Under the pieces are notes generated by a model, which searched no databases, was not told the origin of the DNA, and saw only the letters and a program-made list of their open reading frames with translations. A stretch of 64,000 nucleotides of DNA from contig NZ_SDMK01000002.1 in assembly GCF_004123295.1 (NCBI RefSeq), forward strand, positions 496,001 to 560,000. The letters run 5' to 3'. Positions 1 through 64,000 of the stretch are shown here, in pieces. A program made the translations under genes and the position numbers. This DNA comes from Silvibacterium dinghuense. Its GTDB lineage: Bacteria > Acidobacteriota > Terriglobia > Terriglobales > Acidobacteriaceae. Position 1 is the first letter of the stretch. The number at the start of each line of letters is the position of its first letter.

Positions 1-579
1 ACACCTGAAACCCTCGCGAAGGTACACCGCCAACTTGACCAGGCAAGCGAACTGGTGCGCCACAGTCATGCCGAGGCTCGGCGCAGCATCCGCATGCTAA
101 GGCCTCAACAACTTGAGTCCGAGGGACTGCTGACTGCCCTCACACACACAGCCGAACGCCTGGTGGAAGGTGGTCCAGTACAGATCCACGCAGTCTCTCT
201 GGGTGAACCACGAGCGCTGCCGCTGCGTGTCGCTGACGCGCTCTATCGCATCGGACAGGAAGCTCTGGCCAACGCCGTGCGCCATGCCCATCCAGGCATC
301 ATCCGTATCGAGATCGAGTACACACGGCAAACGGTGCGGCTGCTCATCGCCGACGACGGCATCGGCTTTGCACAGGGCGAAGAGCAGGGCCTCGGCCTGT
401 TAGGCATGCGCAAACGTGCAGCCAGCATTGCGGCACGGCTCAATATCCGCAATCGCAAGACAAGTGGCCCAATACAGGGCACGGACGTACAGGTGACTGC
501 GCCGCTGCCACCTGAGAATTCATGGCTGGCATGGCCGGCGACAGCATGGCGATATCTTAGGGAGTTACATCATGGCTGA
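1..579 (+). CDS. Sensor histidine kinase, NarL/DegS type (5' truncated by window)
   Basis: The reading frame is open from base 1, so only the C-terminal 192 codons are present. The first visible residues (EARRSIRMLRP) fit the second helix of a HisKA_3 dimerisation domain. The HATPase domain follows, with an N-box (EALANAVRHA), a G1 box (DDGIGF) and a G2 box (GLGLLGM). The phosphorylated His and any sensor domain lie outside the window. Its stop overlaps the next gene's start by 8 bp, so kinase and regulator are translationally coupled. The protein should autophosphorylate and pass phosphate to the regulator encoded next; the signal cannot be read from this fragment. Confidence 0.9.
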   Translation, partial: TPETLAKVHRQLDQASELVRHSHAEARRSIRMLRPQQLESEGLLTALTHTAERLVEGGPVQIHAVSLGEPRALPLRVADALYRIGQEALANAVRHAHPGIIRIEIEYTRQTVRLLIADDGIGFAQGEEQGLGLLGMRKRAASIAARLNIRNRKTSGPIQGTDVQVTAPLPPENSWLAWPATAWRYLRELHHG

Positions 580-1216
580 TCTGGAACAAAAGCCGATCCG
601 TATTCTTATTGTCGACGATCACCCCGTAGTGCGTGCCGGCCTCACCAGCATGCTCGGCACGCAGGACGATCTTGAAGTTGTTGCCTCCGCTTCCTCTGGC
701 GAGGCCGCGCTAGCACTGCTCGGACAGACTATCTGCGACGTAGTATTGCTCGACCTGCGTATGCCGGGCATGAGCGGCGTAGAGACGATTCTCGAGATGA
801 AAAAGGCCGGGCGCAGTGCGCGTACCATCGTGCTCACCAGCTTTGAAACCGATGAGGACATCTACCGCGCAGTGCAGGCCGGTGCGCAAGGTTACCTACT
901 CAAGGACACCTCGCTCAGGGAGATGATCGAGGCCATCAAGAGCGTACACGCCGGCAAGCGTTATATCCCGCGCGATATCGCGGCGAGACTCGCCGAACGG
1001 ATGATGCGCACAGACCTCACGGCACGCGAACTGGAAATCTTAAAGATGCTCTCCAAAGGGCTAACCAACAAGCAGATCGGCCAGGTACTCGGCATCAGCG
1101 ACAACACGGTAAAGAACCATGTGAACAGCATCATTGAAAAACTCGAGGTATCCGATCGCACCGAGGCCGCGACTACCGCCATTCAGCGAGGACTTATTTC
1201 GATCGAAGAGGCGTAA
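572..1216 (+). CDS. Two-component response regulator, NarL/FixJ family
   Basis: The 214-residue protein has the usual two domains. The receiver covers about residues 8-125, with acidic pair DDH, phospho-acceptor Asp in VVLLDLRMPG, conserved Thr in IVLTS and Lys in LLKDTS. A LuxR-type helix-turn-helix covers about 150-210, with LTARELEILKMLSKG and DNTVKNHVNSI. The ATG is preceded by GGAG at 561-564 and overlaps the kinase gene, so the two form one operon. It probably activates or represses target promoters when phosphorylated. The nearby glycosidase genes on the same strand are possible targets, but no operator was identified. Confidence 0.95.
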   Translation: MADLEQKPIRILIVDDHPVVRAGLTSMLGTQDDLEVVASASSGEAALALLGQTICDVVLLDLRMPGMSGVETILEMKKAGRSARTIVLTSFETDEDIYRAVQAGAQGYLLKDTSLREMIEAIKSVHAGKRYIPRDIAARLAERMMRTDLTARELEILKMLSKGLTNKQIGQVLGISDNTVKNHVNSIIEKLEVSDRTEAATTAIQRGLISIEEA

Positions 1217-1370
1217 GATCGCTTTCGGCAGTCACTCAGCTGGTCGCGCTAGAAACGATGTAGCCCAGGTGGACTATGGACCCCGATCGAAGTGACAGGC
1301 GACACTGACGGAGCAGTCAGTCGTCAGAGCACGGGCCGGGCGACACTTCGACTGCGGGAGAGACCGCCTC

Positions 1371-3917
1371 TTGCTCGATCGTCGTGACTTCCTCAAGATT
1401 CTTGCCGCTGCCGGAGCTGCCCAGGGGCTCGGGCCTGCCCATGCACTCTTCGCACAACAAGGCACGACTCTGCGTAAAGGACAGTATGCGCCGGGACGTA
1501 TTGCGAATGAACTGACGCTCTACCTGCCTGGAGAGGAAGAGACTCTGCGCGCTGTTCCCTCGGTGAGCGGACTCGCCGGCGATGCGCTCACGGTGAAGCT
1601 TGGCGCGGAATCGGCATCGATCAAAACAGGCGACGCATTCCACGGATGGCGCCTGCTCACAATCGCAGGCATGAATGGCGTGGAAACGGCGATCTTCGAA
1701 AAGCATGTGACGCACCGCGGCGCGCTGGCTTACGTCACCGAAGAGCGCGGCACGATTGCGTGGATTCCGAAGTACGTCGGCGATCTCTCGAAGATCCGTC
1801 CACGACCCACCCATACGCCGCATGGTGTGAAGCTCGAGCGCGCACCGCGCTACATACCCGGACCTGATGTGACTGGCGAATACTTGCTGAACTCGAACGA
1901 AGACCCGTGCTTCGAGAATGTCGCAGCGCTCGGCGAAGAATATATCGGCTGGACCCTGGTGGCCAACGAGCAGGGTGGCCCAAAGAGCTGCCTCTATCTT
2001 GAAGCCGATGGCATTTCGCGCGAGATCGCAGGCAAGCCTGAGGGCGAGGGCACATGGGAGCCGGACCAGGTAGGCGCATATTTCGATCCTGCCGCGCTGC
2101 TCTCCGATGACAACCCCAAGCTCTACGCATATCGCAAGGGTTACAGTAAGCGGACGCTGCTCGGAGGCTACCTTCCGGTGGCAAATATCGGCGTGTGGAA
2201 TGCCGAGTACAGCTGCGGTTACGAGGTGATGGTGCTGCTGCCTCCGGGGGAAGATGCGAAACCCATCGGCCGTGTACGCTCAATGGTGCCTGATACACAG
2301 CGCAGCTCCGAAAAAGACATTGACGGCACGCTATTTGTCGATCGCTATTGGAATTGCGGGCCACAGGAGTTCTACTCCGAGCTGGCCGGGATCTGGAACC
2401 GGTGGTCGTCTCTATACGATGCAGCGATGCCGATCTCGATCCCCGATGAGGCACTTCTGAATGCGGCGCGCGGAGGCATTACGCTCTCACGCTGCAGCTA
2501 CCGCGGACTCGAACCCACCTACCAGATCGGCGAGGGCGCGTACACCAAGATTCCCGAACGCAGCCATGCACTCTTCCCCGTCGCACACTACGAATTCGTG
2601 TGGGTGCAGCAACTGTGGAATCTGAACGCCGATGCCGATGCGTACTTCGATCATTACCTTGATAAGTATGTACTGCCGAACGGCGACTTTCTCTACAACA
2701 CGCAGGATCAGGTAGAAGCGCCACTGAACATTGGCATCTTCCTTACGAACTCGGCACGCTCGTGGGACTATGGCCACGATCTCGATGCGCTGCGCAGGCG
2801 TCTGCCGGTGCTCGAGCGAATGATCGACTTTGTTCTCACGCGCTACGAATACAGTAAGCAAGCGTATTCTGCTGGCGACCGGCGCCGCGGACTCATCTAC
2901 GGCTCGCCTGAAGCAGATCTTGGTGATCCGCACAACGACTTCCCTGCCTCGCATCCTCTCTACTACCAAAACTCTGTGTGGACCTGGCGCGGATTCACCG
3001 AGCACGCGCGCTGTCTGCGCTCAGCGAGCGCGGCTGCACATGACGACGCGCTGCGCGCCGCAGCAGACAAGTACGCAGCGCTGGCGCAGGAAATGCGCGG
3101 GCTCATCCAGAGCTCATTGGAAGCCACGCTGGCCTTGCGCAATACCGCAATGAAAGAGGCGGGGATTACCCCCTTCACGCCGGATGACATTCACCGCGAT
3201 CCCAAAGACCTCTCCAGCTACGAGAACCATCGCTTTATGCAGGATTGGTTCACCGCCGACTGGGGGGATGAGACGCTCGATCTCGGCCATCTGAAGCATC
3301 GTGAGATAGCCGGCCTCCAGATCATCGGGCTGCACACCGACGGAGCGTGGGCGCGCACCTCAAACTTCATGGATCACGGCAGCCTCTCGGTGAAGATCCG
3401 CCAGAAGGACTATCGCCCCTTCCTGCTGAACCTCTACGCGCTGCTCTGCTATGCATGCGACCCAGGTTCAGGGTATGCGCCGGAAGACGCTTTTATCCCC
3501 GGCAGCTTTCCAGGCGAAGGCAATCGCTACGGCTGGGCATCGGTGGTAAACAGCACATTACAGCCTGCACTTGGACTCCGCTGGCTACTCTGCTATGAAG
3601 AAACACATGCCGATGTTTGTCACCTCCAAAAGGCTGCTCCGAAGGACTGGTTCACTGCAGGCAAGACTATCTCCGTCCAGCACTGCCCAACGCGCTTCGG
3701 CCAAGTAAGTTGGACCACCCACGCACTGGACGATCACCACTGGACGATCACGCTCGAGGTAGAAACAGGCTTCTCAGGAGACATCGTACTGCACATTCAT
3801 CCACGTTCTGGCGAAGCGATTCGCACCGCAACGGTTGGAACCGTGGACCAGGATACGATCACACTGCTGCACCCGCTTTTCGCCTCACAAACAAGATTCG
3901 AGATCGACATTACTTAA
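1371..3917 (+). CDS. Tat-exported large protein, probable six-hairpin glycosidase-like enzyme
   Basis: The 848-residue protein starts at TTG, with a purine-rich GGGAGAG about 9 bases upstream. It opens with a twin-arginine signal (LDRRDFLKILAAAGAAQG), so it is exported folded. Two regions can be seen: a beta-rich N-terminal half and, from about residue 350, a helix-rich region with many Trp/Tyr/His and acidic residues (DPHNDFPASHPLYYQNSVW). A short beta-rich tail closes it. This resembles an (alpha/alpha)6 barrel carbohydrate-active enzyme, but no family signature was recognised and no catalytic residues are assigned. The same-strand neighbours are two GH127-type proteins, which supports a role in polysaccharide or glycan breakdown. 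Confidence 0.7.
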   Translation: MLDRRDFLKILAAAGAAQGLGPAHALFAQQGTTLRKGQYAPGRIANELTLYLPGEEETLRAVPSVSGLAGDALTVKLGAESASIKTGDAFHGWRLLTIAGMNGVETAIFEKHVTHRGALAYVTEERGTIAWIPKYVGDLSKIRPRPTHTPHGVKLERAPRYIPGPDVTGEYLLNSNEDPCFENVAALGEEYIGWTLVANEQGGPKSCLYLEADGISREIAGKPEGEGTWEPDQVGAYFDPAALLSDDNPKLYAYRKGYSKRTLLGGYLPVANIGVWNAEYSCGYEVMVLLPPGEDAKPIGRVRSMVPDTQRSSEKDIDGTLFVDRYWNCGPQEFYSELAGIWNRWSSLYDAAMPISIPDEALLNAARGGITLSRCSYRGLEPTYQIGEGAYTKIPERSHALFPVAHYEFVWVQQLWNLNADADAYFDHYLDKYVLPNGDFLYNTQDQVEAPLNIGIFLTNSARSWDYGHDLDALRRRLPVLERMIDFVLTRYEYSKQAYSAGDRRRGLIYGSPEADLGDPHNDFPASHPLYYQNSVWTWRGFTEHARCLRSASAAAHDDALRAAADKYAALAQEMRGLIQSSLEATLALRNTAMKEAGITPFTPDDIHRDPKDLSSYENHRFMQDWFTADWGDETLDLGHLKHREIAGLQIIGLHTDGAWARTSNFMDHGSLSVKIRQKDYRPFLLNLYALLCYACDPGSGYAPEDAFIPGSFPGEGNRYGWASVVNSTLQPALGLRWLLCYEETHADVCHLQKAAPKDWFTAGKTISVQHCPTRFGQVSWTTHALDDHHWTITLEVETGFSGDIVLHIHPRSGEAIRTATVGTVDQDTITLLHPLFASQTRFEIDIT

Positions 3918-3997
3918 CCTATTCACTTACGAGGTCACGACAGATATTTGCCCTGTGGCCTGCTTGTCATGTTTTCAAGCTTTTTGCTGGAGCGTCT

Positions 3998-6055
3998 ATG
4001 ATTCCTCCCCGCCTGGTGTGCACAAGCCGCCGGATTTTCGATCGCCGCACCTTTTTAAAGCACGCCGGTGTAACTGCTGCAGCTGCTGTTGCATTTCATA
4101 CGTACCCGCTATGGGCTTGGGCATCCATCGATGTATCAAAGAATCCACAACCCGCGGTGAAAAATCGCGCACCGCTCGCATCGAACGCGTTCTATCGATT
4201 ACCGCTCTGCTCCATCCGGCCGGCGGGATGGCTGCGCGCGCAGATGGAAGTACAGGCCAACGGCCTCAGCGGTCATTTGGATGAAGTCTGGGGTGATGTT
4301 GGACCAGACAGCGGCTGGCTCGGAGGCAACGGAGAATCCTGGGAGCGTGGACCGTACTTCGTCGATGGCCTAGTCCCGCTTGCCTGGCAACTCGACGATG
4401 TGCGGCTCAAGGCCAAGGCACAGCATTTCATGGAATGGACACTGACGCACCCCTCCCCGAATGGCATGTTCGGTCCGGCAAATAACGATGACTGGTGGCC
4501 GCGCATGGTGATGCTGAAGGCTCTCACACAGTATCAGGAGGCAACCGGCGATACCCGCGTCATTCCCTTGATGTCGAGCTATTTTGACTATCAACGCAAG
4601 ACGCTGCCGACACGTCCGCTGCGCGATTGGGGTAAGTTTCGCTGGCAGGACAATGCACTCTCGGTCATCTGGCTCTATAACCGCACAGGTGATCCAAAGC
4701 TGCTTGCATTACTCGATCTCCTGCACCAGCAGGGTTTCAACTGGAAAGCAAACTTCGCCGATTTCCGCTATACCCAGCGCATCACACCAGAAGTGATTAA
4801 GCTAAGCGAAAACAACGGCCTCAATGACATAGCGCTGGCAACGCACGGCGTTAACAACGGGCAGGCGCTGAAGGCCGGACCGGTGTGGTCGGTAGTCTCC
4901 GGCCAGGAAAGCGATCGTCACGCCCTGCGCGTCATGCTCGATGCCCTCGACAAGTATCATGGCCTGCCGAACGGCATGTTCTCCTGCGACGAGCATCTTG
5001 GCGGCCCAAACCCATCGCAGGGCAGCGAACTTTGTACTGTGGTCGAGACGATGTTTTCGCTCGAAGAGTCCATGGCCATCCTCGGGGAGCCTTGGATCGG
5101 CGATCGTCTTGAACGCATCGCCTTCAATGCGCTTCCCGGTGCCTTTACTGACGACATGTGGGCACATCAGTACGATCAGGAGCCTAACCAGGTGGAGGTA
5201 AGCCTGCACAGCAAGCCGTGGACGACGGATGGACCGGAGTCAAACCTGTATGGCCTGGCACCACACTTCGGCTGCTGCACAGCAAACTTCCATCAGGGGT
5301 GGCCGAAATTTGCGGCGAGCCTATGGATGGCCTCGGCAGACGACGGTCTGGCAGCGGTGGCATACGCACCGTGCGAGGTACATACGACCGTTCGCGATAC
5401 AGCGATACGCATCGCGGTAGAAACCGAATATCCGTTCCGCGACACAGTGCGCATACACGTGGAACCTGCAGCAGAAGTGTATTTTCCCCTGCGCTTGCGA
5501 ATTCCGGAGTGGGCAGAACGCGGCGTGGCTATCAAGATCAATGGCCAGTCGCAGCCTGCGCCGAAAGCAGGGACCTTTGCAGTGGTCGATCGCCAATGGA
5601 GCCCCAATGATCTCGTCGAAATACGGCTACCGCTTGCGCTGCGCGTGACACGCGGGTTCCAACAGTCAGTATCGATCTCACGCGGGCCGTTGCTTTTCTC
5701 CTATCCCATCGCAGAAGACTGGGTAAAACTGCAGGAACACGGCGAGAAGTCATCGGACTGGCAGGTATTTCCTGCATCCGGGTGGAACTACGCGCTGGCG
5801 GTGGACGAGAACAACACGAAGACGATCGCAACAGAAGAGATAGCCATAGGTCAAACACCATTCACAATGAAAACGCCGGGCGTAAAGCTGCACACCGCTG
5901 CACGCAAGCTCCCCTCCTGGCGAGCCGTGGATGGCGTGGCCGATCCAGTGCCGCAGAGCCCGGTAACAAGCGACGAGGCCCAAATGCAGATCGAGCTTGT
6001 GCCCTATGCCGCCGCGAAACTGCGTATCACTGCATTCCCGGTCCTAAAGAGCTAG
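3998..6055 (+). CDS. Tat-exported GH127/DUF1680 protein, putative beta-L-arabinofuranosidase
   Basis: The frame is open further upstream, but the ATG at 3998 has GGAG about 6 bases before it and gives a clean twin-arginine signal (FDRRTFLKHAG), so a 685-residue protein is proposed. The body matches the glycosyl hydrolase 127 (DUF1680) fold: an (alpha/alpha)6 barrel followed by beta domains. Family metal-site residues are recognisable as Glu-x-Cys in GSELCTVVE and a paired Cys in FGCCTANFHQ, corresponding to the zinc-bound cysteine nucleophile site of known beta-L-arabinofuranosidases. It probably removes L-arabinofuranose or a related sugar from plant glycans in the periplasm. The precise substrate is not readable, because the family is broad. 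Confidence 0.85.
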   Translation: MIPPRLVCTSRRIFDRRTFLKHAGVTAAAAVAFHTYPLWAWASIDVSKNPQPAVKNRAPLASNAFYRLPLCSIRPAGWLRAQMEVQANGLSGHLDEVWGDVGPDSGWLGGNGESWERGPYFVDGLVPLAWQLDDVRLKAKAQHFMEWTLTHPSPNGMFGPANNDDWWPRMVMLKALTQYQEATGDTRVIPLMSSYFDYQRKTLPTRPLRDWGKFRWQDNALSVIWLYNRTGDPKLLALLDLLHQQGFNWKANFADFRYTQRITPEVIKLSENNGLNDIALATHGVNNGQALKAGPVWSVVSGQESDRHALRVMLDALDKYHGLPNGMFSCDEHLGGPNPSQGSELCTVVETMFSLEESMAILGEPWIGDRLERIAFNALPGAFTDDMWAHQYDQEPNQVEVSLHSKPWTTDGPESNLYGLAPHFGCCTANFHQGWPKFAASLWMASADDGLAAVAYAPCEVHTTVRDTAIRIAVETEYPFRDTVRIHVEPAAEVYFPLRLRIPEWAERGVAIKINGQSQPAPKAGTFAVVDRQWSPNDLVEIRLPLALRVTRGFQQSVSISRGPLLFSYPIAEDWVKLQEHGEKSSDWQVFPASGWNYALAVDENNTKTIATEEIAIGQTPFTMKTPGVKLHTAARKLPSWRAVDGVADPVPQSPVTSDEAQMQIELVPYAAAKLRITAFPVLKS

Positions 6056-6240
6056 CTTTTATCATCCTGTGTAATGCGATTTGCCTTCAGGACCATTGAA
6101 TCCTTCATATGGATACATATCGCAAGGCGCACATACGGCAGTAACCGTGCGTTATGAAGTTCTAGCCCCCGGACCGGTCGATACTTTGCAGAACCCAAAG
6201 GCGTGCTGGTACTTTGGGCAAGGAGCATAAGGGAGTTTCT

Positions 6241-8307
6241 GTGAAGCCGACACCATCTCAGCACCTTTCGCAGCCATTCGTTCTTGATCGCCGGCGATTT
6301 CTTGAACTGGGCCTCGCCAGTGCTGCCGGCTTATTGGTGGATGCTCCGTCGCACGCAGCGGAGAACTCGCCAGCGATTGCGACACATGGCTTGTTCATGG
6401 AACTGGCGCCCGGTGCGGTTGAGCCGCAGGGCTGGCTGGGTGCATGGCTTTCCAAGCAGGCTGCCGAGCTTGGCTCGCACCTGCCGGAAATCTCCTGGCC
6501 ATTCAGCGCAGAATACTGGAACGGTCTCGAACAGGGACCCAGTTGGTGGCCCTGGGAGCAGCGCGCTTATTGGACCGATGGCGCGACGCGGCTGGCTATC
6601 GTCACGCGCGACAGCACGCTGATGCAAAAAGTACAGGTGCCGATCGGTTTCACCCTTGCCCATGCTCGCGCCAATGGCTATCTCGGCCCATCTTATTTCG
6701 AGGATCCAATCGGCGACGAACATCGTTGGCCACAGATGGTCTTTTTCCGCAGCCTAATGGCTTGTGCCGATGCACAAGTGGGCCCATCCGGCATAGCAGA
6801 AGCCATGCGGAAACACTATCTCAACGACCCGGCAGATTATGCCCTGCCCGAGCGCAATATTACGAACATTGAGCCCATGCTGTGGTGCTACAGGCAGACT
6901 GGTGATCCAAAGCTGCTCTCTCTGGCCGAGGAGTCCTGGCGACGCTTTCAGGCTCAGGTCGCGGACACGCCGGGACACGGAGACTTAGGCAGCACGCGGG
7001 TCTATGCCGACAGCCCGATCCATGCACATGGTGTGACCTATGCCGAGACTGCTAAGCTGCCCGCCATTCTTTACATGTATACCGGCAATCCGGAGTACTT
7101 GCGCTTTGCCCTGGCCGCACAGCAGCGCATCTTCTCGCACCATATGCTGGTAGATGGAATTCCTTCGACGTCCGAATGGTTCCGTACTCGAACTTCGCTT
7201 GACTCACATGAGACCTGCGACATCGTGGATCACACCTGGGGCTGGGGATATATGCTGCAGGCTACCGGCGACGGTGTCTGGAGTGATCGCATCGAGCGGG
7301 CCTGCTTCAATGCGGGGCCGGGGGCTATTCGCAATGACTGGAAGGCGCTGCAGTACTTTTCTTGCCCGAACCAGTTTCTAGCAACCGAGAAGTCCGACCA
7401 CAACGTGATGGCGCATGGCAGTTACATGATGGCCTATCAGCCAAACCCCGGTCAGCGTACTGCGTGTTGCGGCGGCAATGTGCATCGGCTTTACCCGAAT
7501 TACGTAAGCCGTATGTGGATGCGCTCGGTCGAAGGCGGGCTCGTCGCGACACTCTACGGCCCTTCGACACTCCGCACTACCGTAGGTCCCGAGCGTACTC
7601 CCGTCGAAATTGTGCAAACAACAGAGTATCCGTTCCGCGATACCATCACCTTCCGATTTGCAGGAGCGCATGAAGCGAAGTTCCCGCTCGCACTGCGCGT
7701 GCCTGCCTGGTGCAAGCGGCCGCAACTCACACTCAACGGAAGTACCGTTACACTCACGCCGCAGAAGGGATTCGTTACGCTGGAGCACCGCTTCCGTCCT
7801 GGCGACACCCTGACATTGACACTTCCCATGGCGTTGGCTCGTACAGCATGGCCATATGGAGGCGTTGCATTGGAACGCGGTCCTCTGGTGTTTTCCCTTC
7901 CCATTCAGGAAAAGTGGAGTACCTTCACAGTGCCCGACTACTCCACCTCAGCCTTCCCTGGTTACAACGCAACGCCCACCAGCGCATGGAACTATGGACT
8001 GGCTCTAAATGCGAGCCCTCTCGATGGACAGATAAGCGTACACGAGTCCAATGGCGCAATCTCAGACGATCCGTGGTCGCACCCACCGATCAATATCACC
8101 GTAGCTGCGCGCAAAATCGAAAACTATACATTGCAGGACATCACCAACCAGGAGGGCCAGTCTTTCACCCCGCCCCTGCCCGACCTTGCTTTTACGCAGG
8201 TTCACCCTGAGCTCGAGCAGATCACTCTGGTGCCCTACGGATCGACACAGCTACGCGTCACGATCTTTCCTGATCTCGGAACACCGCATGCGCAAGAATC
8301 CAGTTAG
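6241..8307 (+). CDS. Tat-exported GH127/DUF1680 protein (second copy)
   Basis: The GTG at 6241 is preferred over the TTG at 6214 because GGGAG at 6231-6235 is correctly spaced from it. This gives 688 residues beginning with a twin-arginine signal (VLDRRRFLELG). It belongs to the same family as the gene upstream, but the two are clearly diverged. The family Glu-x-Cys appears in SHETCDIVDH and the paired Cys in TACCGGNVH, so the zinc/thiolate active site looks intact. The two GH127 proteins probably act on different linkages. The stop codon overlaps the convergent kinase gene's stop by 4 bases. Confidence 0.85.
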   Translation: MKPTPSQHLSQPFVLDRRRFLELGLASAAGLLVDAPSHAAENSPAIATHGLFMELAPGAVEPQGWLGAWLSKQAAELGSHLPEISWPFSAEYWNGLEQGPSWWPWEQRAYWTDGATRLAIVTRDSTLMQKVQVPIGFTLAHARANGYLGPSYFEDPIGDEHRWPQMVFFRSLMACADAQVGPSGIAEAMRKHYLNDPADYALPERNITNIEPMLWCYRQTGDPKLLSLAEESWRRFQAQVADTPGHGDLGSTRVYADSPIHAHGVTYAETAKLPAILYMYTGNPEYLRFALAAQQRIFSHHMLVDGIPSTSEWFRTRTSLDSHETCDIVDHTWGWGYMLQATGDGVWSDRIERACFNAGPGAIRNDWKALQYFSCPNQFLATEKSDHNVMAHGSYMMAYQPNPGQRTACCGGNVHRLYPNYVSRMWMRSVEGGLVATLYGPSTLRTTVGPERTPVEIVQTTEYPFRDTITFRFAGAHEAKFPLALRVPAWCKRPQLTLNGSTVTLTPQKGFVTLEHRFRPGDTLTLTLPMALARTAWPYGGVALERGPLVFSLPIQEKWSTFTVPDYSTSAFPGYNATPTSAWNYGLALNASPLDGQISVHESNGAISDDPWSHPPINITVAARKIENYTLQDITNQEGQSFTPPLPDLAFTQVHPELEQITLVPYGSTQLRVTIFPDLGTPHAQESS

Positions 8308-9740
8308 ACTTTTTCGAAGCTCCGATAGCCGTCTGATCCCGCAGAAAGTGGCACTTCGATGACACATCTCGCGCCATGCTCTACTTCTTCGAACGTCATC
8401 TTTCCGCCTATCCGGTCCACAATCAGCTTCGCGATCGAAAGTCCCAGGCCCGCACCGCTTCCTGAAGCATTGGCCAGAGCTCTGCTGGTATAAAAGCGTT
8501 CAAACACTTTTTGCTGCTCGTCGCGAGGGATGCCGGGGCCCTCATCCTGAAAATCGATACCAAGACGGTCCGACTCAAGCCTCCAATGGATATCCAGAAA
8601 TGAGCCACGCGGAGAGTACTTCACCGCGTTGTGCAGCACATTCATGAAAGCGATGCGGAGAAGAGAGCGATCTGCAAGCACAGTAATATTGCGCATGGCG
8701 TCTCCGTCCTGCCGCACGGTGAGCTGCTTTTCTTCGATCAGGACTTCAAGCACGCCGAGTACTTCATCCACCAGGTCCCGCACCACAAATGCGCTCTGAG
8801 CCTCACCTGGCTGGCTGGACTCGGCCCGAGCCAGCAGCAAAAGACCGTTGATTGTTTCGTTCAGGCGAGCGGTTTCTTCAAGGACGCTCTCTAAAGTTTC
8901 CTGATAGGTATCCAGGCCTGCATGCTGCTCCAGGGTTACCTCGCTCATCGTGCGAATAGAAGCCAGCGGAGTGCGCAACTCGTGGGCTGCATCCGCCGTA
9001 AAGCGCTTCAACTGCTGAAATGCCTCATCGAGTCTCCCCAGAAGATGATTGAAGACCTTCGCTAACTGCCCTAGCTCGTCTCCTGGATTCGCAATCTCCA
9101 GACGATCATGCAGATTATTGGCCGTGATGCCCTGCGCGCGCTCCGTCATCTCTTTGAGAGGTCGAAGCGCACGGGCTGCGATGATCTGCCCAGCCGCTCC
9201 CGCCACCAGCAGCGCCAGAGGGACCGCAATCAGCAGCAACACCAGAAATTGCGTCATCCTCTCCCGCAGCGGAGCCAGGCTATACCCAAGCCGGATCACC
9301 ATCGTCACACCATTCAGGGTGTGAATATGGCTGATGATCACTGCATACGTACCATCCTCAAGCCGCACTGCGCGCTCATTGAAGCTCCTGTCTCCCTCGT
9401 CTCTGCGCAACGGACCGCCCAATGGCATTCCGTGCAGGGCCGGGCTTCGATAGAGCACCAGCCCGGAAAGATCGCGCACTTCCATGAGCCGGTCGACCAA
9501 CAGGTGAGATTGCGGACGCGAATAGTAGTTATCCTGCATGTGCAAGCTGCCGGATTGGTCGAAGTAGAGCAACCCTTCAGCCGTCACCACATCCTGCACT
9601 TCGTCATGAAAGATCTGCCGGCTGAGCACTGCATATTGAAACGCAAAGACCAGGCTCGCATAGACCAGTAGAAGAACAGCCAGCACGGCTACATACCAGA
9701 GCGTCAGCCGGCTTCGCAGACTTAATGGCAAATGCGGCAT
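8304..9740 (-). CDS. Sensor histidine kinase, OmpR-partner (CusS-like) class
   Basis: The frame extends into the upstream regulator gene. The ATG at 9740 overlaps that gene's TGA by one base (TGATG) and gives 478 residues starting with the first membrane helix, so it is chosen. Order: transmembrane helix about 11-35, periplasmic sensor about 36-165, second helix about 166-190, HAMP, then the H-box (FTADAAHELRTPLASIR). The ATPase domain follows with an N-box (NVLHNAVKYS), G1 (DEGPGIP) and G2 (GAGLGLSIAK). The compact periplasmic loop and the divergent RND efflux operon resemble metal- or drug-sensing systems. The ligand itself cannot be read. Confidence 0.93.
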   Translation of the reverse strand: MPHLPLSLRSRLTLWYVAVLAVLLLVYASLVFAFQYAVLSRQIFHDEVQDVVTAEGLLYFDQSGSLHMQDNYYSRPQSHLLVDRLMEVRDLSGLVLYRSPALHGMPLGGPLRRDEGDRSFNERAVRLEDGTYAVIISHIHTLNGVTMVIRLGYSLAPLRERMTQFLVLLLIAVPLALLVAGAAGQIIAARALRPLKEMTERAQGITANNLHDRLEIANPGDELGQLAKVFNHLLGRLDEAFQQLKRFTADAAHELRTPLASIRTMSEVTLEQHAGLDTYQETLESVLEETARLNETINGLLLLARAESSQPGEAQSAFVVRDLVDEVLGVLEVLIEEKQLTVRQDGDAMRNITVLADRSLLRIAFMNVLHNAVKYSPRGSFLDIHWRLESDRLGIDFQDEGPGIPRDEQQKVFERFYTSRALANASGSGAGLGLSIAKLIVDRIGGKMTFEEVEHGARCVIEVPLSAGSDGYRSFEKV

Positions 9741-10465
9741 CAGACCTCCGGCTCCCGTAGCGTGAAACCCAGCCCGCGAACGGTCTGCAGCAGCTTTACT
9801 CCGAACGGGTCGTCGATCTTTCTGCGCAGCCGCGCGACCTGTACATCGATGACATTGTCGATCGGGGTGAAGCGCGAAGTTTCGTGCCATATATCCCGCG
9901 CCAGCATCTCGCGGGATACCGTGCGCCCGCGGTTCTCGACGAGATACAACAGCAGGTCGAACTCCCGCACCGTTAGTTCCAATCGCTGCCCATCACGCAT
10001 GGCCATTCTCTTTTTCGCATCCACGCATAGGTCTGCTACCTGCAGCATCGCCGCAGTCTGAGCCGGAACAGTCCGCCGTAACTGTACATCAATGCGTGCC
10101 AGCAGCTCTGGAAATGAAAACGGCTTGCCGAGGTAGTCATCCGCGCCCAGGCGCAATCCCGTAACCCGGTCGTCGATTGTGTTGTGCGAGGTAAGAATCA
10201 GCACGCGTACATCCGTACCCTCACTACGCAGTTGCTGAAGCAAATCCAGTCCGGTGCGTTGCGGGAGTGTCAGGTCCAGTATCAGCAAGTCGGGATGCTG
10301 ATTGTGTATAAGGAAAAATCCCTCCTCTGCCGAGCCTGCAGTCAGAACTTCGTAGCCGGCGCCGTCTCCCCCCGCAGCTACTGCTTCTGACAGCTTCCTG
10401 TCGTCATCGATGATCAGGATTTTCGCTCGTGCAGAAGACATGCCCATTTCACCCACTCTCATCAT
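9740..10465 (-). CDS. Two-component response regulator, OmpR/PhoB family
   Basis: The protein is about 241 residues. Several starts are possible between 10489 and 10441; the ATG at 10465 is favoured because GGAG precedes it by 7 bases. The receiver domain shows DDDRK, phospho-Asp in LLILDLTLP, Thr/Ser in LILTSH and Lys in YLGKPFS. A winged-helix DNA-binding domain follows (LTVREFDLLLYL, FTPIDNVIDVQVARLRRKID). It is the first gene of an operon with the kinase. It sits divergent from the efflux operon, across an intergenic region carrying three direct repeats of the kind OmpR-class regulators bind, so it probably controls both directions. Confidence 0.95.
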   Translation of the reverse strand: MMRVGEMGMSSARAKILIIDDDRKLSEAVAAGGDGAGYEVLTAGSAEEGFFLIHNQHPDLLILDLTLPQRTGLDLLQQLRSEGTDVRVLILTSHNTIDDRVTGLRLGADDYLGKPFSFPELLARIDVQLRRTVPAQTAAMLQVADLCVDAKKRMAMRDGQRLELTVREFDLLLYLVENRGRTVSREMLARDIWHETSRFTPIDNVIDVQVARLRRKIDDPFGVKLLQTVRGLGFTLREPEV

Positions 10466-10503
10466 TTCGCAGCTCCGCGTCACCGGCAAGCACCCTGCTG
10501 CGA

Positions 10504-10531
10504 TGTCAGAATCTTGTCAGATTTCTGTCAG
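10504..10531. promoter_or_regulatory. Three TGTCAG direct repeats at 11-bp period (putative OmpR/PhoB-class operator)
   Basis: TGTCAG occurs at 10504-10509, 10515-10520 and 10526-10531, starting exactly 11 bp apart. One helical turn between direct hexamers is the arrangement used by dimers of PhoB/OmpR-class regulators; the PhoB half-site is CTGTCA. The site lies between the divergent starts of the response regulator (10465) and the efflux-operon leader gene (10584). The repeats are seen directly; the regulator assignment is inferred. Confidence 0.65.
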
Positions 10532-10583
10532 CCCTATCCGTGGTCAACTCCAGATAAATCGTTACGCACGGAGGATCACACCG

Positions 10584-11354
10584 ATGAACATTAAACTTCT
10601 TGCCGCATTCCTGCTTACCTCCACCTGCTGCCTGGCACAATCTGCTCCCGCTGCTCCCGTGCTCGACGCTCCGATCACACTGCCCATCATCTTCACTTCG
10701 AACGTCGCCGCACACGGCTCGCACGCAGGGGAAGGCTTCCAGGCTCGCACCACGCAGTCTGTCACCCTTGCTGGTGGCCAGGTACTTCCTAAGGGGGCTC
10801 GCATTACCGGCCATGTGGACACCGCTACGCCTTTTGTCTTCGATAACACCCCTTATGCGCGTCAGAAGACCTCTGTTCTCTCCATCCGCTTCGATTCCGT
10901 TGAGGTGAATCATCAGGCCGTGCCGCTTAACATCACCGTGCGCGCCATTGCCGATCCAGTCACCAGCATCGAGGCGCAAACCCCGATCAATCACGATATT
11001 GATCCTTCCGGAACCACGACGCAGATTGGCGGCGATCAGCGCTATCCCTGGAATGCGCCCGTGACGAATGAAGACGGCGATATCGTTGCCTACTCTCGTC
11101 ATGGCGGTGTCTATGCGCACCTCATCGCTTCCGGACGCTGCGACGCCAGCACAACAGAGGTTTCAGTCGGTATCTACTCCGCCTCCGCTTGCGGACTCTA
11201 CGGCTTTCCGCAAACTACCGCTGAAGAGATGGGTTCACCCTCGCACCCGTCCGTGCTGACCCTCGCCTCCACACACGATTCGCCCAGGATCTGGAAAGGT
11301 TCGACCGCACTGCTTGAGGTCATCGCCCCGCAGTCTTCGGTCGCCTCACGCTAA
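10584..11354 (+). CDS. Secreted protein of unknown function, first gene of efflux operon
   Basis: The frame opens earlier, but the ATG at 10584 follows GGAGG at 10570-10574 with 9 bases of spacing and starts a typical Sec signal peptide (MNIKLLAAFLLTSTCCLAQS). The mature part is about 235 residues. It appears beta-rich and contains a stretch where an added value or barrier is built from short strands (LAGGQVLPKGARITGHVDT), similar to periplasmic TrbI-like or conjugal-type beta domains, but this likeness is weak. No function is assigned. Its position just after the regulator site and ahead of the DUF190 and RND genes suggests a periplasmic accessory or sensor of the efflux system. Confidence 0.75.
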   Translation: MNIKLLAAFLLTSTCCLAQSAPAAPVLDAPITLPIIFTSNVAAHGSHAGEGFQARTTQSVTLAGGQVLPKGARITGHVDTATPFVFDNTPYARQKTSVLSIRFDSVEVNHQAVPLNITVRAIADPVTSIEAQTPINHDIDPSGTTTQIGGDQRYPWNAPVTNEDGDIVAYSRHGGVYAHLIASGRCDASTTEVSVGIYSASACGLYGFPQTTAEEMGSPSHPSVLTLASTHDSPRIWKGSTALLEVIAPQSSVASR

Positions 11355-11389
11355 AGACTCCATAAGCCTAACCTCTGGAGACCGAACGC

Positions 11390-11743
11390 ATGCTCAACAT
11401 CGGGCCGGCACTCAAGGTGACGATCCATCTCAATCGAGATACAGGCGCCAAGCACGGCTTCCTGGTCGATGACATCCTCGATTTCCTGCAGAAACGCGGT
11501 ATTGCAGGCGCCACTGCCATCCAGGCCTTCGCAGGTTTCGGTGCACACCGGCGCCTGCACACCGAGGGAGCGGGTGACGTCGGAGGAGAACATCTTCCCG
11601 TTCTTATCTATTTCATCGATGAACCGGCGAAGATCGACGCAATCCTCGACGACCTTCTCGCTTTTGTCACCGATGGTCTCGTCGAGATGCACCCAACGCA
11701 GGTGCTCCGCTCCATCACTGCCACGGAAAAGGTCATTACCTAG
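11390..11743 (+). CDS. DUF190 family PII-like protein
   Basis: The 117-residue protein begins at an ATG with TGGAG 9 bases upstream. Sequence features match DUF190: a first strand and helix (KVTIHLNRD...GFLVDDILDFLQKRGIAGATAI), a central FAGFGAHRRLHTE segment, a strand LPVLIYFID, then EPAKIDAILDDLLAF. Members adopt the trimeric PII-like ferredoxin fold and probably bind a small ligand. Its last base is the first base of the next gene's GTG, so it is translationally coupled to the outer-membrane channel. A regulatory role on the efflux pump is inferred. Such proteins are more often seen beside fluoride exporters of the CrcB type. Confidence 0.85.
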   Translation: MLNIGPALKVTIHLNRDTGAKHGFLVDDILDFLQKRGIAGATAIQAFAGFGAHRRLHTEGAGDVGGEHLPVLIYFIDEPAKIDAILDDLLAFVTDGLVEMHPTQVLRSITATEKVIT

Positions 11744-13083
11744 TGAAGCTTGTTTTGCGGAAGTCCATTTCCCCGCTCTTCCGTGGCATGCCATTTTTAC
11801 TTGCCACTGCCTTTATCGCTTCTCCCTTTGTCTTCGCTCAGACTGCTGGCCCCACACAACCGGCGAGCCTGACCCTCGCTACGGCAGAAAATACGGCACT
11901 CCTGAATCAACCTCGCATGCTCGCCGCCCAGCAACGCGCACGCGCCGCAGGAGAACAGATTCGGGAGGCACGCTCCGCCGACTTCCCCACGATCGGCTTC
12001 AATACCACCGGCGTACGCGTCGCCGATCCCGGTACAGCAACGGCTGCCGGCAACATTACCACCTCTTCCATCTCGGATCGCTTCGCGTATGGCGGAACTC
12101 TCTCCCAGCTCGTCACGGACTTTGGACGAACCCACGCACTTGTGCAACAAAGCCGCGACCAGGCATCGGCACAGGCTGATCTTGCTATCCTGACCCGGGC
12201 GCAGGTGCGTCTCAATGTGCGCACAGCCTACTATCAGGTACTCGGCGCAGAGGCTGTGCTCCGCGCCGCGCAATCCGCAAAAGCTACCCGTGAGCTGGTC
12301 GCGCATCAACTCACCGAGCTTTCTAAAAGCGAGCTGCGTTCCACGCTCGACGTGCAATTCGCAACCGTCCTGGTCGAGCAGGCCGATCTTGCCGTCGTGC
12401 AGGCGCAGAGCCTTGTCGCGCAGGACCGCGCACATCTGGCAACGGCAATGGGACTGCAGCAGTCCATCGCTGCGCCACTCGCGGATGAGAGCCCCGCCGG
12501 AGATCCGCTCCCCGCATCGCCAGATAGTCTCCAACATGACGCACAGACACAGCGTGCCGATCTACAGGCCGCAGTGGCTCAGCAAAGCGCAGCACAACAC
12601 TATGCCGAGGCCGAACAGCGGCTTTCCTGGCCAAAGCTGACTGTCCTTGCCGCAGCCGGTCAGATTCCTTATCACGACGCAACGCTGCATGACGATTATG
12701 CCGCCGCAGGATTCAATCTGAATATCCCCATATTTAACGGCGGTCTCTTTGCCGCGCAGCGTGCGCAGGCAGCGCATGAGGCCAGCGCCGCCGCACGAGA
12801 TACCCAACAGGTACGGCTCGAGGTCAATGAACAGGTGCAAAGCGCCTGGTATCGAGCCGAAGAGGCATTCCAGAGCATCGCCGTCACCGCCAAACTCGTC
12901 GCCGCCAGCAGAGAGGCTCTGCGCCTCGCGCAGGATCGATACGACGCCGGACTTGGCAGCATCGTCGAGCTGAACGAAGCACAGTTGAATGAAACGTCGG
13001 CCGAGATACAGGCCGCCGATGCCAATTACACCTACCTCACCCGCCGCGCCCAGCTTGACTTTGCAACCGGCCAGCTCAACTGA
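11743..13083 (+). CDS. TolC-family outer-membrane efflux channel
   Basis: The 446-residue protein starts at GTG, overlapping the preceding stop by one base. A signal peptide is visible (LLATAFIASPFVFAQ). The mature part has the twofold repeat of TolC-like proteins: long amphipathic helices with heptads rich in Ala, Gln and Glu (AQQRARAAGEQIREARSAD, and again near residue 380) alternating with strands (FNLNIPIFNGGLF). The C-terminal motif DRYDAGLGSIVELNEAQLNE is typical. It forms the outer-membrane exit duct for the adaptor and pump encoded next. Confidence 0.93.
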   Translation: MKLVLRKSISPLFRGMPFLLATAFIASPFVFAQTAGPTQPASLTLATAENTALLNQPRMLAAQQRARAAGEQIREARSADFPTIGFNTTGVRVADPGTATAAGNITTSSISDRFAYGGTLSQLVTDFGRTHALVQQSRDQASAQADLAILTRAQVRLNVRTAYYQVLGAEAVLRAAQSAKATRELVAHQLTELSKSELRSTLDVQFATVLVEQADLAVVQAQSLVAQDRAHLATAMGLQQSIAAPLADESPAGDPLPASPDSLQHDAQTQRADLQAAVAQQSAAQHYAEAEQRLSWPKLTVLAAAGQIPYHDATLHDDYAAAGFNLNIPIFNGGLFAAQRAQAAHEASAAARDTQQVRLEVNEQVQSAWYRAEEAFQSIAVTAKLVAASREALRLAQDRYDAGLGSIVELNEAQLNETSAEIQAADANYTYLTRRAQLDFATGQLN

Positions 13084-13094
13084 AAGGTCTGCCG

Positions 13095-14312
13095 ATGACG
13101 CCTCGGAAAAGAACTGTCTTATTTGGAAGCCTTACTGCCGTCAGCGCTCTTCTCGCCGCCTGCTCAAAACAGGCAGCTCCCACGGAAGCGACGCCTACCG
13201 TTCCGGTAGCCGCGGTCGGCTATGCGAACCTACAGAACGATCTTGTATTGACGGCCGAATTCCACCCTTACCAGGATGTCGATGTCATGGCCAAGGTCGC
13301 CGGCTATGTCAGGCAGATCAACGTCGACATCGGCGATCACGTCCATCAGGGACAGATACTCGCCACGCTCGAAGTCCCTGAAATACAGGATGACCTTGCA
13401 AAAGCAAAAGCAGGTCAAGCTGCAGCCGAGGCGAATATCGCCACCGCAGAGGCTGCTGTCGAACATGCCAGGGCCGCAGCCAGCATCGCATCCCTCTCTT
13501 ACCAGCGCATTGAAGATGTGGCCAATCGCGATCGTGGCCTCGTGCCGAAGCAGGAAGTCGACGTCGCGCAGTCGCGCAAAGCCGAAGCCAGCGCGCAACT
13601 GGACAGCGCCGTTTCATCACTGAAAGCTGCGCAGCAGGCGCGTCTCGAAGCCGATTCTGAATATTCGCGCGCAGACGCGATGGTGCAATACGCGACGATT
13701 CGAGCGCCTTTCACCGGGGTCGTCACAAAGCGGTATGCCAATACCGGCTCAATGATCCAGGCAGGTATCTCCTCCCAGACGCAGGCTATGCCCCTCGTCA
13801 GCCTCGCACAGAATGACCTTCTCCGTCTGATCCTGCCCGTCCCTGTCAGCGATGTCTCCAGCATCCACAATGGCGAAGCCGTGGACGTGGATGTGGTCAG
13901 CCTCGGCCGCACGCTCAAGGGCACAGTCACTCGCTACGCCGATTCCGTGCAGTTCTCCACGCGCACCATGGACACGGAAGTGGATGTGCCGAACCCACAG
14001 GGCACACTCGTTCCCGGCATGTATGCCGAAGTCCATCTCCATCTCGCTCCCCGACCTCACGTTCTCAGCGTCCCTGTTGACGCGGTCGACGGCATCGGAA
14101 CTGCCGCCGAGCAGGCATGGGTTATACGCGACGGCGCATTGCATCTGGTCCCAGTCACCACCGGTCTGCAGACTCCCAATCGCATCGAGATTCTCTCCGG
14201 TCTCGCGGAAGGCGATCAGATTGCGGTTGGCCGTCACACCGGCTTATCCGATGGTGAGCATGTGAATCCGGTTCCCGCTACGTACGAATCCGCATCCGCC
14301 GACAGGCACTAA
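13095..14312 (+). CDS. RND efflux periplasmic adaptor (membrane fusion protein), lipoprotein
   Basis: The 405-residue protein has AAAGG 7 bases before its ATG and a lipobox (SALLAAC at about residue 22), so it is predicted to be lipid-anchored to the inner membrane. The lipoyl/hairpin/barrel order is clear: MAKVAGYVRQINVDIGDHVHQGQ opens the lipoyl half, a coiled-coil hairpin runs about 95-180, TIRAPFTGVVTKRYANTGS closes the lipoyl domain, and beta-barrel and membrane-proximal domains follow. It links the pump at 14336 to the channel at 11743. The gap to each neighbour is 11-23 bp, consistent with one operon. Confidence 0.95.
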   Translation: MTPRKRTVLFGSLTAVSALLAACSKQAAPTEATPTVPVAAVGYANLQNDLVLTAEFHPYQDVDVMAKVAGYVRQINVDIGDHVHQGQILATLEVPEIQDDLAKAKAGQAAAEANIATAEAAVEHARAAASIASLSYQRIEDVANRDRGLVPKQEVDVAQSRKAEASAQLDSAVSSLKAAQQARLEADSEYSRADAMVQYATIRAPFTGVVTKRYANTGSMIQAGISSQTQAMPLVSLAQNDLLRLILPVPVSDVSSIHNGEAVDVDVVSLGRTLKGTVTRYADSVQFSTRTMDTEVDVPNPQGTLVPGMYAEVHLHLAPRPHVLSVPVDAVDGIGTAAEQAWVIRDGALHLVPVTTGLQTPNRIEILSGLAEGDQIAVGRHTGLSDGEHVNPVPATYESASADRH

Positions 14313-14335
14313 CGAGGAAAGGACATTCCCCAGGC

Positions 14336-17300
14336 ATGTCGGGCTTTTCGATCCGCAATCCGTATCTGATCGTCGTATTGGGTCTCATCATCGCCATCCT
14401 TGGCATTGTCAGCGTCTCAGAGATGCCGGTCGACATGTTCCCACCAATTAATCTCCCAGTCGTCGCAGTGGCAACGTTCTATTCCGGCATGCCGCCCCAG
14501 CAGATTGAGACGAACATCACCTATCACCTTGAGCGCCAGTTCACGCTAGCCAGCGGCATCGATCACATCGAATCCCGCTCGCTGCCTGGAGTCAGCCTCA
14601 TCAAGGTCTACTTTCTCTCCGGCACAGACCCCGACGCCGACGCAGCCTCCATCTCCTCGCTCGCTATGAGCGACCTGCGCGACATGCCGCCGGGCACGTA
14701 TCCGCCCATCATTCTCAAGCAGGATGCTTCGAGCGTTCCCGTCGCACTGGTGCCGCTCACCGGTGCAGGGCTTAGCCAGAGCAAGCTGAAGGATATTGGT
14801 CAGAACTATGTCCGTAACCAGCTGGCCAGTGTTCCCGGAGCCTCCGTACCTCAGCCCTTTGGTGGAACATGGCGGCAAATTCAGCTATTCGCCGACCCCT
14901 ACAAGCTCGAAGCCAACCAACTCAGCCTCATGGATGTCGTGCGTGCCGTCAACGACGCAAACGTCATCCTTCCTGCAGGCGACGCGCAGATCGGACGCTA
15001 CGACTATGACCTCTACACCAACTCCATGCTCAAAGGACCTGACGACATCGCACAGGTACCGATCAAGACAGTTGGACAGTCCCCTGTTCGTGTCGGTGAC
15101 GTGGCCGTGCCACAGGATGCGTACAGCCGCCAGTACAACATCGTACGTGTCGACGGTCAGCATGCTGTCTATGTTCCAGTCTTCAAAGGCGGCAGTGATG
15201 CGAATACCATCGCCATCGTCGACGGTGTCCGCGCCAAGCTGAAGGCGCTCTATGACGTGCCCGCCTCGCTGCGGACCGCAGTTGTTTTCGACCAGGCGCG
15301 CTTTGTACGCACGGCCATCGAAACACTGCTGCATGAAGGCGGAGTGGGACTCTTCCTCACCTGCCTGATGATTCTGCTTTTCCTGGGCAGCCTCCGCGCC
15401 ACAGTCGCGGTCTTCTTCTCCATCCCGCTTTCGCTGCTTGCTACTTTTATCGTGCTGCACTTCACGGGTAGTTCGGTAAACAGCATGGTTCTCGGAGGGC
15501 TGGCTCTTGCGCTCTCCCGCCTGATCGACAACTCCGTCGTGGTGCTCGAAAACATCTTCCGTCACCTCGAAGGTGGAGAAGCTCCTGCCGTTGCTGCGGA
15601 AAAGGGCGGACGCGAAGTCGCACTGCCCGTACTCGCCGGCACCCTGACGACTGTCGTCGTCTTCTTTCCCGTTACCATGCTGTACGGGGTCAGTCGCTTT
15701 CTCTTTAGTGCACTCGCTCTGGCCGTCGTTATTTCACTCTTCGCTTCGTACTTCGTCGCAATGACAGTCGTGCCTCTCTTCTGCGCACGCTTTATTCACA
15801 GCCCACATCAGTCCGGGGAACACGCGACGGAATCCGGCGCAGTGCAGGAAGCCGGAGGCAAGCTCAGCGTCTGGGAACGCTTTAATGCAGCTTTCAGCCG
15901 CGGCTTCGATACCCTTCTTGCCCGCTATGATGTCGCCGTCGGCAAGGTTCTTGCCATACCCGGAAAGACACTTGCAGTCTGCGGCATCGTTTTCGCCCTT
16001 AGCCTGCTGCTCTTTCCGCTGCTCGGCCTCTCCTTCTTTCCACGTACCGATGCCGGCCAGTTCGTCATCAACTTCAAAGCGCCCTCCGGCACGCGTCTCG
16101 ATGACACCGATGCGGAAGCAGCACATGTGGAACAAATCATTCGCAGCATCGTCGGCAAGCACGATCTCGGCATGATCATCTCCAACCTCGGTGTCGATCC
16201 CGGATTCTCTGCGCTCTATTCCTCGAACTCTGCCACGCATACAGGCTTTATCCAGGTGGCGCTCTCGCCCGACCACCGCGTCAGCAGTTTTGCTTATATC
16301 GAACGCGTGCAGCACGCGCTCGCTACGCAGATGCCCGAGCTCCAGACTTTCTTCTCCAGCGGGAGCCTTGTCGACGGCGTGCTGAACATGGGCGCTCCTG
16401 CGCCAATCGACATTCGCATCACCGGCAACGATATGAGTGCCGACAATGACACCGCGCACAAGATCGCAGCAGCGGTGCGCCGCATTCCCAATGTTGCCGA
16501 GGTCTATATCCCCCAGGATCTCGACTATCCCTCGCTGCGCATTGCCATCGACCGCACCCGTGCCAGCGAACTCGGTCTTACTGAAAAAGAGGTAGTCTCC
16601 AACGTCATCACAGCTCTCACCTCGAACCAGATGATCGCGCCATCCATCTGGATCGATCCCAAGAGCGGCAACAATTACTTCCTCACCGTGATGTACCGCG
16701 AAAACCAGGTCCAGTCTCTCGACGACCTCAAGGCAATCCCGCTGCATGGAGCTGGAATCACGCGCCCCACGCGACTCGACATGGTGGCTGATATCCAACA
16801 ATTCCAGGCACCAACCGAGATGGACCACACACAAATCCGCCGCGTCATGGATATTTACGTACGCCCGCAGAGTGAAGATCTTGGCCGGATCACAAAATCT
16901 ATCCAGGGAATCCTCAAGCACGAGCAACCCCCGCAGGGCGTTGATGTCAACCTCGCTGGCTCGGTCAACTCCATGAACGAGTCCTTCCGCAGCTTCGCTA
17001 TCGGCCTCACACTCTCCGTGCTGCTGCTCTATCTCATCCTGGTTGCACAGTTCCGCTCGTTTCTCGATCCCTTCATCATCCTGCTCGCTCTTCCTCCAGG
17101 CATCACCGGCGTACTCCTTGCTTTGGTGCTCTGGGGAACCACGCTGAACGTCATGTCCCTGATGGGCGTCGTCATGCTCGCAGGCATCGTACTAACAAAC
17201 AGCATCTTGATCGTCGAATTCGCACATCACCTGATGAAGGAAGGCCTGGCTGTTCGAGAGGCTATCGTCACCTCCTGCCGCGTACGCCTGCGTCCCATTC

Positions 17301-17482
17301 TGATGACCTCGCTTGCAACTCTGATCGGTCTTCTGCCTATGGCGCTCAAGCTGGGTGAAGGGAGTGAGGCCTATGCCCCGCTCGCGCAGGCGCTCATCGG
17401 TGGACTCGCCATTTCCGTGCTGCTCACAATCTTCCTCGTGCCCGCAGGCTTCTATCTCGCCTACCGCAACAGGAGCGCCTGA
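14336..17482 (+). CDS. RND efflux pump, inner-membrane permease subunit
   Basis: The 1048-residue protein has the standard RND layout: N-terminal helix (NPYLIVVLGLIIAILGIVSVSEMPVDMFP), a large periplasmic loop, six helices, a second loop, and six helices ending near LVPAGFYLAYRNR. Length and motifs (PPQQIETNITYHLE, GTDPDADAAS) fit the AcrB-like superfamily. In helix 4 the proton-relay segment reads RLIDNSVVVLENI, with one Asp followed by Asn rather than the Asp-Asp pair of AcrB. It uses proton motive force to drive substrates outward through the adaptor and channel. Drug or metal substrate cannot be decided from sequence alone. Confidence 0.95.
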   Translation: MSGFSIRNPYLIVVLGLIIAILGIVSVSEMPVDMFPPINLPVVAVATFYSGMPPQQIETNITYHLERQFTLASGIDHIESRSLPGVSLIKVYFLSGTDPDADAASISSLAMSDLRDMPPGTYPPIILKQDASSVPVALVPLTGAGLSQSKLKDIGQNYVRNQLASVPGASVPQPFGGTWRQIQLFADPYKLEANQLSLMDVVRAVNDANVILPAGDAQIGRYDYDLYTNSMLKGPDDIAQVPIKTVGQSPVRVGDVAVPQDAYSRQYNIVRVDGQHAVYVPVFKGGSDANTIAIVDGVRAKLKALYDVPASLRTAVVFDQARFVRTAIETLLHEGGVGLFLTCLMILLFLGSLRATVAVFFSIPLSLLATFIVLHFTGSSVNSMVLGGLALALSRLIDNSVVVLENIFRHLEGGEAPAVAAEKGGREVALPVLAGTLTTVVVFFPVTMLYGVSRFLFSALALAVVISLFASYFVAMTVVPLFCARFIHSPHQSGEHATESGAVQEAGGKLSVWERFNAAFSRGFDTLLARYDVAVGKVLAIPGKTLAVCGIVFALSLLLFPLLGLSFFPRTDAGQFVINFKAPSGTRLDDTDAEAAHVEQIIRSIVGKHDLGMIISNLGVDPGFSALYSSNSATHTGFIQVALSPDHRVSSFAYIERVQHALATQMPELQTFFSSGSLVDGVLNMGAPAPIDIRITGNDMSADNDTAHKIAAAVRRIPNVAEVYIPQDLDYPSLRIAIDRTRASELGLTEKEVVSNVITALTSNQMIAPSIWIDPKSGNNYFLTVMYRENQVQSLDDLKAIPLHGAGITRPTRLDMVADIQQFQAPTEMDHTQIRRVMDIYVRPQSEDLGRITKSIQGILKHEQPPQGVDVNLAGSVNSMNESFRSFAIGLTLSVLLLYLILVAQFRSFLDPFIILLALPPGITGVLLALVLWGTTLNVMSLMGVVMLAGIVLTNSILIVEFAHHLMKEGLAVREAIVTSCRVRLRPILMTSLATLIGLLPMALKLGEGSEAYAPLAQALIGGLAISVLLTIFLVPAGFYLAYRNRSA

Positions 17483-17599
17483 TCTTCAGGCGCTTCTCGA
17501 ATCATCAAGAGCGCGCGAGAGAAGATGCCGCTTGATATAAGTCGTCAATCTTTTTCAGCACATTCGTATGGAAAGAGACTGGCAACCCCTCCGCATGTT

Positions 17600-17617
17600 G
17601 TATACATAATTGCATAC
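17600..17617. promoter_or_regulatory. 18-bp imperfect inverted repeat (GTATACA-TAAT-TGCATAC), putative operator
   Basis: The two 7-base arms match except at one position each, around a TAAT centre. The site sits 18 bp upstream of the ATG of the Tat-exported protein and overlaps a plausible promoter region. Length and GTATAC core are reminiscent of GntR-family operators that control sugar-acid and glycan genes. No GntR gene is present in the window, so the regulator is unknown. Confidence 0.35.
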
Positions 17618-17634
17618 TACGTGCGAGGCGAACG

Positions 17635-20385
17635 ATGGCTGCGAATCGTCGTGAATTCCTGCTCGGAGCTGCGACCTTGGCAGCCAGTACTTCCCTTCCA
17701 TCTGAACTATGGGCTGCCAATCCCAACAAACTGAACACTCCTGGAGCAGACGTCCATACCTCTTCTCCGTTCCTGCTCGAGTTCGATGAAGGCGCAGTGA
17801 CGAGTCTCCGTTTTGCCGGTGATGCTTTTCCTACCAACTATGTGGCTACAGGACAGAAACTTGGTCATGTCGAAATTGCCTGGCGACACCCCAATAGTGC
17901 CTGGCAAAAACTTCGCACTGCGGAATCGACTCCGAGTCATGATTCTCCCGCCACATATCTGGCTCAAGATGAACGTGGTCATGCGCTCGAAATAGCCGTT
18001 CGCCTGGCGCCTGAGCGCGAGATACTCCGATGGACGATTGCAGTACGCAATCTTTCCCCGGAAACAATCGAGATCGGCGATGTGGCTCTACCGCTGCCGA
18101 TGCACTCCAGCTTCAATGGCAAAGAGCCTCAAACCGCTTCTGTCCTGAAACACAGCTTTATCTCCGGACATGGCTCATTCCTGTTCTGGATGCGATCGAA
18201 CAGCGTCGGCCCCTATCTGGTAATGACCCCGGAGCATGGCACCTCTTTGGAATACTGGGACCACCTTCCGCCGGCAACCAAAGGAGAGCGCCCCGCATTT
18301 CGCGCTTACATCCACTCCACGGCCGTGAACGAAACAGTACAGGCGGTAGGCGGCCGATGGCGTCAGCCGCGAACGAGCACTACGCTTGCCCCAGCCGGCA
18401 AAGCAGGATCCGAGCACACCTATGCCTTCCAGTTCGCCTGGGCACTTGATTATGCGGGCGTGCGACAACGGCTGGTGGAGGCAGGCGGCATCGATGTCGA
18501 AATCGCGCCTGGCATGACAGTTCCCTCCGATCTGTTCACCTGTCTTGCCGTCCGGTCGCAGGACTCCATCACACACATTGCCGCCGAACACATCGAACAG
18601 ACAATGATTGAACCACTCGGCGAGCGAAACGGATATACGTTCTATCGTGTGAAATTCAATCGGCTTGGCGAAAACATGCTGACCGTGCACCACGGTGTAA
18701 ATCGCACGACACGGCTGGAGTTCTTTGCCTCCGAACCACTTGAGACGCTGATTCACAAACGCGCCGCATTCATCGCCAGGCATCAAGTTCGCGACACAAG
18801 CAAGTGGTATAACGGTCTGCTTGGAGAGTGGAATATGGATTCTCAAGTACAGCTCGGACCGGATAACTATGACCGCATCAAAGGGTGGCGTATTTATGAG
18901 GTGACCTGCGACGATCCAGGACTCAGCAAGCCGGCCTATCTTGCAAGCAAGAATGCAGAATTTCCTGACCAGTCCGAAGTAGAAGCGCTGGACTACTACA
19001 TAGAACACTTTGTATGGGGCGGTCTGCAGCGCACCACAGAGGAGACCGACAGTTACGGCATATACGGCATCCCCGACTGGAAGCAGAATCGCGACAGCAG
19101 TGATCCCGGCAGCAAAGGCAGGCGTCATATCTGGCGAGCCTATGACTACCCGCATATCGTAGTCATGTATTTCAGTATGTATCGCATTGCCCGCGACTAC
19201 CCCGGAATCAACATGAAGCTGGCCCCGGAGACATACCTCGAACGGGCATATGGCACCGCACTTGGAATGTTTATCATCCCCATGCGCGTCGTCGGCTGGT
19301 CCGCTTATGAGACCGGCTTCTATAACGAAATAGTCATCCCGCAACTCATCGAAGAACTGGATAAAACAGGCAAACATGATCAGGCGACACAACTGCGCAT
19401 GCACTGGGAGAAAAAGGTCGCCTACTTTGTGAGCGGCAATACGAACCTGTTCGGGTCGGAATATGCGTTCGACTCTACTGGCTTCGAATCGACGCAGGCA
19501 CTTGCACGTTACGCACTCGATCACCCGGCAACTCCGGGAATCACTCCGGAAGCAACCGCGAAGTTCGCCGCGACACAGATACGCGCCAATCTATTCTGCC
19601 GCGGCATGATTGAAAAAGCGTATTACTACTACGGCAGCGACTACCGTGCCGGCGCAGGCGATTCCTTCACCCTCAGCTATATGTCACCCATGGGCGGATG
19701 GGGCGTGCTGAATCACGCGCTTTACGATGGCCATGAACCCGATGCCACGATTCGTCTTGGATTCGCCTCTTATCTCAGCTCATGGTCCCTCATGAACACA
19801 GGCACACGAGAGAGCGGATGCGGATACTGGTTTCCCGGCGAGGCAAACGATGGCGGAACAGGAGGCGGTTTCGAGCCGGCAGCATATGGCATGACGTGGC
19901 TTGGACAACCCCACCATCGCGGCCCCTGGTATTACTCTTCCGAAACAGATCTGGGCTACTGTGGAGCACTGCGGTCGTCGGCGACGATCGTTGCCGATGA
20001 CCCTGTCTTTGGACGCTTTTGCTTCGGTGGTGAGATGAAAACCGGGAAGGCATCCTTGCTCATCGTTCCACGCGATGGCGTAAGAAGGCGTCTCCACCTG
20101 CGTATATCGGGGCAGAAAATCGATCTCGAACTCACAGGTGCACGATTCGCAAAGGAAGAGCCTATTCATTGGTTTGCCGATCAGCAGAAATTTCTCTTCA
20201 TGCTGGAATCTGAAACGATAAGCAGCGGGAAAGCACAGCTTCTAATCAAAGGCCTGCCTGTACATAGTTACAAAATCAGATATGGCTCAGAAACGCATGA
20301 ACTTCAATGTAATGAAAAGAACCTATTTGAGCTGAGCATTCCCGCTGGAAGCTCAAAGGTGCAAATAGAAATCACCTCGATCTGA
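17635..20385 (+). CDS. Tat-exported large protein (DUF5695-like), probable carbohydrate-active enzyme
   Basis: The 916-residue protein has a GAGG 8 bases before its ATG and a twin-arginine signal (ANRREFLLGAATLAAS). A beta-sandwich N-terminal part (about 50-330) is followed by a helix-rich central part (about 380-760) with many aromatic and acidic residues (TGFYNEIVIPQLIEELDKTG; GYWFPGEANDGGTGGGFEPA), then a beta-rich tail. The order resembles glycoside hydrolases with an (alpha/alpha)6 barrel flanked by beta domains. The likeness to the DUF5695 family is from memory and unverified. An 18-bp inverted repeat just upstream suggests its own regulator. The substrate is unknown. Confidence 0.65.
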   Translation: MAANRREFLLGAATLAASTSLPSELWAANPNKLNTPGADVHTSSPFLLEFDEGAVTSLRFAGDAFPTNYVATGQKLGHVEIAWRHPNSAWQKLRTAESTPSHDSPATYLAQDERGHALEIAVRLAPEREILRWTIAVRNLSPETIEIGDVALPLPMHSSFNGKEPQTASVLKHSFISGHGSFLFWMRSNSVGPYLVMTPEHGTSLEYWDHLPPATKGERPAFRAYIHSTAVNETVQAVGGRWRQPRTSTTLAPAGKAGSEHTYAFQFAWALDYAGVRQRLVEAGGIDVEIAPGMTVPSDLFTCLAVRSQDSITHIAAEHIEQTMIEPLGERNGYTFYRVKFNRLGENMLTVHHGVNRTTRLEFFASEPLETLIHKRAAFIARHQVRDTSKWYNGLLGEWNMDSQVQLGPDNYDRIKGWRIYEVTCDDPGLSKPAYLASKNAEFPDQSEVEALDYYIEHFVWGGLQRTTEETDSYGIYGIPDWKQNRDSSDPGSKGRRHIWRAYDYPHIVVMYFSMYRIARDYPGINMKLAPETYLERAYGTALGMFIIPMRVVGWSAYETGFYNEIVIPQLIEELDKTGKHDQATQLRMHWEKKVAYFVSGNTNLFGSEYAFDSTGFESTQALARYALDHPATPGITPEATAKFAATQIRANLFCRGMIEKAYYYYGSDYRAGAGDSFTLSYMSPMGGWGVLNHALYDGHEPDATIRLGFASYLSSWSLMNTGTRESGCGYWFPGEANDGGTGGGFEPAAYGMTWLGQPHHRGPWYYSSETDLGYCGALRSSATIVADDPVFGRFCFGGEMKTGKASLLIVPRDGVRRRLHLRISGQKIDLELTGARFAKEEPIHWFADQQKFLFMLESETISSGKAQLLIKGLPVHSYKIRYGSETHELQCNEKNLFELSIPAGSSKVQIEITSI

Positions 20386-20972
20386 CATCGATTAGCTTGT
20401 CATCGGTGTAAGAAATGTAAACACCCGTTCCGTATGGAACTTATCCTCCGTCAGAATGCAATTGACAATGCCTTTTTCATCGTGCACTATCATGCGCACT
20501 CATTGAGAAGGCACGGTCAACGCCGCACACTGCGGAAGGTTTCGACAAGCCGCTCCCATGCTCTGCTTGCAACTCCCGCCGCTCTGTCTCGTATTGAGAG
20601 AAACGGTGTTTTGGCCGGGCTTTTAGTCGTCATCGGTGGAGCATCTCCGCAGCTCACTCCTCTGCATAATGGAACCCACGGCAGGCAAGTAAGGAGCCCA
20701 ATCGCATCAGTGCCTGAAGTGCCATGAGGTTGCAAGGCATCGTCGCAGATTCTGCAGCTTCACTCAGGCGGTCGCTCGTCTCGTTCCCTCTCTTCAGCGA
20801 CCGGTCATCGCCTCAGGCATCATTCCCGAACCAGTTTCGTGCCATGCAGGCTCTCGACAAGCTGCGTTTACGCAGTCCGAGCTGTCCGCACACGCGGTGA
20901 AACGCGATACCAGCGTTGCGCCGGTATGGATCTATCTGCTCATTCAGCAGGCGAAGCGACAGGAGGAAAACT
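20386..20972 (+). other. 587-bp non-coding stretch upstream of the giant-protein genes
   Basis: No convincing gene was found. An open frame at 20434-20727 (97 codons) has no ribosome-binding site, no domain likeness and an unusual Arg/Ser/His composition. A TTGACA at 20462-20467 and TATCAT at 20488-20493 could be promoter elements, but their 20-bp spacing is long. The stretch ends with AGGAGG at 20961-20966 serving the GTG at 20973. It may hold a long untranslated leader of the downstream genes. Confidence 0.4.
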
Positions 20973-23900
20973 GTGGGAACTGTCGTCCTAGGATTACAAG
21001 GCGGAATCGCCAGCGGCTCAGAAACCACTTTTGATGGGCAGCCCATGCAGCCGGGCATCCATTTGCGATGGAGCTTTCAGCCGGAATTAGGCTTTCCGCC
21101 CGGCGGTTTCTGGCTTTGCCGCCGTGCCACGACAACGAAGGATCGAACGGCGTTCGCTCCTCCGGCTGCATACGCGACTCTGGTGAATCAGGCCACAGCT
21201 GTCACCGTCCCGGTGACAGCCGTGCCGGGAACCGATCAGTTTGAGGCTGTTGCTCCTACGCCGTGCAGCAGCGTGATGCTCGCCGGTTGCTCGGCTGAGG
21301 ATTGTGACGAAATTCTGATCGAGACCTTTTGTCAGAATTCCGACGGCAAACTGGAGGAAACCAGCCGGCAAGTCGTACGAGTCCGGCCAGGAGCATTTCG
21401 CATCAGTATCGCAGCGCGCGAAATCTCCTGCGTTCGTGTCACCGGCGCCAGCAGCATGGAGGAATGTGGTTGCAGTGTAGAGCCTCCTGCCTATTGTGGA
21501 TGCGGCAGTGGGAGCACGACCGGCGGCGGCACGAATCCACCGAACAACGGACAACCGGTGTGGGGCAACCCTGGCAAGGATGGATGGCAATGCTGGGGCG
21601 TGCCTTTCACCCTGCCCATCACCAATACAAACTGGCCTGCACGCTACTATGGTGCACCAGACCCACAGACCACACCCGACTCGACCGTCGCCGTGCAGGA
21701 TGTGAAAGAAGCGCTGCGCCGCCTCGGCACACTGAAGCTGGCAGCATCGCTCTCCACAGCGCAACAGCATGCAGAACTCGACAAGCTTCGCGCCGAGCTC
21801 AAACGCCTCGTCGAAGGCTTTCCCAGCACACTTCTTCCCGATGTGCCGCTTGAGTCTTCGCCGGCTGGAGCCAATGCACCTGACTTGAACCTGTCTCTCA
21901 TGCAGGAACTGCTGTTGTTGGCTCTCGATCCTTATTTTGCCCGCGTTCTCGGCCTCTATTTTGTCGACGACCAGATCGCTCCCGGCGTCAGCTACGACTA
22001 TTTCCTGATCGGCTTCTGGGGATCTACGCCCTGCCAGGATCTGACACTCTACCCTGGCCTCGCGCCTGGCGCGCCGTTAGCCCTCGGACAGGCGCAGTTC
22101 GATGGCATGAGTATCCAGACAGCAAACGGCAATACCTCGCTCTGGCGTTGGCTGCGCGATGACAGCAGTGGCAACTACGATCCGCAGACCGATCCCAGCG
22201 CGCCCACCGCCATCGCGCCCGCGCTGAACACGGCGCTGGGCAGCCTCACCGCATCACAGCAGCCCGAAGCCATGCTCGCGCTCTATTCGCCTGTCAGCAA
22301 TCTCTGGTTTCCCACGGCTGCGCCGGCTGTCAGCATCGCACTGCCGCAAACCTATATGCAGGTAGACGCGCAGGTCGCAGGCCAGGGCACGGTCACCGCG
22401 CTCTCGAATGGAACTTCCGTCGCCTCCGCCAGCTTCCACAACACCACGCTGGCCTCGGTCACCGTTACGGCAGCCAGCGCATCCGCTCCCATCGATACCA
22501 TCCAGATTAGCGGCGTCACACAGAACGTCACCTCCGGCATTGTTGTTGCGGTTGGATCACTGACACTCCACCCGCTTTCGCCCGACACCATCGGCATCCG
22601 CTTCGCTCTCCTCGGTCCACCCTCCGCTATTTCTCCGATTGCTGCACCAGGACAGCCAGCGTGCAGCTTTGTACGCCGCCAGGCTGACGTCGATCCCTCC
22701 ACTCTCGCTCTCGTTCCGCACAGCATGTTCAACCTGGAATGGCCTGCGCCTGCGGCCACGGCTGCGCAAACTACCGGCAATCCCATGACCGATCCGCTTG
22801 ACCTGCCTCCGCCCGATCGTCCGATCGGCTTTGTCGCCGAACGTCAGGACAGCGGGAAGTCCTCAAGTCTCACGCGCCTCGGGAAATGGATCTCCGTCGC
22901 CAGCTCACCGACACCGGCAACCTCCAAAATCACGACACCACGTCTTTATCGGTATCTCGACACCGGCGTGCCCGATCCACTGGGCAGCTACAGCTATCGG
23001 GTTGCAGGATTCGATCTCTTCGGTGCCGTCGGTAACTGGTCTGCCTGGACTACACCGATCGGCGTTGAAAGAGTCGCTGCCGCACCTACCAATCTCCGCA
23101 TTATCCAGTTCAACAACACAACCGCAGGAGGCGGCGCGCCCGATGCGGCGGGCGATGCATGGGTGGGCGGAACCCTCCTCTATCAGGTCAACTGGTCAGG
23201 AGCCTCTTTTGTCCTCTATCCAGACATTGAGACTGCTCAGGCCACCGTGCAATCGGTCGATCTCGCTACGGGCGCGCCGACCGGTGTTCTCACGACTCAG
23301 AACTTCACTCTTCCGCAGCGCATCGCCACCCAACTCACAGTCACTGCGATCAATGTCACTCCGGCGCCCATCGGAGCAGGCAATATCGTCACCATACAAA
23401 CCAACCCTGCGCTGCCCTCGCTGCAACCGACCGATCCTGCAGCCATGCTGATCCTCACGCTCCCCGACGGGACAATCGAACGCTACGTGACCCGTCCCGC
23501 CGCCGTCACCTCGGGCGGAGCGGTGGTAGCCACGGTTCAGGCCGGATCGAGTGCGCGCATCGTCTCCACGTCCGGCGATTTTATCGGGCAGACCGCATAT
23601 CTCATCTCTGGTTACAGCGTGCAACCCACGTTGTCTGTGCCACTCAGTATTCCCATGGCACAAAACACGGCTCGCGGACAGATTTCCATCCAGGGATCGA
23701 CAAAGAATCCCTTCGACGGCAGCGAGCAGGTCGTCGATCCGAATGGCGTCAATCCGAATCAACCGGAGCCAACCTCCGTCACCCTTCGCTTCACCGGCGC
23801 GCAACGCCTGGTTCCGCCTGCTCCGCCCACGCCCACCCATTCCGTCGATCACGTGTACTACAACCCTGCGGATTACACCGGCATGGCAAGCGCCACGCTG

Positions 23901-25193
23901 CCTTTCAGCCTGAGCGGCGGAGCAGGCATCTACGGCTATATCCTGCAACGCGCTCCGGTTCGCTCCATCCAGCTCGCTGATGTAACGCGACGGATCGCTC
24001 TCAACAACGCGGCCGACCCCAATCCCATCGTGCCTGACGGCGGAGCTGCGCAGCGCCCCGACCTCGCCGCCTGGATCAACGATCTGACCCAGTGGCTCTC
24101 CTGTTACAACGCCCAGGCCGGCACGTCGTGGACCATGGCCAATCTTCTGTCCGACTCGAACGCACAGCGGGAATTCATCGAGCATTTCTATGGAGGGCTG
24201 CTCGATGACGAGCTGCGCGCTCTGGCAGATATCTCGCAAAATGCTCCCGGCTACGCGCGCGTGAACTCTTCGCCTTATACCTCCAGCACTCCCATGTCCG
24301 ACAGCGTCAACGGCACGGGCTACGGCCGCAACGTCTACCGGATGACCACCGTCAACTCCGCGGGCACAGTCAGCGGCGCTACCGGAACCATCGGTCCTTA
24401 TTACACCCGCGTGGTGACACCGCCGCGTCCACCGGTGCTCTACAAGCTGCAGCCCACGCAGTCATCCATCCTTGTTGCCTGGGCGCTCGATACCAACCCT
24501 GATATCGCGGCGTATCTTGTCTACCGGTCCGCCAGCGTCGATCAGCTCGCCGACCTGCGCTACTTCGGCCCGAATCCTGCCTACCCTCTGAGCCCCTCGG
24601 CTCTCGCGCAGGTGGCCTACAATCCGCAGTCGTCGCCCTCTGTCTCCTTTGGAGCAGGACAGGTCGATCCCCGCATCATCGCGCTCGTTCCCGATCCGCG
24701 CCTGTGCGCGCGCGATTACCAGGGCAGCGACATGGCAGAGATCACACTGCCCTCCGGTTCTGCACCGGACAGCATCAACGGTATCTACCGTCTCGATCAG
24801 TACAGCGCCGCACTGGGGCCGCTCCATCAGATCGCCTTCAACTACTGGACGCCGCCTTCTACCGGCGGCATCGCCCAGATCGTCGCCAGCAATCCGCCCT
24901 ATGTACGCCTGACCGGCTTGCGCATCGGCCTTGGACGCGGCATCCCCGTAGTCGTCGTCGCGACCTACCAGGGCCAGGTTAAAGTCTTCGGTCAGGTTCC
25001 GGTGCGTCGCGCCGGATTCACCGACGGTGTGCTCTCCACGGGTACGCCTGTCGATTCCAATACGCTCCAAGGCGCGCCGCCGCCGAGCGTCAACGTTCCC
25101 AACGCCTATGCCATCGTCAGCGTGGATATCTTCGGGAATCTCTCTTTACCGTCCACGATCTTTGCAGCGCAGATGTTGGCCATTGCTTCATAA
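20973..25193 (+). CDS. Giant multidomain protein (1406 aa) with fibronectin-III-like segments, unknown function
   Basis: The frame is open from 20916, but the GTG at 20973 follows a perfect AGGAGG with 6 bases of spacing and is taken as the start. There is no signal peptide or membrane helix. Residues about 97-175 form a Cys-rich segment (nine Cys, including EECGCS and YCGCGS) followed by a Gly/Thr/Asn linker. A helical stretch follows (about 230-330), then a long beta-rich part. At least two segments look like fibronectin type III folds (SYSYRVAGFDLFGAVGNWSAW; SSILVAWALDTNPDIAAYLVYRS). This architecture suits a structural or adhesive protein, but no family was recognised. It is followed 32 bp later by the small helical gene. 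Confidence 0.8.
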   Translation: MGTVVLGLQGGIASGSETTFDGQPMQPGIHLRWSFQPELGFPPGGFWLCRRATTTKDRTAFAPPAAYATLVNQATAVTVPVTAVPGTDQFEAVAPTPCSSVMLAGCSAEDCDEILIETFCQNSDGKLEETSRQVVRVRPGAFRISIAAREISCVRVTGASSMEECGCSVEPPAYCGCGSGSTTGGGTNPPNNGQPVWGNPGKDGWQCWGVPFTLPITNTNWPARYYGAPDPQTTPDSTVAVQDVKEALRRLGTLKLAASLSTAQQHAELDKLRAELKRLVEGFPSTLLPDVPLESSPAGANAPDLNLSLMQELLLLALDPYFARVLGLYFVDDQIAPGVSYDYFLIGFWGSTPCQDLTLYPGLAPGAPLALGQAQFDGMSIQTANGNTSLWRWLRDDSSGNYDPQTDPSAPTAIAPALNTALGSLTASQQPEAMLALYSPVSNLWFPTAAPAVSIALPQTYMQVDAQVAGQGTVTALSNGTSVASASFHNTTLASVTVTAASASAPIDTIQISGVTQNVTSGIVVAVGSLTLHPLSPDTIGIRFALLGPPSAISPIAAPGQPACSFVRRQADVDPSTLALVPHSMFNLEWPAPAATAAQTTGNPMTDPLDLPPPDRPIGFVAERQDSGKSSSLTRLGKWISVASSPTPATSKITTPRLYRYLDTGVPDPLGSYSYRVAGFDLFGAVGNWSAWTTPIGVERVAAAPTNLRIIQFNNTTAGGGAPDAAGDAWVGGTLLYQVNWSGASFVLYPDIETAQATVQSVDLATGAPTGVLTTQNFTLPQRIATQLTVTAINVTPAPIGAGNIVTIQTNPALPSLQPTDPAAMLILTLPDGTIERYVTRPAAVTSGGAVVATVQAGSSARIVSTSGDFIGQTAYLISGYSVQPTLSVPLSIPMAQNTARGQISIQGSTKNPFDGSEQVVDPNGVNPNQPEPTSVTLRFTGAQRLVPPAPPTPTHSVDHVYYNPADYTGMASATLPFSLSGGAGIYGYILQRAPVRSIQLADVTRRIALNNAADPNPIVPDGGAAQRPDLAAWINDLTQWLSCYNAQAGTSWTMANLLSDSNAQREFIEHFYGGLLDDELRALADISQNAPGYARVNSSPYTSSTPMSDSVNGTGYGRNVYRMTTVNSAGTVSGATGTIGPYYTRVVTPPRPPVLYKLQPTQSSILVAWALDTNPDIAAYLVYRSASVDQLADLRYFGPNPAYPLSPSALAQVAYNPQSSPSVSFGAGQVDPRIIALVPDPRLCARDYQGSDMAEITLPSGSAPDSINGIYRLDQYSAALGPLHQIAFNYWTPPSTGGIAQIVASNPPYVRLTGLRIGLGRGIPVVVVATYQGQVKVFGQVPVRRAGFTDGVLSTGTPVDSNTLQGAPPPSVNVPNAYAIVSVDIFGNLSLPSTIFAAQMLAIAS

Positions 25194-25225
25194 AACCCCA
25201 TTCCATCCGGGAAAGGACAGCATTC

Positions 25226-25756
25226 ATGGGCACCCCTGCAACGACACCTCCTGATCCAATTGCGCCGGTCGTCACAGCGCTCTCGTTTCTCGTCACTCCA
25301 AACCCCTCAACGATCAGCTCCGGCGATACGCCCAGCACCTGGGAAGGCTCCAGCGCCACCGATGGCTCGCTCTACAGCGTTCTCCAGCCACTGCTGAATA
25401 CATTGTTCAGCATCTCCTCGCTGCAATCCGTGGGCTCCTCGGTAAACACCGCGCTCACCGATGTCGCGAAGGTCATCTCCACCATCGCCGATAAGCTGGC
25501 GTCTCTCGAGGGCAGCCTGCCCGCGGGCACCAGCGCAACAGACGTCATGAACGGCCTGCAATCCGCGCTATCGATGGCCAGTACCCTGCTGCCCTCCAGC
25601 GCCGGCTCGGCGGCCGGCTCCGCGCTCAACTCCGCCAGTCAGCTGTTCACCACCATCCAGAATCTGATTCAAGCCGTCGGAGGAGATCTGACCCAGGCCG
25701 CCAATGAGCTGGCGCAGCTGTCACAGCAGATTACGGCGCTCGCCGCGCTCTTTTAG
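25226..25756 (+). CDS. Small helical Ala/Ser/Leu-rich protein of unknown function
   Basis: The 176-residue protein starts at an ATG with GGGAAAGGA about 8 bases upstream. After a Pro/Ser-rich N-terminal 45 residues, it is predicted to be nearly all helix with heptad-like spacing (SSVNTALTDVAKVISTIADKL; LTQAANELAQLSQQI). There is no signal peptide, no Cys and no recognised family. It lies between two giant genes, 32 bp after one and 118 bp before the next, suggesting that it is made with them and may be a partner, chaperone or assembly protein. That role is inference from position only. Confidence 0.75.
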   Translation: MGTPATTPPDPIAPVVTALSFLVTPNPSTISSGDTPSTWEGSSATDGSLYSVLQPLLNTLFSISSLQSVGSSVNTALTDVAKVISTIADKLASLEGSLPAGTSATDVMNGLQSALSMASTLLPSSAGSAAGSALNSASQLFTTIQNLIQAVGGDLTQAANELAQLSQQITALAALF

Positions 25757-25874
25757 GGCGGCAGGCGCACCATTCATGGTCAAGACGGCATTCCGCGTGT
25801 CTTGCGGGATTCCGTCATAGCGATCGCGTCGAACACCCGTCAGCCCAGCGGCCGGCGGGAATAAAGGAACCGTC

Positions 25875-28800
25875 ATGGCGTCATCTGCGTCCATCGTTTC
25901 GCTTCTCGAATCCCTCGGCGTTCCCATCCTGCAGGAAGTGGCGGATGCCGCTCTCGGCCAGGGCGTACTCACCCTCTCTGACGACGCCTCGGGGCTCACC
26001 GTTGGCGTGACACTGAGCAGCGGCCAGAGCCTCCATGCCGACGATGTGACCTTCATGGGCTCACAGGGCTTCTCAGGTCATTTTTATGTCGACGGGCTCG
26101 ATGCAAATCCGCTCTCCGCTACATTGGCCGGCGGCTTTGCCATTGCCCTCACCGCGTTCGATGTGACCATTGCGAATGGAGGCATGGCCGCCAGCACCAT
26201 CGGAGGAGCGCTGACCATCCCCTTCTTCACCGATGAAAATGGCAACCCCGAAACGCTGGATGTCGAAGTGAGCACGAAGCAGGACGGCTCCCTCTGCATT
26301 ACGCTCGCCGCCACCACCTCTTCACCGACGACTCCTGACGGTCTGGTGCAGCTTGTCTATAACCTCCCTGGCGGCCTCGGCAGTGTCGAAATCGATGTCG
26401 CCTCGATAGAGTTCGATGAGTCCGCCGGCACCTGGACCATCATCATTTCAGGCAACCTGATCATTACCGTACCAGGGCTCAATTGGCCCAGCATCGAGCT
26501 GCGCGGACTCGGCATCGACAGCAAGGGAAACATCTCCCTCCAGGGTGGATGGATCAATCTACCCAACCAGATGGCGCTCGATTTCTACGGCTTCAGCATC
26601 GCGCTGCAGGCTCTCGGCTTCGGCAGCGACGCCAGTGGCAAATGGATCGGTTTCAACGGCGATATCAATCTCGTGGAAGGGCTCTCCCTTGGCGGCTCTG
26701 TGCAGGGATTGAAAGTCAATCTCACCACGGGCTCGATCTCCTTCAACGGCGTCGGCATCTCCTTTGAAATTCCCGGCGTCATCACCATCGACGGCGAAAT
26801 CGATCACATCCACGTCGATGCCAACACGCCCAACGATCTTGTGCCCTACGGGCTGATGCCGTCGATCTTCAACTCCATCGCCCCGGTCGGGCCCACCGGC
26901 CCCAAGAGCATCGATCTCTTCGCCGGCTCCGTAAAAGTGCAGGTGCTGCCTGACGAAATGGATCTCGAAGTCGATGCCAACTTCATCGTGGGCAATTTCG
27001 GCGGGCAATCCGTCTTCTTTCTCGCGCTCGATGTCGAGCTTCCCGTCGGCATCCCGATCTTCATGGATGTCTCGCTCTACGGCCTCTCCGGCCTCGTCGC
27101 GACGGGTCTCGATCCCGACCCCGAGCCAAACGACACGTGGTGGCAGTGGTACAAGTACCCAGCCGGAACCAGCGGACCACAGCTCAATGCCACGCCTGAC
27201 TACAGCGCAACGGACTTCACCAAGTGGCTCGTCCCACAGCAAGGCGCCTTCGCTATCGGTGGCGGCTGCACCATCGGCACCAGCGCCGACGACGGGTACA
27301 CCGTCTCCGCGGCCATTATGCTGGTCATCCTCATGCCCGGCCCGGTCATCTCCCTCATCGGGAAAGCGAATATTTTGTCGAAGCGCATCAGCGGCGCGGA
27401 CCAGGATGCGAACTTCGAAGCCATGGCCACCTATGACGGTAATTCCGGCACCTTCGATCTCACCATCGACGCGCAGTACTCGATCCCCGTCGTGCTCGAC
27501 ATCGAAGCGACCGCGGAGCTCTATGTCGACGCCACTGCCGGTGAGTGGTTTTTTGCCATGGGCAAGCCACCACACACACAGCGCGTCTCGGCACGCATCT
27601 TCGATATCTTCGAGACGGACGCCTATTTTGTCGTCAGCAATGCCGGCCTCATCACCGGCACCTGGACCGGTTATCAGGGCTCATGGAGCTTCGGTCCGCT
27701 CTCCGCCAGCCTCGATGCCTATCTTGCCACGCTGGCGGCCATTCAATGGTCGCCACTGCAGATCGCCGGCGGCATCGAGCTGCATGGAAGCGTGCAGCTC
27801 AGCGCCTTCGGCATCGGTGTCGGCATCTCCGCCGACGCGCTGCTCGAAGGCTGCGCGCCCAATCCCTTCTGGGTGCATGGCGAGCTCTCTGTAGAGCTCG
27901 ATCTCCCCTGGCCTCTGCCCAATGTCGGTGGCACCATCTCCCTGTCGTGGGGCGGCGACGACGGCTCCATACCGCCTGTCCCACTGGCGCTCAGCCACAT
28001 CGACGCGGCGCTCTCCGATCATGGCGACTCTGCCGGCAAGCCGGCAAGCGATCACTACGTGCTGCTGGCCCACCGTAGCAACGGCCCCTTCCCCGATCTC
28101 ACCGTGCAGTACGACAATCCCCAGGCGCCAGGCATCCTCGATCTCACCGGAACCGCGCTGACCAACTGGCAGAATCGTGTCAGCTCCGGCAATCTCGCCG
28201 ACATGCTCCCGGACATGACGCCCGACAACACCAGCAGAACACAGATGGCCCCCGTCCTGCCGCAGGACACGCACTTCGTCCTCAACTTCTCTCATCCTGT
28301 CGTCGATATGAGCGGCGGTTTCAACAATGCGCTGCCCCAGGCGCAGCTTCCACCCGAAGTCGTGACCACCCCGCCTCCTCCGCCCCCAACCGAAGTAGGC
28401 AAAGACGACATGTCGAATATCAACCCGAATCCTCCCTCGGTCCAGTTCCTCATCCGCCACTCGCTGATCGACGTCAGCCTATACGAGTGGGTCGGCGGCG
28501 CGTGGAGCCTCGTCGCCTCCATTCCTCCGGTGCCTCCCACAGAAGCCAGCGCGCAAGCCGACACTACCTACCTGAGCGGCGTGTGGCTCGCGCCAACGAG
28601 TGCCACGCAAATTCAGCTCAAAGTCGTTCCCTGGATGATGGTCGAAGGAGAATTCTGGACAGTATCCTGGAGCAGCACCTCCACGCCCCAGAACTATGGC
28701 ACGTCGTTCAACAATCAGGGCCTCGACTTTCAAACCACCAACACCCAGCCTGCAGCGATCGGAACAGGAAACGCCCCGGGCCTGCAGCAAGGGCTCGCCT

Positions 28801-30944
28801 TCACCAACGCCGGAGGCTCACAGCAACCCTCTGTCGCCATCACCTTTCCGCAGCCAGAGGTGCTCTCCTCGCTCACCGCCGTCGTCGCCGTGGACGAAGG
28901 CGAACTCCTCTACGCCTACAACGCGCCCACCTGCGTCGGCGACGGTGTCACCCTGACACCAACAGCCCAGTCGTGGGACTCCAACTTCATGCAGTGGACC
29001 CTCACCTTCGATCCCGAAGCCACGCCTATCTCCACGCTCACATTGAGCATGCAGAATACCTCCGGTGCCACGCTCGTCCTCTACGCGCTCGATTACACTG
29101 TCCCCCCCACAGCCATGGCTATCCTTCCCAAAGCACCCGCAACCTATGCACTGCGCGTCACCACAAAGATTGAAGCGGCCCGCGTGAACGGCGGCACACC
29201 GCAGTATCAGACCGCGCCTGATGGTTCTCCCATCGTCGAATTCGCCTATTTCCAGACTGCCTGCGGACCAGGTATCGCAGAGATCGGCGCGTCCATTCCC
29301 AATACTTCCGGTCTGCCCAGCACCCCCACCAACACCACACCTGTGCCTGCCGAAGCTGCGAACTTCCCGCAACTGGCCGTCAACTGCAGCACCATGCAGC
29401 AGCCTTTCACTTCATTCCCTCTGGGCGGCGCCATCGACGACCTCACTACCTACACGCAATGGTCCTGGCCGTTGAACGGCGCTGTAACCGCCTATTACGG
29501 ATACGATGTGAATGTCGAGTTCTGCGAGAGCTATGTCAACGCGTTATACGTAGCCGCCGGAGGTCGCGGCATCGCCAATTCCCTCCATTTCCGTTGTGTC
29601 GATCGCAACCAGAATCATCTGCTGCTCCAGACACTCGCAATCCACGTGCCTTCTATCCCCCAGCAATCCGCGCTTGTCGCCACTGCGCTCACCGTTCCAC
29701 TACCCAGTGTCATTCAGCCATCCGATCAGGACGGCCTGCTTACTCTCACCGGCGCGCAACTTGCCGGTCTCGAAAAGCGCGCGCTGGTGAAGATCGATTC
29801 CAACCTGCAGCCGGATACCGCGGCCTCCCTGCAAAACACTGCAATCACAAACGTGTCCCAGCTCACCGGTCCCGGTATTCAGCAGCTCAACCCAGGCATC
29901 ATCGGCATTATCCTCAAGGAGCGCCAGGAGCAGGAGGCCGCGGCGACGGCCCGCCAGTTGTGGTTCCAGCCGCTCGCGCCGCAGATGCAGTACACGCTGG
30001 ATGTTGTCGCCGGATCGTGGCTCGGCGCTACCAGTGACTTCTATCCTGCGGCCGGAGCTGGGACAGGCTCGCTCGAGGAGATCTTTTCCGCCTCCGATGC
30101 CATCAGCCTCCTCAAAGATCTCGAAAACTGGTACACAGCCCAGGCCGCGCTCACCACGCTCGAGCGGGTCACCTTCACCACCTCGCGCTATGCCACATTC
30201 AGCAGCCAGATGAGCAATGCCGCAGATCAGCTTGCCGGTGTAGCGGGTACAGCGCCGCTGCGTCACTACAACACTTCCGTCGATGTAAATACCTGGCTCG
30301 CCGATGCAGCCAACGGGTATTCGGCCTTCACCACCGCGCAAACCATCTACACGCAGCAGCGCGCAACGTTGGCCGGCGTTGTCGCACAGTTCGATCCCCG
30401 AGCCGATGATCTCGCACCCGGCGCGCCCTGGCCCGATAACGGCAACCATGCCCTCGTTACAGCACGAGAGGCGACATCACAAGCCTGGCAAGCACTCCAG
30501 CAGACCTCAGTCCCGGTCTTTGATGCGCTCATCGGTGCCCTGGGCCGAGCCGATCTTACCAGCACACAGAAGCCAGTGGCCGTCCCCGATACGGAGATGA
30601 CCCTCTTCCTCGACCCCACCGGATTCGACATCCGCGCCATTCTGCTCGAAAGTCCTGAAGCTCTCCCCTGGCAACGTATCTGGCAGTGGATTCAACTCAC
30701 ACCCATTTCTCCTTCTTCGCTCGGGCTCAAACAGATCGACGTGCTTTGGAATTCCGACAACACGCGCGGCCTCATTCTGCCGCTCGGCAGCCCGCGCGGG
30801 CGCTACACGCTCTCCATCACGTTCCAGGGGAACCTGGGCGCCGAAGCACCCTGCATCACGCTGAACGGACTTCCCGTCACCGAAGCCGCAACCATCGGCG
30901 TTCTCAGCCTTGGCGCAGTTATCCATAAGCCACGCAACCTATAA
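25875..30944 (+). CDS. Giant beta-rich repetitive protein (1689 aa), unknown function (DUF6603-like)
   Basis: The ATG has AAAGGAA 6 bases upstream. The first 800 residues are rich in short alternating strands in which Gly/Asp-turns recur (LRGLGIDSKGNISLQGGW; FNGDINLVEGLSLGGSV; VKVQVLPDEMDLEVDAN), as in large beta-solenoid or stacked-sheet proteins. The style recalls the family listed as DUF6603, from memory and unverified. A proline linker (about residues 830-840) then separates a second half containing mixed beta and helical segments with several Cys. There is no signal peptide, anchor or catalytic motif. It is the largest product in the window and the third gene of the same-strand set starting at 20973. 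Confidence 0.8.
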   Translation: MASSASIVSLLESLGVPILQEVADAALGQGVLTLSDDASGLTVGVTLSSGQSLHADDVTFMGSQGFSGHFYVDGLDANPLSATLAGGFAIALTAFDVTIANGGMAASTIGGALTIPFFTDENGNPETLDVEVSTKQDGSLCITLAATTSSPTTPDGLVQLVYNLPGGLGSVEIDVASIEFDESAGTWTIIISGNLIITVPGLNWPSIELRGLGIDSKGNISLQGGWINLPNQMALDFYGFSIALQALGFGSDASGKWIGFNGDINLVEGLSLGGSVQGLKVNLTTGSISFNGVGISFEIPGVITIDGEIDHIHVDANTPNDLVPYGLMPSIFNSIAPVGPTGPKSIDLFAGSVKVQVLPDEMDLEVDANFIVGNFGGQSVFFLALDVELPVGIPIFMDVSLYGLSGLVATGLDPDPEPNDTWWQWYKYPAGTSGPQLNATPDYSATDFTKWLVPQQGAFAIGGGCTIGTSADDGYTVSAAIMLVILMPGPVISLIGKANILSKRISGADQDANFEAMATYDGNSGTFDLTIDAQYSIPVVLDIEATAELYVDATAGEWFFAMGKPPHTQRVSARIFDIFETDAYFVVSNAGLITGTWTGYQGSWSFGPLSASLDAYLATLAAIQWSPLQIAGGIELHGSVQLSAFGIGVGISADALLEGCAPNPFWVHGELSVELDLPWPLPNVGGTISLSWGGDDGSIPPVPLALSHIDAALSDHGDSAGKPASDHYVLLAHRSNGPFPDLTVQYDNPQAPGILDLTGTALTNWQNRVSSGNLADMLPDMTPDNTSRTQMAPVLPQDTHFVLNFSHPVVDMSGGFNNALPQAQLPPEVVTTPPPPPPTEVGKDDMSNINPNPPSVQFLIRHSLIDVSLYEWVGGAWSLVASIPPVPPTEASAQADTTYLSGVWLAPTSATQIQLKVVPWMMVEGEFWTVSWSSTSTPQNYGTSFNNQGLDFQTTNTQPAAIGTGNAPGLQQGLAFTNAGGSQQPSVAITFPQPEVLSSLTAVVAVDEGELLYAYNAPTCVGDGVTLTPTAQSWDSNFMQWTLTFDPEATPISTLTLSMQNTSGATLVLYALDYTVPPTAMAILPKAPATYALRVTTKIEAARVNGGTPQYQTAPDGSPIVEFAYFQTACGPGIAEIGASIPNTSGLPSTPTNTTPVPAEAANFPQLAVNCSTMQQPFTSFPLGGAIDDLTTYTQWSWPLNGAVTAYYGYDVNVEFCESYVNALYVAAGGRGIANSLHFRCVDRNQNHLLLQTLAIHVPSIPQQSALVATALTVPLPSVIQPSDQDGLLTLTGAQLAGLEKRALVKIDSNLQPDTAASLQNTAITNVSQLTGPGIQQLNPGIIGIILKERQEQEAAATARQLWFQPLAPQMQYTLDVVAGSWLGATSDFYPAAGAGTGSLEEIFSASDAISLLKDLENWYTAQAALTTLERVTFTTSRYATFSSQMSNAADQLAGVAGTAPLRHYNTSVDVNTWLADAANGYSAFTTAQTIYTQQRATLAGVVAQFDPRADDLAPGAPWPDNGNHALVTAREATSQAWQALQQTSVPVFDALIGALGRADLTSTQKPVAVPDTEMTLFLDPTGFDIRAILLESPEALPWQRIWQWIQLTPISPSSLGLKQIDVLWNSDNTRGLILPLGSPRGRYTLSITFQGNLGAEAPCITLNGLPVTEAATIGVLSLGAVIHKPRNL

Positions 30945-31121
30945 GGAGCACATATACAAAGCTCTTCGCCAAACAATCCGTGAGGATCATATTCTCCTAT
31001 CCCTCTGGAATCACATACGGACATCTATGTAGAGTGAAAGGGGCAGCACGAGGCGCAGCCATACTGCCGCCCTAACCAGTCGTCGATAAAGATTTCCTTG
31101 AGAATGAAAGGGTATTGATTC

Positions 31122-33149
31122 GTGAAGAGCGCAACATCGCAGCGTCTTCCACGCCGCGCAATATTTCTGATGCTGTGCTTTTGCATGGGCCTTTTGCCCG
31201 GAGCACGTGCGGCAGCTCAAAGCCCAACTCCTTCTGAAATTCATTGGCCTGAAGCGAACCTTACTTGTACTCCCAATGGCAAAGTCTTCCGTTGCTCTTC
31301 CATGACAGATGGCAGCACCGTGTTTGATGATGTGGAGAGCTTCTCTGTACAAGGCAGTGTTGCGATCATCGATATCCACGGAAAATGGCGCATCATCGAT
31401 GCCAAAGGACACAATGTCCTCCCAGGCGAATACGACTTCATCTCTCATTTCGATAAAGATGGCCCTGCCCTTTTCCTCCTGGAATCCTGGGAAAAGAATA
31501 CCGAGACTGTCGAAGGAGTCTGCGATAGTTCAGGTCAAATACTGATTCCTGTGAAGTACCGGGAAGTTCACTATATCCCGGCTGCGCAGCGTTTCATCGT
31601 TACGCAAAACAATAAGGATTTCTTGTTCGATGCAAACGGCCACAATCTCATGGAGACTGGCTTCGACAGCATCTCAAAGCCTTTTGCCGGTGAAAAAAAC
31701 TCTCTCTGGGTTGTTCGCGAAGGACCGGAAGAAGGAGCCATCGCCCCCGCTACGGGCCACCTGCTGATTCCTCTCGGCAAGTGGTTACTCCAGAGTCGAG
31801 GGCCCTTTATCATTGCGGAACAAGATGATGCGCAAGGCGTATTTGACCATGATGGGAAGCCAATTCTTCCCATGGCTGAAGATCAGCAGATCTCCTGGTG
31901 GGAGGAAGGCCACCTGCTGATTGTGAACACTGGCAGCGGCGAAACCGATGATAGCTATGCCCTCAATGCCGATCTTCAGGAAGTGATTCCCCACCATCGC
32001 TACGCCGTCATGAAGCCCTATGGCAAGCGTCTTGCAATCTATAGCAACGAAAAGTGGGGACTGCTCTCACCACAATTAGCCGTGATAGTCGCGCCACAGT
32101 ACAGTGCCATCAACGAGCTTCATCAGAGTGACAACAGCCTCTTTCTTATCGATGTACCGAAGCAGGAGGGTGCGCATCAATATGGGGTGATCGATTCCAA
32201 CGGGAAGATCATCCTTTCTCCCGCATGGGAGAATATCAACCTCAAACTTCTTCCCGCGAATACCCCTGCAGCCGACGGGGACAAAAGAGCGGATGTGCCC
32301 GCCTACTATATCGTTTCGAAAGGACAGAGATTCGGACTCCTCTCCGCTACCGGAGACACGCTTCTCCCCACAGAGTTCGACAGCATCGAGTCTCTGGACG
32401 AGGATGATCCGAGACTGGTTGCCACGCGAAACAATCGCGCAGAGCTGGTTGATGGTCGAACAGGAAAGCAGATCCTGCCTCCCGATTACGAAGAGCTCAG
32501 TCTGCTGGATGGCTATAGCGATCTTTTTCTAGCGAAGAACAGCGGAAAATTAGGTGTCATTACCGCATCTAGAGAAACGCTCATTCCCTTCGCATACGAT
32601 GCGTTTGTGGATGGGGACTCTCTCGAACATACCCTGCTTCTTTCGCAACATGGGCAGACTCATCGATTTACGCTCATTCGCTCGAATGATCATTGGGCAA
32701 CGCGCAGCACTACTCAAGATGTGCTTGGCCTGCCATGCGACACAAACCCTGTCGTAAACATTACCCGTGCAAAAACCACGGAGTGCTATCTACCCAAGCC
32801 CTTCTCCCATGAACAACAGGTGCTGGACGGATCCCACAATGGGCTCCTGCGCGAAGCCACATGGCCGAGCCTGCTGCTCTCCCAAACGCAGGCATTCATC
32901 TTTTTAGGTGAATTCGCCACAGCCGAACTTCCATTACTCCCTAATACCTTACCGCTTTGCCGTGATACGAAAGGTTTCTCGATACTTCTAACCTCGAAAT
33001 CGAGCCAGGATGATCCGACGCTTTGCCAGAGCTCATCTCTGCATCGACTGACCTTTATCCGTACAACTCCGACGACTTTGCACTGTAACGAATGTTCCGA
33101 ACACAACATCCCCGACACCTGGATTCGCTACGATATGCAAGCGCACTAG
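31122..33149 (+). CDS. Secreted WG-repeat protein
   Basis: The 675-residue protein starts at GTG and has a Sec-type signal peptide (RAIFLMLCFCMGLLPGARAAAQ). The mature part consists of imperfect repeats of about 50-60 residues of the WG type, recognised by a Trp/Phe-Gly-Leu/Val-hydrophobic core followed by a turn and an Ile-Leu-Pro-x-x-Tyr/Phe-Asp segment (KWGLLSPQLAVIVAPQYSAI; RFGLLSATGDTLLPTEFDSI; KLGVITASRETLIPFAYDAF). Such repeats build beta-sheet surfaces, and their molecular role is mostly unknown. The C-terminal 150 residues are distinct, with five Cys. It lies 177 bp after the giant gene on the same strand; whether it is co-transcribed is uncertain. Confidence 0.85.
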   Translation: MKSATSQRLPRRAIFLMLCFCMGLLPGARAAAQSPTPSEIHWPEANLTCTPNGKVFRCSSMTDGSTVFDDVESFSVQGSVAIIDIHGKWRIIDAKGHNVLPGEYDFISHFDKDGPALFLLESWEKNTETVEGVCDSSGQILIPVKYREVHYIPAAQRFIVTQNNKDFLFDANGHNLMETGFDSISKPFAGEKNSLWVVREGPEEGAIAPATGHLLIPLGKWLLQSRGPFIIAEQDDAQGVFDHDGKPILPMAEDQQISWWEEGHLLIVNTGSGETDDSYALNADLQEVIPHHRYAVMKPYGKRLAIYSNEKWGLLSPQLAVIVAPQYSAINELHQSDNSLFLIDVPKQEGAHQYGVIDSNGKIILSPAWENINLKLLPANTPAADGDKRADVPAYYIVSKGQRFGLLSATGDTLLPTEFDSIESLDEDDPRLVATRNNRAELVDGRTGKQILPPDYEELSLLDGYSDLFLAKNSGKLGVITASRETLIPFAYDAFVDGDSLEHTLLLSQHGQTHRFTLIRSNDHWATRSTTQDVLGLPCDTNPVVNITRAKTTECYLPKPFSHEQQVLDGSHNGLLREATWPSLLLSQTQAFIFLGEFATAELPLLPNTLPLCRDTKGFSILLTSKSSQDDPTLCQSSSLHRLTFIRTTPTTLHCNECSEHNIPDTWIRYDMQAH

Positions 33150-33173
33150 GCATACAGCACATCTTGGAGCGCC

Positions 33174-33210
33174 AGCCTTCCCTTTCCGACTAGGGAAGGC
33201 TGATGTTTCT
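33174..33210 (+). terminator. Hairpin terminator after the WG-repeat gene
   Basis: A perfect 10-bp stem (AGCCTTCCCT at 33174-33183, AGGGAAGGCT at 33192-33201) encloses an 8-base loop. It is followed by GATGTTTCTCT, a weak T-rich tract. It lies just after the WG-repeat stop and before the Ser-rich gene, so it probably ends the upstream transcript and separates the last gene of the set. Confidence 0.6.
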
Positions 33211-33297
33211 CTCCTGTTAGCCGATGGAGTGAGTGCATCGTGTGCGCGCCCATAGCGTCGCCTTCGCAGATTGCTCATTTCCGGGGAGTTTTTCACT

Positions 33298-33933
33298 ATG
33301 TCGAGTGTCGGATTTACAACGAGTCTTTTGTCTCAGATCGTCAGCTCATCCTCTACGACCGATCAGTTTGTCACCGACCTGAATCAGCTGGCCGAGGATC
33401 TGCAGAGTGGCAATCTCAGCGCCGCAGAACAGGACTATGTCACTCTTTCTGACGATGCGTTGAATGGGACAACGTCATCGACAGCGACCAGCTCGGACAG
33501 TGGCATTACCGCCAGTCTGCTGTCGGACATTGCGTCCTCCTCCAGCAGTTCTACATCTTTCGTCGACGAGCTCAATCAGCTCGGGACAGACCTGCAGAGC
33601 GGGAATCTTACCTCGGCACAGGATGATTTCTTGGAACTCGATGCTACGGCATTGAACGCTGCATCCGCGGCTGGCACAAGCACCAGCACCAGTTCCTCTA
33701 CTACAGGCACCAGCACCTCTGCTTCGCAGGCAGAGAGTGAAGAGCTGATCAATGCAGCTGTCGAGGCAATGGAATTTGGAGACGATTCGCTGGCAGGAAG
33801 CTCGCTGTCTGAACTAGCCTCGCTTACATCCAGCTCTTCCGGCGCGAATATTCTCGAACAGGACAGCGAGAGCCTCGGCTCAAGCTCGAGCAGTGCCAGC
33901 AGTTCTAGCTCTACAGTGAGCCTGCTGGCATAA
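33298..33933 (+). CDS. Ser/Thr-rich protein with duplicated 48-residue helical module, unknown function
   Basis: The start chosen is the ATG at 33298, which has GGGGAG 9 bases upstream (211 residues). Two copies of a module are clear: LLSQIVSSSS...DLNQLAEDLQSGNLSAAEQDY and LLSDIASSSS...ELNQLGTDLQSGNLTSAQDDF. Each is Ser-rich and then helical with an Asp/Glu-Leu-Asn-Gln-Leu core. The LQSGNL-x-x-A-Q-x-D motif is one I recall from short proteins in proteobacteria and acidobacteria, function unknown. The remainder is low-complexity Ser/Thr/Ala with a helical stretch near residue 155. No signal peptide is obvious. A terminator-like hairpin upstream suggests separate transcription. Confidence 0.7.
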   Translation: MSSVGFTTSLLSQIVSSSSTTDQFVTDLNQLAEDLQSGNLSAAEQDYVTLSDDALNGTTSSTATSSDSGITASLLSDIASSSSSSTSFVDELNQLGTDLQSGNLTSAQDDFLELDATALNAASAAGTSTSTSSSTTGTSTSASQAESEELINAAVEAMEFGDDSLAGSSLSELASLTSSSSGANILEQDSESLGSSSSSASSSSSTVSLLA

Positions 33934-33981
33934 ACCCAGCGATGCTTCAGACCTGAACCACACATCGTCCTCCTGCGTGCG

Positions 33982-34596
33982 CTATGAAACCATCTTTTGT
34001 ACAGACCAGGACCGCATTACCTCGCGCCGCGCACGCATAAGCCGCGACTTCACCGCGGACTCACTCATGCCCATACGTAGGGCCAGTTCGCGCGTGGAGC
34101 AGTCCAGTGCATGATGCATCACCAACACCTCTCGCAATTTTGGCCGCAGCCGCGCTACGGCATGACGCAGATGTGTTAGGTGCTCACGTTCCATGTAATT
34201 GCGCTCCATATCTACCCCGCAATCGGGTAGGCCTTCTTCTCCCATACCGCCGAACACATATTCGTCATCCAGCGGAACCTGAGGTCGCGCGCGATTGCGC
34301 CGGAGCAGCCCCAGAGCCGAATTGATCCCGATGCGAACCAGCCAGCTTGAAAACTGCGATCTCCCGTCAAAGCTGCCAAGGTGTAGATACGCCCGCAACA
34401 GCGCGTCCTGCAGTGCGTCCTGAGCATCCTCTTCGTTGCGCGTCACGCGCAAAATCGCCCGGTACACGCGCCGTGCATGACGTTCGCACAGCACCGTAAA
34501 CGCGCCATGGTCACCTGCACATGCCGCCTCGATTAATTGCTTTTCAAGGTCGTAGAGCGGAAGCATCGCATCTCTGCGCACACTTTCTATCTTCAT
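33982..34596 (-). CDS. ECF-type RNA polymerase sigma factor
   Basis: A sigma-70 of the extracytoplasmic class. Region 2 reads VYRAILRVTRNEEDAQDALQDALLRAYLHLGSF and region 4 reads REVLVMHHALDCSTRELALRMGMSESAVKSRLMRAR, with the usual spacing. The frame can be read from 34638; the ATG at 34596 is preferred because AAAGG precedes it by about 10 bases, but the start is uncertain. There is no adjacent anti-sigma gene with a membrane helix, so its control is unclear. Neighbours are the Ser-rich gene (convergent) and the efflux operon; it may or may not drive either. Confidence 0.9.
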   Translation of the reverse strand: MKIESVRRDAMLPLYDLEKQLIEAACAGDHGAFTVLCERHARRVYRAILRVTRNEEDAQDALQDALLRAYLHLGSFDGRSQFSSWLVRIGINSALGLLRRNRARPQVPLDDEYVFGGMGEEGLPDCGVDMERNYMEREHLTHLRHAVARLRPKLREVLVMHHALDCSTRELALRMGMSESAVKSRLMRARREVMRSWSVQKMVS

Positions 34597-34740
34597 CGCT
34601 GGGAGGCCTTTCAGTAGGAAGAAATACAGCGCTGTCATTAGTTATTGCGGCAGGATTTACGACATAGGCTAGCTTCAGAACAACATATGGTTCGTATCGC
34701 GTCCATGTTAGAAAAACACCACAAGTGCCAACTTATTTCA

Positions 34741-36138
34741 CTACAGCCTCGGGGCCCCGATGATCCGTCGCACTTCGGCCTCAGCCATGGATAGGCTCAG
34801 CTGTGCCGCCAGCAGCTGAGCCCGCGATCCTGCTTCCTGCGCGTGTGCCTCACTTGTGGCCGAAGGCAGCACCTCACTCTGCTCGAACTCCCGATCGCTC
34901 AGCCGAGCTGCTTCTGCACGCGCCGTCATCACAGCTTCGGCCGCACGCGTCATCTCGCGCCATTGGTCTACTTTGTCGTAGGCCTGCTCCAGCTGTACCG
35001 TGATCTCATCTTCAAGCTTCTGTCTGCTTAACTCTGACATCTCCAGTTCCGTACGCGCATCGCGAACCTGCGACTCGCGTTTGCCTCCGTCAAACAGGTC
35101 ATACTGCAATGAGAACCCAAAGATGCCAAAGTTATGTACCAGTAACGGCACACCACTCTGATAGCTATAGTGCGCAATTCCCGTCACATCCGGAATATAC
35201 GCATCCTTTGCTGCTGCTAACCCTGCACGCGCCTTCTCGATTGCCTGTTCCGCCAATCTCAACTCCGGACTTCCGGCCTCTGCAATGCGCAGGCACTCTT
35301 CACGCGACGGAAGTGGCACATCCACCATCGCAGTCTCCGGATCAAGGACCAGCGGCGTATGCACCGGAAGCCCCAATAAATCGGCGAGTGAGAGCATCAG
35401 CCCATGCAATGTAAGCTCCGCCTCGAGTTCATCCTGCTTCGCTTCCAGGAATGCCGCGTGACTCTCCATCGCCGCTTCGGTCAGAGCATTGCCGCGCTCC
35501 ACATCGTGCCTCGCCTCATCGTCTTTCACCGTGCGCGCCACGATCTCCTGCTTCGCCGCTTCGATTTTCTGCTGCGCAATCAAGACCTGGTCGTAGAGTT
35601 CGCGCGTCTTGAGCGTCACATCATCCTGCCCTCGCTCAAGATCGATATCCGCCATGCGTACATCTGCCTGCGCCGCGCGGTTCGCCTCATGAATCCTGAA
35701 CAGTTGTGTCGCGGGCTGATCCAGATTTGTACCGCTCGTATAGCTCAGCGAAGAGCCCTGATCGAGAAACAATGTCTTCCCCGGAACCTTTCCTGTTGTA
35801 GAGAAATCGCCAAAGGCACCTGCCGGAATCGCTACACCTGCCAGCTCCGTGATGTAAGTCATCTTCGAATCATTCGCAATCTTCGGGAAATACGAGGATC
35901 GCGCGATGTCCTTCTTCTGCTTCGCATCCGCGATACCTAACTTATCCAGCTTCACATCGCGATTTTGCTTCATCGCCATATCAATTGCCTGCGGCAGTGT
36001 CAGATGCACGGGTGCAGCAGCATCCTGCGCAACGCATGCCATAGGAGCAATCCCGCACATAGCTACAGCAGTCACGCACGCACGTCGCAGCAAAGAAATC
36101 TCACGCATCATCCGGTTGGGAATTTGAACTCGAAACAT
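34741..36138 (-). CDS. TolC-family outer-membrane channel, last gene of MFS efflux operon
   Basis: The frame starts at 36162, inside the preceding gene. The ATG at 36138 sits just after GAGGAG and is preferred, giving 465 residues. A signal peptide is visible (AVAMCGIAPMACVAQ). The mature part shows the TolC-like twofold repeat: LTLPQAIDMAMKQNRDVKLDKL, long Ala/Glu/Arg helices (AQQKIEAAKQEIVARTVKDDEAR) and a strand near IFGFSLQYDLFDGG. With the MFS pump and HlyD adaptor it forms a tripartite export system. Unlike the RND operon's channel, it has no Cys-rich or lipid motif in the mature part. Confidence 0.9.
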   Translation of the reverse strand: MFRVQIPNRMMREISLLRRACVTAVAMCGIAPMACVAQDAAAPVHLTLPQAIDMAMKQNRDVKLDKLGIADAKQKKDIARSSYFPKIANDSKMTYITELAGVAIPAGAFGDFSTTGKVPGKTLFLDQGSSLSYTSGTNLDQPATQLFRIHEANRAAQADVRMADIDLERGQDDVTLKTRELYDQVLIAQQKIEAAKQEIVARTVKDDEARHDVERGNALTEAAMESHAAFLEAKQDELEAELTLHGLMLSLADLLGLPVHTPLVLDPETAMVDVPLPSREECLRIAEAGSPELRLAEQAIEKARAGLAAAKDAYIPDVTGIAHYSYQSGVPLLVHNFGIFGFSLQYDLFDGGKRESQVRDARTELEMSELSRQKLEDEITVQLEQAYDKVDQWREMTRAAEAVMTARAEAARLSDREFEQSEVLPSATSEAHAQEAGSRAQLLAAQLSLSMAEAEVRRIIGAPRL

Positions 36139-36145
36139 ATGCTCC

Positions 36146-37762
36146 TCAAGCTGCTTTGGCATCAGCGGCGATCACCTTGCGATACGGCACCGGAACCTTT
36201 GCCATCGCGGACACGGCCACCAGGCACACCACACAACAGCAGGCAATCAACGCAAAGCTGTCAGCAACTGCCAGAGTTAGCGCCTGTTTCTTCACTTCAG
36301 CCGCCAGCAAAACCCCGGCCCGTGCTGTAGCTGTGCCTGCAGATTGGGAAAGTATCCCCGCGCGTAGCGCTAACAGTCTGTGTACCGTAATCGAGCTGCC
36401 GGAATTTACGCCAAGCCCAAGAATGTTCGAGTGGAACTGCTCGCGCACCGACAGGAAGCGCCCCATCATCGTCGCTCCCAGCTCTCCGCCCATAAGGCGT
36501 ACTGTCTGGAAATAGCCGGCGAAGGTCAGCGTATCGATTGGCCGTTTAAGAGCGCCCGTATTGATCAACTCCAAAATTAGAGAGCCAACCATCGCATTAA
36601 AGGCCAACGGCAATCCCACCGCCATCACCACCTGTGTCATCACAAAACTGGACCCCGACCATACCGAGGTAAGTTGTGCATTCATCACGCAGGCTAATCC
36701 GACCAGCCCAAAGCCTGCCCCCAACAGCAGCCGAGGATCGACCCACCGCATGAGTGCCATCGCTCCAAGTCCCAACAAGAACTGCGGCAGTCCTACCCAC
36801 AGCAGTACACGGCCAGTCTGCAGTGGAAGATAACCCTGAATCGAGCCAAGGAAGTTAGGAATACTTACCACGGTCGCCAGCATGACAAACCGAAAGCTCA
36901 CCAGCACCAGGCTCAACAGCAGCGTGTTGCGTCGCCATAGGAACTGAAAGTTTATGAGCGGATTCGGCAGTACAAAATGGCGCACTGCCGCTGCCCCTGC
37001 CAGGAACGCTCCAGAGACAAAACACGCCACGATCGTGCCCGAGTGGAACCAGTTCAGTCTCTGCCCCTGGTCAAGCGCAATATAGATCAGCGCTGCTCCG
37101 AGACTCGCATAGAGGAATCCACGCCAGTTCACGCGTGGCTTGCCTGGATCTGCCTCCGGTAATGGCTGGTGCGGCATGCCATAGTGCAGCAGTGCGATCA
37201 TCAGCGGCGTCAGCAATGCGCCATTCCAAAAGATCCACCGCCACGAGAAGTGATCCATGTAGAACGCTTCGAGTGCCGTCGAAGCATCCGTCGTGAACAC
37301 GATGTCAATCGCATACATCGCAATGCCCAGCAAGATGTAACGCATCGGCAGGCTGCGCAATACAAACGAGAGCGTCAGCGGATAGAACGTTCCTGCCGTC
37401 AACCCTGCCAGCACCAGCATGATAAGCACCGGCGTCAGCCCATGGACGAGTGGCAATACCAGCATCAGCACCGTGAACATCACTGCAGCACTCAGCAGCA
37501 CGCGCCGCGGCCCTAGTAGTCCCCCCAGATAAACCGAGAAGGGCCCGATAAACATCATCGCTGCGTTGAAAGCCGTACCCATCCATGAGGCCTCGTCAAA
37601 GCCGAGATGCATTGCCCCACGCAGATCCGCAAGCCCTACACTCAATAGCCGTCCCTGGCAGGTCGAGATCATGGCTCCCAGCAGCACACCCACCACTCCC
37701 AACACCGGATGCGTGGTGATAGTCTGCGCGTTACCTTGTCCAGTCTGCGGCTGTGTGCTCAC
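36146..37762 (-). CDS. MFS multidrug efflux pump, DHA2/EmrB family (14 TM)
   Basis: The 538-residue protein starts at GTG, overlapping the adaptor's stop by 4 bases (GTGA). About 14 membrane helices are evident. The N-terminal segment (GVVGVLLGAMISTCQGRLLSVGLADLRG) and helix 2 region (EASWMGTAFNAAMMFIGPFSVYLGG) fit the EmrB/QacA family. The cytoplasmic loop motif GPRRVLL and the helix-5-like GLTAGTFYPLTLSF are also present. It moves substrates by proton antiport through the adaptor and channel encoded with it. The substrates may be toxic aromatics or drugs, which is inference. Confidence 0.92.
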   Translation of the reverse strand: MSTQPQTGQGNAQTITTHPVLGVVGVLLGAMISTCQGRLLSVGLADLRGAMHLGFDEASWMGTAFNAAMMFIGPFSVYLGGLLGPRRVLLSAAVMFTVLMLVLPLVHGLTPVLIMLVLAGLTAGTFYPLTLSFVLRSLPMRYILLGIAMYAIDIVFTTDASTALEAFYMDHFSWRWIFWNGALLTPLMIALLHYGMPHQPLPEADPGKPRVNWRGFLYASLGAALIYIALDQGQRLNWFHSGTIVACFVSGAFLAGAAAVRHFVLPNPLINFQFLWRRNTLLLSLVLVSFRFVMLATVVSIPNFLGSIQGYLPLQTGRVLLWVGLPQFLLGLGAMALMRWVDPRLLLGAGFGLVGLACVMNAQLTSVWSGSSFVMTQVVMAVGLPLAFNAMVGSLILELINTGALKRPIDTLTFAGYFQTVRLMGGELGATMMGRFLSVREQFHSNILGLGVNSGSSITVHRLLALRAGILSQSAGTATARAGVLLAAEVKKQALTLAVADSFALIACCCVVCLVAVSAMAKVPVPYRKVIAADAKAA

Positions 37763-38925
37763 CGTTCCTGCTCCTTGTTAGGATGAACGGTCACCACTGC
37801 CGACATCCCCGGTCGTAGCCGCGCAATCTCCGGTTCATCGCCGTCGAGCACCACTTTCACTGGAATCCTCTGCACCACCTTCGTGAAGTTTCCGGTTGCA
37901 TTGTCTGGAGGCAGCAGCGCGAACTGCGAACCGGAGGCCGGCGAAATCCGAGCTACGTGGCCGTGCAGTTTCACACCTGGAAAACTGTCCACGCGCACAT
38001 CCACACGATCTCCTTCACGCATGTGTGCCAGCTGCGTTTCAAGAAAGTTTGCCTGTATCCAGGGCTCCTGGTTGACCACATCGATCATCTGCGTCCCCGG
38101 AGTCACAAGCTGCCCCACAAACACATGCCGTTCGCTCACAAAACCGTCTTCAGGCGAGGCGATCTTCGTATACCCCAGGTTCACCTGACTGACCGTAATC
38201 GCCGACTGCTTCGCTGCGATGTCCGCACGATAGCTGCGGTCTTTCGTATCGAGTGCCAACCGCTGCCGCTCAGCGACCATCACCGCACTCCGTGCGGCAA
38301 TCTCAGCCGCCTGAGCCTTCGCTAGGTCCGCCTGACTATTGGCCAGTTTTGCCTGCAGTTGCGCAGTCGAAGCTGCCACCTGTTCGATCGTCTGGTGCGT
38401 CGCCGCCTGCGAGCTATATAGAGCATCCTGGCGCTTTTGCTCCAGCAGAGCACGCTCGAGTTCCGGCTTTACGGCCTGAATACCTGCCTGGGCCGCCTCG
38501 ACCGAAGCCTCCGCCTGCTGCACGCCGGCCTTTGCTGCTTCAATCTGCGCATCGGCTACACGCTTCGCATCCTGGTTATCTGCCAGCGCCGCTTCGGATG
38601 CGGCCAGTGCGGCCTTTGTCTCTTCGAGTTCCGCACCGTAGTCGCTGTCTTCCAGCTCCATCAGCACCTGCCCCGCCTTCACCGGCTGGTAGTCGCCCAC
38701 GTTCACCTTGCGCACGGTGCCTGAAATACGCGTGCTCAGCGGCGTTACATCTGCCCGCACATAGGCGTCATCGGTACTCTGCTCGCCGCGTCCACTCTGC
38801 CAGAAGAGCCAGCGACCTCGGATGGTGAGCAGCAGTAGCGCAGCCACGGCCAGCACCACCACCGGAATCATCCATGATCGAATTGCAGATTGAATTCCGG
38901 ATCGTATCTCGGCCTGCTCCGCCAT
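37759..38925 (-). CDS. HlyD/EmrA-family efflux adaptor
   Basis: The ATG at 38925 is chosen over the 39012 start because GGAG precedes it by 9 bases and the membrane helix then falls near residue 20 (IPVVVLAVAALLLLTIRGRW). The 388-residue protein shows a biotinyl-lipoyl segment (ISGTVRKVNVGDYQPVKAGQVL), a long coiled-coil hairpin rich in Ala/Glu/Gln (about 100-220), the closing lipoyl half (ASPEDGFVSERHVFVGQLV), and a beta-barrel end. It joins the MFS pump at 36146 to the channel at 34741. Order and overlaps mark one operon. Confidence 0.93.
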   Translation of the reverse strand: MAEQAEIRSGIQSAIRSWMIPVVVLAVAALLLLTIRGRWLFWQSGRGEQSTDDAYVRADVTPLSTRISGTVRKVNVGDYQPVKAGQVLMELEDSDYGAELEETKAALAASEAALADNQDAKRVADAQIEAAKAGVQQAEASVEAAQAGIQAVKPELERALLEQKRQDALYSSQAATHQTIEQVAASTAQLQAKLANSQADLAKAQAAEIAARSAVMVAERQRLALDTKDRSYRADIAAKQSAITVSQVNLGYTKIASPEDGFVSERHVFVGQLVTPGTQMIDVVNQEPWIQANFLETQLAHMREGDRVDVRVDSFPGVKLHGHVARISPASGSQFALLPPDNATGNFTKVVQRIPVKVVLDGDEPEIARLRPGMSAVVTVHPNKEQER

Positions 38926-38950
38926 CTCGTCTCGCTCCTTTGCTCTCCCG

Positions 38951-39445
38951 CTATCTGTCGCTCGCCTGCGTGCTCTCGAAGGCCCGGCATACTGCCTCGC
39001 GCAATCTCTCATCGAGTGGTTCCACTACGACGTCGAAGCACCCCAGCTCCAGTGCCTCCGACCATAGCCGGAAGTCTGCCTGCGGCGAATACACCAGAAT
39101 TGCGCAGTGCGGTTCGCCCGTCGCCAGTTCCCTCCACAACAGCCGCCAGTGCTCGTGCAGCAACGCTGCCGGTGCCAGCAGTACATCGAACGGGCAGCTC
39201 TGCCGGTTGATCCGCGCAATCTCGTCTGCGTCACGCAGGAACATCAGGTTTGCGACCACCGGCTCCAGGCAGCGGCTCACCTGCGGCTGCGCTCCTGCCG
39301 GAACCAGTGCAACGACTCTCGGCTTTGCCCTGCCCGTCACCACATCCGTCATCGCCCCCGTCACATTTCCAGCTCCGGTTGTCTGGATTTTGCGCTCTAT
39401 ACTGTCGTCTGGCAGCGTGAGCAGAGGTGATCTCACCGTGAGCAC
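38951..39445 (-). CDS. Degenerate receiver-like protein (pseudo-response regulator), no output domain
   Basis: A 164-residue (or shorter, from Met at 39352) protein ends 25 bp before the adaptor gene and runs in the same direction. The alternating strand/helix pattern fits a CheY-like receiver: PRVVALVPAG, FDVLLAPAALL, CAILVYSPQ, CFDVVVEPLDERL. The residue at the usual phospho-Asp position appears to be Ala (LLAPA), and the conserved Lys appears replaced by Glu (VEPLD), so phosphorylation is unlikely. It may act as a protein-binding regulator of the efflux operon. The start is uncertain (GTG at 39445 or ATG at 39352). Confidence 0.6.
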   Translation of the reverse strand: MLTVRSPLLTLPDDSIERKIQTTGAGNVTGAMTDVVTGRAKPRVVALVPAGAQPQVSRCLEPVVANLMFLRDADEIARINRQSCPFDVLLAPAALLHEHWRLLWRELATGEPHCAILVYSPQADFRLWSEALELGCFDVVVEPLDERLREAVCRAFESTQASDR

Positions 39446-39538
39446 GCTCCCTGAAAGATAGGAAGAAGCCAGGTGGAGTCATAGAATGGCTCGGTACGCA
39501 GATTACGATCCCCCCGAAGTGCCTCAGAGGTTTCACTC

Positions 39539-41320
39539 TTGACAGACAACGCCATTCCTCAGGCCGAGATACGGTCGGAGCTCGAGAGAATCCTCGCCAG
39601 CCCGCTCTTTTTGCAGTCGGAGCGACTCGCACGCTTTCTTCGCTTCACCATCGAGCAAACACTCCAGGGCGAGCACGCTTCGCTCAAGGAAGCGGTCATC
39701 GGAACTCAGGTCTATGACCGCAGACCCACCTATAATCCCAGCCAGGACTCCATCGTTCGCACAGAAGCCCGCCGCCTGCGCACCAAACTCAAGGAGTATT
39801 ACGAAGGCGAAGGCCGCGATAATCCTGTCTACATCTACTTCCGTCCCGGCTCTTATGTTCCTGTTTTCCGTATGAGACATTCTCTGGAAGGCAACAGCAC
39901 ACCGCGCCATGAAGGCATCTCAATTGCGGTCATACCCTTCGAGCCGCTTTCTGCAAGCTCACTCGCTTCCGCTCTCGCGCTTGGAATCAGCGATGAATTG
40001 GTCCATGCCCTCATGCGCACCGAGGGCTGCCGTGTCGTTGCCGCCAGTTCCATCGGGCAACTCGTCGCTCAGGCCGCGGATATCCCCACGCTTGCGCAGC
40101 GCCTCGGAGCACAAGTGATCTTCGACGGCACCGTACAGCAGGTCGATTCGCGCATTCGTATCCATGCGCGGTTAGTCGATGCCGAAGGCGCACGCCTCTG
40201 GTCGCAGCGATTTGAAGTGAGCGCTGAATCTCCTGACCTCTTTGAAATCCAGGAGCGTGTCGTCTCGGCACTCATGACTCGCACAGGGCCCAGGCTCTCC
40301 GCTGTCCGCGCCGGTGCCGGCCTTCCTCCCCCGGAACAGATGCGCTTCTATCCCGATCTGCTCGCTGCCGAAGAACTGCTCGAAGAAGGCACCCTGACAG
40401 ATCTGCCCCGCGCCCTGCAAGCCTTTCGCCGTTTGGCTGTGCTCACGCCTGACTATCCCCGCGTTCACGCCGGACTCGCCCAGAACCTCGTCTGGCTCGT
40501 ACAGCGCGGCGCAGTAGACTCTCCTCAATTGGTCCAGGAGGCGCAGCAGGCCGCCGAACAGGCCATCCGGCTCGACCAGGATTTCGCCGACGCCCACTCC
40601 GCTCTCGGTTGTGCCCTCACCCTGCAATGGCGCTGGAATGAAGCCGAAACAGCCTTCCGTGCCGCCCTCGATCTTGGACGCACTCATGTCGTCGTGCGCC
40701 AGTACGCGGCCTTTCTTACCTTACGAGGCCGGTTCGATGAGGCATGGGATTGCTATCTTGACTGCGAAAAGCTCGATTCTTTTTCGCACCGATTCAAGGC
40801 TTCCATCGCACACTTCTTCTTCTTGTCCCGCCGCTATCAGGAAGGTCTCGATTACTTCGCAAGCGTCGATCGCGGCGGCAGCCTCCATCGCCTTCACGAT
40901 GCGCTCCGCTACGGCACCCTGCCCGCCGAGACCTATGCCTGCCAGGCACTCTCACTCGTACAGCTTGGCCATCGAGAGGAAGCTCTCGCCATGGCTCGTG
41001 CCCTCCAGCAGCGCTTTGCCTACCATGCTCTGATGCAGACCGTCGTCGCCGAGATCTTTGCTCTTGCCGGTGAGTCTGCCGCCGCTCATACCCTGCGTGC
41101 CAGGATCATTGCTTCCCCCGGCCACCCGCTTCCGATCAGCGGCTTCCGCCTTGCCTCACTCGCTCTCGCTCTTGGCGATCAGGACGAGGCGCTCAACCTG
41201 CTCGAGACTGCCGCCAAAAACCGCGAGGCAGAACTGCCTCTGATCGGCATCGATCCTCGTTTCGACTCTTTGCGCCCGCACGAACGTTTCCGCACGCTGG
41301 TCACCGATATCGACGGATAA
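39539..41320 (+). CDS. TolB-like/TPR regulatory protein, divergent from efflux operon
   Basis: The 593-residue protein starts at TTG with AGAGG upstream. Residues about 1-105 form a region common in acidobacterial signalling proteins (RSELERILASPLFLQ; SIVRTEARRLRTKLKEYY; FRPGSYVPVFR). A TolB-type alpha/beta domain follows (about 125-250; AVIPFEPLSASS, GISDELVHALMRTEGCRVVAASS, RIHARLVDAEGARLWSQRF). The rest is TPR-like helical repeats (about 290-590; AEQAIRLDQDFADAHSALGCALTLQWRWNEAETAF). Such proteins probably sense or relay signals by protein contacts. The divergent position suggests a link to the MFS operon. Confidence 0.85.
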   Translation: MTDNAIPQAEIRSELERILASPLFLQSERLARFLRFTIEQTLQGEHASLKEAVIGTQVYDRRPTYNPSQDSIVRTEARRLRTKLKEYYEGEGRDNPVYIYFRPGSYVPVFRMRHSLEGNSTPRHEGISIAVIPFEPLSASSLASALALGISDELVHALMRTEGCRVVAASSIGQLVAQAADIPTLAQRLGAQVIFDGTVQQVDSRIRIHARLVDAEGARLWSQRFEVSAESPDLFEIQERVVSALMTRTGPRLSAVRAGAGLPPPEQMRFYPDLLAAEELLEEGTLTDLPRALQAFRRLAVLTPDYPRVHAGLAQNLVWLVQRGAVDSPQLVQEAQQAAEQAIRLDQDFADAHSALGCALTLQWRWNEAETAFRAALDLGRTHVVVRQYAAFLTLRGRFDEAWDCYLDCEKLDSFSHRFKASIAHFFFLSRRYQEGLDYFASVDRGGSLHRLHDALRYGTLPAETYACQALSLVQLGHREEALAMARALQQRFAYHALMQTVVAEIFALAGESAAAHTLRARIIASPGHPLPISGFRLASLALALGDQDEALNLLETAAKNREAELPLIGIDPRFDSLRPHERFRTLVTDIDG

Positions 41321-41382
41321 GGCAGATGCTCGCTCCGAAAGCATAGACAGCCCGGAATACGATGCAGGCTCGCCGATTTCTG

Positions 41383-43605
41383 TCAGCGATAATCCTCCGG
41401 ATGGACGCTCATGCTATCCGGAGGAAATGAAGACGACAGCGCTCCGAGTACAGTGTTCGGCGTGTCTCCCATGGTCAACTCCAGCACACCGCCCTGCTCA
41501 ATATCGGCATGGCGAAACCATACCCGGTCGAGCGGCTTCCCGTTCAGTACGATCTTCTGCACATACTTGTTCTGGCGCGATGCACCACGCGCCAGGATGA
41601 CAAAATCCCTGCCATTCTCAAGATGGATCGTAACCTTGTCAAAGACCGGGCTGACAATGTCATAGACCGGAATGCCCGGCGTCACCGGATAGAAGCCCAT
41701 CATCGAAAACACGACGAATGCGCTCATTCCACCGCCATCTTCATCACCTGGTATGCCGTGTAATGTATCCGTAAAGAAGGTGTCGAGCAGCATCCGCACG
41801 CGGGACTGCGTCTTCCACGGCGCACCGACTCGATCGTAAATATACGGGATCGCGAAGCTGGGCTCGTTGCCCATCGAAAACTGACCGACCATCGATGTAG
41901 AGTCAGGAAACTTGGCCTGAAACTCATATTGCGATCGCCCAAGCGGTTCACGGAACAGCTGGTCAAGATGACTCTCGGCCTTTTGCGCGCCACCCATCAG
42001 ATCGATCAGCCCTGCATAGTCCTGCCCCACATCCCAGGTATAGGTGTACCCGTTATTCTCGTCATAATAATCGCGGCCCCCCATGCCTCCACTGAACTTG
42101 GGATCCATCGGCTCAATCCAGTTTCCTGCATCGTCTTTCGGCCACATCATGGCCTTATCTGCCCGGAAGACATTCCTGTAATTACCAGCCCGCTTCAGAA
42201 ATAACGTCTCATCCTCCGGCTTATGCAGCACACGGGCAAGCTGCGCGATCGACCAGTCGTCGAAGCTGTTTTCAAGTGTCACCGGCACGGGCTGACGTTT
42301 CTCAAACGGGTGCACCTGCGGATAGACCTCTTTCTCTCCCGGACGCAGCGCCGGCATATAACCATGCGTGTTATAGAAATCATCGAGCGGTGTCTTCGGC
42401 CCCAACCGCCACGGCAGCAGCGTGCTCTCGAGCGAACGTTTCCGTACCCCCTCATACGCAGTGGCAAGATCGAAATTCCTCACTCCCTTGAACCATGCGT
42501 CCGCAAACCATGGCGCAGAGTGGTTGCCATTCATGCATGCCACAGGCCCGGTGACATTATTGAATGTCGGCATGATGCCGCCCTGCTCATACATGCGCAC
42601 GTACGACTGCAGCTTATCCGCCTCCATCGCCGGATGCAGCAGCGTCTGTAGCGGCTCCAGCGCGCGATAGGTATCCCATAACCAGTTGTCTACGTAAAAA
42701 GGCCGAGGATCGGTATGCACCTGGTGATCGAAACCACTGTAATAGCGACCATCTTCCGTGATATTGATCATGCGCTCAGAGCTGCGATAAAGCGCCGTAT
42801 AAAAAACGCGACGCTGCGCCTCCGTGCCGCCCTCTACCGTAATGCGGCCCAGCGTTTCGTTCCAGCGCGCCTTCGCCGCATCGCGAACCTGCTCGAAGCT
42901 GCGCGCACCGATCTCATGCTGCAGATTGCGCTTCGCCTGATCGGTGCTGATAAACGACACACCATAACGAAATTCAAGCGTACCTGTATCGGCAGAGATA
43001 AGAAGGCGCTGCTTATTCTCAGATTGCGACGCTGAGGCTTGAACCGGCTTGCTGAAAACTCCATAGACATAAGCCGCCATGCCGTCGAACTGCTCTTCCC
43101 CCTCGACAACACCGCCATTATGGATGCTGAGATTCCCAGCGATGCGATTGCTCAGCAAAAGTCGTGCCTGCCCATGAGCAAAGTTGAAGCGGAAGAATCC
43201 GCAGCGCTCGGTTGCTGTAAATTCCGCATTCGCATCAAGCGAATGAAAGCGCGTCGAGTAGAAATACGGCGTCGTGATTTCCTCGTCATACGCAACGGGA
43301 GAACCATCTCCCGGCATAATTCCAAAGAGTTCCGCGCCACGATGCGATTGAATGGTGAGGGGAAAGAACTGGATCTGGTCGGCTGTCGCATCCTCACGCA
43401 CCGGATACATCCGAACCATGCTGTTCGGCAGATATACCGTCGGCCGGGTCGGCGCAAGAAGGATCGCAATATTTCCGATCGTGGGATCGACAGAGTCCAC
43501 CTGAGCATAGGCCGCCGCGGTGAACAAACCGAAACAAAGAAGAGAAGCCCGAAGATATTTCTGCACGAAAACCGCCCGATTCATCGCCTTGAACGCTGTA
43601 TGCAT
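41383..43605 (-). CDS. GH92 alpha-mannosidase, secreted
   Basis: The 740-residue protein has a Sec signal peptide (SLLCFGLFTAAAYAQ). The family fold is clear: N-terminal beta sandwich starting DSVDPTIGNIAILLAPTRPTVYLPNSM, then the barrel with the conserved end (GNEPSFAIPYIYDRVGAPWKT; GIPGDEDGGGMSAFVVFSMMGFYPVTPG) and a C-terminal beta sheet (YDIVSPVFDKVTIHLENG). GH92 enzymes are calcium-dependent exo-mannosidases; the acidic residues in the DEDGG segment fit the catalytic base site. It probably trims alpha-mannose from glycoprotein glycans in the periplasm or outside. It is convergent with the TPR gene. Confidence 0.92.
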   Translation of the reverse strand: MHTAFKAMNRAVFVQKYLRASLLCFGLFTAAAYAQVDSVDPTIGNIAILLAPTRPTVYLPNSMVRMYPVREDATADQIQFFPLTIQSHRGAELFGIMPGDGSPVAYDEEITTPYFYSTRFHSLDANAEFTATERCGFFRFNFAHGQARLLLSNRIAGNLSIHNGGVVEGEEQFDGMAAYVYGVFSKPVQASASQSENKQRLLISADTGTLEFRYGVSFISTDQAKRNLQHEIGARSFEQVRDAAKARWNETLGRITVEGGTEAQRRVFYTALYRSSERMINITEDGRYYSGFDHQVHTDPRPFYVDNWLWDTYRALEPLQTLLHPAMEADKLQSYVRMYEQGGIMPTFNNVTGPVACMNGNHSAPWFADAWFKGVRNFDLATAYEGVRKRSLESTLLPWRLGPKTPLDDFYNTHGYMPALRPGEKEVYPQVHPFEKRQPVPVTLENSFDDWSIAQLARVLHKPEDETLFLKRAGNYRNVFRADKAMMWPKDDAGNWIEPMDPKFSGGMGGRDYYDENNGYTYTWDVGQDYAGLIDLMGGAQKAESHLDQLFREPLGRSQYEFQAKFPDSTSMVGQFSMGNEPSFAIPYIYDRVGAPWKTQSRVRMLLDTFFTDTLHGIPGDEDGGGMSAFVVFSMMGFYPVTPGIPVYDIVSPVFDKVTIHLENGRDFVILARGASRQNKYVQKIVLNGKPLDRVWFRHADIEQGGVLELTMGDTPNTVLGALSSSFPPDSMSVHPEDYR

Positions 43606-43655
43606 CTCTACGGCATCTTAACGGTTTGTGCGGAGTGCGGGAGAAACTTCTATCA

Positions 43656-43982
43656 TCAATCTCCCGGCGTGTTGCCCCCATGAAACTGGCCAAAATGACG
43701 CGCTGAAAAGATACTGATGAGCAGTGCACCTGCTGCAGGCATAAGAACATCGCTCGTCGATCGCGCATCGAAGTGCCCGACGCGTAACACCAGCACATAA
43801 CCGACGACTGCGTTGAAGAATCCCCATAGAACGTTGACAGTCGAGGAAGAAAGCCCCTGTCCTGGCGGCTTTGCAAAAGGGCTCTGAAAAGGCTGCCCCA
43901 TCATACCGCTGACACAATGTGGAACGGCGTTGGCCAGAAAGACACCGCCGAAGAAGTACGAGACGAGATGCAGCCAGTTCAT
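43656..43982 (-). CDS. Small membrane protein (3 TM), unknown function
   Basis: A 108-residue protein whose ATG overlaps the upstream hydrolase gene's stop (4 bp), so it is translationally coupled. Three hydrophobic stretches are visible: LVSYFFGGVFLANAVPHCVSG, VLWGFFNAVVGYVLVLRVG and LMPAAGALLISIFSA. The segment MMGQPFQSPFAKPPGQG after the first is distinctive; I recall similar small proteins in other bacteria but not a named family. It is the last gene of the MarR operon, so it probably concerns transport or protection against the MarR ligand. This is inference. Confidence 0.75.
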   Translation of the reverse strand: MNWLHLVSYFFGGVFLANAVPHCVSGMMGQPFQSPFAKPPGQGLSSSTVNVLWGFFNAVVGYVLVLRVGHFDARSTSDVLMPAAGALLISIFSARHFGQFHGGNTPGD

Positions 43983-44548
43983 TGCTTAGAGCTCCTTTTG
44001 GCCAGCAGATCGATAATGTCCTGGGTCGTACCGGTTTCTCCAAGACGAGGAAAAACATGCGAAAGACTGTATGCGTGCGACTCCGAACGCGTGTCGGTCA
44101 TGGCGTCGAGAGCAAGCGTGACGTGGAAGCCATGCTCATAGGCCTGGCGCGCAGTGGACTCCACGCCGGTTCCGGTAGCCACGCCTGCAAGAACAACCTG
44201 CGTGATGCCTCTCGCCTTCAATTGGCTTTCAAGATCTGTGCTCGCGAATGCGCCCCATGTTCTCTTCGTCACCACGATGTCCCCAGGCTGCTCGTTCAAC
44301 TCGGGAAGCAGGTCTGTGAATCCTTCGGGCAGCGTCGCATAACGTCGTGGCTGCTCGGTGCGGCCGGGAGCTCCACCTGCCACATTCACGAGTACAACTG
44401 GGAGCCCATGTTTTCGGAAGGCATCAATCAACATGCAGGAGCGCTCGATAACCTCGGAGATCGGATGGATCGTGGGCGAATTGACAATGCCCTTCTGGAG
44501 GTCAACGACGATAAGAGCTGTTTTATCGTCGATCGTTGTGACTGGCAT
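43979..44548 (-). CDS. Isochorismatase-like hydrolase lacking the usual nucleophilic Cys
   Basis: The ATG at 44548 has AAGGAG 8 bases upstream and gives 189 residues; the longer frame begins inside marR. The fold is clear: ALIVVDLQKGIV carries the Asp, VTKRTWGAF the Lys. Where amidase-type members have Cys (Thr-x-x-Cys-Val-Glu), this protein reads VATGTGVESTAR, with Gly. True isochorismatases such as EntB also lack this Cys, so the chemistry may be vinyl-ether hydrolysis rather than amide cleavage, or the enzyme may be altered. It is in an operon downstream of a MarR regulator, suggesting a detoxification role for an aromatic or related compound. Confidence 0.9.
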   Translation of the reverse strand: MPVTTIDDKTALIVVDLQKGIVNSPTIHPISEVIERSCMLIDAFRKHGLPVVLVNVAGGAPGRTEQPRRYATLPEGFTDLLPELNEQPGDIVVTKRTWGAFASTDLESQLKARGITQVVLAGVATGTGVESTARQAYEHGFHVTLALDAMTDTRSESHAYSLSHVFPRLGETGTTQDIIDLLAKRSSKQ

Positions 44549-44585
44549 GCGCTTTTCTCCTTCGATCTGGTAGCAACAAGCGGCC

Positions 44586-45050
44586 TCACGCGAGAGCGCC
44601 ATCTTCGCTAAGCCGGTTCAGCAGCTCGAGAGCTGCTGATAGCTTCTGCTGCTCCTGAGCGGAGAGCTGTTGCAGGATTGCGGCAGTGAGCCAATCCTGC
44701 CTCGCGGCGCGGCCCTCCCGAAGCAATTTTTCACACTTGCTGCTGAGCATCATGAGTGTCTGGCGGCCATCGTTCGGATCGGAAGAGCTATCGACCAGTC
44801 CTGTATTCTGCAAAGCAGTGACGATAGAGCTCATCGATTGAGGGCGCATCCCCTCTGCGCGAGCCAGGCCTGACACCGTGGCAGCACCATCCCTTTCAAG
44901 ACGCAGCAGGACGGAGATTTGAGATGGTGTCAAATCTTCCCTCCCACCGTGCTCGCGCAAGCGGCGCTTCAGCCTGCTCAGGGTAGCCCGAATTTGCGCA
45001 GCAAGTTCTGATGCAGTTTCAGACTCGGAGGCGGGCAATCTTTTGCTCAT
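44586..45050 (-). CDS. MarR-family transcriptional regulator
   Basis: A 154-residue protein with the MarR winged-helix: LTPSQISVLLRLERDG, then the recognition region AATVSGLARAEGMRPQSMSSIVTALQNTGLV and wing SSDPNDGRQTLMMLSS. The C-terminal helices (TAAILQQLSAQEQQKLSAAL) form the dimer interface. It is the first gene of a three-gene operon. Direct and inverted repeats at 45070-45095, just upstream of its start, are candidate self-operators. Confidence 0.93.
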   Translation of the reverse strand: MSKRLPASESETASELAAQIRATLSRLKRRLREHGGREDLTPSQISVLLRLERDGAATVSGLARAEGMRPQSMSSIVTALQNTGLVDSSSDPNDGRQTLMMLSSKCEKLLREGRAARQDWLTAAILQQLSAQEQQKLSAALELLNRLSEDGALA

Positions 45051-45069
45051 GGTTTGAGCATAGCATTTC

Positions 45070-45095
45070 TACAGTTTGCCTGTACAGTTTTACTG
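45070..45095. promoter_or_regulatory. Putative MarR operator region (repeated TACAGTTT with embedded palindromes)
   Basis: TACAGTTT occurs at 45070-45077 and 45083-45090, 13 bp apart. The second copy overlaps the palindrome CTGTACAG (45080-45087) and the inverted repeat CAGT-TTT-ACTG (45085-45095). This lies 20-45 bp ahead of the marR start, between it and the divergent YCII gene, so MarR self-control is likely. The repeats are seen directly; binding is inferred. Confidence 0.4.
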
Positions 45096-45283
45096 CATAT
45101 CTAAATAAAATTTACCTGCTGACTCGGTGAAACGAATCGGAGCTCTATCGCTCGGAACGGAAATTTTCAAATTGCTTTTGCTGATGCCCTGTTTCTCGAA
45201 AAAAGTTTTTCGTCGGATGTCGAAATCATCGGAGTTCATACGACATGAAGGTGAAGTCTAAAATCCTTCAACGGAGGAATTCT

Positions 45284-45646
45284 ATGCAATATCTGCTTAT
45301 GCTGTATGCAGACGACACCCAGTGGAACAACCTGTCCCAGGAGCAGCAGCAACAGGCTGTGGCGGCCTATGGCGCCTATACACAGGCACTCCAGGAAGCC
45401 GGAGTGCATAAGGGATCGCATCGGCTGCGGCCAGCGGCAACTGCAACTACCGTGAGCCTGACAAACGGAAAAACGCAGGTGCTGGATGGACCTTTTGTAG
45501 ACACAAAAGAACAGCTGGGTGGCTATTATCTGATTGACGTACCAGATCTGAATGCAGCGCTGGCATGGGCGCGGCGTTGCCCCGGCGCTCAACACGGAAC
45601 CGTAGAAGTGCGCGCAATCTGGGAAATAAGCGAGTATCCCAGCTAG
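45284..45646 (+). CDS. YCII-related (DGPF) domain protein, partner of ECF42 sigma factor
   Basis: The ATG at 45284 follows GGAGG (45273-45277), which makes it a better start than the GTG/ATG further upstream. The 120-residue protein has the family signature: MQYLLMLYAD at the start, AYTQALQEAGV in the first helix, and QVLDGPFVDTKEQLGGYYLIDVPDLNAALAWA in the second half, including the DGPF motif. Members are small alpha/beta proteins that often sit beside ECF42 sigma factors, as here. Their biochemical role is not established. Confidence 0.9.
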   Translation: MQYLLMLYADDTQWNNLSQEQQQQAVAAYGAYTQALQEAGVHKGSHRLRPAATATTVSLTNGKTQVLDGPFVDTKEQLGGYYLIDVPDLNAALAWARRCPGAQHGTVEVRAIWEISEYPS

Positions 45647-45726
45647 CTCGATACTTCCAGGCTATGGGCTGGACTTTTGTCTATGGGATGTTGCACAGAA
45701 GTCTGGCCTGTAACAATGACGCATAC

Positions 45727-46974
45727 ATGAGCAATGCAGGTGGCGGCGTGCTGGCACATGAGGTGGCAGAGGCAACAGCACGGCATAGTTACGGAAAGCT
45801 GATAGCCTTTCTGGCTGCACGATCGGGAGATGTAGCCTCGGCTGAGGATGCGCTGGCGGATGCATTTGCAGCGGCGCTCGATCGCTGGCCGGTAGATGGA
45901 CCACCTGCAAATCCCGAGGCATGGCTCCTGACGGTAGCACGACGCAGGCTTGTCGATGATTTGCGCAAGCGGCGTAGCGATATCGGAGCCGATGCATTAG
46001 AAGCAATAGCTTCAAGCTTGTCCATTGCCGCTGAGGACATGGGTAAGATTCCGGACCGGCGACTTGCCCTGCTGTTTACCTGTGCGCATCCGGCGATTGA
46101 CGCAGGGATTCGCGCGCCACTCATGCTACAGACGGTGCTCGGCCTAGACGCTGCACGCATTGCTTCAGCCTTTCTAGTTTCTCCATCGGCCATGGGGCAG
46201 AGGCTGGTGCGCGCGAAGATCAAAATTCGCCAGGCAGGAATTCCCTTTCAAATTCCTGAACGCAACGAGCTGGGTGAACGGCTGGAAACCGTGCTGGATG
46301 CAATTTATGCCGCATTCTCGGAAGGTTGGATGGATGCCGCAGGAACAGATGTGGCGCGACGCGATCTTGCGGAAGAAGCGATCTATCTTTGCCGGCTGGT
46401 AACGGAGCTATTGCCCGACGAGCCTGAGGCATGGGGGTTGCTGGCGCTGATGCTTTATGCCGAAGCGCGGCGTGCGGGCCGCAGAGGAGCGGCTGGTGAG
46501 TACATTCCATTGGCGCAGCAGAATACGGCGCTGTGGGATGCAAGCCGGATCGAGCAGGCAGAAGCAGTGCTCCGGCATGCGAGTGCAATGGGCAGAATTG
46601 GACGTTATCAATTGGAGGCTGCGATTCAGTCGGCACATGTCGAACGGCGCCGGACAGGTCATGCGAACTGGCAGGCCGTGATGAAGTTGTACGATGCGCT
46701 GGTAACGCTGACTGCCTCTCCTGTTGCGATGTTGAATCGAGCGCTGGCGATGGCGGAGGTTTCCGGCGCGCAAACAGCGCTTGCCAGTTTGAATGAGATC
46801 GGCGCGGATGCGCGACTGATGGAATACCAACCCTATTGGGCAGCCCGGGCAGAACTGCTGTTGCAAACCGGTGCAATGGCTGAGGCACGCCATGCGTATG
46901 ACGTGGCGATTGGTATGGAACGCGATCCTTCCGTACGACAGTTTCTGGAGGCGAAACGCGCAAAAGCTATTTAG
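45727..46974 (+). CDS. ECF42-type RNA polymerase sigma factor with C-terminal TPR-like domain
   Basis: The open frame starts at 45565, within the preceding gene. The ATG at 45727 is chosen because the family begins near here, giving 415 residues. Sigma region 2 (YGKLIAFLAARSGDVASAEDALADAFAAALDRWP; NPEAWLLTVARRRLVDDLRKRR) and region 4 (LMLQTVLGLDAARIASAFLVSPSAMGQRLVRAKIKIR) are followed by a C-terminal helical extension of about 230 residues (about 190-415). This extension is the mark of the ECF42 class, in which no anti-sigma factor is used. The adjacent YCII gene is typical of the class. No strong ribosome-binding site is seen. Confidence 0.88.
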   Translation: MSNAGGGVLAHEVAEATARHSYGKLIAFLAARSGDVASAEDALADAFAAALDRWPVDGPPANPEAWLLTVARRRLVDDLRKRRSDIGADALEAIASSLSIAAEDMGKIPDRRLALLFTCAHPAIDAGIRAPLMLQTVLGLDAARIASAFLVSPSAMGQRLVRAKIKIRQAGIPFQIPERNELGERLETVLDAIYAAFSEGWMDAAGTDVARRDLAEEAIYLCRLVTELLPDEPEAWGLLALMLYAEARRAGRRGAAGEYIPLAQQNTALWDASRIEQAEAVLRHASAMGRIGRYQLEAAIQSAHVERRRTGHANWQAVMKLYDALVTLTASPVAMLNRALAMAEVSGAQTALASLNEIGADARLMEYQPYWAARAELLLQTGAMAEARHAYDVAIGMERDPSVRQFLEAKRAKAI

Positions 46975-47000
46975 CTAAGAAGTCCCAGCATCTGCTTAGC

Positions 47001-49469
47001 CTATTCCGACCGCAAAGCCTCCACCGGATTTACCCGCGCAGCGCGGCTTGCCGGCACTGCGGAGGCAATCACTGCCGCAGCAAGAATGACGAAGGCGGAT
47101 ATGAGGAATGCAAGTAATCCAGGTTGGCGCACATCTGCGATATACCTGGCGACTCCGCGCGCAAAAACCAGCCCGCACACAATCCCCACGCCGACGCCGA
47201 TTCCGGCAATCGTGAACCCTTGCAATATCACGTCCGTGAGAATGTTCCGCGGCTGCGCGCCGAGCGCCATGCGAATCCCAAACTCTCGCGTACGTCCGCT
47301 GACAGAAAATGCAAGCACACCGGCTACCCCGACAATTGAGATCAGAAGAGCGACAGCGGCGAAGCCACCGAAGACGATGGCGTTGAGCTTGTCTGGCGTC
47401 ATTACTTCTGCGCGAATGTCATCGAGTGTGCTCAATTTTTCCACGGGCTGCTCGGCCGAAATCTCGTGAATGGTCCGCGTGATAGCTGGCGCGAGAGCAT
47501 ATGGATCATCGGTCTTGGCACGCACAAATAGCCGCCCCTGCCACCCCTCCTGATCGGTAGGCTGATAAACGGTCATAGCCGGTGCAGGAATAATGTTTTC
47601 ATCATCGATATCAGGAACAATTCCAACAATGCGGCGTGGCTCGTAGCCGATTCCGACGAACTTCATCACGCCATCAGTCCAGCTCAGTTCGCGATTAAGA
47701 GCATTGCCATTCGGGAAAAGCGTCTTGGCCAGGCTTTCGCTCACAATCACGACGCGCTCGCTGCCGGCTTTGTCTGCATCCCGAAAATCGCGCCCCTCTA
47801 CGAGTGGCACGCCCAATGTATCGAAGTAACCCGGTGAGATCGAACGGAATTTCGCGTGCCAGTCATCGATTCCGTTTTTGCGCGCAGCCCCCGGGATAGC
47901 AAAGGCAAAGCTGATATCCAGTCCCTGATCGTCACGCCACGGAACGCTGAAGCCTGTGGAGACATGAGCCACGCCGGGCAACGCGCTCACGCGCCGCTGC
48001 ACATCATGGTAGAAATTTTGCACCTCCTGAGGCGTTCTCCCATAGGTGAGTACCGGTAGATTGACCGCGAGGACATGCGAAGTATCGAAGGGCGGGCGCG
48101 TATTTTCAAGCGTGTAAAGCGTGCGCATGAGTACAGCTGCTCCAGTCAGAAGCAGGAATGAAGCCGTAATCTGCATCACCGCAAAGATGCGTAACCGGCG
48201 GTTACTGCTCCCTGTACTGCTGCGTGATCCACCGCTTGCAAGGCTGGTACCGAGTTGCGCACTGGCTGAAGGAAGACGTGGAATGTAAGCGAGAAAAACC
48301 GCGGCAACCAGCGCGAGTGCAATGCCAAACCACACCAGGTTGAGGTCGAGCGTCAATCCATCCGCCCGTACCGAGAAACGCGCAGCATAGCGTCCCAGAA
48401 TAGCAACCATGGGCCATGCAAGGAGCAGGGCTGCAAAAACTCCGCTTCCGCAAAGCACAAGGCTTTCAGCCAGCAGCGAGCGGCGCAGCGATGCTGTGCT
48501 GGCTCCAAGCGCTGAGCGCACGGCCAATTCGGATTCGCGGCGAACAGTACGAGCGAGCACCAGATTCGCCACATTCGAGCAGGCAATGATGAAGAGCAAA
48601 CCAGCAGCCGCAAAAAGCACCCACAGAACAGTGTTCGCACGAGAATTGATCTGCTCATGCATGCGCTTCACTTCTATTTGGTAATGATTGTCGGGCCTGT
48701 AGACTTCTGGGTGCGCGCTCAGCATGGCGGCGTAGCGCACGCGCAATTCAGAGCGCGCGGCATCAAGTGTGGCCCCCGGCGCCAGCCGAGCGAAGACCTC
48801 CGTCATCCGATGCTCCCGGCCCGTGACCATGGTGGCAGAGAGATGATGCGGGCTCGTAACGATGTTGGCCATAATCTCAGTGGCGACTGGATATGGAACC
48901 GAAGGTTCAAGCACTCCAACGATGGTCGCGTTCCGCGGTCCAGCAAAGCTTTCAAGATGCACAGACTTGCCAATCACGCTGGGATCGCCGTGCAATGACT
49001 CCTTCCAGAAGCGATACGTCAGCACAACGGCTCCTGCTGCATTAGGACCGTCATCGGACGTTGTCAACAGCCGGCCCAGCACAGGCCGCAATCCCATGAC
49101 CTCAAAGTAGTGACCATCGACAACACCTGCTGGAATTTCGCGTGGCGTCCCCAGACCGATGATCGTAAAGTCCAGAGTCGAAAAGGTTCCGAGCTCAGTG
49201 ATGGTCTTGAGATTCTTCCCGAGATCATCGATCTCCGGAATAGAAAAAGTCGTGTTTTGCTCGCCCAGTCCGGGCGCGCTCTGCCTTAGGTAAAGCAAGC
49301 GATCCTCATCGCGATTTGCAAGAGGACGCAGCAGCACCGCACGCACTACGCTAAAGATGGCGGCGTTCGCACCGATGCCAAGCGCCAGCGTGAGGGCTAC
49401 CGTAAACCACAACGAGCGTACGCGCCATAACGAGCGTACCGCAATCTTCAGATCGTGAAGGAATAACAT
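47001..49469 (-). CDS. Large MacB/FtsX-type ABC permease without ATPase (ADOP type)
   Basis: The 822-residue protein has GAGG 7 bases before its ATG. It begins with a membrane helix (WFTVALTLALGIGANAAIFSVV), followed by a periplasmic MacB-like core (about 55-270), then three FtsX helices (about 275-400; VLWVLFAAAGLLFIIACSNVANLVLARTVRRESEL). The layout repeats: another helix, another periplasmic core, and three helices ending near AFVILAAAVIASAVPASRAARVNPVEALRSE. This duplicated form without an ATPase is common and expanded in Acidobacteria. The matching ATPase is not in the window. The substrate is unknown, possibly a lipid, peptide or drug. Confidence 0.9.
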   Translation of the reverse strand: MLFLHDLKIAVRSLWRVRSLWFTVALTLALGIGANAAIFSVVRAVLLRPLANRDEDRLLYLRQSAPGLGEQNTTFSIPEIDDLGKNLKTITELGTFSTLDFTIIGLGTPREIPAGVVDGHYFEVMGLRPVLGRLLTTSDDGPNAAGAVVLTYRFWKESLHGDPSVIGKSVHLESFAGPRNATIVGVLEPSVPYPVATEIMANIVTSPHHLSATMVTGREHRMTEVFARLAPGATLDAARSELRVRYAAMLSAHPEVYRPDNHYQIEVKRMHEQINSRANTVLWVLFAAAGLLFIIACSNVANLVLARTVRRESELAVRSALGASTASLRRSLLAESLVLCGSGVFAALLLAWPMVAILGRYAARFSVRADGLTLDLNLVWFGIALALVAAVFLAYIPRLPSASAQLGTSLASGGSRSSTGSSNRRLRIFAVMQITASFLLLTGAAVLMRTLYTLENTRPPFDTSHVLAVNLPVLTYGRTPQEVQNFYHDVQRRVSALPGVAHVSTGFSVPWRDDQGLDISFAFAIPGAARKNGIDDWHAKFRSISPGYFDTLGVPLVEGRDFRDADKAGSERVVIVSESLAKTLFPNGNALNRELSWTDGVMKFVGIGYEPRRIVGIVPDIDDENIIPAPAMTVYQPTDQEGWQGRLFVRAKTDDPYALAPAITRTIHEISAEQPVEKLSTLDDIRAEVMTPDKLNAIVFGGFAAVALLISIVGVAGVLAFSVSGRTREFGIRMALGAQPRNILTDVILQGFTIAGIGVGVGIVCGLVFARGVARYIADVRQPGLLAFLISAFVILAAAVIASAVPASRAARVNPVEALRSE

Positions 49470-49772
49470 GAAGGTCCTCGACGCTCTTCAGGCTTGGCTA
49501 ACCCTCGATCTATCCTCTTGCCACCATGCCTTGTGTTTCAAAACCAGGCCAAGTGCGTGGTCAGCGATATACGTTGATATCAACACATCAAAGAAAGTGT
49601 CAAGCCGGAAATCGACATCATGACCCTGAATTTCCACTGCCTGGTCCGTAAATCATCCTCTTCACCAGACACGAGCGCACTTCCTTCCTGATCCGCTCTC
49701 TCACGTCTCGAGGCAGCATCCCATAAACTTCTATTAGCTCAACCAGATTCCGCAAAGACAGAGGCATGAGGA
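49470..49772. other. 303-bp intergenic stretch between permease and yjbQ
   Basis: It holds the palindrome described at 49573-49584. No credible gene was found; a 63-codon frame on the minus strand (49618-49809) overlaps yjbQ and has no ribosome-binding site. The two flanking genes are divergent, so promoters for both probably lie here. Confidence 0.5.
49573..49584. promoter_or_regulatory. 12-bp perfect palindrome GTTGATATCAAC upstream of the ADOP permease
   Basis: A perfect 12-base dyad lies 104-115 bp upstream of the permease start, on the side from which the minus-strand gene is read. TATATC follows it on that strand. The symmetry is suited to a dimeric repressor. PadR regulators often accompany permeases of this kind, but none is encoded in the window, so the binding protein is unknown. 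Confidence 0.4.
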
Positions 49773-50204
49773 TTGAAGCAGTCAGTGCATAAGGTTGAAA
49801 TATCGACACGCGGCCAGGGTCTTTATGAATTTACGTCGACCATCGACGAATGGGTGGTGCGTCAAAAGATCCAGACCGGCCTGCTGACAGTATTTTGCCG
49901 GCATACTTCAGCTTCGCTTTTGATCCAGGAAAATGCCGATCCTACCGTGCGACGCGACATCAAAGCATATTTCGACCATCTCGCGCCTGAGGATGGGCCG
50001 TACATTCATACCGCAGAAGGCCCTGACGATATGCCGGCTCATCTGAAAACCGCATTGACCCAGGTGCAGTTATCCATACCAGTGATCAATGGCAACCTCG
50101 TGTTGGGTACCTGGCAAGGCGTCTACCTTTTTGAACATCGCACGCATCCTCATCGGCGAGAAATCGTGCTGCACCTGATCGGGGATGAGAGAGGAAACAG
50201 ATGA
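49773..50204 (+). CDS. yjbQ: YjbQ family (UPF0047) protein, secondary thiamine-phosphate synthase type
   Basis: The 143-residue protein starts at TTG. Family motifs are intact: GQGLYEFTSTIDEWV, GLLTVFCRHTSASLLIQENADPTVRRDIKAYF, and GTWQGVYLFEHRTHPHRREIVLHLIG. Members form compact trimers, with His residues thought to support a phosphate-type activity; the E. coli homologue has weak thiamine-phosphate synthase activity, and the main role is uncertain. The stop overlaps the next gene's ATG by 4 bases (ATGA), so it is coupled to a zinc alcohol dehydrogenase. Confidence 0.9.
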   Translation: MKQSVHKVEISTRGQGLYEFTSTIDEWVVRQKIQTGLLTVFCRHTSASLLIQENADPTVRRDIKAYFDHLAPEDGPYIHTAEGPDDMPAHLKTALTQVQLSIPVINGNLVLGTWQGVYLFEHRTHPHRREIVLHLIGDERGNR

Positions 50205-51238
50205 AGGCACTCATGCTTTCCGAATACGGAAATCTGCAGATCATGGATATCTCTGTCCCCACCTGCGCTTCCGACGAAGTGTTGATTCGAGTAGCAGCCT
50301 GTGGCATCTGTGGCAGCGATGTGCATGGCTACCAGGGCGCTTCCGGGCGTCGCATCCCGCCCATCGTAATGGGCCATGAGGCAGCCGGCATCATCGAGCG
50401 GGTAGGCGCTGAGGTAAAAGACTACAAGCCAGGCGATCGCGTCACCTTTGACTCCACCGTGTATTGCGGCAAGTGCGAATTCTGTCAGCGCGGCGAAGTG
50501 AACCTCTGTGATCATCGCCAGGTTCTCGGTGTTTCCTGCGGAGACTACCGGCGCGATGGTGCCTTCGCGGAACTGGTTGCGGTCCCAGCACGCATCCTTT
50601 ATCGACTTCCCGACCAATTCCCTTTCGAAGAAGCCGCAATGCTCGAAGCAGTATCTGTCGCTCTGCACGGCGTGCGTGTCACACAGATGAAAGGCGATGA
50701 GTCCGTGCTGGTGATCGGCGCCGGCATGATCGGTCTGCTCACAGCGCAAGCAGCAAGATCCGCTGGCTGCAATGCAGTCATGATTGCCGATGTGGATGCG
50801 GCGCGATTGAAGATCGCCAAGGAAGTCGGCATACCGGACACGCTGCATCTTGGCGGTAAAGAACTGATTCATGAAGTATTGCGTCGTACTGGAGGACGCG
50901 GTGTGGACATAGTGCTGGAGGCTGTGGGTCGAGCCGAAACCGTCGTTGCTGCCATCGAGTGCGTACGCAAAGGCGGCACTGTCACGCTCATTGGCAACAT
51001 CGAACCGGAAGTGCCGCTGCCGCTGCAACGCGTAGTCACGCGTGAAGTCCGCTTACAGGGCTCCTGCGCCTCGGCTGGCGAATATGAAGAGGCGATTCGC
51101 CTGATGAGCCATGGCGCTATCACAGTCAAGCCATTGATCTCTGCCACATCCTCGCTGGAACAGGCTTCCGACTGGTTCCGCCGCCTGCACAACCGAGAGA
51201 CCGGCCTGCTGAAGGTCGTTGTTACGCCGAACGCATAA
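50201..51238 (+). CDS. Zinc-dependent medium-chain dehydrogenase (polyol/hexonate type)
   Basis: The 345-residue protein has the catalytic zinc motifs CGICGSDVHGY and GHEAAGIIERVG, four Cys of the structural zinc (YCGKCEFCQRGEVNLC), and a Rossmann motif GAGMIGLLTAQAA. The sequence style matches polyol, threonine and idonate 5-dehydrogenases. It overlaps yjbQ and is followed 13 bp later by an SDR, while an MFS sugar-acid transporter sits convergent beyond. The pair recalls L-idonate dehydrogenase plus 5-ketogluconate reductase. The exact substrate cannot be decided from sequence. Confidence 0.9.
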   Translation: MKALMLSEYGNLQIMDISVPTCASDEVLIRVAACGICGSDVHGYQGASGRRIPPIVMGHEAAGIIERVGAEVKDYKPGDRVTFDSTVYCGKCEFCQRGEVNLCDHRQVLGVSCGDYRRDGAFAELVAVPARILYRLPDQFPFEEAAMLEAVSVALHGVRVTQMKGDESVLVIGAGMIGLLTAQAARSAGCNAVMIADVDAARLKIAKEVGIPDTLHLGGKELIHEVLRRTGGRGVDIVLEAVGRAETVVAAIECVRKGGTVTLIGNIEPEVPLPLQRVVTREVRLQGSCASAGEYEEAIRLMSHGAITVKPLISATSSLEQASDWFRRLHNRETGLLKVVVTPNA

Positions 51239-51251
51239 TAAAGGCATACGC

Positions 51252-52040
51252 ATGAGCTATAACTTCTTCGATCTCACGGGACAGGTAGCTGTGGTCACCG
51301 GCGCATCGCGCGGTTTAGGCCAGTATTTCTCACGAGCTCTCGGCCGCGCCGGTGCAAAGCTCATCATCACCAGCCGCAAAGCCGGTGACTGCGATCTGTT
51401 CCTTCAAGAACTGTCCGACCTGGGGATCGAGGCGAAGGCACTCACGCTGAATGTGCGCGAGAAAGACAGCATCTCCGCATTCGCCTCGGCTGCGGAAGCC
51501 GCTTATGGCAAGATCGATATCCTGGTAAACAACGCTGGCTGCAACATCCGCAAACCCGCGTTTGAAGTCACGTGGGAAGACTGGAACACCATCCTCGATA
51601 CGAACCTGCGTGGACCATTCTTTGTTGCACAAGCGATTGCACAAAACATGGCTCAGCGCGGCTACGGCCGCATCATTAACATCGGCTCTGTCACCAGTGT
51701 CTTCGGCTACAGCGGCCTGTCTCCCTACGGAGCCAGCCGCGGAGGCATTCGCCAGCTTACGATGAGCCTGGCCGACGACTGGGGTAAGTACGGTATCACC
51801 GTCAACGTCCTTGCCCCAGGCTGGTTCAGGACCGAACAAAACAAGGTGATGTATGAGGATGAGACCTGGGTCGAGTATCTGAAGGAGCGCATCCCCCTCA
51901 ACCGTCCCGGAAAACCCGATGATCTGGATGGCGCGATCGTCTTTCTTGCCAGCGAAGCCTCGCGCTACATGACTGGGCAGATATTGCTGGTGGATGGCGG
52001 CATCACTGTAGGCCGCACCCGTGCAACCGTGAACAAGTAG
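51252..52040 (+). CDS. SDR-family oxidoreductase (gluconate 5-dehydrogenase-like), Arg at the active-site Lys position
   Basis: The ATG at 51252 has AAAGG 7 bases before it; the frame extends upstream but overlaps the previous gene (262 residues). The cofactor motif is GASRGLG, NNAG follows, and the active-site Ser is in INIGSVTS. The Tyr segment reads SPYGASRGG: the residue four after Tyr is Arg rather than the usual Lys. A Lys is normally needed to lower the Tyr pKa, so activity may be altered, or Arg may substitute as in some gluconate 5-dehydrogenases. It probably reduces a keto sugar acid alongside the adjacent zinc dehydrogenase. Confidence 0.9.
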   Translation: MSYNFFDLTGQVAVVTGASRGLGQYFSRALGRAGAKLIITSRKAGDCDLFLQELSDLGIEAKALTLNVREKDSISAFASAAEAAYGKIDILVNNAGCNIRKPAFEVTWEDWNTILDTNLRGPFFVAQAIAQNMAQRGYGRIINIGSVTSVFGYSGLSPYGASRGGIRQLTMSLADDWGKYGITVNVLAPGWFRTEQNKVMYEDETWVEYLKERIPLNRPGKPDDLDGAIVFLASEASRYMTGQILLVDGGITVGRTRATVNK

Positions 52041-52073
52041 GCTGCCGCGTATGTTCCAACGCGCCCGGAGCGA

Positions 52074-53384
52074 TCAAAATGCATTCCCTGCTGGCGTTGC
52101 ATCTATCTTCACCGGCTCAATACGCCCCAGCATCGTCCCATAGGCAACCAGGCCCATGAGGATGTACACCGTTGGGATCACGAACGCAAGCACATAGCGA
52201 TGCGTAAGCTGCACCATCCATCCGGTCAGAATAGGTGCGGCAATCGCTGAGAGCTGGTTGGAGAAGTTCATGATCCCTCCTACCTTTCCAGCACTCGAAT
52301 TCGGCACCAGAAGCGACGGCAGGCTCCACAGAACTGGCGATGCGGCGGCGAGACCACTGATGGCGATCGTGATCGGAATCAATGCCGAGATGACGCTGTG
52401 CGCAAAGGCAGCACCTGCAATGCCCAGGCCGCAACACATGCCGCCAATCAGCACCGTCCGCCGCACTGCACTGGCATCCAGCCCACGCTTGATAAGCAAG
52501 TCCACTAGCACTCCACCAATGAGCAGCCCGCAAAGCGTAGCCACCAGCCAGGGCGCGCCGGTGTATAGGAACGACTGCCGCAACGTGATGTGCTGCGTCT
52601 GGGCCAGATAGGTCGGCAGCCAGGTCAGCAGCAGGTAAAACACATAGTTGTAGGCTCCGGAGCCGATAGCAGCTCCGATCACCTTGCGCTGGCGCAGCAA
52701 ACGGCTCAGTGGAACGGGTGGCGCAAGCATAGCCCCAACATCGTCCGCGCCTCTCTCATCCCGAATAATCTTGTGCGGGAAGAAGCGGCTTCGCTCGCGA
52801 TACAGCAATGCAAATACGGCGAGATAGCCAAATGACAGCAACCCGGTAAATCCGAAGGACCAACGCCAGCCCACCCGCAACAGGAGCAGTCCTAACAACG
52901 GTACACCGATCGCATTCGCCAGCTTTGCGGTGCTATCGAAGATGGCGGTCGCAAACGAGCGTTCCCCTGTCGGGAACCACGCTCCTACAGCTTTGGCACT
53001 TGCTGGAAAGGTTGGCGCTTCACCGATGCCCAGCAGCAGCCGCGCCGCGAAGAACACGACTAGACCGGGCGCAAAGGCTGCGGCAATGGAAGCAATCCCC
53101 CAGATCGCGGTTGATATCAGCGAGACTTTGCGCACGCCAAACTTATCCAGCACCACTCCCGTCGGCAGCTGACAGGCAGCGTAAGTCCATGAATAAGCTG
53201 CTGAGAGCTGCCCAAAGACAGCCGGTGTAATGTGGAAGCTTTCGACAAGCGCGTCATGCGATACCGAAAGATTTACGCGATCGAAGTAGTTGACCAGCAC
53301 CCCAAAACCGAGCAACAGGCCAATGGTCCAGCGATAGGGCTCAGATGAGGAGTACTCCGAGGTTAGCTCTTCGGCAATAGGCAT
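52074..53384 (-). CDS. MFS transporter, ACS-type (sugar-acid family)
   Basis: The frame starts at TTG (53444), but the ATG at 53384 gives a protein of 436 residues that begins just before the first helix, so it is preferred. The first membrane helix carries LVNYFDRVNLSVS, the signature of hexuronate/galactarate-type anion:cation symporters. The loop motif DKFGVRKVSL and about twelve helices are present. It probably imports a sugar acid for the dehydrogenase pair encoded convergently at 50201-52040. Confidence 0.9.
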   Translation of the reverse strand: MPIAEELTSEYSSSEPYRWTIGLLLGFGVLVNYFDRVNLSVSHDALVESFHITPAVFGQLSAAYSWTYAACQLPTGVVLDKFGVRKVSLISTAIWGIASIAAAFAPGLVVFFAARLLLGIGEAPTFPASAKAVGAWFPTGERSFATAIFDSTAKLANAIGVPLLGLLLLRVGWRWSFGFTGLLSFGYLAVFALLYRERSRFFPHKIIRDERGADDVGAMLAPPVPLSRLLRQRKVIGAAIGSGAYNYVFYLLLTWLPTYLAQTQHITLRQSFLYTGAPWLVATLCGLLIGGVLVDLLIKRGLDASAVRRTVLIGGMCCGLGIAGAAFAHSVISALIPITIAISGLAAASPVLWSLPSLLVPNSSAGKVGGIMNFSNQLSAIAAPILTGWMVQLTHRYVLAFVIPTVYILMGLVAYGTMLGRIEPVKIDATPAGNAF

Positions 53385-53505
53385 CTGCGCCAGTGTAGAG
53401 GAAGTCTCTGGAGGCGAACATCTGCAGATAAATCCAAATCTCAAGCAATGATTAAGACATGGAAAGAGTGATCTGCTGCGCTGAGTCTATATTTAGAAGG
53501 GAGTT

Positions 53506-53582
53506 TGGTAGCGCCATCGGGGATCGAACCCGAACTCTTCGCCTTGAGAGGGCGACGTGTTAACCAATTACACCATGGCGCC
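53506..53582 (-). tRNA. tRNA-Glu (anticodon CTC)
   Basis: A complete cloverleaf reads on the minus strand. The acceptor stem is GGCGCCA/TGGCGCT (first pair is a G-U wobble), the D arm GTGTAATTGGTTAACAC, the anticodon stem TCGCC/GGCGA with loop CTCTCAA giving CTC, and the T arm TCGGG-TTCGATC-CCCGA. A is the discriminator, and CCA is encoded at 53508-53506. It decodes GAG. Confidence 0.93.
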
Positions 53583-53610
53583 GTATTGGACCTTGGCCTG
53601 GCGGATCTCC

Positions 53611-53639
53611 TTATAAAAGGCATCCTGCGTCAGAACCAA
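53611..53639 (-). promoter_or_regulatory. Putative promoter of the tRNA-Glu gene
   Basis: On the minus strand TTGGTT (53639-53634) and TTATAA (53616-53611) are 17 bp apart, a sigma-70 spacing. The -10 element ends 28 bases before the tRNA 5' end. The -35 hexamer matches TTGACA at four of six positions. Confidence 0.4.
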
Positions 53640-53710
53640 CTTCTTGAATATAACAGAAAAATCATCTCTTAGCTGTGGATTCTTGCGCAAATACACCGTG
53701 CAACAGCCCC

Positions 53711-54646
53711 CTATCCGGCCAACGCTTCCCGGCTTGGAGATCCCTGAGTGAACCGCTCCCGCATTCGTTGCACCTCTTCGATGGGCGAGGTCCCAAACAT
53801 GCGTTTGAATTCCCTGCTGAACTGCGAGGGACTCTGATAGCCCACGCGTTCCGCCGCGATCGAGGCACTCAGCGAGTCCTGCACCATCATCATGCGTGCT
53901 TTATGCAACCGCACCGCCTTCAGATACTGGAGCGGAGAGGTCCCGGTCACCGCCTTGAAGTGATGATGCAGTGCCGATATGCTCATCCCGGCTTCCTGAG
54001 CCAGAGCCGGAACTTCAAAGACTCCCGCATACTCCGAATGCATGCGATGCAGGATGCGGTGCATCTGTAACCGTGAAGGGTCCATAAGCAGTAGAGACTG
54101 CAGTGCTCCGCCCTGTCGGCCGCGCAGTACCCGGTAGGTCATCTCACGAATGATTTGCGGCCCTAGCACACTGGCATCGAGCGGGCTCGTCATGCATTCC
54201 AGCAATCGCACCGCGGCATCGCTAAGCCCGGGATCCATCGGCGTCGCACTCACGGTCGATTCCGGAGTGGTCACCAATGTCGGCCGCGACGGCATCTCCA
54301 TGCGCAAAAGGATCTCACTCACAACCGCAAGATCGATACGCACGCCAATCCCAAGAAACGGACCATCCTCACCAATCTCGGTATCGCACTCAAAGGGCAT
54401 CGGCACCGTGAGAGTCAGATAATTCCGGGCGTCGTAATGGTAGACCTTGTCGTGCAGAAAGCCGCGCTTGCGTCCCTGCGCCACAATCACGATGCTCGGC
54501 TCATACAGCACCGGAACACGCGTACAGGCACAACTGGAGCGAAGGAGGCGCACACCTTCGATAGGGCCAGGACGCATACCGTCCAGGTGAGCCAGTTGGC
54601 CGAGAAGCTCCACCATGCGGCGCCGATTCTGCTCGAAAGTATCCAT
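53711..54646 (-). CDS. AraC-family transcriptional regulator with N-terminal cupin
   Basis: The ATG at 54646 is preferred to a TTG at 54679 (311 residues). An AraC_N-type ligand-binding domain (about 40-185; RVPVLYEPSIVIVAQGRKRG, YLTLTVPMPFECDT) precedes two helix-turn-helix motifs (FEVPALAQEAGMSISALHHHFK; ASIAAERVGYQSPSQFSREFKRMFG). Divergent position relative to an alcohol dehydrogenase gene implies control of it, with a small aldehyde, alcohol or aromatic inducer. No operator was identified. Confidence 0.93.
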   Translation of the reverse strand: MDTFEQNRRRMVELLGQLAHLDGMRPGPIEGVRLLRSSCACTRVPVLYEPSIVIVAQGRKRGFLHDKVYHYDARNYLTLTVPMPFECDTEIGEDGPFLGIGVRIDLAVVSEILLRMEMPSRPTLVTTPESTVSATPMDPGLSDAAVRLLECMTSPLDASVLGPQIIREMTYRVLRGRQGGALQSLLLMDPSRLQMHRILHRMHSEYAGVFEVPALAQEAGMSISALHHHFKAVTGTSPLQYLKAVRLHKARMMMVQDSLSASIAAERVGYQSPSQFSREFKRMFGTSPIEEVQRMRERFTQGSPSREALAG

Positions 54647-54798
54647 CACTATCGAGATTACCGGAGAAAGGCCCGGCAAGAGAAATCATCTGGAGAATCA
54701 GGCAAGAATGGGGCAGGTCTGTGTATGGATTTTTCCCCGCACATCGGTTTTCATAGATCTGGGTCCAAGAGGGCCGTAAGGAAGGATCGAAAAAAGTT

Positions 54799-55851
54799 AT
54801 GTCTACTTCTGCGAAGTCGTACGCGGCGCAGTCGGCAACCTCGCCGCTGGCGCCTTTCACGCTGGAACGGCGCACTCCCACGGAGACCGACGTCGCCATT
54901 GAGATTCTCTTCTGCGGTGTCTGCCACTCTGACCTGCACACCGCCCGCAACGAATGGCAAAATACCACCTTCCCGACCGTCCCCGGCCACGAGATCGTCG
55001 GCCGCGTCACTGCAGTTGGCTCCAAGGTCACGAAATTCAGGCAAGGTGATCTGGTTGGCGTCGGCTGTATGGTCGATTCCGACCGTACCTGTCCAGCATG
55101 CCAGGCTGGTCTCGAACAGTATTGCGTCCAGTTCCCGATTCTCACCTATAACAGCCCGGACAAGCACCTCGGCGGCATGACCTACGGCGGCTACTCAGAT
55201 AGCATCGTCGTCGACGAGGCCTTCGTCCTGCGTGTTCCCGAAAATCTTGATCCTGCCGCAGCGGCCCCCCTGCTCTGCGCCGGTATCACCACCTACTCGC
55301 CGCTCCGCCACTGGAAGGTCGGCAAGGGGCAGAAGGTCGGCATTGTCGGCCTGGGCGGACTCGGCCACATGGGTCTCAAGTTCGCGCATGCCATGGGGGC
55401 ACACACCGTGCTCTTCACCACCTCGCCCAGCAAGGCGGAAGATGCCAAGCGGCTCGGCGCCGACGAGGTCATCATTTCGAAGAATGCTGACGAGATGCAG
55501 AAGCACGCCGGCAGCTTCGACTTCATCCTCGACGCCGTCGCTGCGGATCATGATCTGAATGCCTATCTCAATCTTCTGAAGGTAGACGGCTCCATGGTTC
55601 TGGTCGGCGCACCCGAGAAGCCGCTGCCGGTCTCCTCCTTCAGCCTCATCCTTGGCCGCCGCAGCCTCGCCGGATCACTCATCGGAGGCATCCCGGAAAC
55701 CCAGGAGATGCTCGACTTCTGCGGCCAGCACAATATCGTCAGCGACATCGAAAAAATCGATATCCAGAACATCAACGAGGCCTACGAGCGCATGCTGAAG
55801 AGCGACGTGAAGTATCGCTTCGTTATCGATATGGCCTCGCTCAAGAAGTAA
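54799..55851 (+). CDS. NADP-dependent zinc alcohol/aldehyde dehydrogenase (YahK/CAD-like)
   Basis: The 350-residue protein shows the catalytic zinc site CGVCHSDLHT and GHEIVGRVTAVG, a structural-zinc loop (CMVDSDRTCPACQAGLEQYC), and the cofactor fold GLGGLGHMGLKFAHAMGA. The style fits the cinnamyl-alcohol-dehydrogenase/YahK branch, which reduces many aldehydes with NADPH. It is transcribed away from the AraC gene and followed by a strong terminator-like hairpin (55868-55904). It probably detoxifies aldehydes when the AraC regulator is induced. Confidence 0.93.
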   Translation: MSTSAKSYAAQSATSPLAPFTLERRTPTETDVAIEILFCGVCHSDLHTARNEWQNTTFPTVPGHEIVGRVTAVGSKVTKFRQGDLVGVGCMVDSDRTCPACQAGLEQYCVQFPILTYNSPDKHLGGMTYGGYSDSIVVDEAFVLRVPENLDPAAAAPLLCAGITTYSPLRHWKVGKGQKVGIVGLGGLGHMGLKFAHAMGAHTVLFTTSPSKAEDAKRLGADEVIISKNADEMQKHAGSFDFILDAVAADHDLNAYLNLLKVDGSMVLVGAPEKPLPVSSFSLILGRRSLAGSLIGGIPETQEMLDFCGQHNIVSDIEKIDIQNINEAYERMLKSDVKYRFVIDMASLKK

Positions 55852-55867
55852 GCAAACTCCAACCTCA

Positions 55868-55904
55868 ACGCGCGAATCCAACCAGGGTTCGCGCGTCTTT
55901 TCTT
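55868..55904 (+). terminator. Rho-independent terminator after the alcohol dehydrogenase
   Basis: A perfect 9-bp stem (ACGCGCGAA at 55868-55876 and TTCGCGCGT at 55888-55896) encloses an 11-base loop. It is followed by CTTTTCTT. The stop codon of the dehydrogenase lies 16 bases before. Confidence 0.75.
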
Positions 55905-56012
55905 GCCTAAACCTCTCTACAAAGCATTCGACCTCCGCTTCGATGTAGCATCCTTGCTTGCAGACGAATTCCCCCGCGGCACATTCTTACGGAGCCGCAG
56001 CCCGGAGATGCA

Positions 56013-57065
56013 ATGAAGACGATTCAAGGTCCTGCGCTCTTCATCGCGCAGTTCATCGGCGATAAGCACCCATTCCATTCGCTTGCCGGCATTGCACAAT
56101 GGGCTTCGCAGTTAGGCTTTCGCGGACTCCAGCTGCCCACCAACGATCCCCGCTTCCTTGACCTCGCACTCGCAGCCGAGAGCACAGCTTACTGCGACGA
56201 TCTCCGCGCCACACTCGCCCGGCACAATCTCGTCGTTACCGAACTCTCTACGCATCTGCAAGGTCAGCTCATCGCCATCCATCCTGCGTACGAGAGCCTC
56301 TTCGCCGCCTTCGGTCCGCCGCAGCTTGCCGATCGCCCTGCGGAGCGGCAGGCCTGGGCCGCGCAACAGCTCGCACTCGCAGCAAAGGCCAGCCGCAATC
56401 TCGGCCTCGCCGCGCATGCCACCTTCTCCGGTGCGCTTGCGTGGCCATACTTCTATCCGTGGCCACAACGCCCTGCCGGCCTGATCGATGAAGCCTTCGC
56501 CGAACTCGCCCGCCGCTGGCAACCGATTTTGCATGCCTTCGACGAGGCTGGCGTCGATCTCTGCTTCGAACTCCACCCAGGAGAAGACCTGCACGACGGC
56601 ATCACCTTCGAGCGCTTTCTTGATGCCGTTCAGCATCACCCGCGTGCCCGGATTTTATTCGACCCAAGCCACTTCATCCTGCAACAACTCGACGCGCTCG
56701 CCTTCCTCGATCTCTACCATCCCTGGATACGCGCCTTTCATGTCAAAGATGCCGAGTTCCGCATCAGCGGACGTTCTGGAGCCTACGGTGGCTATCAGGA
56801 CTGGATTGACCGCCCCGGCCGCTTTCGCACGCCCGGCGATGGGCAGGTCGACTTCAAGGCCATCTTCAGCAAGCTGGCGCAGTATGACTACCCAGGCTGG
56901 GCCGTCCTCGAATGGGAAGACTGCCTGAAAAACAGCGAGGATGGCGCGCGCGAAGGCGCCGCATTCATCGCTCAGCACATCCTTCGCGTCACCGATCACG
57001 CCTTCGATGACTTCGCGCGCACAGAGAACACGCCAGCGCTCCATCGCCGTCTGCTCGGAATTTGA
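56013..57065 (+). CDS. Sugar phosphate isomerase/epimerase (xylose-isomerase-like TIM barrel)
   Basis: The 350-residue protein has GGAG 5 bases upstream of its ATG. TIM-barrel metal ligands typical of the family are visible: Glu in LCFELHPGEDLHDG, Asp/His in FDPSHF, His/Asp in FHVKDAEFR and Glu in VLEWEDC. Such enzymes isomerise or epimerise sugars or sugar acids with a divalent metal. It stands alone between the dehydrogenase terminator and nhaA. The substrate is unknown, although the neighbouring sugar-oxidation genes suggest a related pathway. Confidence 0.88.
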   Translation: MKTIQGPALFIAQFIGDKHPFHSLAGIAQWASQLGFRGLQLPTNDPRFLDLALAAESTAYCDDLRATLARHNLVVTELSTHLQGQLIAIHPAYESLFAAFGPPQLADRPAERQAWAAQQLALAAKASRNLGLAAHATFSGALAWPYFYPWPQRPAGLIDEAFAELARRWQPILHAFDEAGVDLCFELHPGEDLHDGITFERFLDAVQHHPRARILFDPSHFILQQLDALAFLDLYHPWIRAFHVKDAEFRISGRSGAYGGYQDWIDRPGRFRTPGDGQVDFKAIFSKLAQYDYPGWAVLEWEDCLKNSEDGAREGAAFIAQHILRVTDHAFDDFARTENTPALHRRLLGI

Positions 57066-57122
57066 CCCATAGCGCGACACAACCGTGCATCATGAAAGCA
57101 GCACAGTTGCGAAGGAGGACGG

Positions 57123-58478
57123 ATGGCTGTACCGGAGAGAACACTTGGCGCGCTCAAACTTCATGTACGCGAATCGCTGATCGCGCGCACCGTTCAGCTG
57201 CCCATTCAGACATTCATTCATACCCAGGGTGTCAGCAGCGCCTTTCTGCTTGCAGCCGCGGTCATCGCGCTCGCCTGGGCCAATTCGCCATGGCGTGAAG
57301 CTTACTTCCATGCCTGGCATATCGAGGTGTCGCTCTCCGGCCTCAAGCTTCCCATCCATGCCTGGATTAATGACGCCATGATGGCGCTCTTCTTCTTTCT
57401 CGTCGGCATGGAGATCAAACAGGAGCTCGTTTCCGGCGAGCTTCGCGATTTACGCCGGGCCGCGCTGCCCGTTTGCGGCGGCCTGGGCGGCATGATCGCG
57501 CCCGCACTCATCTTCGCCCTGCTCAATCACGGCCGTCCCGGGGCGCACGGATGGGGTGTTCCCATGGCCACCGATATCGCCTTCTCGCTTGGAGTTCTCA
57601 CTCTCATCAAGGGTGTGCCACCGGAGCTCAAGATCTTTCTTCTCTCGCTCGCCATCGCTGACGATATCGGCGCAATCGGCGTCATCGCCATCTTCTATAC
57701 CAGCCACCTGCACCTGGAATCGCTGCTCATCGCGGCGCTCATTCTGGTTGTCATTCTGCTCTGCCGTCGCATTGGCCTGGGCCGCCAGATTCTCTATGCC
57801 GCGCTCGGCTTCGCCTTCTGGCTTGCTGTACTTCGCTCCGGAATTCACGCCACGATCGCGGGTGTCATCCTCGGCTTTCTCATGCCGGTCAAGGCTGGCA
57901 TCTCATCTGCGGATTTCAGCGAAATCGGCAGCGAGATGATGACGGATCTCAGGTCTGCCCAGTCCAGCGGCGATACTGCGCGCGTCCATCGCATCCTCGG
58001 CGCCATGGAATACCTGCTTACAAAGACAGAAGCCCCTGCCGACCGCATCACGCGCAAGCTTCACGACTGGATTGCTTTTCTGGTCCTTCCCCTCTTCGCG
58101 CTCTCCAATGCCGGGGTCACCTTTTCCCTGTCGACGCTCGGCACCATCCTGCACAGCAGCATCTGCTGGGGCGTTCTGCTCGGACTCATCGTAGGCAAGC
58201 CGCTCGGCATCCTCAGTGTCAGCTGGCTCGCTACACGCGCCGGGCTTGCGCGGCTGCCGGCCTCGATCTCCTGGACACAGATCGCCGGAGTCGGCGTACT
58301 GGCCGGCATCGGCTTTACCGTCTCGCTGTTCATCAGCGCGCTGGCTTTCGATGATCCACTGCAACTCGACGCCGCCAAAACAGCCATCCTGCTTGCTTCG
58401 CTCATCGCCGGTATCGTAGGGTTTTTTCTCCTGAAACGCGCCGTCCCTTCCGATAACCCCACATCTTCAACGCATTAA
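57123..58478 (+). CDS. nhaA: Na+/H+ antiporter NhaA
   Basis: The 451-residue protein has AAGGAGG 4 bases before its ATG. The NhaA fold is clear: FLLAAAVIALAWANSPW in helix 1, MALFFFLVGMEIKQELVSGELRDLRRAALPV, ATDIAFSLGVL and SLAIADDIGAIGVIAIFYTSHL, the last holding the two catalytic Asp residues. About 40 residues extend the usual N terminus. It exchanges internal sodium for external protons and protects against salt and high pH. Confidence 0.96.
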   Translation: MAVPERTLGALKLHVRESLIARTVQLPIQTFIHTQGVSSAFLLAAAVIALAWANSPWREAYFHAWHIEVSLSGLKLPIHAWINDAMMALFFFLVGMEIKQELVSGELRDLRRAALPVCGGLGGMIAPALIFALLNHGRPGAHGWGVPMATDIAFSLGVLTLIKGVPPELKIFLLSLAIADDIGAIGVIAIFYTSHLHLESLLIAALILVVILLCRRIGLGRQILYAALGFAFWLAVLRSGIHATIAGVILGFLMPVKAGISSADFSEIGSEMMTDLRSAQSSGDTARVHRILGAMEYLLTKTEAPADRITRKLHDWIAFLVLPLFALSNAGVTFSLSTLGTILHSSICWGVLLGLIVGKPLGILSVSWLATRAGLARLPASISWTQIAGVGVLAGIGFTVSLFISALAFDDPLQLDAAKTAILLASLIAGIVGFFLLKRAVPSDNPTSSTH

Positions 58479-58547
58479 GCGGAAATCTGTTTGCGCTTTC
58501 GCTCTCCGATGCGAGGATAGGTCCATCCTGCTTGCAGAGGAAGTGCC

Positions 58548-61217
58548 ATGCCTGTTCGCTCGCGCCGCTGTCTGTCCGGCATTCTGCCGCTCTTTGCTTT
58601 TCTGATTTTCTCAGCGCCTTCGCCCGCACACGCCGAAGTCCCGACACCCGTCTCCATCCTCGGCCATACACCGGGTGACGACTTCTATCTCGCCGACTAC
58701 GAAGACGCCATCCGCTACTTCCACGCTCTAGCCGCGAGCTCCGATCGCATCAAGCTCTTCTCCATAGGCAAGTCCACGGAAGGCCGTGAATACGAGATCG
58801 CCGTCATCTCCTCTCCGGAGAACCTTGCTCACCTTGACGAATACAAGGAAAACTCCCGCAAGCTGGCCGACTCGCGCAATCTCACCGACGCCCAGGCGCG
58901 CGAGCTCGCGCACAATACAAAGATCATTGTCCATATCGACGGCGGACTCCACTCGAACGAAGTCGCCGGCGGCCAGCATTCGCTGGCCCTCGCCTACAAA
59001 CTGCTCTCCGCGCAGAACGATCCGCAGATCGACGCCATTCTCAACAACGTCGTTCTCGTGCTCTGGCCCACGCTCAACCCTGACGGACAGGATATGGTCG
59101 TGCACTGGTACCGCCAGAACCTCGGCACGCAGTATGAGGTCAGCCCCATGCCGTGGCTCTTCCAGGATTACGTCGGTCACGACAACAACCGCGATGGCTA
59201 CATGCAGAACATGATCGAGTCGCAGGTCGTCACCAAGGCTGAGATCGATTGGAGCCCGGCCATCTTCTACTGCCAGCACCAGACCGCGCCCTTCCCGGCA
59301 CGCATCTGGATTCCACCCTTCTCCGATCCCATCTCCTCGAACATCAGCCCCTACATGCGCAGCTGGCTCAACGTCATCGGCACGCAAATGTCCGCGTCGC
59401 TGCAGGAACAGCACATGCCCGGGGCCATCTCCGAATACCGCTTCGACAACTGGTATCCCGGCTTCCTCGACTTTACTCACGTCTTCCGCAACGAAGTCTC
59501 ATTCTTCACGGAGACCGCCCTCTACCGCTATGCGACACCGCGTTTCTACACCGTGGATGAGTTCCCCAAGGAGTCGCAGGATCTAAAAGCACTTACCATG
59601 TACACCGATCCATGGCAGGGTGGCTGGTGGCGTCTCGGAGACGCGGTTCGCTACATGGTTGCCGGCTCCATGTCCGTTCTCGACACCGCAGCCAAGTACC
59701 ACGAGCAGCTTCTCTACAACCGCTGGCAGGCCGCGCACGACAACATCGAGCATTACCAGCACAACGCGCCCTATGCCTACGTCCTGCCCAATCCGCAGAC
59801 CGACACCCCCGAGGCAGCACAGCTGGCCGACGTCCTGCTGAAGAACGGCATCGAAATCCACGTTGCGAAGCAGACCTTCCACGCCAACGGCATCGACTAC
59901 CCCGCCGGCTCATGGATCGTGCTTATGGATCAGCCGTGGTCCAATCTCGTCAAGGAGCTCTTCGAGCCGCAGCACTATCCGCAGGCCATCCTCGACGGCA
60001 ACTCCGGCAAGCCCGTCACACTGCCCTACGATGTCACCGGCTGGACTCTGCCCATGCAGATGGGCGTCCGCGCCGATGCCGTCACCGATCCCGTCTCCGA
60101 AGAAGAGCGCGCACACCTCGAACTCATCCCCGCCATCGCTTCACCACAAGGCGGTGTCGAGGGCACAGGACCGGTATTCGCCCTCAGCCACAAATCTAAC
60201 GCCAGCTTCGAAGCCGTCAATGACATCCTCGCCACAGGCGGCTCCGTCTCCTTCTCCAGCAGCCCGATAAAAACCAGTGAAGGTACGGAAGCAGGCGCTT
60301 TCCTCGTAAGCGGCATCGGCAGGACCAGCCTCGAATCCATCACTGCAAAGTGGGGTGTGCCCGCCGTCTCTGCCGCCAAGAGCGACGATGCCATCCCCCT
60401 GCACAAGGCGCGTGTCGGGCTCTATCGTCCATGGGACCCATCCATCGATGAAGGCTGGACCCGCTGGATTCTTGAAAAATACAACTTCGCTCCCATCAGC
60501 ATCTACAACGCCGGCATGAAGGCCGGCGACCTCAAATCGCGCTTCGACACGATCATCCTGCCTGATGTTTCGAAGAACACCCTTCTCAACGGATTCAAGC
60601 CCGGCATCGTGCCCAGCCAATATGTCGGCGGCATCGACAACAGCGGCGTCGAAGCCCTGCGCCAGTTCGTGCAGCAGGGCGGCAACCTCGTCGCATTCAA
60701 CGATGCGGCCGCAGCGCTCATCGATCTCCTCGGCCTGCCCGTCACCAACATCCTCGATGGCGTCAGCAGCGATCAGTTCTTCTGCTCCGGCGCACTCCTG
60801 CGCATCGAGCTTGCCGATCGCTCACGTCCTGCCGTATGGGGACTACCTGAAAATCCCATCGTCATGTTCGAAAAAGGTCCCGCCTTTGCTCTCAAGCCCG
60901 GCTTCAACGGTGCGATCCTGGCTCGCTACCCGAAGGGGATCAACCCTCTCGAGAGCGGCGTCCTTCTGCACCCTGAAAAGATCGAAGGTCAAGCCGCGGC
61001 GGTCGAAGTTTCCGTCGGAAAAGGACACATCTTTCTCTACGGCTTCAAACCACAGTGGCGTGCCGAGTCGCACGGAACCTACAAGTTCTTCATGAACGCA
61101 CTCTACCGCTACGAGGAACCGGCATTAGCCGAGCTGCCGCCCATCCCCGTTGCGCAGGAGCCTGCGGCAAAAATGCCTGTTCACAAATCCGAGAAGCAAG
61201 ACGACATAAACCGCTAG
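58548..61217 (+). CDS. Secreted M14 zinc carboxypeptidase-like peptidase
   Basis: The 889-residue protein has AGAGGAAG before its ATG and a Sec signal peptide (ILPLFAFLIFSAPSPAHA). The M14 core lies about 40-330. Zinc ligands are seen in HIDGGLHSNEVAGGQHS (His-x-x-Glu) and a later His in CQHQTAPF; the catalytic Glu is probably in SFFTETALYR. The C-terminal 500 residues are a distinct region with a class-I glutamine-amidotransferase-like part (VGLYRPWDPSIDEGWTRWILE; FVQQGGNLVAFNDAAAALIDLLG). It probably trims peptides or peptidoglycan-linked amino acids outside the cytoplasm. Confidence 0.9.
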   Translation: MPVRSRRCLSGILPLFAFLIFSAPSPAHAEVPTPVSILGHTPGDDFYLADYEDAIRYFHALAASSDRIKLFSIGKSTEGREYEIAVISSPENLAHLDEYKENSRKLADSRNLTDAQARELAHNTKIIVHIDGGLHSNEVAGGQHSLALAYKLLSAQNDPQIDAILNNVVLVLWPTLNPDGQDMVVHWYRQNLGTQYEVSPMPWLFQDYVGHDNNRDGYMQNMIESQVVTKAEIDWSPAIFYCQHQTAPFPARIWIPPFSDPISSNISPYMRSWLNVIGTQMSASLQEQHMPGAISEYRFDNWYPGFLDFTHVFRNEVSFFTETALYRYATPRFYTVDEFPKESQDLKALTMYTDPWQGGWWRLGDAVRYMVAGSMSVLDTAAKYHEQLLYNRWQAAHDNIEHYQHNAPYAYVLPNPQTDTPEAAQLADVLLKNGIEIHVAKQTFHANGIDYPAGSWIVLMDQPWSNLVKELFEPQHYPQAILDGNSGKPVTLPYDVTGWTLPMQMGVRADAVTDPVSEEERAHLELIPAIASPQGGVEGTGPVFALSHKSNASFEAVNDILATGGSVSFSSSPIKTSEGTEAGAFLVSGIGRTSLESITAKWGVPAVSAAKSDDAIPLHKARVGLYRPWDPSIDEGWTRWILEKYNFAPISIYNAGMKAGDLKSRFDTIILPDVSKNTLLNGFKPGIVPSQYVGGIDNSGVEALRQFVQQGGNLVAFNDAAAALIDLLGLPVTNILDGVSSDQFFCSGALLRIELADRSRPAVWGLPENPIVMFEKGPAFALKPGFNGAILARYPKGINPLESGVLLHPEKIEGQAAAVEVSVGKGHIFLYGFKPQWRAESHGTYKFFMNALYRYEEPALAELPPIPVAQEPAAKMPVHKSEKQDDINR

Positions 61218-61367
61218 GCTGAAAAACGACCAGAACGCGACCAAAAAGAGCAGGGCCGAAGACGATTCGCCCTGCTCGAAGTAGTGTTGCATCTTCCACG
61301 CCCGGTCGCGCGTCCAAAAGATCACGGCTGGACTCATCTCAGCCGAAGAGATGAGACAAGGGCTGCG

Positions 61368-62522
61368 ATGAAGATTGGAATCACCTGTTATCCCACCTAC
61401 GGCGGCAGTGGCGTCGTGGCCACCGAGCTCGGCATCGAGCTCGCCGCAAACGGACACGAGGTCCACTTCATCACCTACTCGCAGCCCTTCCGTCTCACCG
61501 GCCGGGAACATGGCATCTTCTATCACGAGGTGCCCGTCTCAAATTACCCGCTCTTCGAGTATCCGCCCTACGACCTGGCACTCGCCACGCGCATGTCGGA
61601 AGTCGCAGCCTACTACCAGCTCGACCTGCTGCACGTGCACTATGCCATTCCTCACTCCATCTCTGCGTACCTCGCGCGGCAGATGCTCGCCGAGCGCCAT
61701 CGCCGCCTGCCCTTCGTCACCACGCTGCACGGTACAGACATCACGCTGGTCGGCCTCGATCATTCCTATCTGCCTATCACCCGCTTCGGCATCGACCAGA
61801 GCGATGGCGTCACAGCGATTTCAAGCTATCTCCGCGAACAAACCCTGCAACAATTCAAAGTAAAAGGCGAGATTGAGGTCATCCCAAACTTCGTCAACTG
61901 CGATGTCTACACACCGCTCAGCGCCGAGGTGCGCGAAGCCGGCCGCGCGCAGTTCGCCGAGCCCGGCGAGAAGATTCTCGTCCATCTCTCCAATTTCCGC
62001 CCCGTCAAGCGCGCCGTCGACGTCGTGAAAGTCTTCACCGAAGTTGTAAAGCAGGTACCAGCAAAGCTGCTGATGGTCGGCGACGGTCCCGACCGCTCGC
62101 AGGCCGAATGGCTCGCCCGCCGCGCGGGCATCCAGGATCGCATCCACTTCATGGGCAAACAGGCCAGCGTCAACGACCTGCTCCCGCTCGCCGATCTCAT
62201 GGTCATGCCCAGCGAGATGGAGTCCTTCGGCCTCGCCGCTCTCGAGGCCATGGCCTGCCGCGTCGTACCTATCGCAACCGCTGTGGGTGGCGTGCCCGAG
62301 CTCGTGCAGGATGGCGAGAACGGCCGCCTCTTCGACGTCGGCGACATCGACGGCATGGCCAGCGCAGCAATCGATCTGCTCAGCGACGATACCAAATACG
62401 CGGCCATGGCTGCTGCTGCCCGCAAAACCGCGCAGCAGCGTTACTGTGCTTCGAAGATCATTCCGCTCTACGAGAAGTACTACGAGCGCGTCGTGGAGCG
62501 TGCGGCCGGCGTCACGATCTGA
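61368..62522 (+). CDS. bshA: N-acetyl-alpha-D-glucosaminyl L-malate synthase BshA (GT4)
   Basis: The ATG at 61368 gives MKIGITCYPTYGGSGVVATELG, the typical BshA start (384 residues); the longer frame is not needed. GT4 features: GTDITLVG, FVTTLHGTD, LVHLSNFRPVKRAVDVV, KLLMVGDGPDR and the EX7E-type segment in MVMPSEMESFGLAALEAMA. BshA joins malate to UDP-GlcNAc, the first step of bacillithiol synthesis. The other bsh genes are not in this window. Its last 43 bases overlap the convergent kinase gene. Confidence 0.9.
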   Translation: MKIGITCYPTYGGSGVVATELGIELAANGHEVHFITYSQPFRLTGREHGIFYHEVPVSNYPLFEYPPYDLALATRMSEVAAYYQLDLLHVHYAIPHSISAYLARQMLAERHRRLPFVTTLHGTDITLVGLDHSYLPITRFGIDQSDGVTAISSYLREQTLQQFKVKGEIEVIPNFVNCDVYTPLSAEVREAGRAQFAEPGEKILVHLSNFRPVKRAVDVVKVFTEVVKQVPAKLLMVGDGPDRSQAEWLARRAGIQDRIHFMGKQASVNDLLPLADLMVMPSEMESFGLAALEAMACRVVPIATAVGGVPELVQDGENGRLFDVGDIDGMASAAIDLLSDDTKYAAMAAAARKTAQQRYCASKIIPLYEKYYERVVERAAGVTI

Positions 62523-63826
62523 GCCTCGTCCCCCTCACCACCCACCGGCACAATCACCGTGACCTTTGTGCCGCGCCCCGGCCGACTGGTTACGTCGAAG
62601 AGCGCCGCGCCTCCGTACAGCACCTCCAGCCGCTCGCGCACATTCTTCATGCCGATGCCGGTACCGCGGAGCACGCCGCTTGAATGCGAGCGGCCCGGTG
62701 CAATCCCCACGCCATCGTCTTCCACCTCGATAATCATGCGCTCGCCTTCGAGCCGGCTGCGAAGCGTGATCGTACCGCCTCCGATGCGCGGCTCCAGCCC
62801 ATGCTTGATGCTGTTCTCCACCAGCGGCTGCAGCAGCATGCTCGGCACCGGGTAATCCAGCGTGCGCGCATCGATCTCCTTCACCACTTTCAGCTTGTCC
62901 GCGCCAAAGCGAACCACCTCGATGCCGAGATAGTCCTCGGTAAAACTCAGCTCCTCGCGCAGCAGAATGTAGGAGTCGTGATCCTTGAGCAGAGCCCGCA
63001 GAATATTCGCCAGCTTCACGATCAGCTCCCGCGCTTGCTCGGGACGGAAGCGCACCAGCGAAGCAATCGAGTTCAGCGTATTGAAGAGAAAGTGCGGATT
63101 GATCTGCCGCTGCAGCGCGTCCAGCCTCGCCTCCAGCACCAGCCGCTTCTGCTCCTCGAGTGACCGCTCGGTACGAATCGCATTCCAAACCTTCAACGGA
63201 ATGCCGACGACCACCGGCGCAACAAACCAGATCGCCAGCCGTGGGCCCCAGGAGCTCGGATGCAGTGAAAATAGCCACCGCGGATAGGCACGGTGAATCC
63301 ACTCCCGACATATCTCCATGCCGACGATCAAAAACATCAGGAGAATCTGGCGATCGAAGCGTGGCTTGCGCAGGTTGCGCCTGATCCAGCGATAGATGCT
63401 CAGGTCCACAAACGGCGAAAAGGACCAGACCTCTTCTTCCTCGGCAAACTTTCCGAAGAGCCCGGCCGTCAGGCCAACGGCCAGGTTAAAGGGCAACGCC
63501 AGATATTCGTGATGAAGCAGTGCCGGCAAGGCCAGAAAACCACCGCCAACCAGCGCAGCGAAAGGCCCAAAGAGAATGCCGAGGATGACCGTAGCTTCGA
63601 ACGAGAGATCCGCAGCCAGAAAATTTGGCACGGTGAACCGCATCCACACACCAAGCCCGAGCGGAATACAGATGAACGCCAACAAGCCAAGAACCTGTGC
63701 CGGACGGCGGCGGCTGGCAAAGAGCAGATTCTGGAAGGTACGCGAGCGTGCGAGGGCGCTCGAAACCGCGGCGGCAACGCCCAGCTTGACCAGCAGCGTG
63801 ATAAAGATAAGCCGCGACTCGTTCAC
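62480..63826 (-). CDS. LytS/YehU-type sensor histidine kinase with 5TM receptor domain
   Basis: The 448-residue protein starts at GTG. Residues about 1-185 are membrane helices typical of the 5TM-LYT receptor (IFITLLVKLGVAAAVSSAL; FIGF-like GILFGPFAALVGGGFLALPALLHH). The kinase region (about 225-440) shows LQRQINPHFLFNTLNSIASLVRF with the phospho-His, LLQPLVENSIKHGL, DDGVGIAPG and GTGIGMKNVRERLEVLYGG. Its partner response regulator is not in the window. Family members sense cell-wall or metabolite signals. The C terminus overlaps bshA by 43 bases on the opposite strand. Confidence 0.93.
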   Translation of the reverse strand: MNESRLIFITLLVKLGVAAAVSSALARSRTFQNLLFASRRRPAQVLGLLAFICIPLGLGVWMRFTVPNFLAADLSFEATVILGILFGPFAALVGGGFLALPALLHHEYLALPFNLAVGLTAGLFGKFAEEEEVWSFSPFVDLSIYRWIRRNLRKPRFDRQILLMFLIVGMEICREWIHRAYPRWLFSLHPSSWGPRLAIWFVAPVVVGIPLKVWNAIRTERSLEEQKRLVLEARLDALQRQINPHFLFNTLNSIASLVRFRPEQARELIVKLANILRALLKDHDSYILLREELSFTEDYLGIEVVRFGADKLKVVKEIDARTLDYPVPSMLLQPLVENSIKHGLEPRIGGGTITLRSRLEGERMIIEVEDDGVGIAPGRSHSSGVLRGTGIGMKNVRERLEVLYGGAALFDVTSRPGRGTKVTVIVPVGGEGDEAQIVTPAARSTTRS

Positions 63827-63887
63827 TTCTTTACTCTAACGCCAGATGCCGGAAATGCCCCCGAATCGATCCCCAGGGAGCCGCATC

Positions 63888-63893
63888 TATAAT
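63888..63893 (+). promoter_or_regulatory. Perfect -10 hexamer TATAAT six bases before an ATG (possible leaderless promoter)
   Basis: TATAAT at 63888-63893 is followed by GTATCT and then the ATG at 63900. A start point 7 bases after the hexamer would coincide with the ATG, giving an mRNA without leader. The -35 region has no good match. Confidence 0.4.
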
Positions 63894-63899
63894 GTATCT

Positions 63900-64000
63900 A
63901 TGCCGTTGCAGAATGTTCGAAAGGTTGCGGACGCGGACTTCCCTTCCCGCTGGGGTCATTTCCGCATCCTGGGATTTGAAGGGGACGTCGTCTCTCCTGA
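63900..64000 (+). CDS. ribA: Probable GTP cyclohydrolase II (partial, 3' cut by window)
   Basis: Only the first 33 codons are in the window. The reading includes ADFPSRWGHFRILGFEG, which resembles the N-terminal segment of GTP cyclohydrolase II of riboflavin synthesis (Arg-Trp-Gly-x-Phe). Catalytic Cys residues lie beyond the window end. The family call rests on this short segment, so it is tentative. No Shine-Dalgarno sequence is evident; a TATAAT lies just upstream. Confidence 0.6.
   Translation, partial: MPLQNVRKVADADFPSRWGHFRILGFEGDVVSP

Follow-up and report, generated by a model that had tools for sequence, protein, structure and literature searches.

Two giant proteins and an exchangeable middle gene in a conserved cassette of Silvibacterium dinghuense, including a divergent relative of the DUF6603 family

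Two giant proteins with a small protein between them are encoded in the window, i.e. the 64,000-nt stretch of the Silvibacterium dinghuense genome analysed here (contig NZ_SDMK01000002.1, positions 496,001 to 560,000), and the trio was found again in seven further loci and in one decayed copy. The middle position proved to be exchangeable between lineages: it is occupied by a small helical protein here and by a protein with SGNH motifs or a PLD-like protein elsewhere. The larger giant is, at the level of profile comparison, a divergent DUF6603 protein. We tentatively propose that the three genes form one operon, which would specify a mobile accessory complex whose target is membrane or lipid and whose active subunit can be exchanged. 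Three 'hypothetical' genes of about 10 kb would then become a defined operon, with the clear prediction that the giants bind each other and that activity resides in the variable middle protein.

The initial annotation had described three same-strand genes encoding proteins of 1406 aa (giant 1), 176 aa (small protein) and 1689 aa (giant 2), with gaps of 32 nt between giant 1 and the small gene and 118 nt between the small gene and giant 2; all this was confirmed, and the genes lie on the plus strand (Table 1). An alternative TTG start of giant 1 at 20916 would give a protein of 1425 aa; however, the AGGAGG motif precedes the GTG. Homologues of the giants with 51-56% identity were found in the same order on five other contigs with small genes between them, and dN was far below dS in all three genes among close relatives, which indicates purifying selection (dN/dS of about 0.15 for giant 1, 0.21 for the small gene and 0.19 for giant 2 between loci L006 and L010). 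Given these same-order homologues and the low dN relative to dS, the three ORFs are real genes. The GC content of the cassette is 61.4% vs 58.2% in the whole window (the source genome has 5.1 Mb), and GC3 is 0.69-0.77 in the cassette vs 0.58 and 0.55 in the two directly adjoining genes. This composition is no proof of transfer, since the genes at 54799-63826 reach a similar GC3.

Table 1 Features of the cassette (coordinates within the window)
Feature	Coordinates	Strand	Basis or remark
Shine-Dalgarno-like AGGAGG	20961..20966	+	6 nt before GTG start of giant 1; read in sequence
Giant 1 (1406 aa)	20973..25193	+	GTG start; without Pfam, NCBIfam, PHROG or PADLOC family; homologues found
Giant 1 residues 29-51, HLRW...GFP..GF.L.R motif	21057..21125	+	Common to several DUF6603 partner proteins
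Giant 1 residues about 411-533, sole confidently modelled stretch (beta)	22203..22571	+	pLDDT; CBM folds in Foldseek
Small amphipathic alpha-helical protein (176 aa)	25226..25756	+	Exchangeable middle position
Giant 2 (1689 aa)	25875..30944	+	ORF and homologues
Giant 2 residues about 42-710, divergent DUF6603-like core	25998..28004	+	Strong beta-amphipathic pattern
Giant 2 residues 474-501, hydrophobic ...PGP... hairpin	27294..27377	+	Alignment, hydropathy

The gene order and the small gene are retained in all eight window-type loci (the window, L006-L010, L063 and L064), where the giants share a strand and are separated by one or two genes; giant 1 of L064 is cut by the contig end. L006-L010 came from a scan of genome contigs, and a family search added L063, L064 and the decayed L073, with a fragmented giant 1, a giant 2 without its central part and no match to a small gene. 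L006, L008, L009 and L010 are labelled Acidobacteria and L007 Dormiibacterota; giant 1 of L007 is 97% identical to that of L008, and L007 is probably mis-binned. L006 and L009 are almost identical (99.6-99.7% in the giants), and two tandem small genes are present in L006, L009 and L010. Outside the cassette, the loci compared (with L007 left out) have no flanking gene in common at a corresponding position; the window and L010 have two homologous genes in common (60% and 34% identical), at different distances. No empty site was found in the same-genus relatives. Adjacent giants with a gene between them also occur in G254 and G286, two genomes of a second Acidobacteriota family, and in two fetched Mycetohabitans records. 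Shared synteny had been set beforehand as the test for a 'candidate undescribed system', and its presence in the window-type loci, G254, G286 and Mycetohabitans bears this designation out. In L073 (6986-11905), the decayed copy adjoins a gene which by eye reads like an encapsulin gene.

The co-occurrence of the giants was assessed in 398 genomes of the family, searched once with each giant. Giant 2 matched 16 genomes and giant 1 matched eight, all within the 16. Both giants were at one place in seven of the eight: G000 (the genome of the window), G427, G493 and G511 (the genomes of L010, L006 and L009, respectively), G536, G625 and G561, the last with a remnant. The eighth, G610, has a marginal giant 1 match (E 9.5e-4) on another contig. 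Nine genomes matching giant 2 (G372, G374, G437, G443, G456, G546, G558, G610 and G613) were not assigned window-type status; they carry distant subtypes or weak matches, and their loci include other subtypes (L065-L069) and a canonical DUF6603 locus (L070). Neither giant model matched L071 or L072, and no match was found in any of eight other same-genus genomes (completeness 72-99, several incomplete). Among 297 genomes of the phylum, giant 2 was matched in four and giant 1 in five, with G000, G254 and G286 in common. The unshared matches were G283 for giant 2 and G001 and G113 for giant 1. G113 was not counted (its 718-aa giant 1 match has a signal-like start and lies beside a 2409-aa protein, itself a weak giant 2 match with E 9e-11), nor was G001, whose 392-aa match reads like a membrane-fusion protein. 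The weak giant 2 match of G283 (3.8e-6) lies beside an 869-aa protein carrying the N-terminal motif of giant 1, the motif model having been trained with this protein included. The trees of giant 1 and giant 2, in which Azospirillum forms a long branch, showed no supported conflict (3 and 5 of 8 inner branches were well supported), and the distances correlated at 0.99 over 55 non-independent pairs.

The middle gene differs between these lineages. In G254 and G286 the gene between the giants has GDS, GGND and DE-x-H blocks, which are motifs of SGNH hydrolases. The G254 protein has no Pfam match; the G286 gene consists of two overlapping frames matching the G254 protein in two parts (L019, 14598-17337), possibly as a result of a frameshift or a sequencing error. 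On the Mycetohabitans plasmids, the middle gene is annotated as PLD-like (two of the four matching records were fetched), and the M. rhizoxinica protein matched PLDc_2 (8.1e-17) and has two H-x-K motifs. With models built from six Acidobacteriota rows, giants 1 and 2 were matched at 1.1e-109 and 6.5e-264 in M. rhizoxinica, 3.5e-106 and 3.6e-273 in M. endofungorum and 9e-9 and 5e-68 in Azospirillum, E-values that were computed within a small ORF set. The Azospirillum order is giant 2, giant 1 and a 786-aa protein, and the third gene of the L065, L067 and L068 subtypes encodes an 800-aa protein of no family. The small proteins themselves are alpha-amphipathic (z 4.2-7.3 in all six tested) with 5-9 charged residues of 125.

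No convincing family was found for the window proteins in Pfam, NCBIfam, PHROGs or PADLOC, nor did the giants have a convincing match among PDB sequences. Giant 2 matched no Pfam family at E up to 1 and did not reach the DUF6603 gathering score of 27 bits; G000 has no Pfam match to DUF6603 (PF20248) anywhere. When aligned by hhalign with four canonical DUF6603 members, however, the giant 2 core gave a probability of 97.7 (E 2e-12, 381 columns). The bridging protein L065 (2393 aa) scores 41.8 bits against the same Pfam cut-off, and the window-type profile was matched by the L065-L067 profile at 97.3 and by the L068-L069 profile at 98.1. In correction of the initial annotation, giant 2 has a named relative at the profile level. 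A 3-keto-disaccharide-hydrolase/ConA-like match was found in giant 2 of G254 (3.9e-12, over the cut-off) and of M. endofungorum (5.5e-5, under it).

DUF6603 was seen in haloarchaea, Streptomyces, Nocardia, Rhizobium, Paenibacillus and Acidobacteriota. Eight of 11 canonical or related DUF6603 loci, from Acidobacteriota, Streptomyces, Nocardia, Rhizobium and the haloarchaeon Salinigranum, have partner families B and C, and five have D; the partner pair E and F recurs in two Acidobacteriota and Paenibacillus. None of these families matched giant 1 by profile comparison (probability 0.4 or less). A PhoD-like protein (4e-8) is encoded next to one canonical DUF6603 gene. As separate observations, canonical DUF6603 genes (L031, L032, L036-L041 and L070) lie in recurring giant-gene runs from the haloarchaeon to Streptomyces, the DUF6603 giant of L033 (4656-14750, ~3300 aa) contains by eye a lipase-like alpha/beta-hydrolase stretch in the middle of the protein, and L034 (5244-15095) encodes a similar giant.

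A motif like GIHLRW...GFPPGGFWLCR, found near the N-terminus of giant 1, was present in 12 of 248 ORFs of at least 400 aa, and all 12 are partners of DUF6603-like genes, including those in L033 and Paenibacillus L041; the pattern was fitted by eye after the proteins had been seen, on loci chosen for DUF6603 and with duplicate loci omitted. It misses G254, G286, G283, Azospirillum and L066-L069. The motif model alone matched L065 (2e-4) and L067 (3e-3), with nothing significant in L066, L068 or L069, and profile comparison of giant 1 with the L065-L069 partners was weak (probability 1-25). No Pfam fn3 domain was found in giant 1, in which an FN3-like pattern is seen by eye only. The AlphaFold model of its residues 1-1200 had a mean pLDDT of 40, with a well-modelled beta part reaching 62-88 in ten-residue means. 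Many carbohydrate-binding modules were retrieved by Foldseek with this model (probability near 1, weak E-values of about 0.001-0.007); Foldseek gave no ranges, and the bounds in Table 1 were inferred from pLDDT. The top matches, among them the lambda tail tip (E 6.7e-5, probability 0.25, TM 0.06), convicilin, PAPP-A and Cry proteins, were discarded because they were spread over the low-confidence model.

The DUF6603-like core of giant 2 has a beta-amphipathic z of 5.7, the highest of the 28 window ORFs of at least 300 aa (the next being 2.7), and z was 4.5-6.9 in all ten giant 2 rows, window included. Two canonical DUF6603 proteins gave 3.8 and 4.9, L065 7.1 and L068 5.5; the values of two controls, which by eye resemble TonB receptors, were 2.0 and 3.0. 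The giant 1 rows ranged over 0.6-4.4, with high values in G254 (4.4) and G286 (3.6). Hydropathy exceeds 1.6 in giant 2 at residues 82-100, 379-399 and 474-501 (peak 2.33), the last of which is a hairpin found in eight of nine aligned rows, and in giant 1 at residues 313-331 (1.66). The claim of the initial annotation that membrane segments are absent is therefore not safe. Its claim that signal peptides are absent agrees with simple hydropathy (best 19-residue mean within the first 40 residues, threshold 1.6), by which none of the three window proteins has a signal-peptide-like start (0.73 for giant 1 and 1.24 for the small protein), with the reservation that giant 2, at 1.51, is just under the threshold. 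The model of giant 2 residues 1-780 was unusable (mean pLDDT 32), and its Foldseek list, mostly porins, contained nothing with an E of 0.001 or less and was left unused. The AlphaFold models of both giants are too poor to demonstrate a groove or barrel. The initial annotation, which missed the exchange of the middle gene for hydrolase-like proteins, the DUF6603 link and the hydrophobic hairpin, was thus partly supported.

In the reading that we tentatively prefer, an accessory complex spread horizontally would work on membranes or lipids. The two giants would form a fixed chassis, giant 1 may provide recognition of sugar or surface, and a hydrophobic beta groove, barrel or hairpin of giant 2 may engage lipid. 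Activity would reside in the middle subunit, which may cleave lipid or polymer in some lineages; the small protein of the window might insert into or coat membrane or lipid. The complex could act within the producing cell, at the envelope of that cell or, once set free by lysis, on another cell. In favour of this reading are the retained order and small gene, the pairing of the giants, the hydrolase-like middle genes of relatives, the amphipathic patterns of giant 2 and the small proteins, and the PhoD-like protein encoded beside a canonical DUF6603 gene. A mobile accessory role fits because of the plasmid records, the sporadic presence and the decayed L073. Against the lipid reading stand the amphipathic score, which is not unique to giant 2, the third genes elsewhere that encode 800-aa and 786-aa proteins, the two overlapping frames of the G286 middle gene, the poor AlphaFold models and the lack of export signals by hydropathy; sugars, esters and nucleic acids are likewise substrates of SGNH and PLD folds. 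A broader generalization is possible though doubtful: DUF6603 proteins may represent a class of modular giant-protein machines of bacteria and archaea, spread by plasmids and combining a beta-groove giant and a recognition giant with interchangeable lipid- or membrane-active subunits, of which the window would be a divergent subtype with an amphipathic helical active part.

The giants might alternatively build a coat or fibre that lies outside the cell and carries sugar-binding modules, a surface matrix or adhesin which the third gene product trims or anchors. The weak CBM-like domain of giant 1 and the 3-keto-disaccharide-hydrolase/ConA-like matches in giant 2 of relatives point in this direction; we consider it unlikely in view of the lack of signal-like starts by hydropathy, of LPxTG or RTX GGxGxD repeats in both giants (none found) and of a secretion gene at a common place beside the operon in the compared loci. 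The same lack of export signals by hydropathy, together with the low-charge amphipathic helices of the small protein, would suit an intracellular scaffold or a complex on lipid or hydrophobic inclusions, coated by the small protein in the manner of a phasin or apolipoprotein. Such a function is improbable: the sporadic, partly plasmid-borne distribution is unusual for storage, and sugar-binding-like modules are mostly extracellular. A conflict system with a swapped effector, either a complex released against bacteria or eukaryotes or a defence against phages, would account for the exchangeable third gene, the sporadic spread and decay, and the toxin-antitoxin genes, transposases or recombinases surrounding the plasmid relatives. 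The weak match of the PLD-like protein of M. rhizoxinica to the DrmC models of PADLOC (1.9e-6) favours a conflict role as much as the lipid reading; this protein also weakly matches MkoB (6.9e-5). None of the three window proteins matched PADLOC, and we assign this possibility a low probability. A component of a contractile injection system or phage tail is highly improbable: the weak resemblance of the small protein to tape-measure PHROGs (best 3.7e-4) probably reflects composition and was disregarded; Baseplate_J, which represented the injection-system families in the search, was found in one of four genomes (G286, on another contig) and not in G000, G254 or G283; and no relatives were found in viral contigs or in phage records, the latter searched with giant 1 left out.

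The surroundings of the cassette are described here for completeness. Efflux-like genes (by eye) at 11743-17482 and 34741-39012 showed no tie to the giant operon. Just upstream of it, 17635-20385 encodes a DUF5695 protein (7e-52), the start of which looks twin-arginine-like by eye; homologues of this protein, 73% and 68% identical, occur in two of the eight other same-genus genomes, where the cassette does not adjoin them. Directly downstream, 31122-33149 encodes a WG-repeat protein (PF14903, 8e-20) found solely in G000 among nine same-genus genomes. It is followed at 33271-33933 by a Ser/Thr-rich protein of 220 aa in which, by eye, a repeat of roughly 50 residues occurs twice; this protein has no Pfam family over the cut-off.

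No described system of the DUF6603 kind was found, although giant 2 has a named family: in the literature searched, from which subscription journals were mostly absent, no paper named DUF6603, PF20248 or IPR046538 or joined Mycetohabitans with phospholipase D. Bridge-like lipid transfer and AsmA-TamB proteins are large and have amphipathic beta strands, the bridge-like ones with a repeating beta-groove fold and a hydrophobic interior; giant 2, with its high amphipathic-beta periodicity score, may be comparable to them. To DUF6603 (Pfam PF20248), a family of unknown function, the giant 2 core aligns at the profile level, and both DUF6603 members and giant 2 are encoded in runs of very large genes, whereas the partners encoded at canonical loci are different ones (from families B, C, D or E, F). 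The tie between DUF6603 and recurring giant-gene runs offers an entry point to the function of these costly proteins. In the Mycetohabitans plasmid operon both giants have homologues, arranged as in the window: a hypothetical protein of 1322 aa, a PLD-like protein and a giant annotated as DUF6603 in M. endofungorum. It differs from the window in having the PLD-like gene in place of that for the small helical protein and in the greater length of giant 2, which has 2337 and 2496 aa vs 1689 aa.
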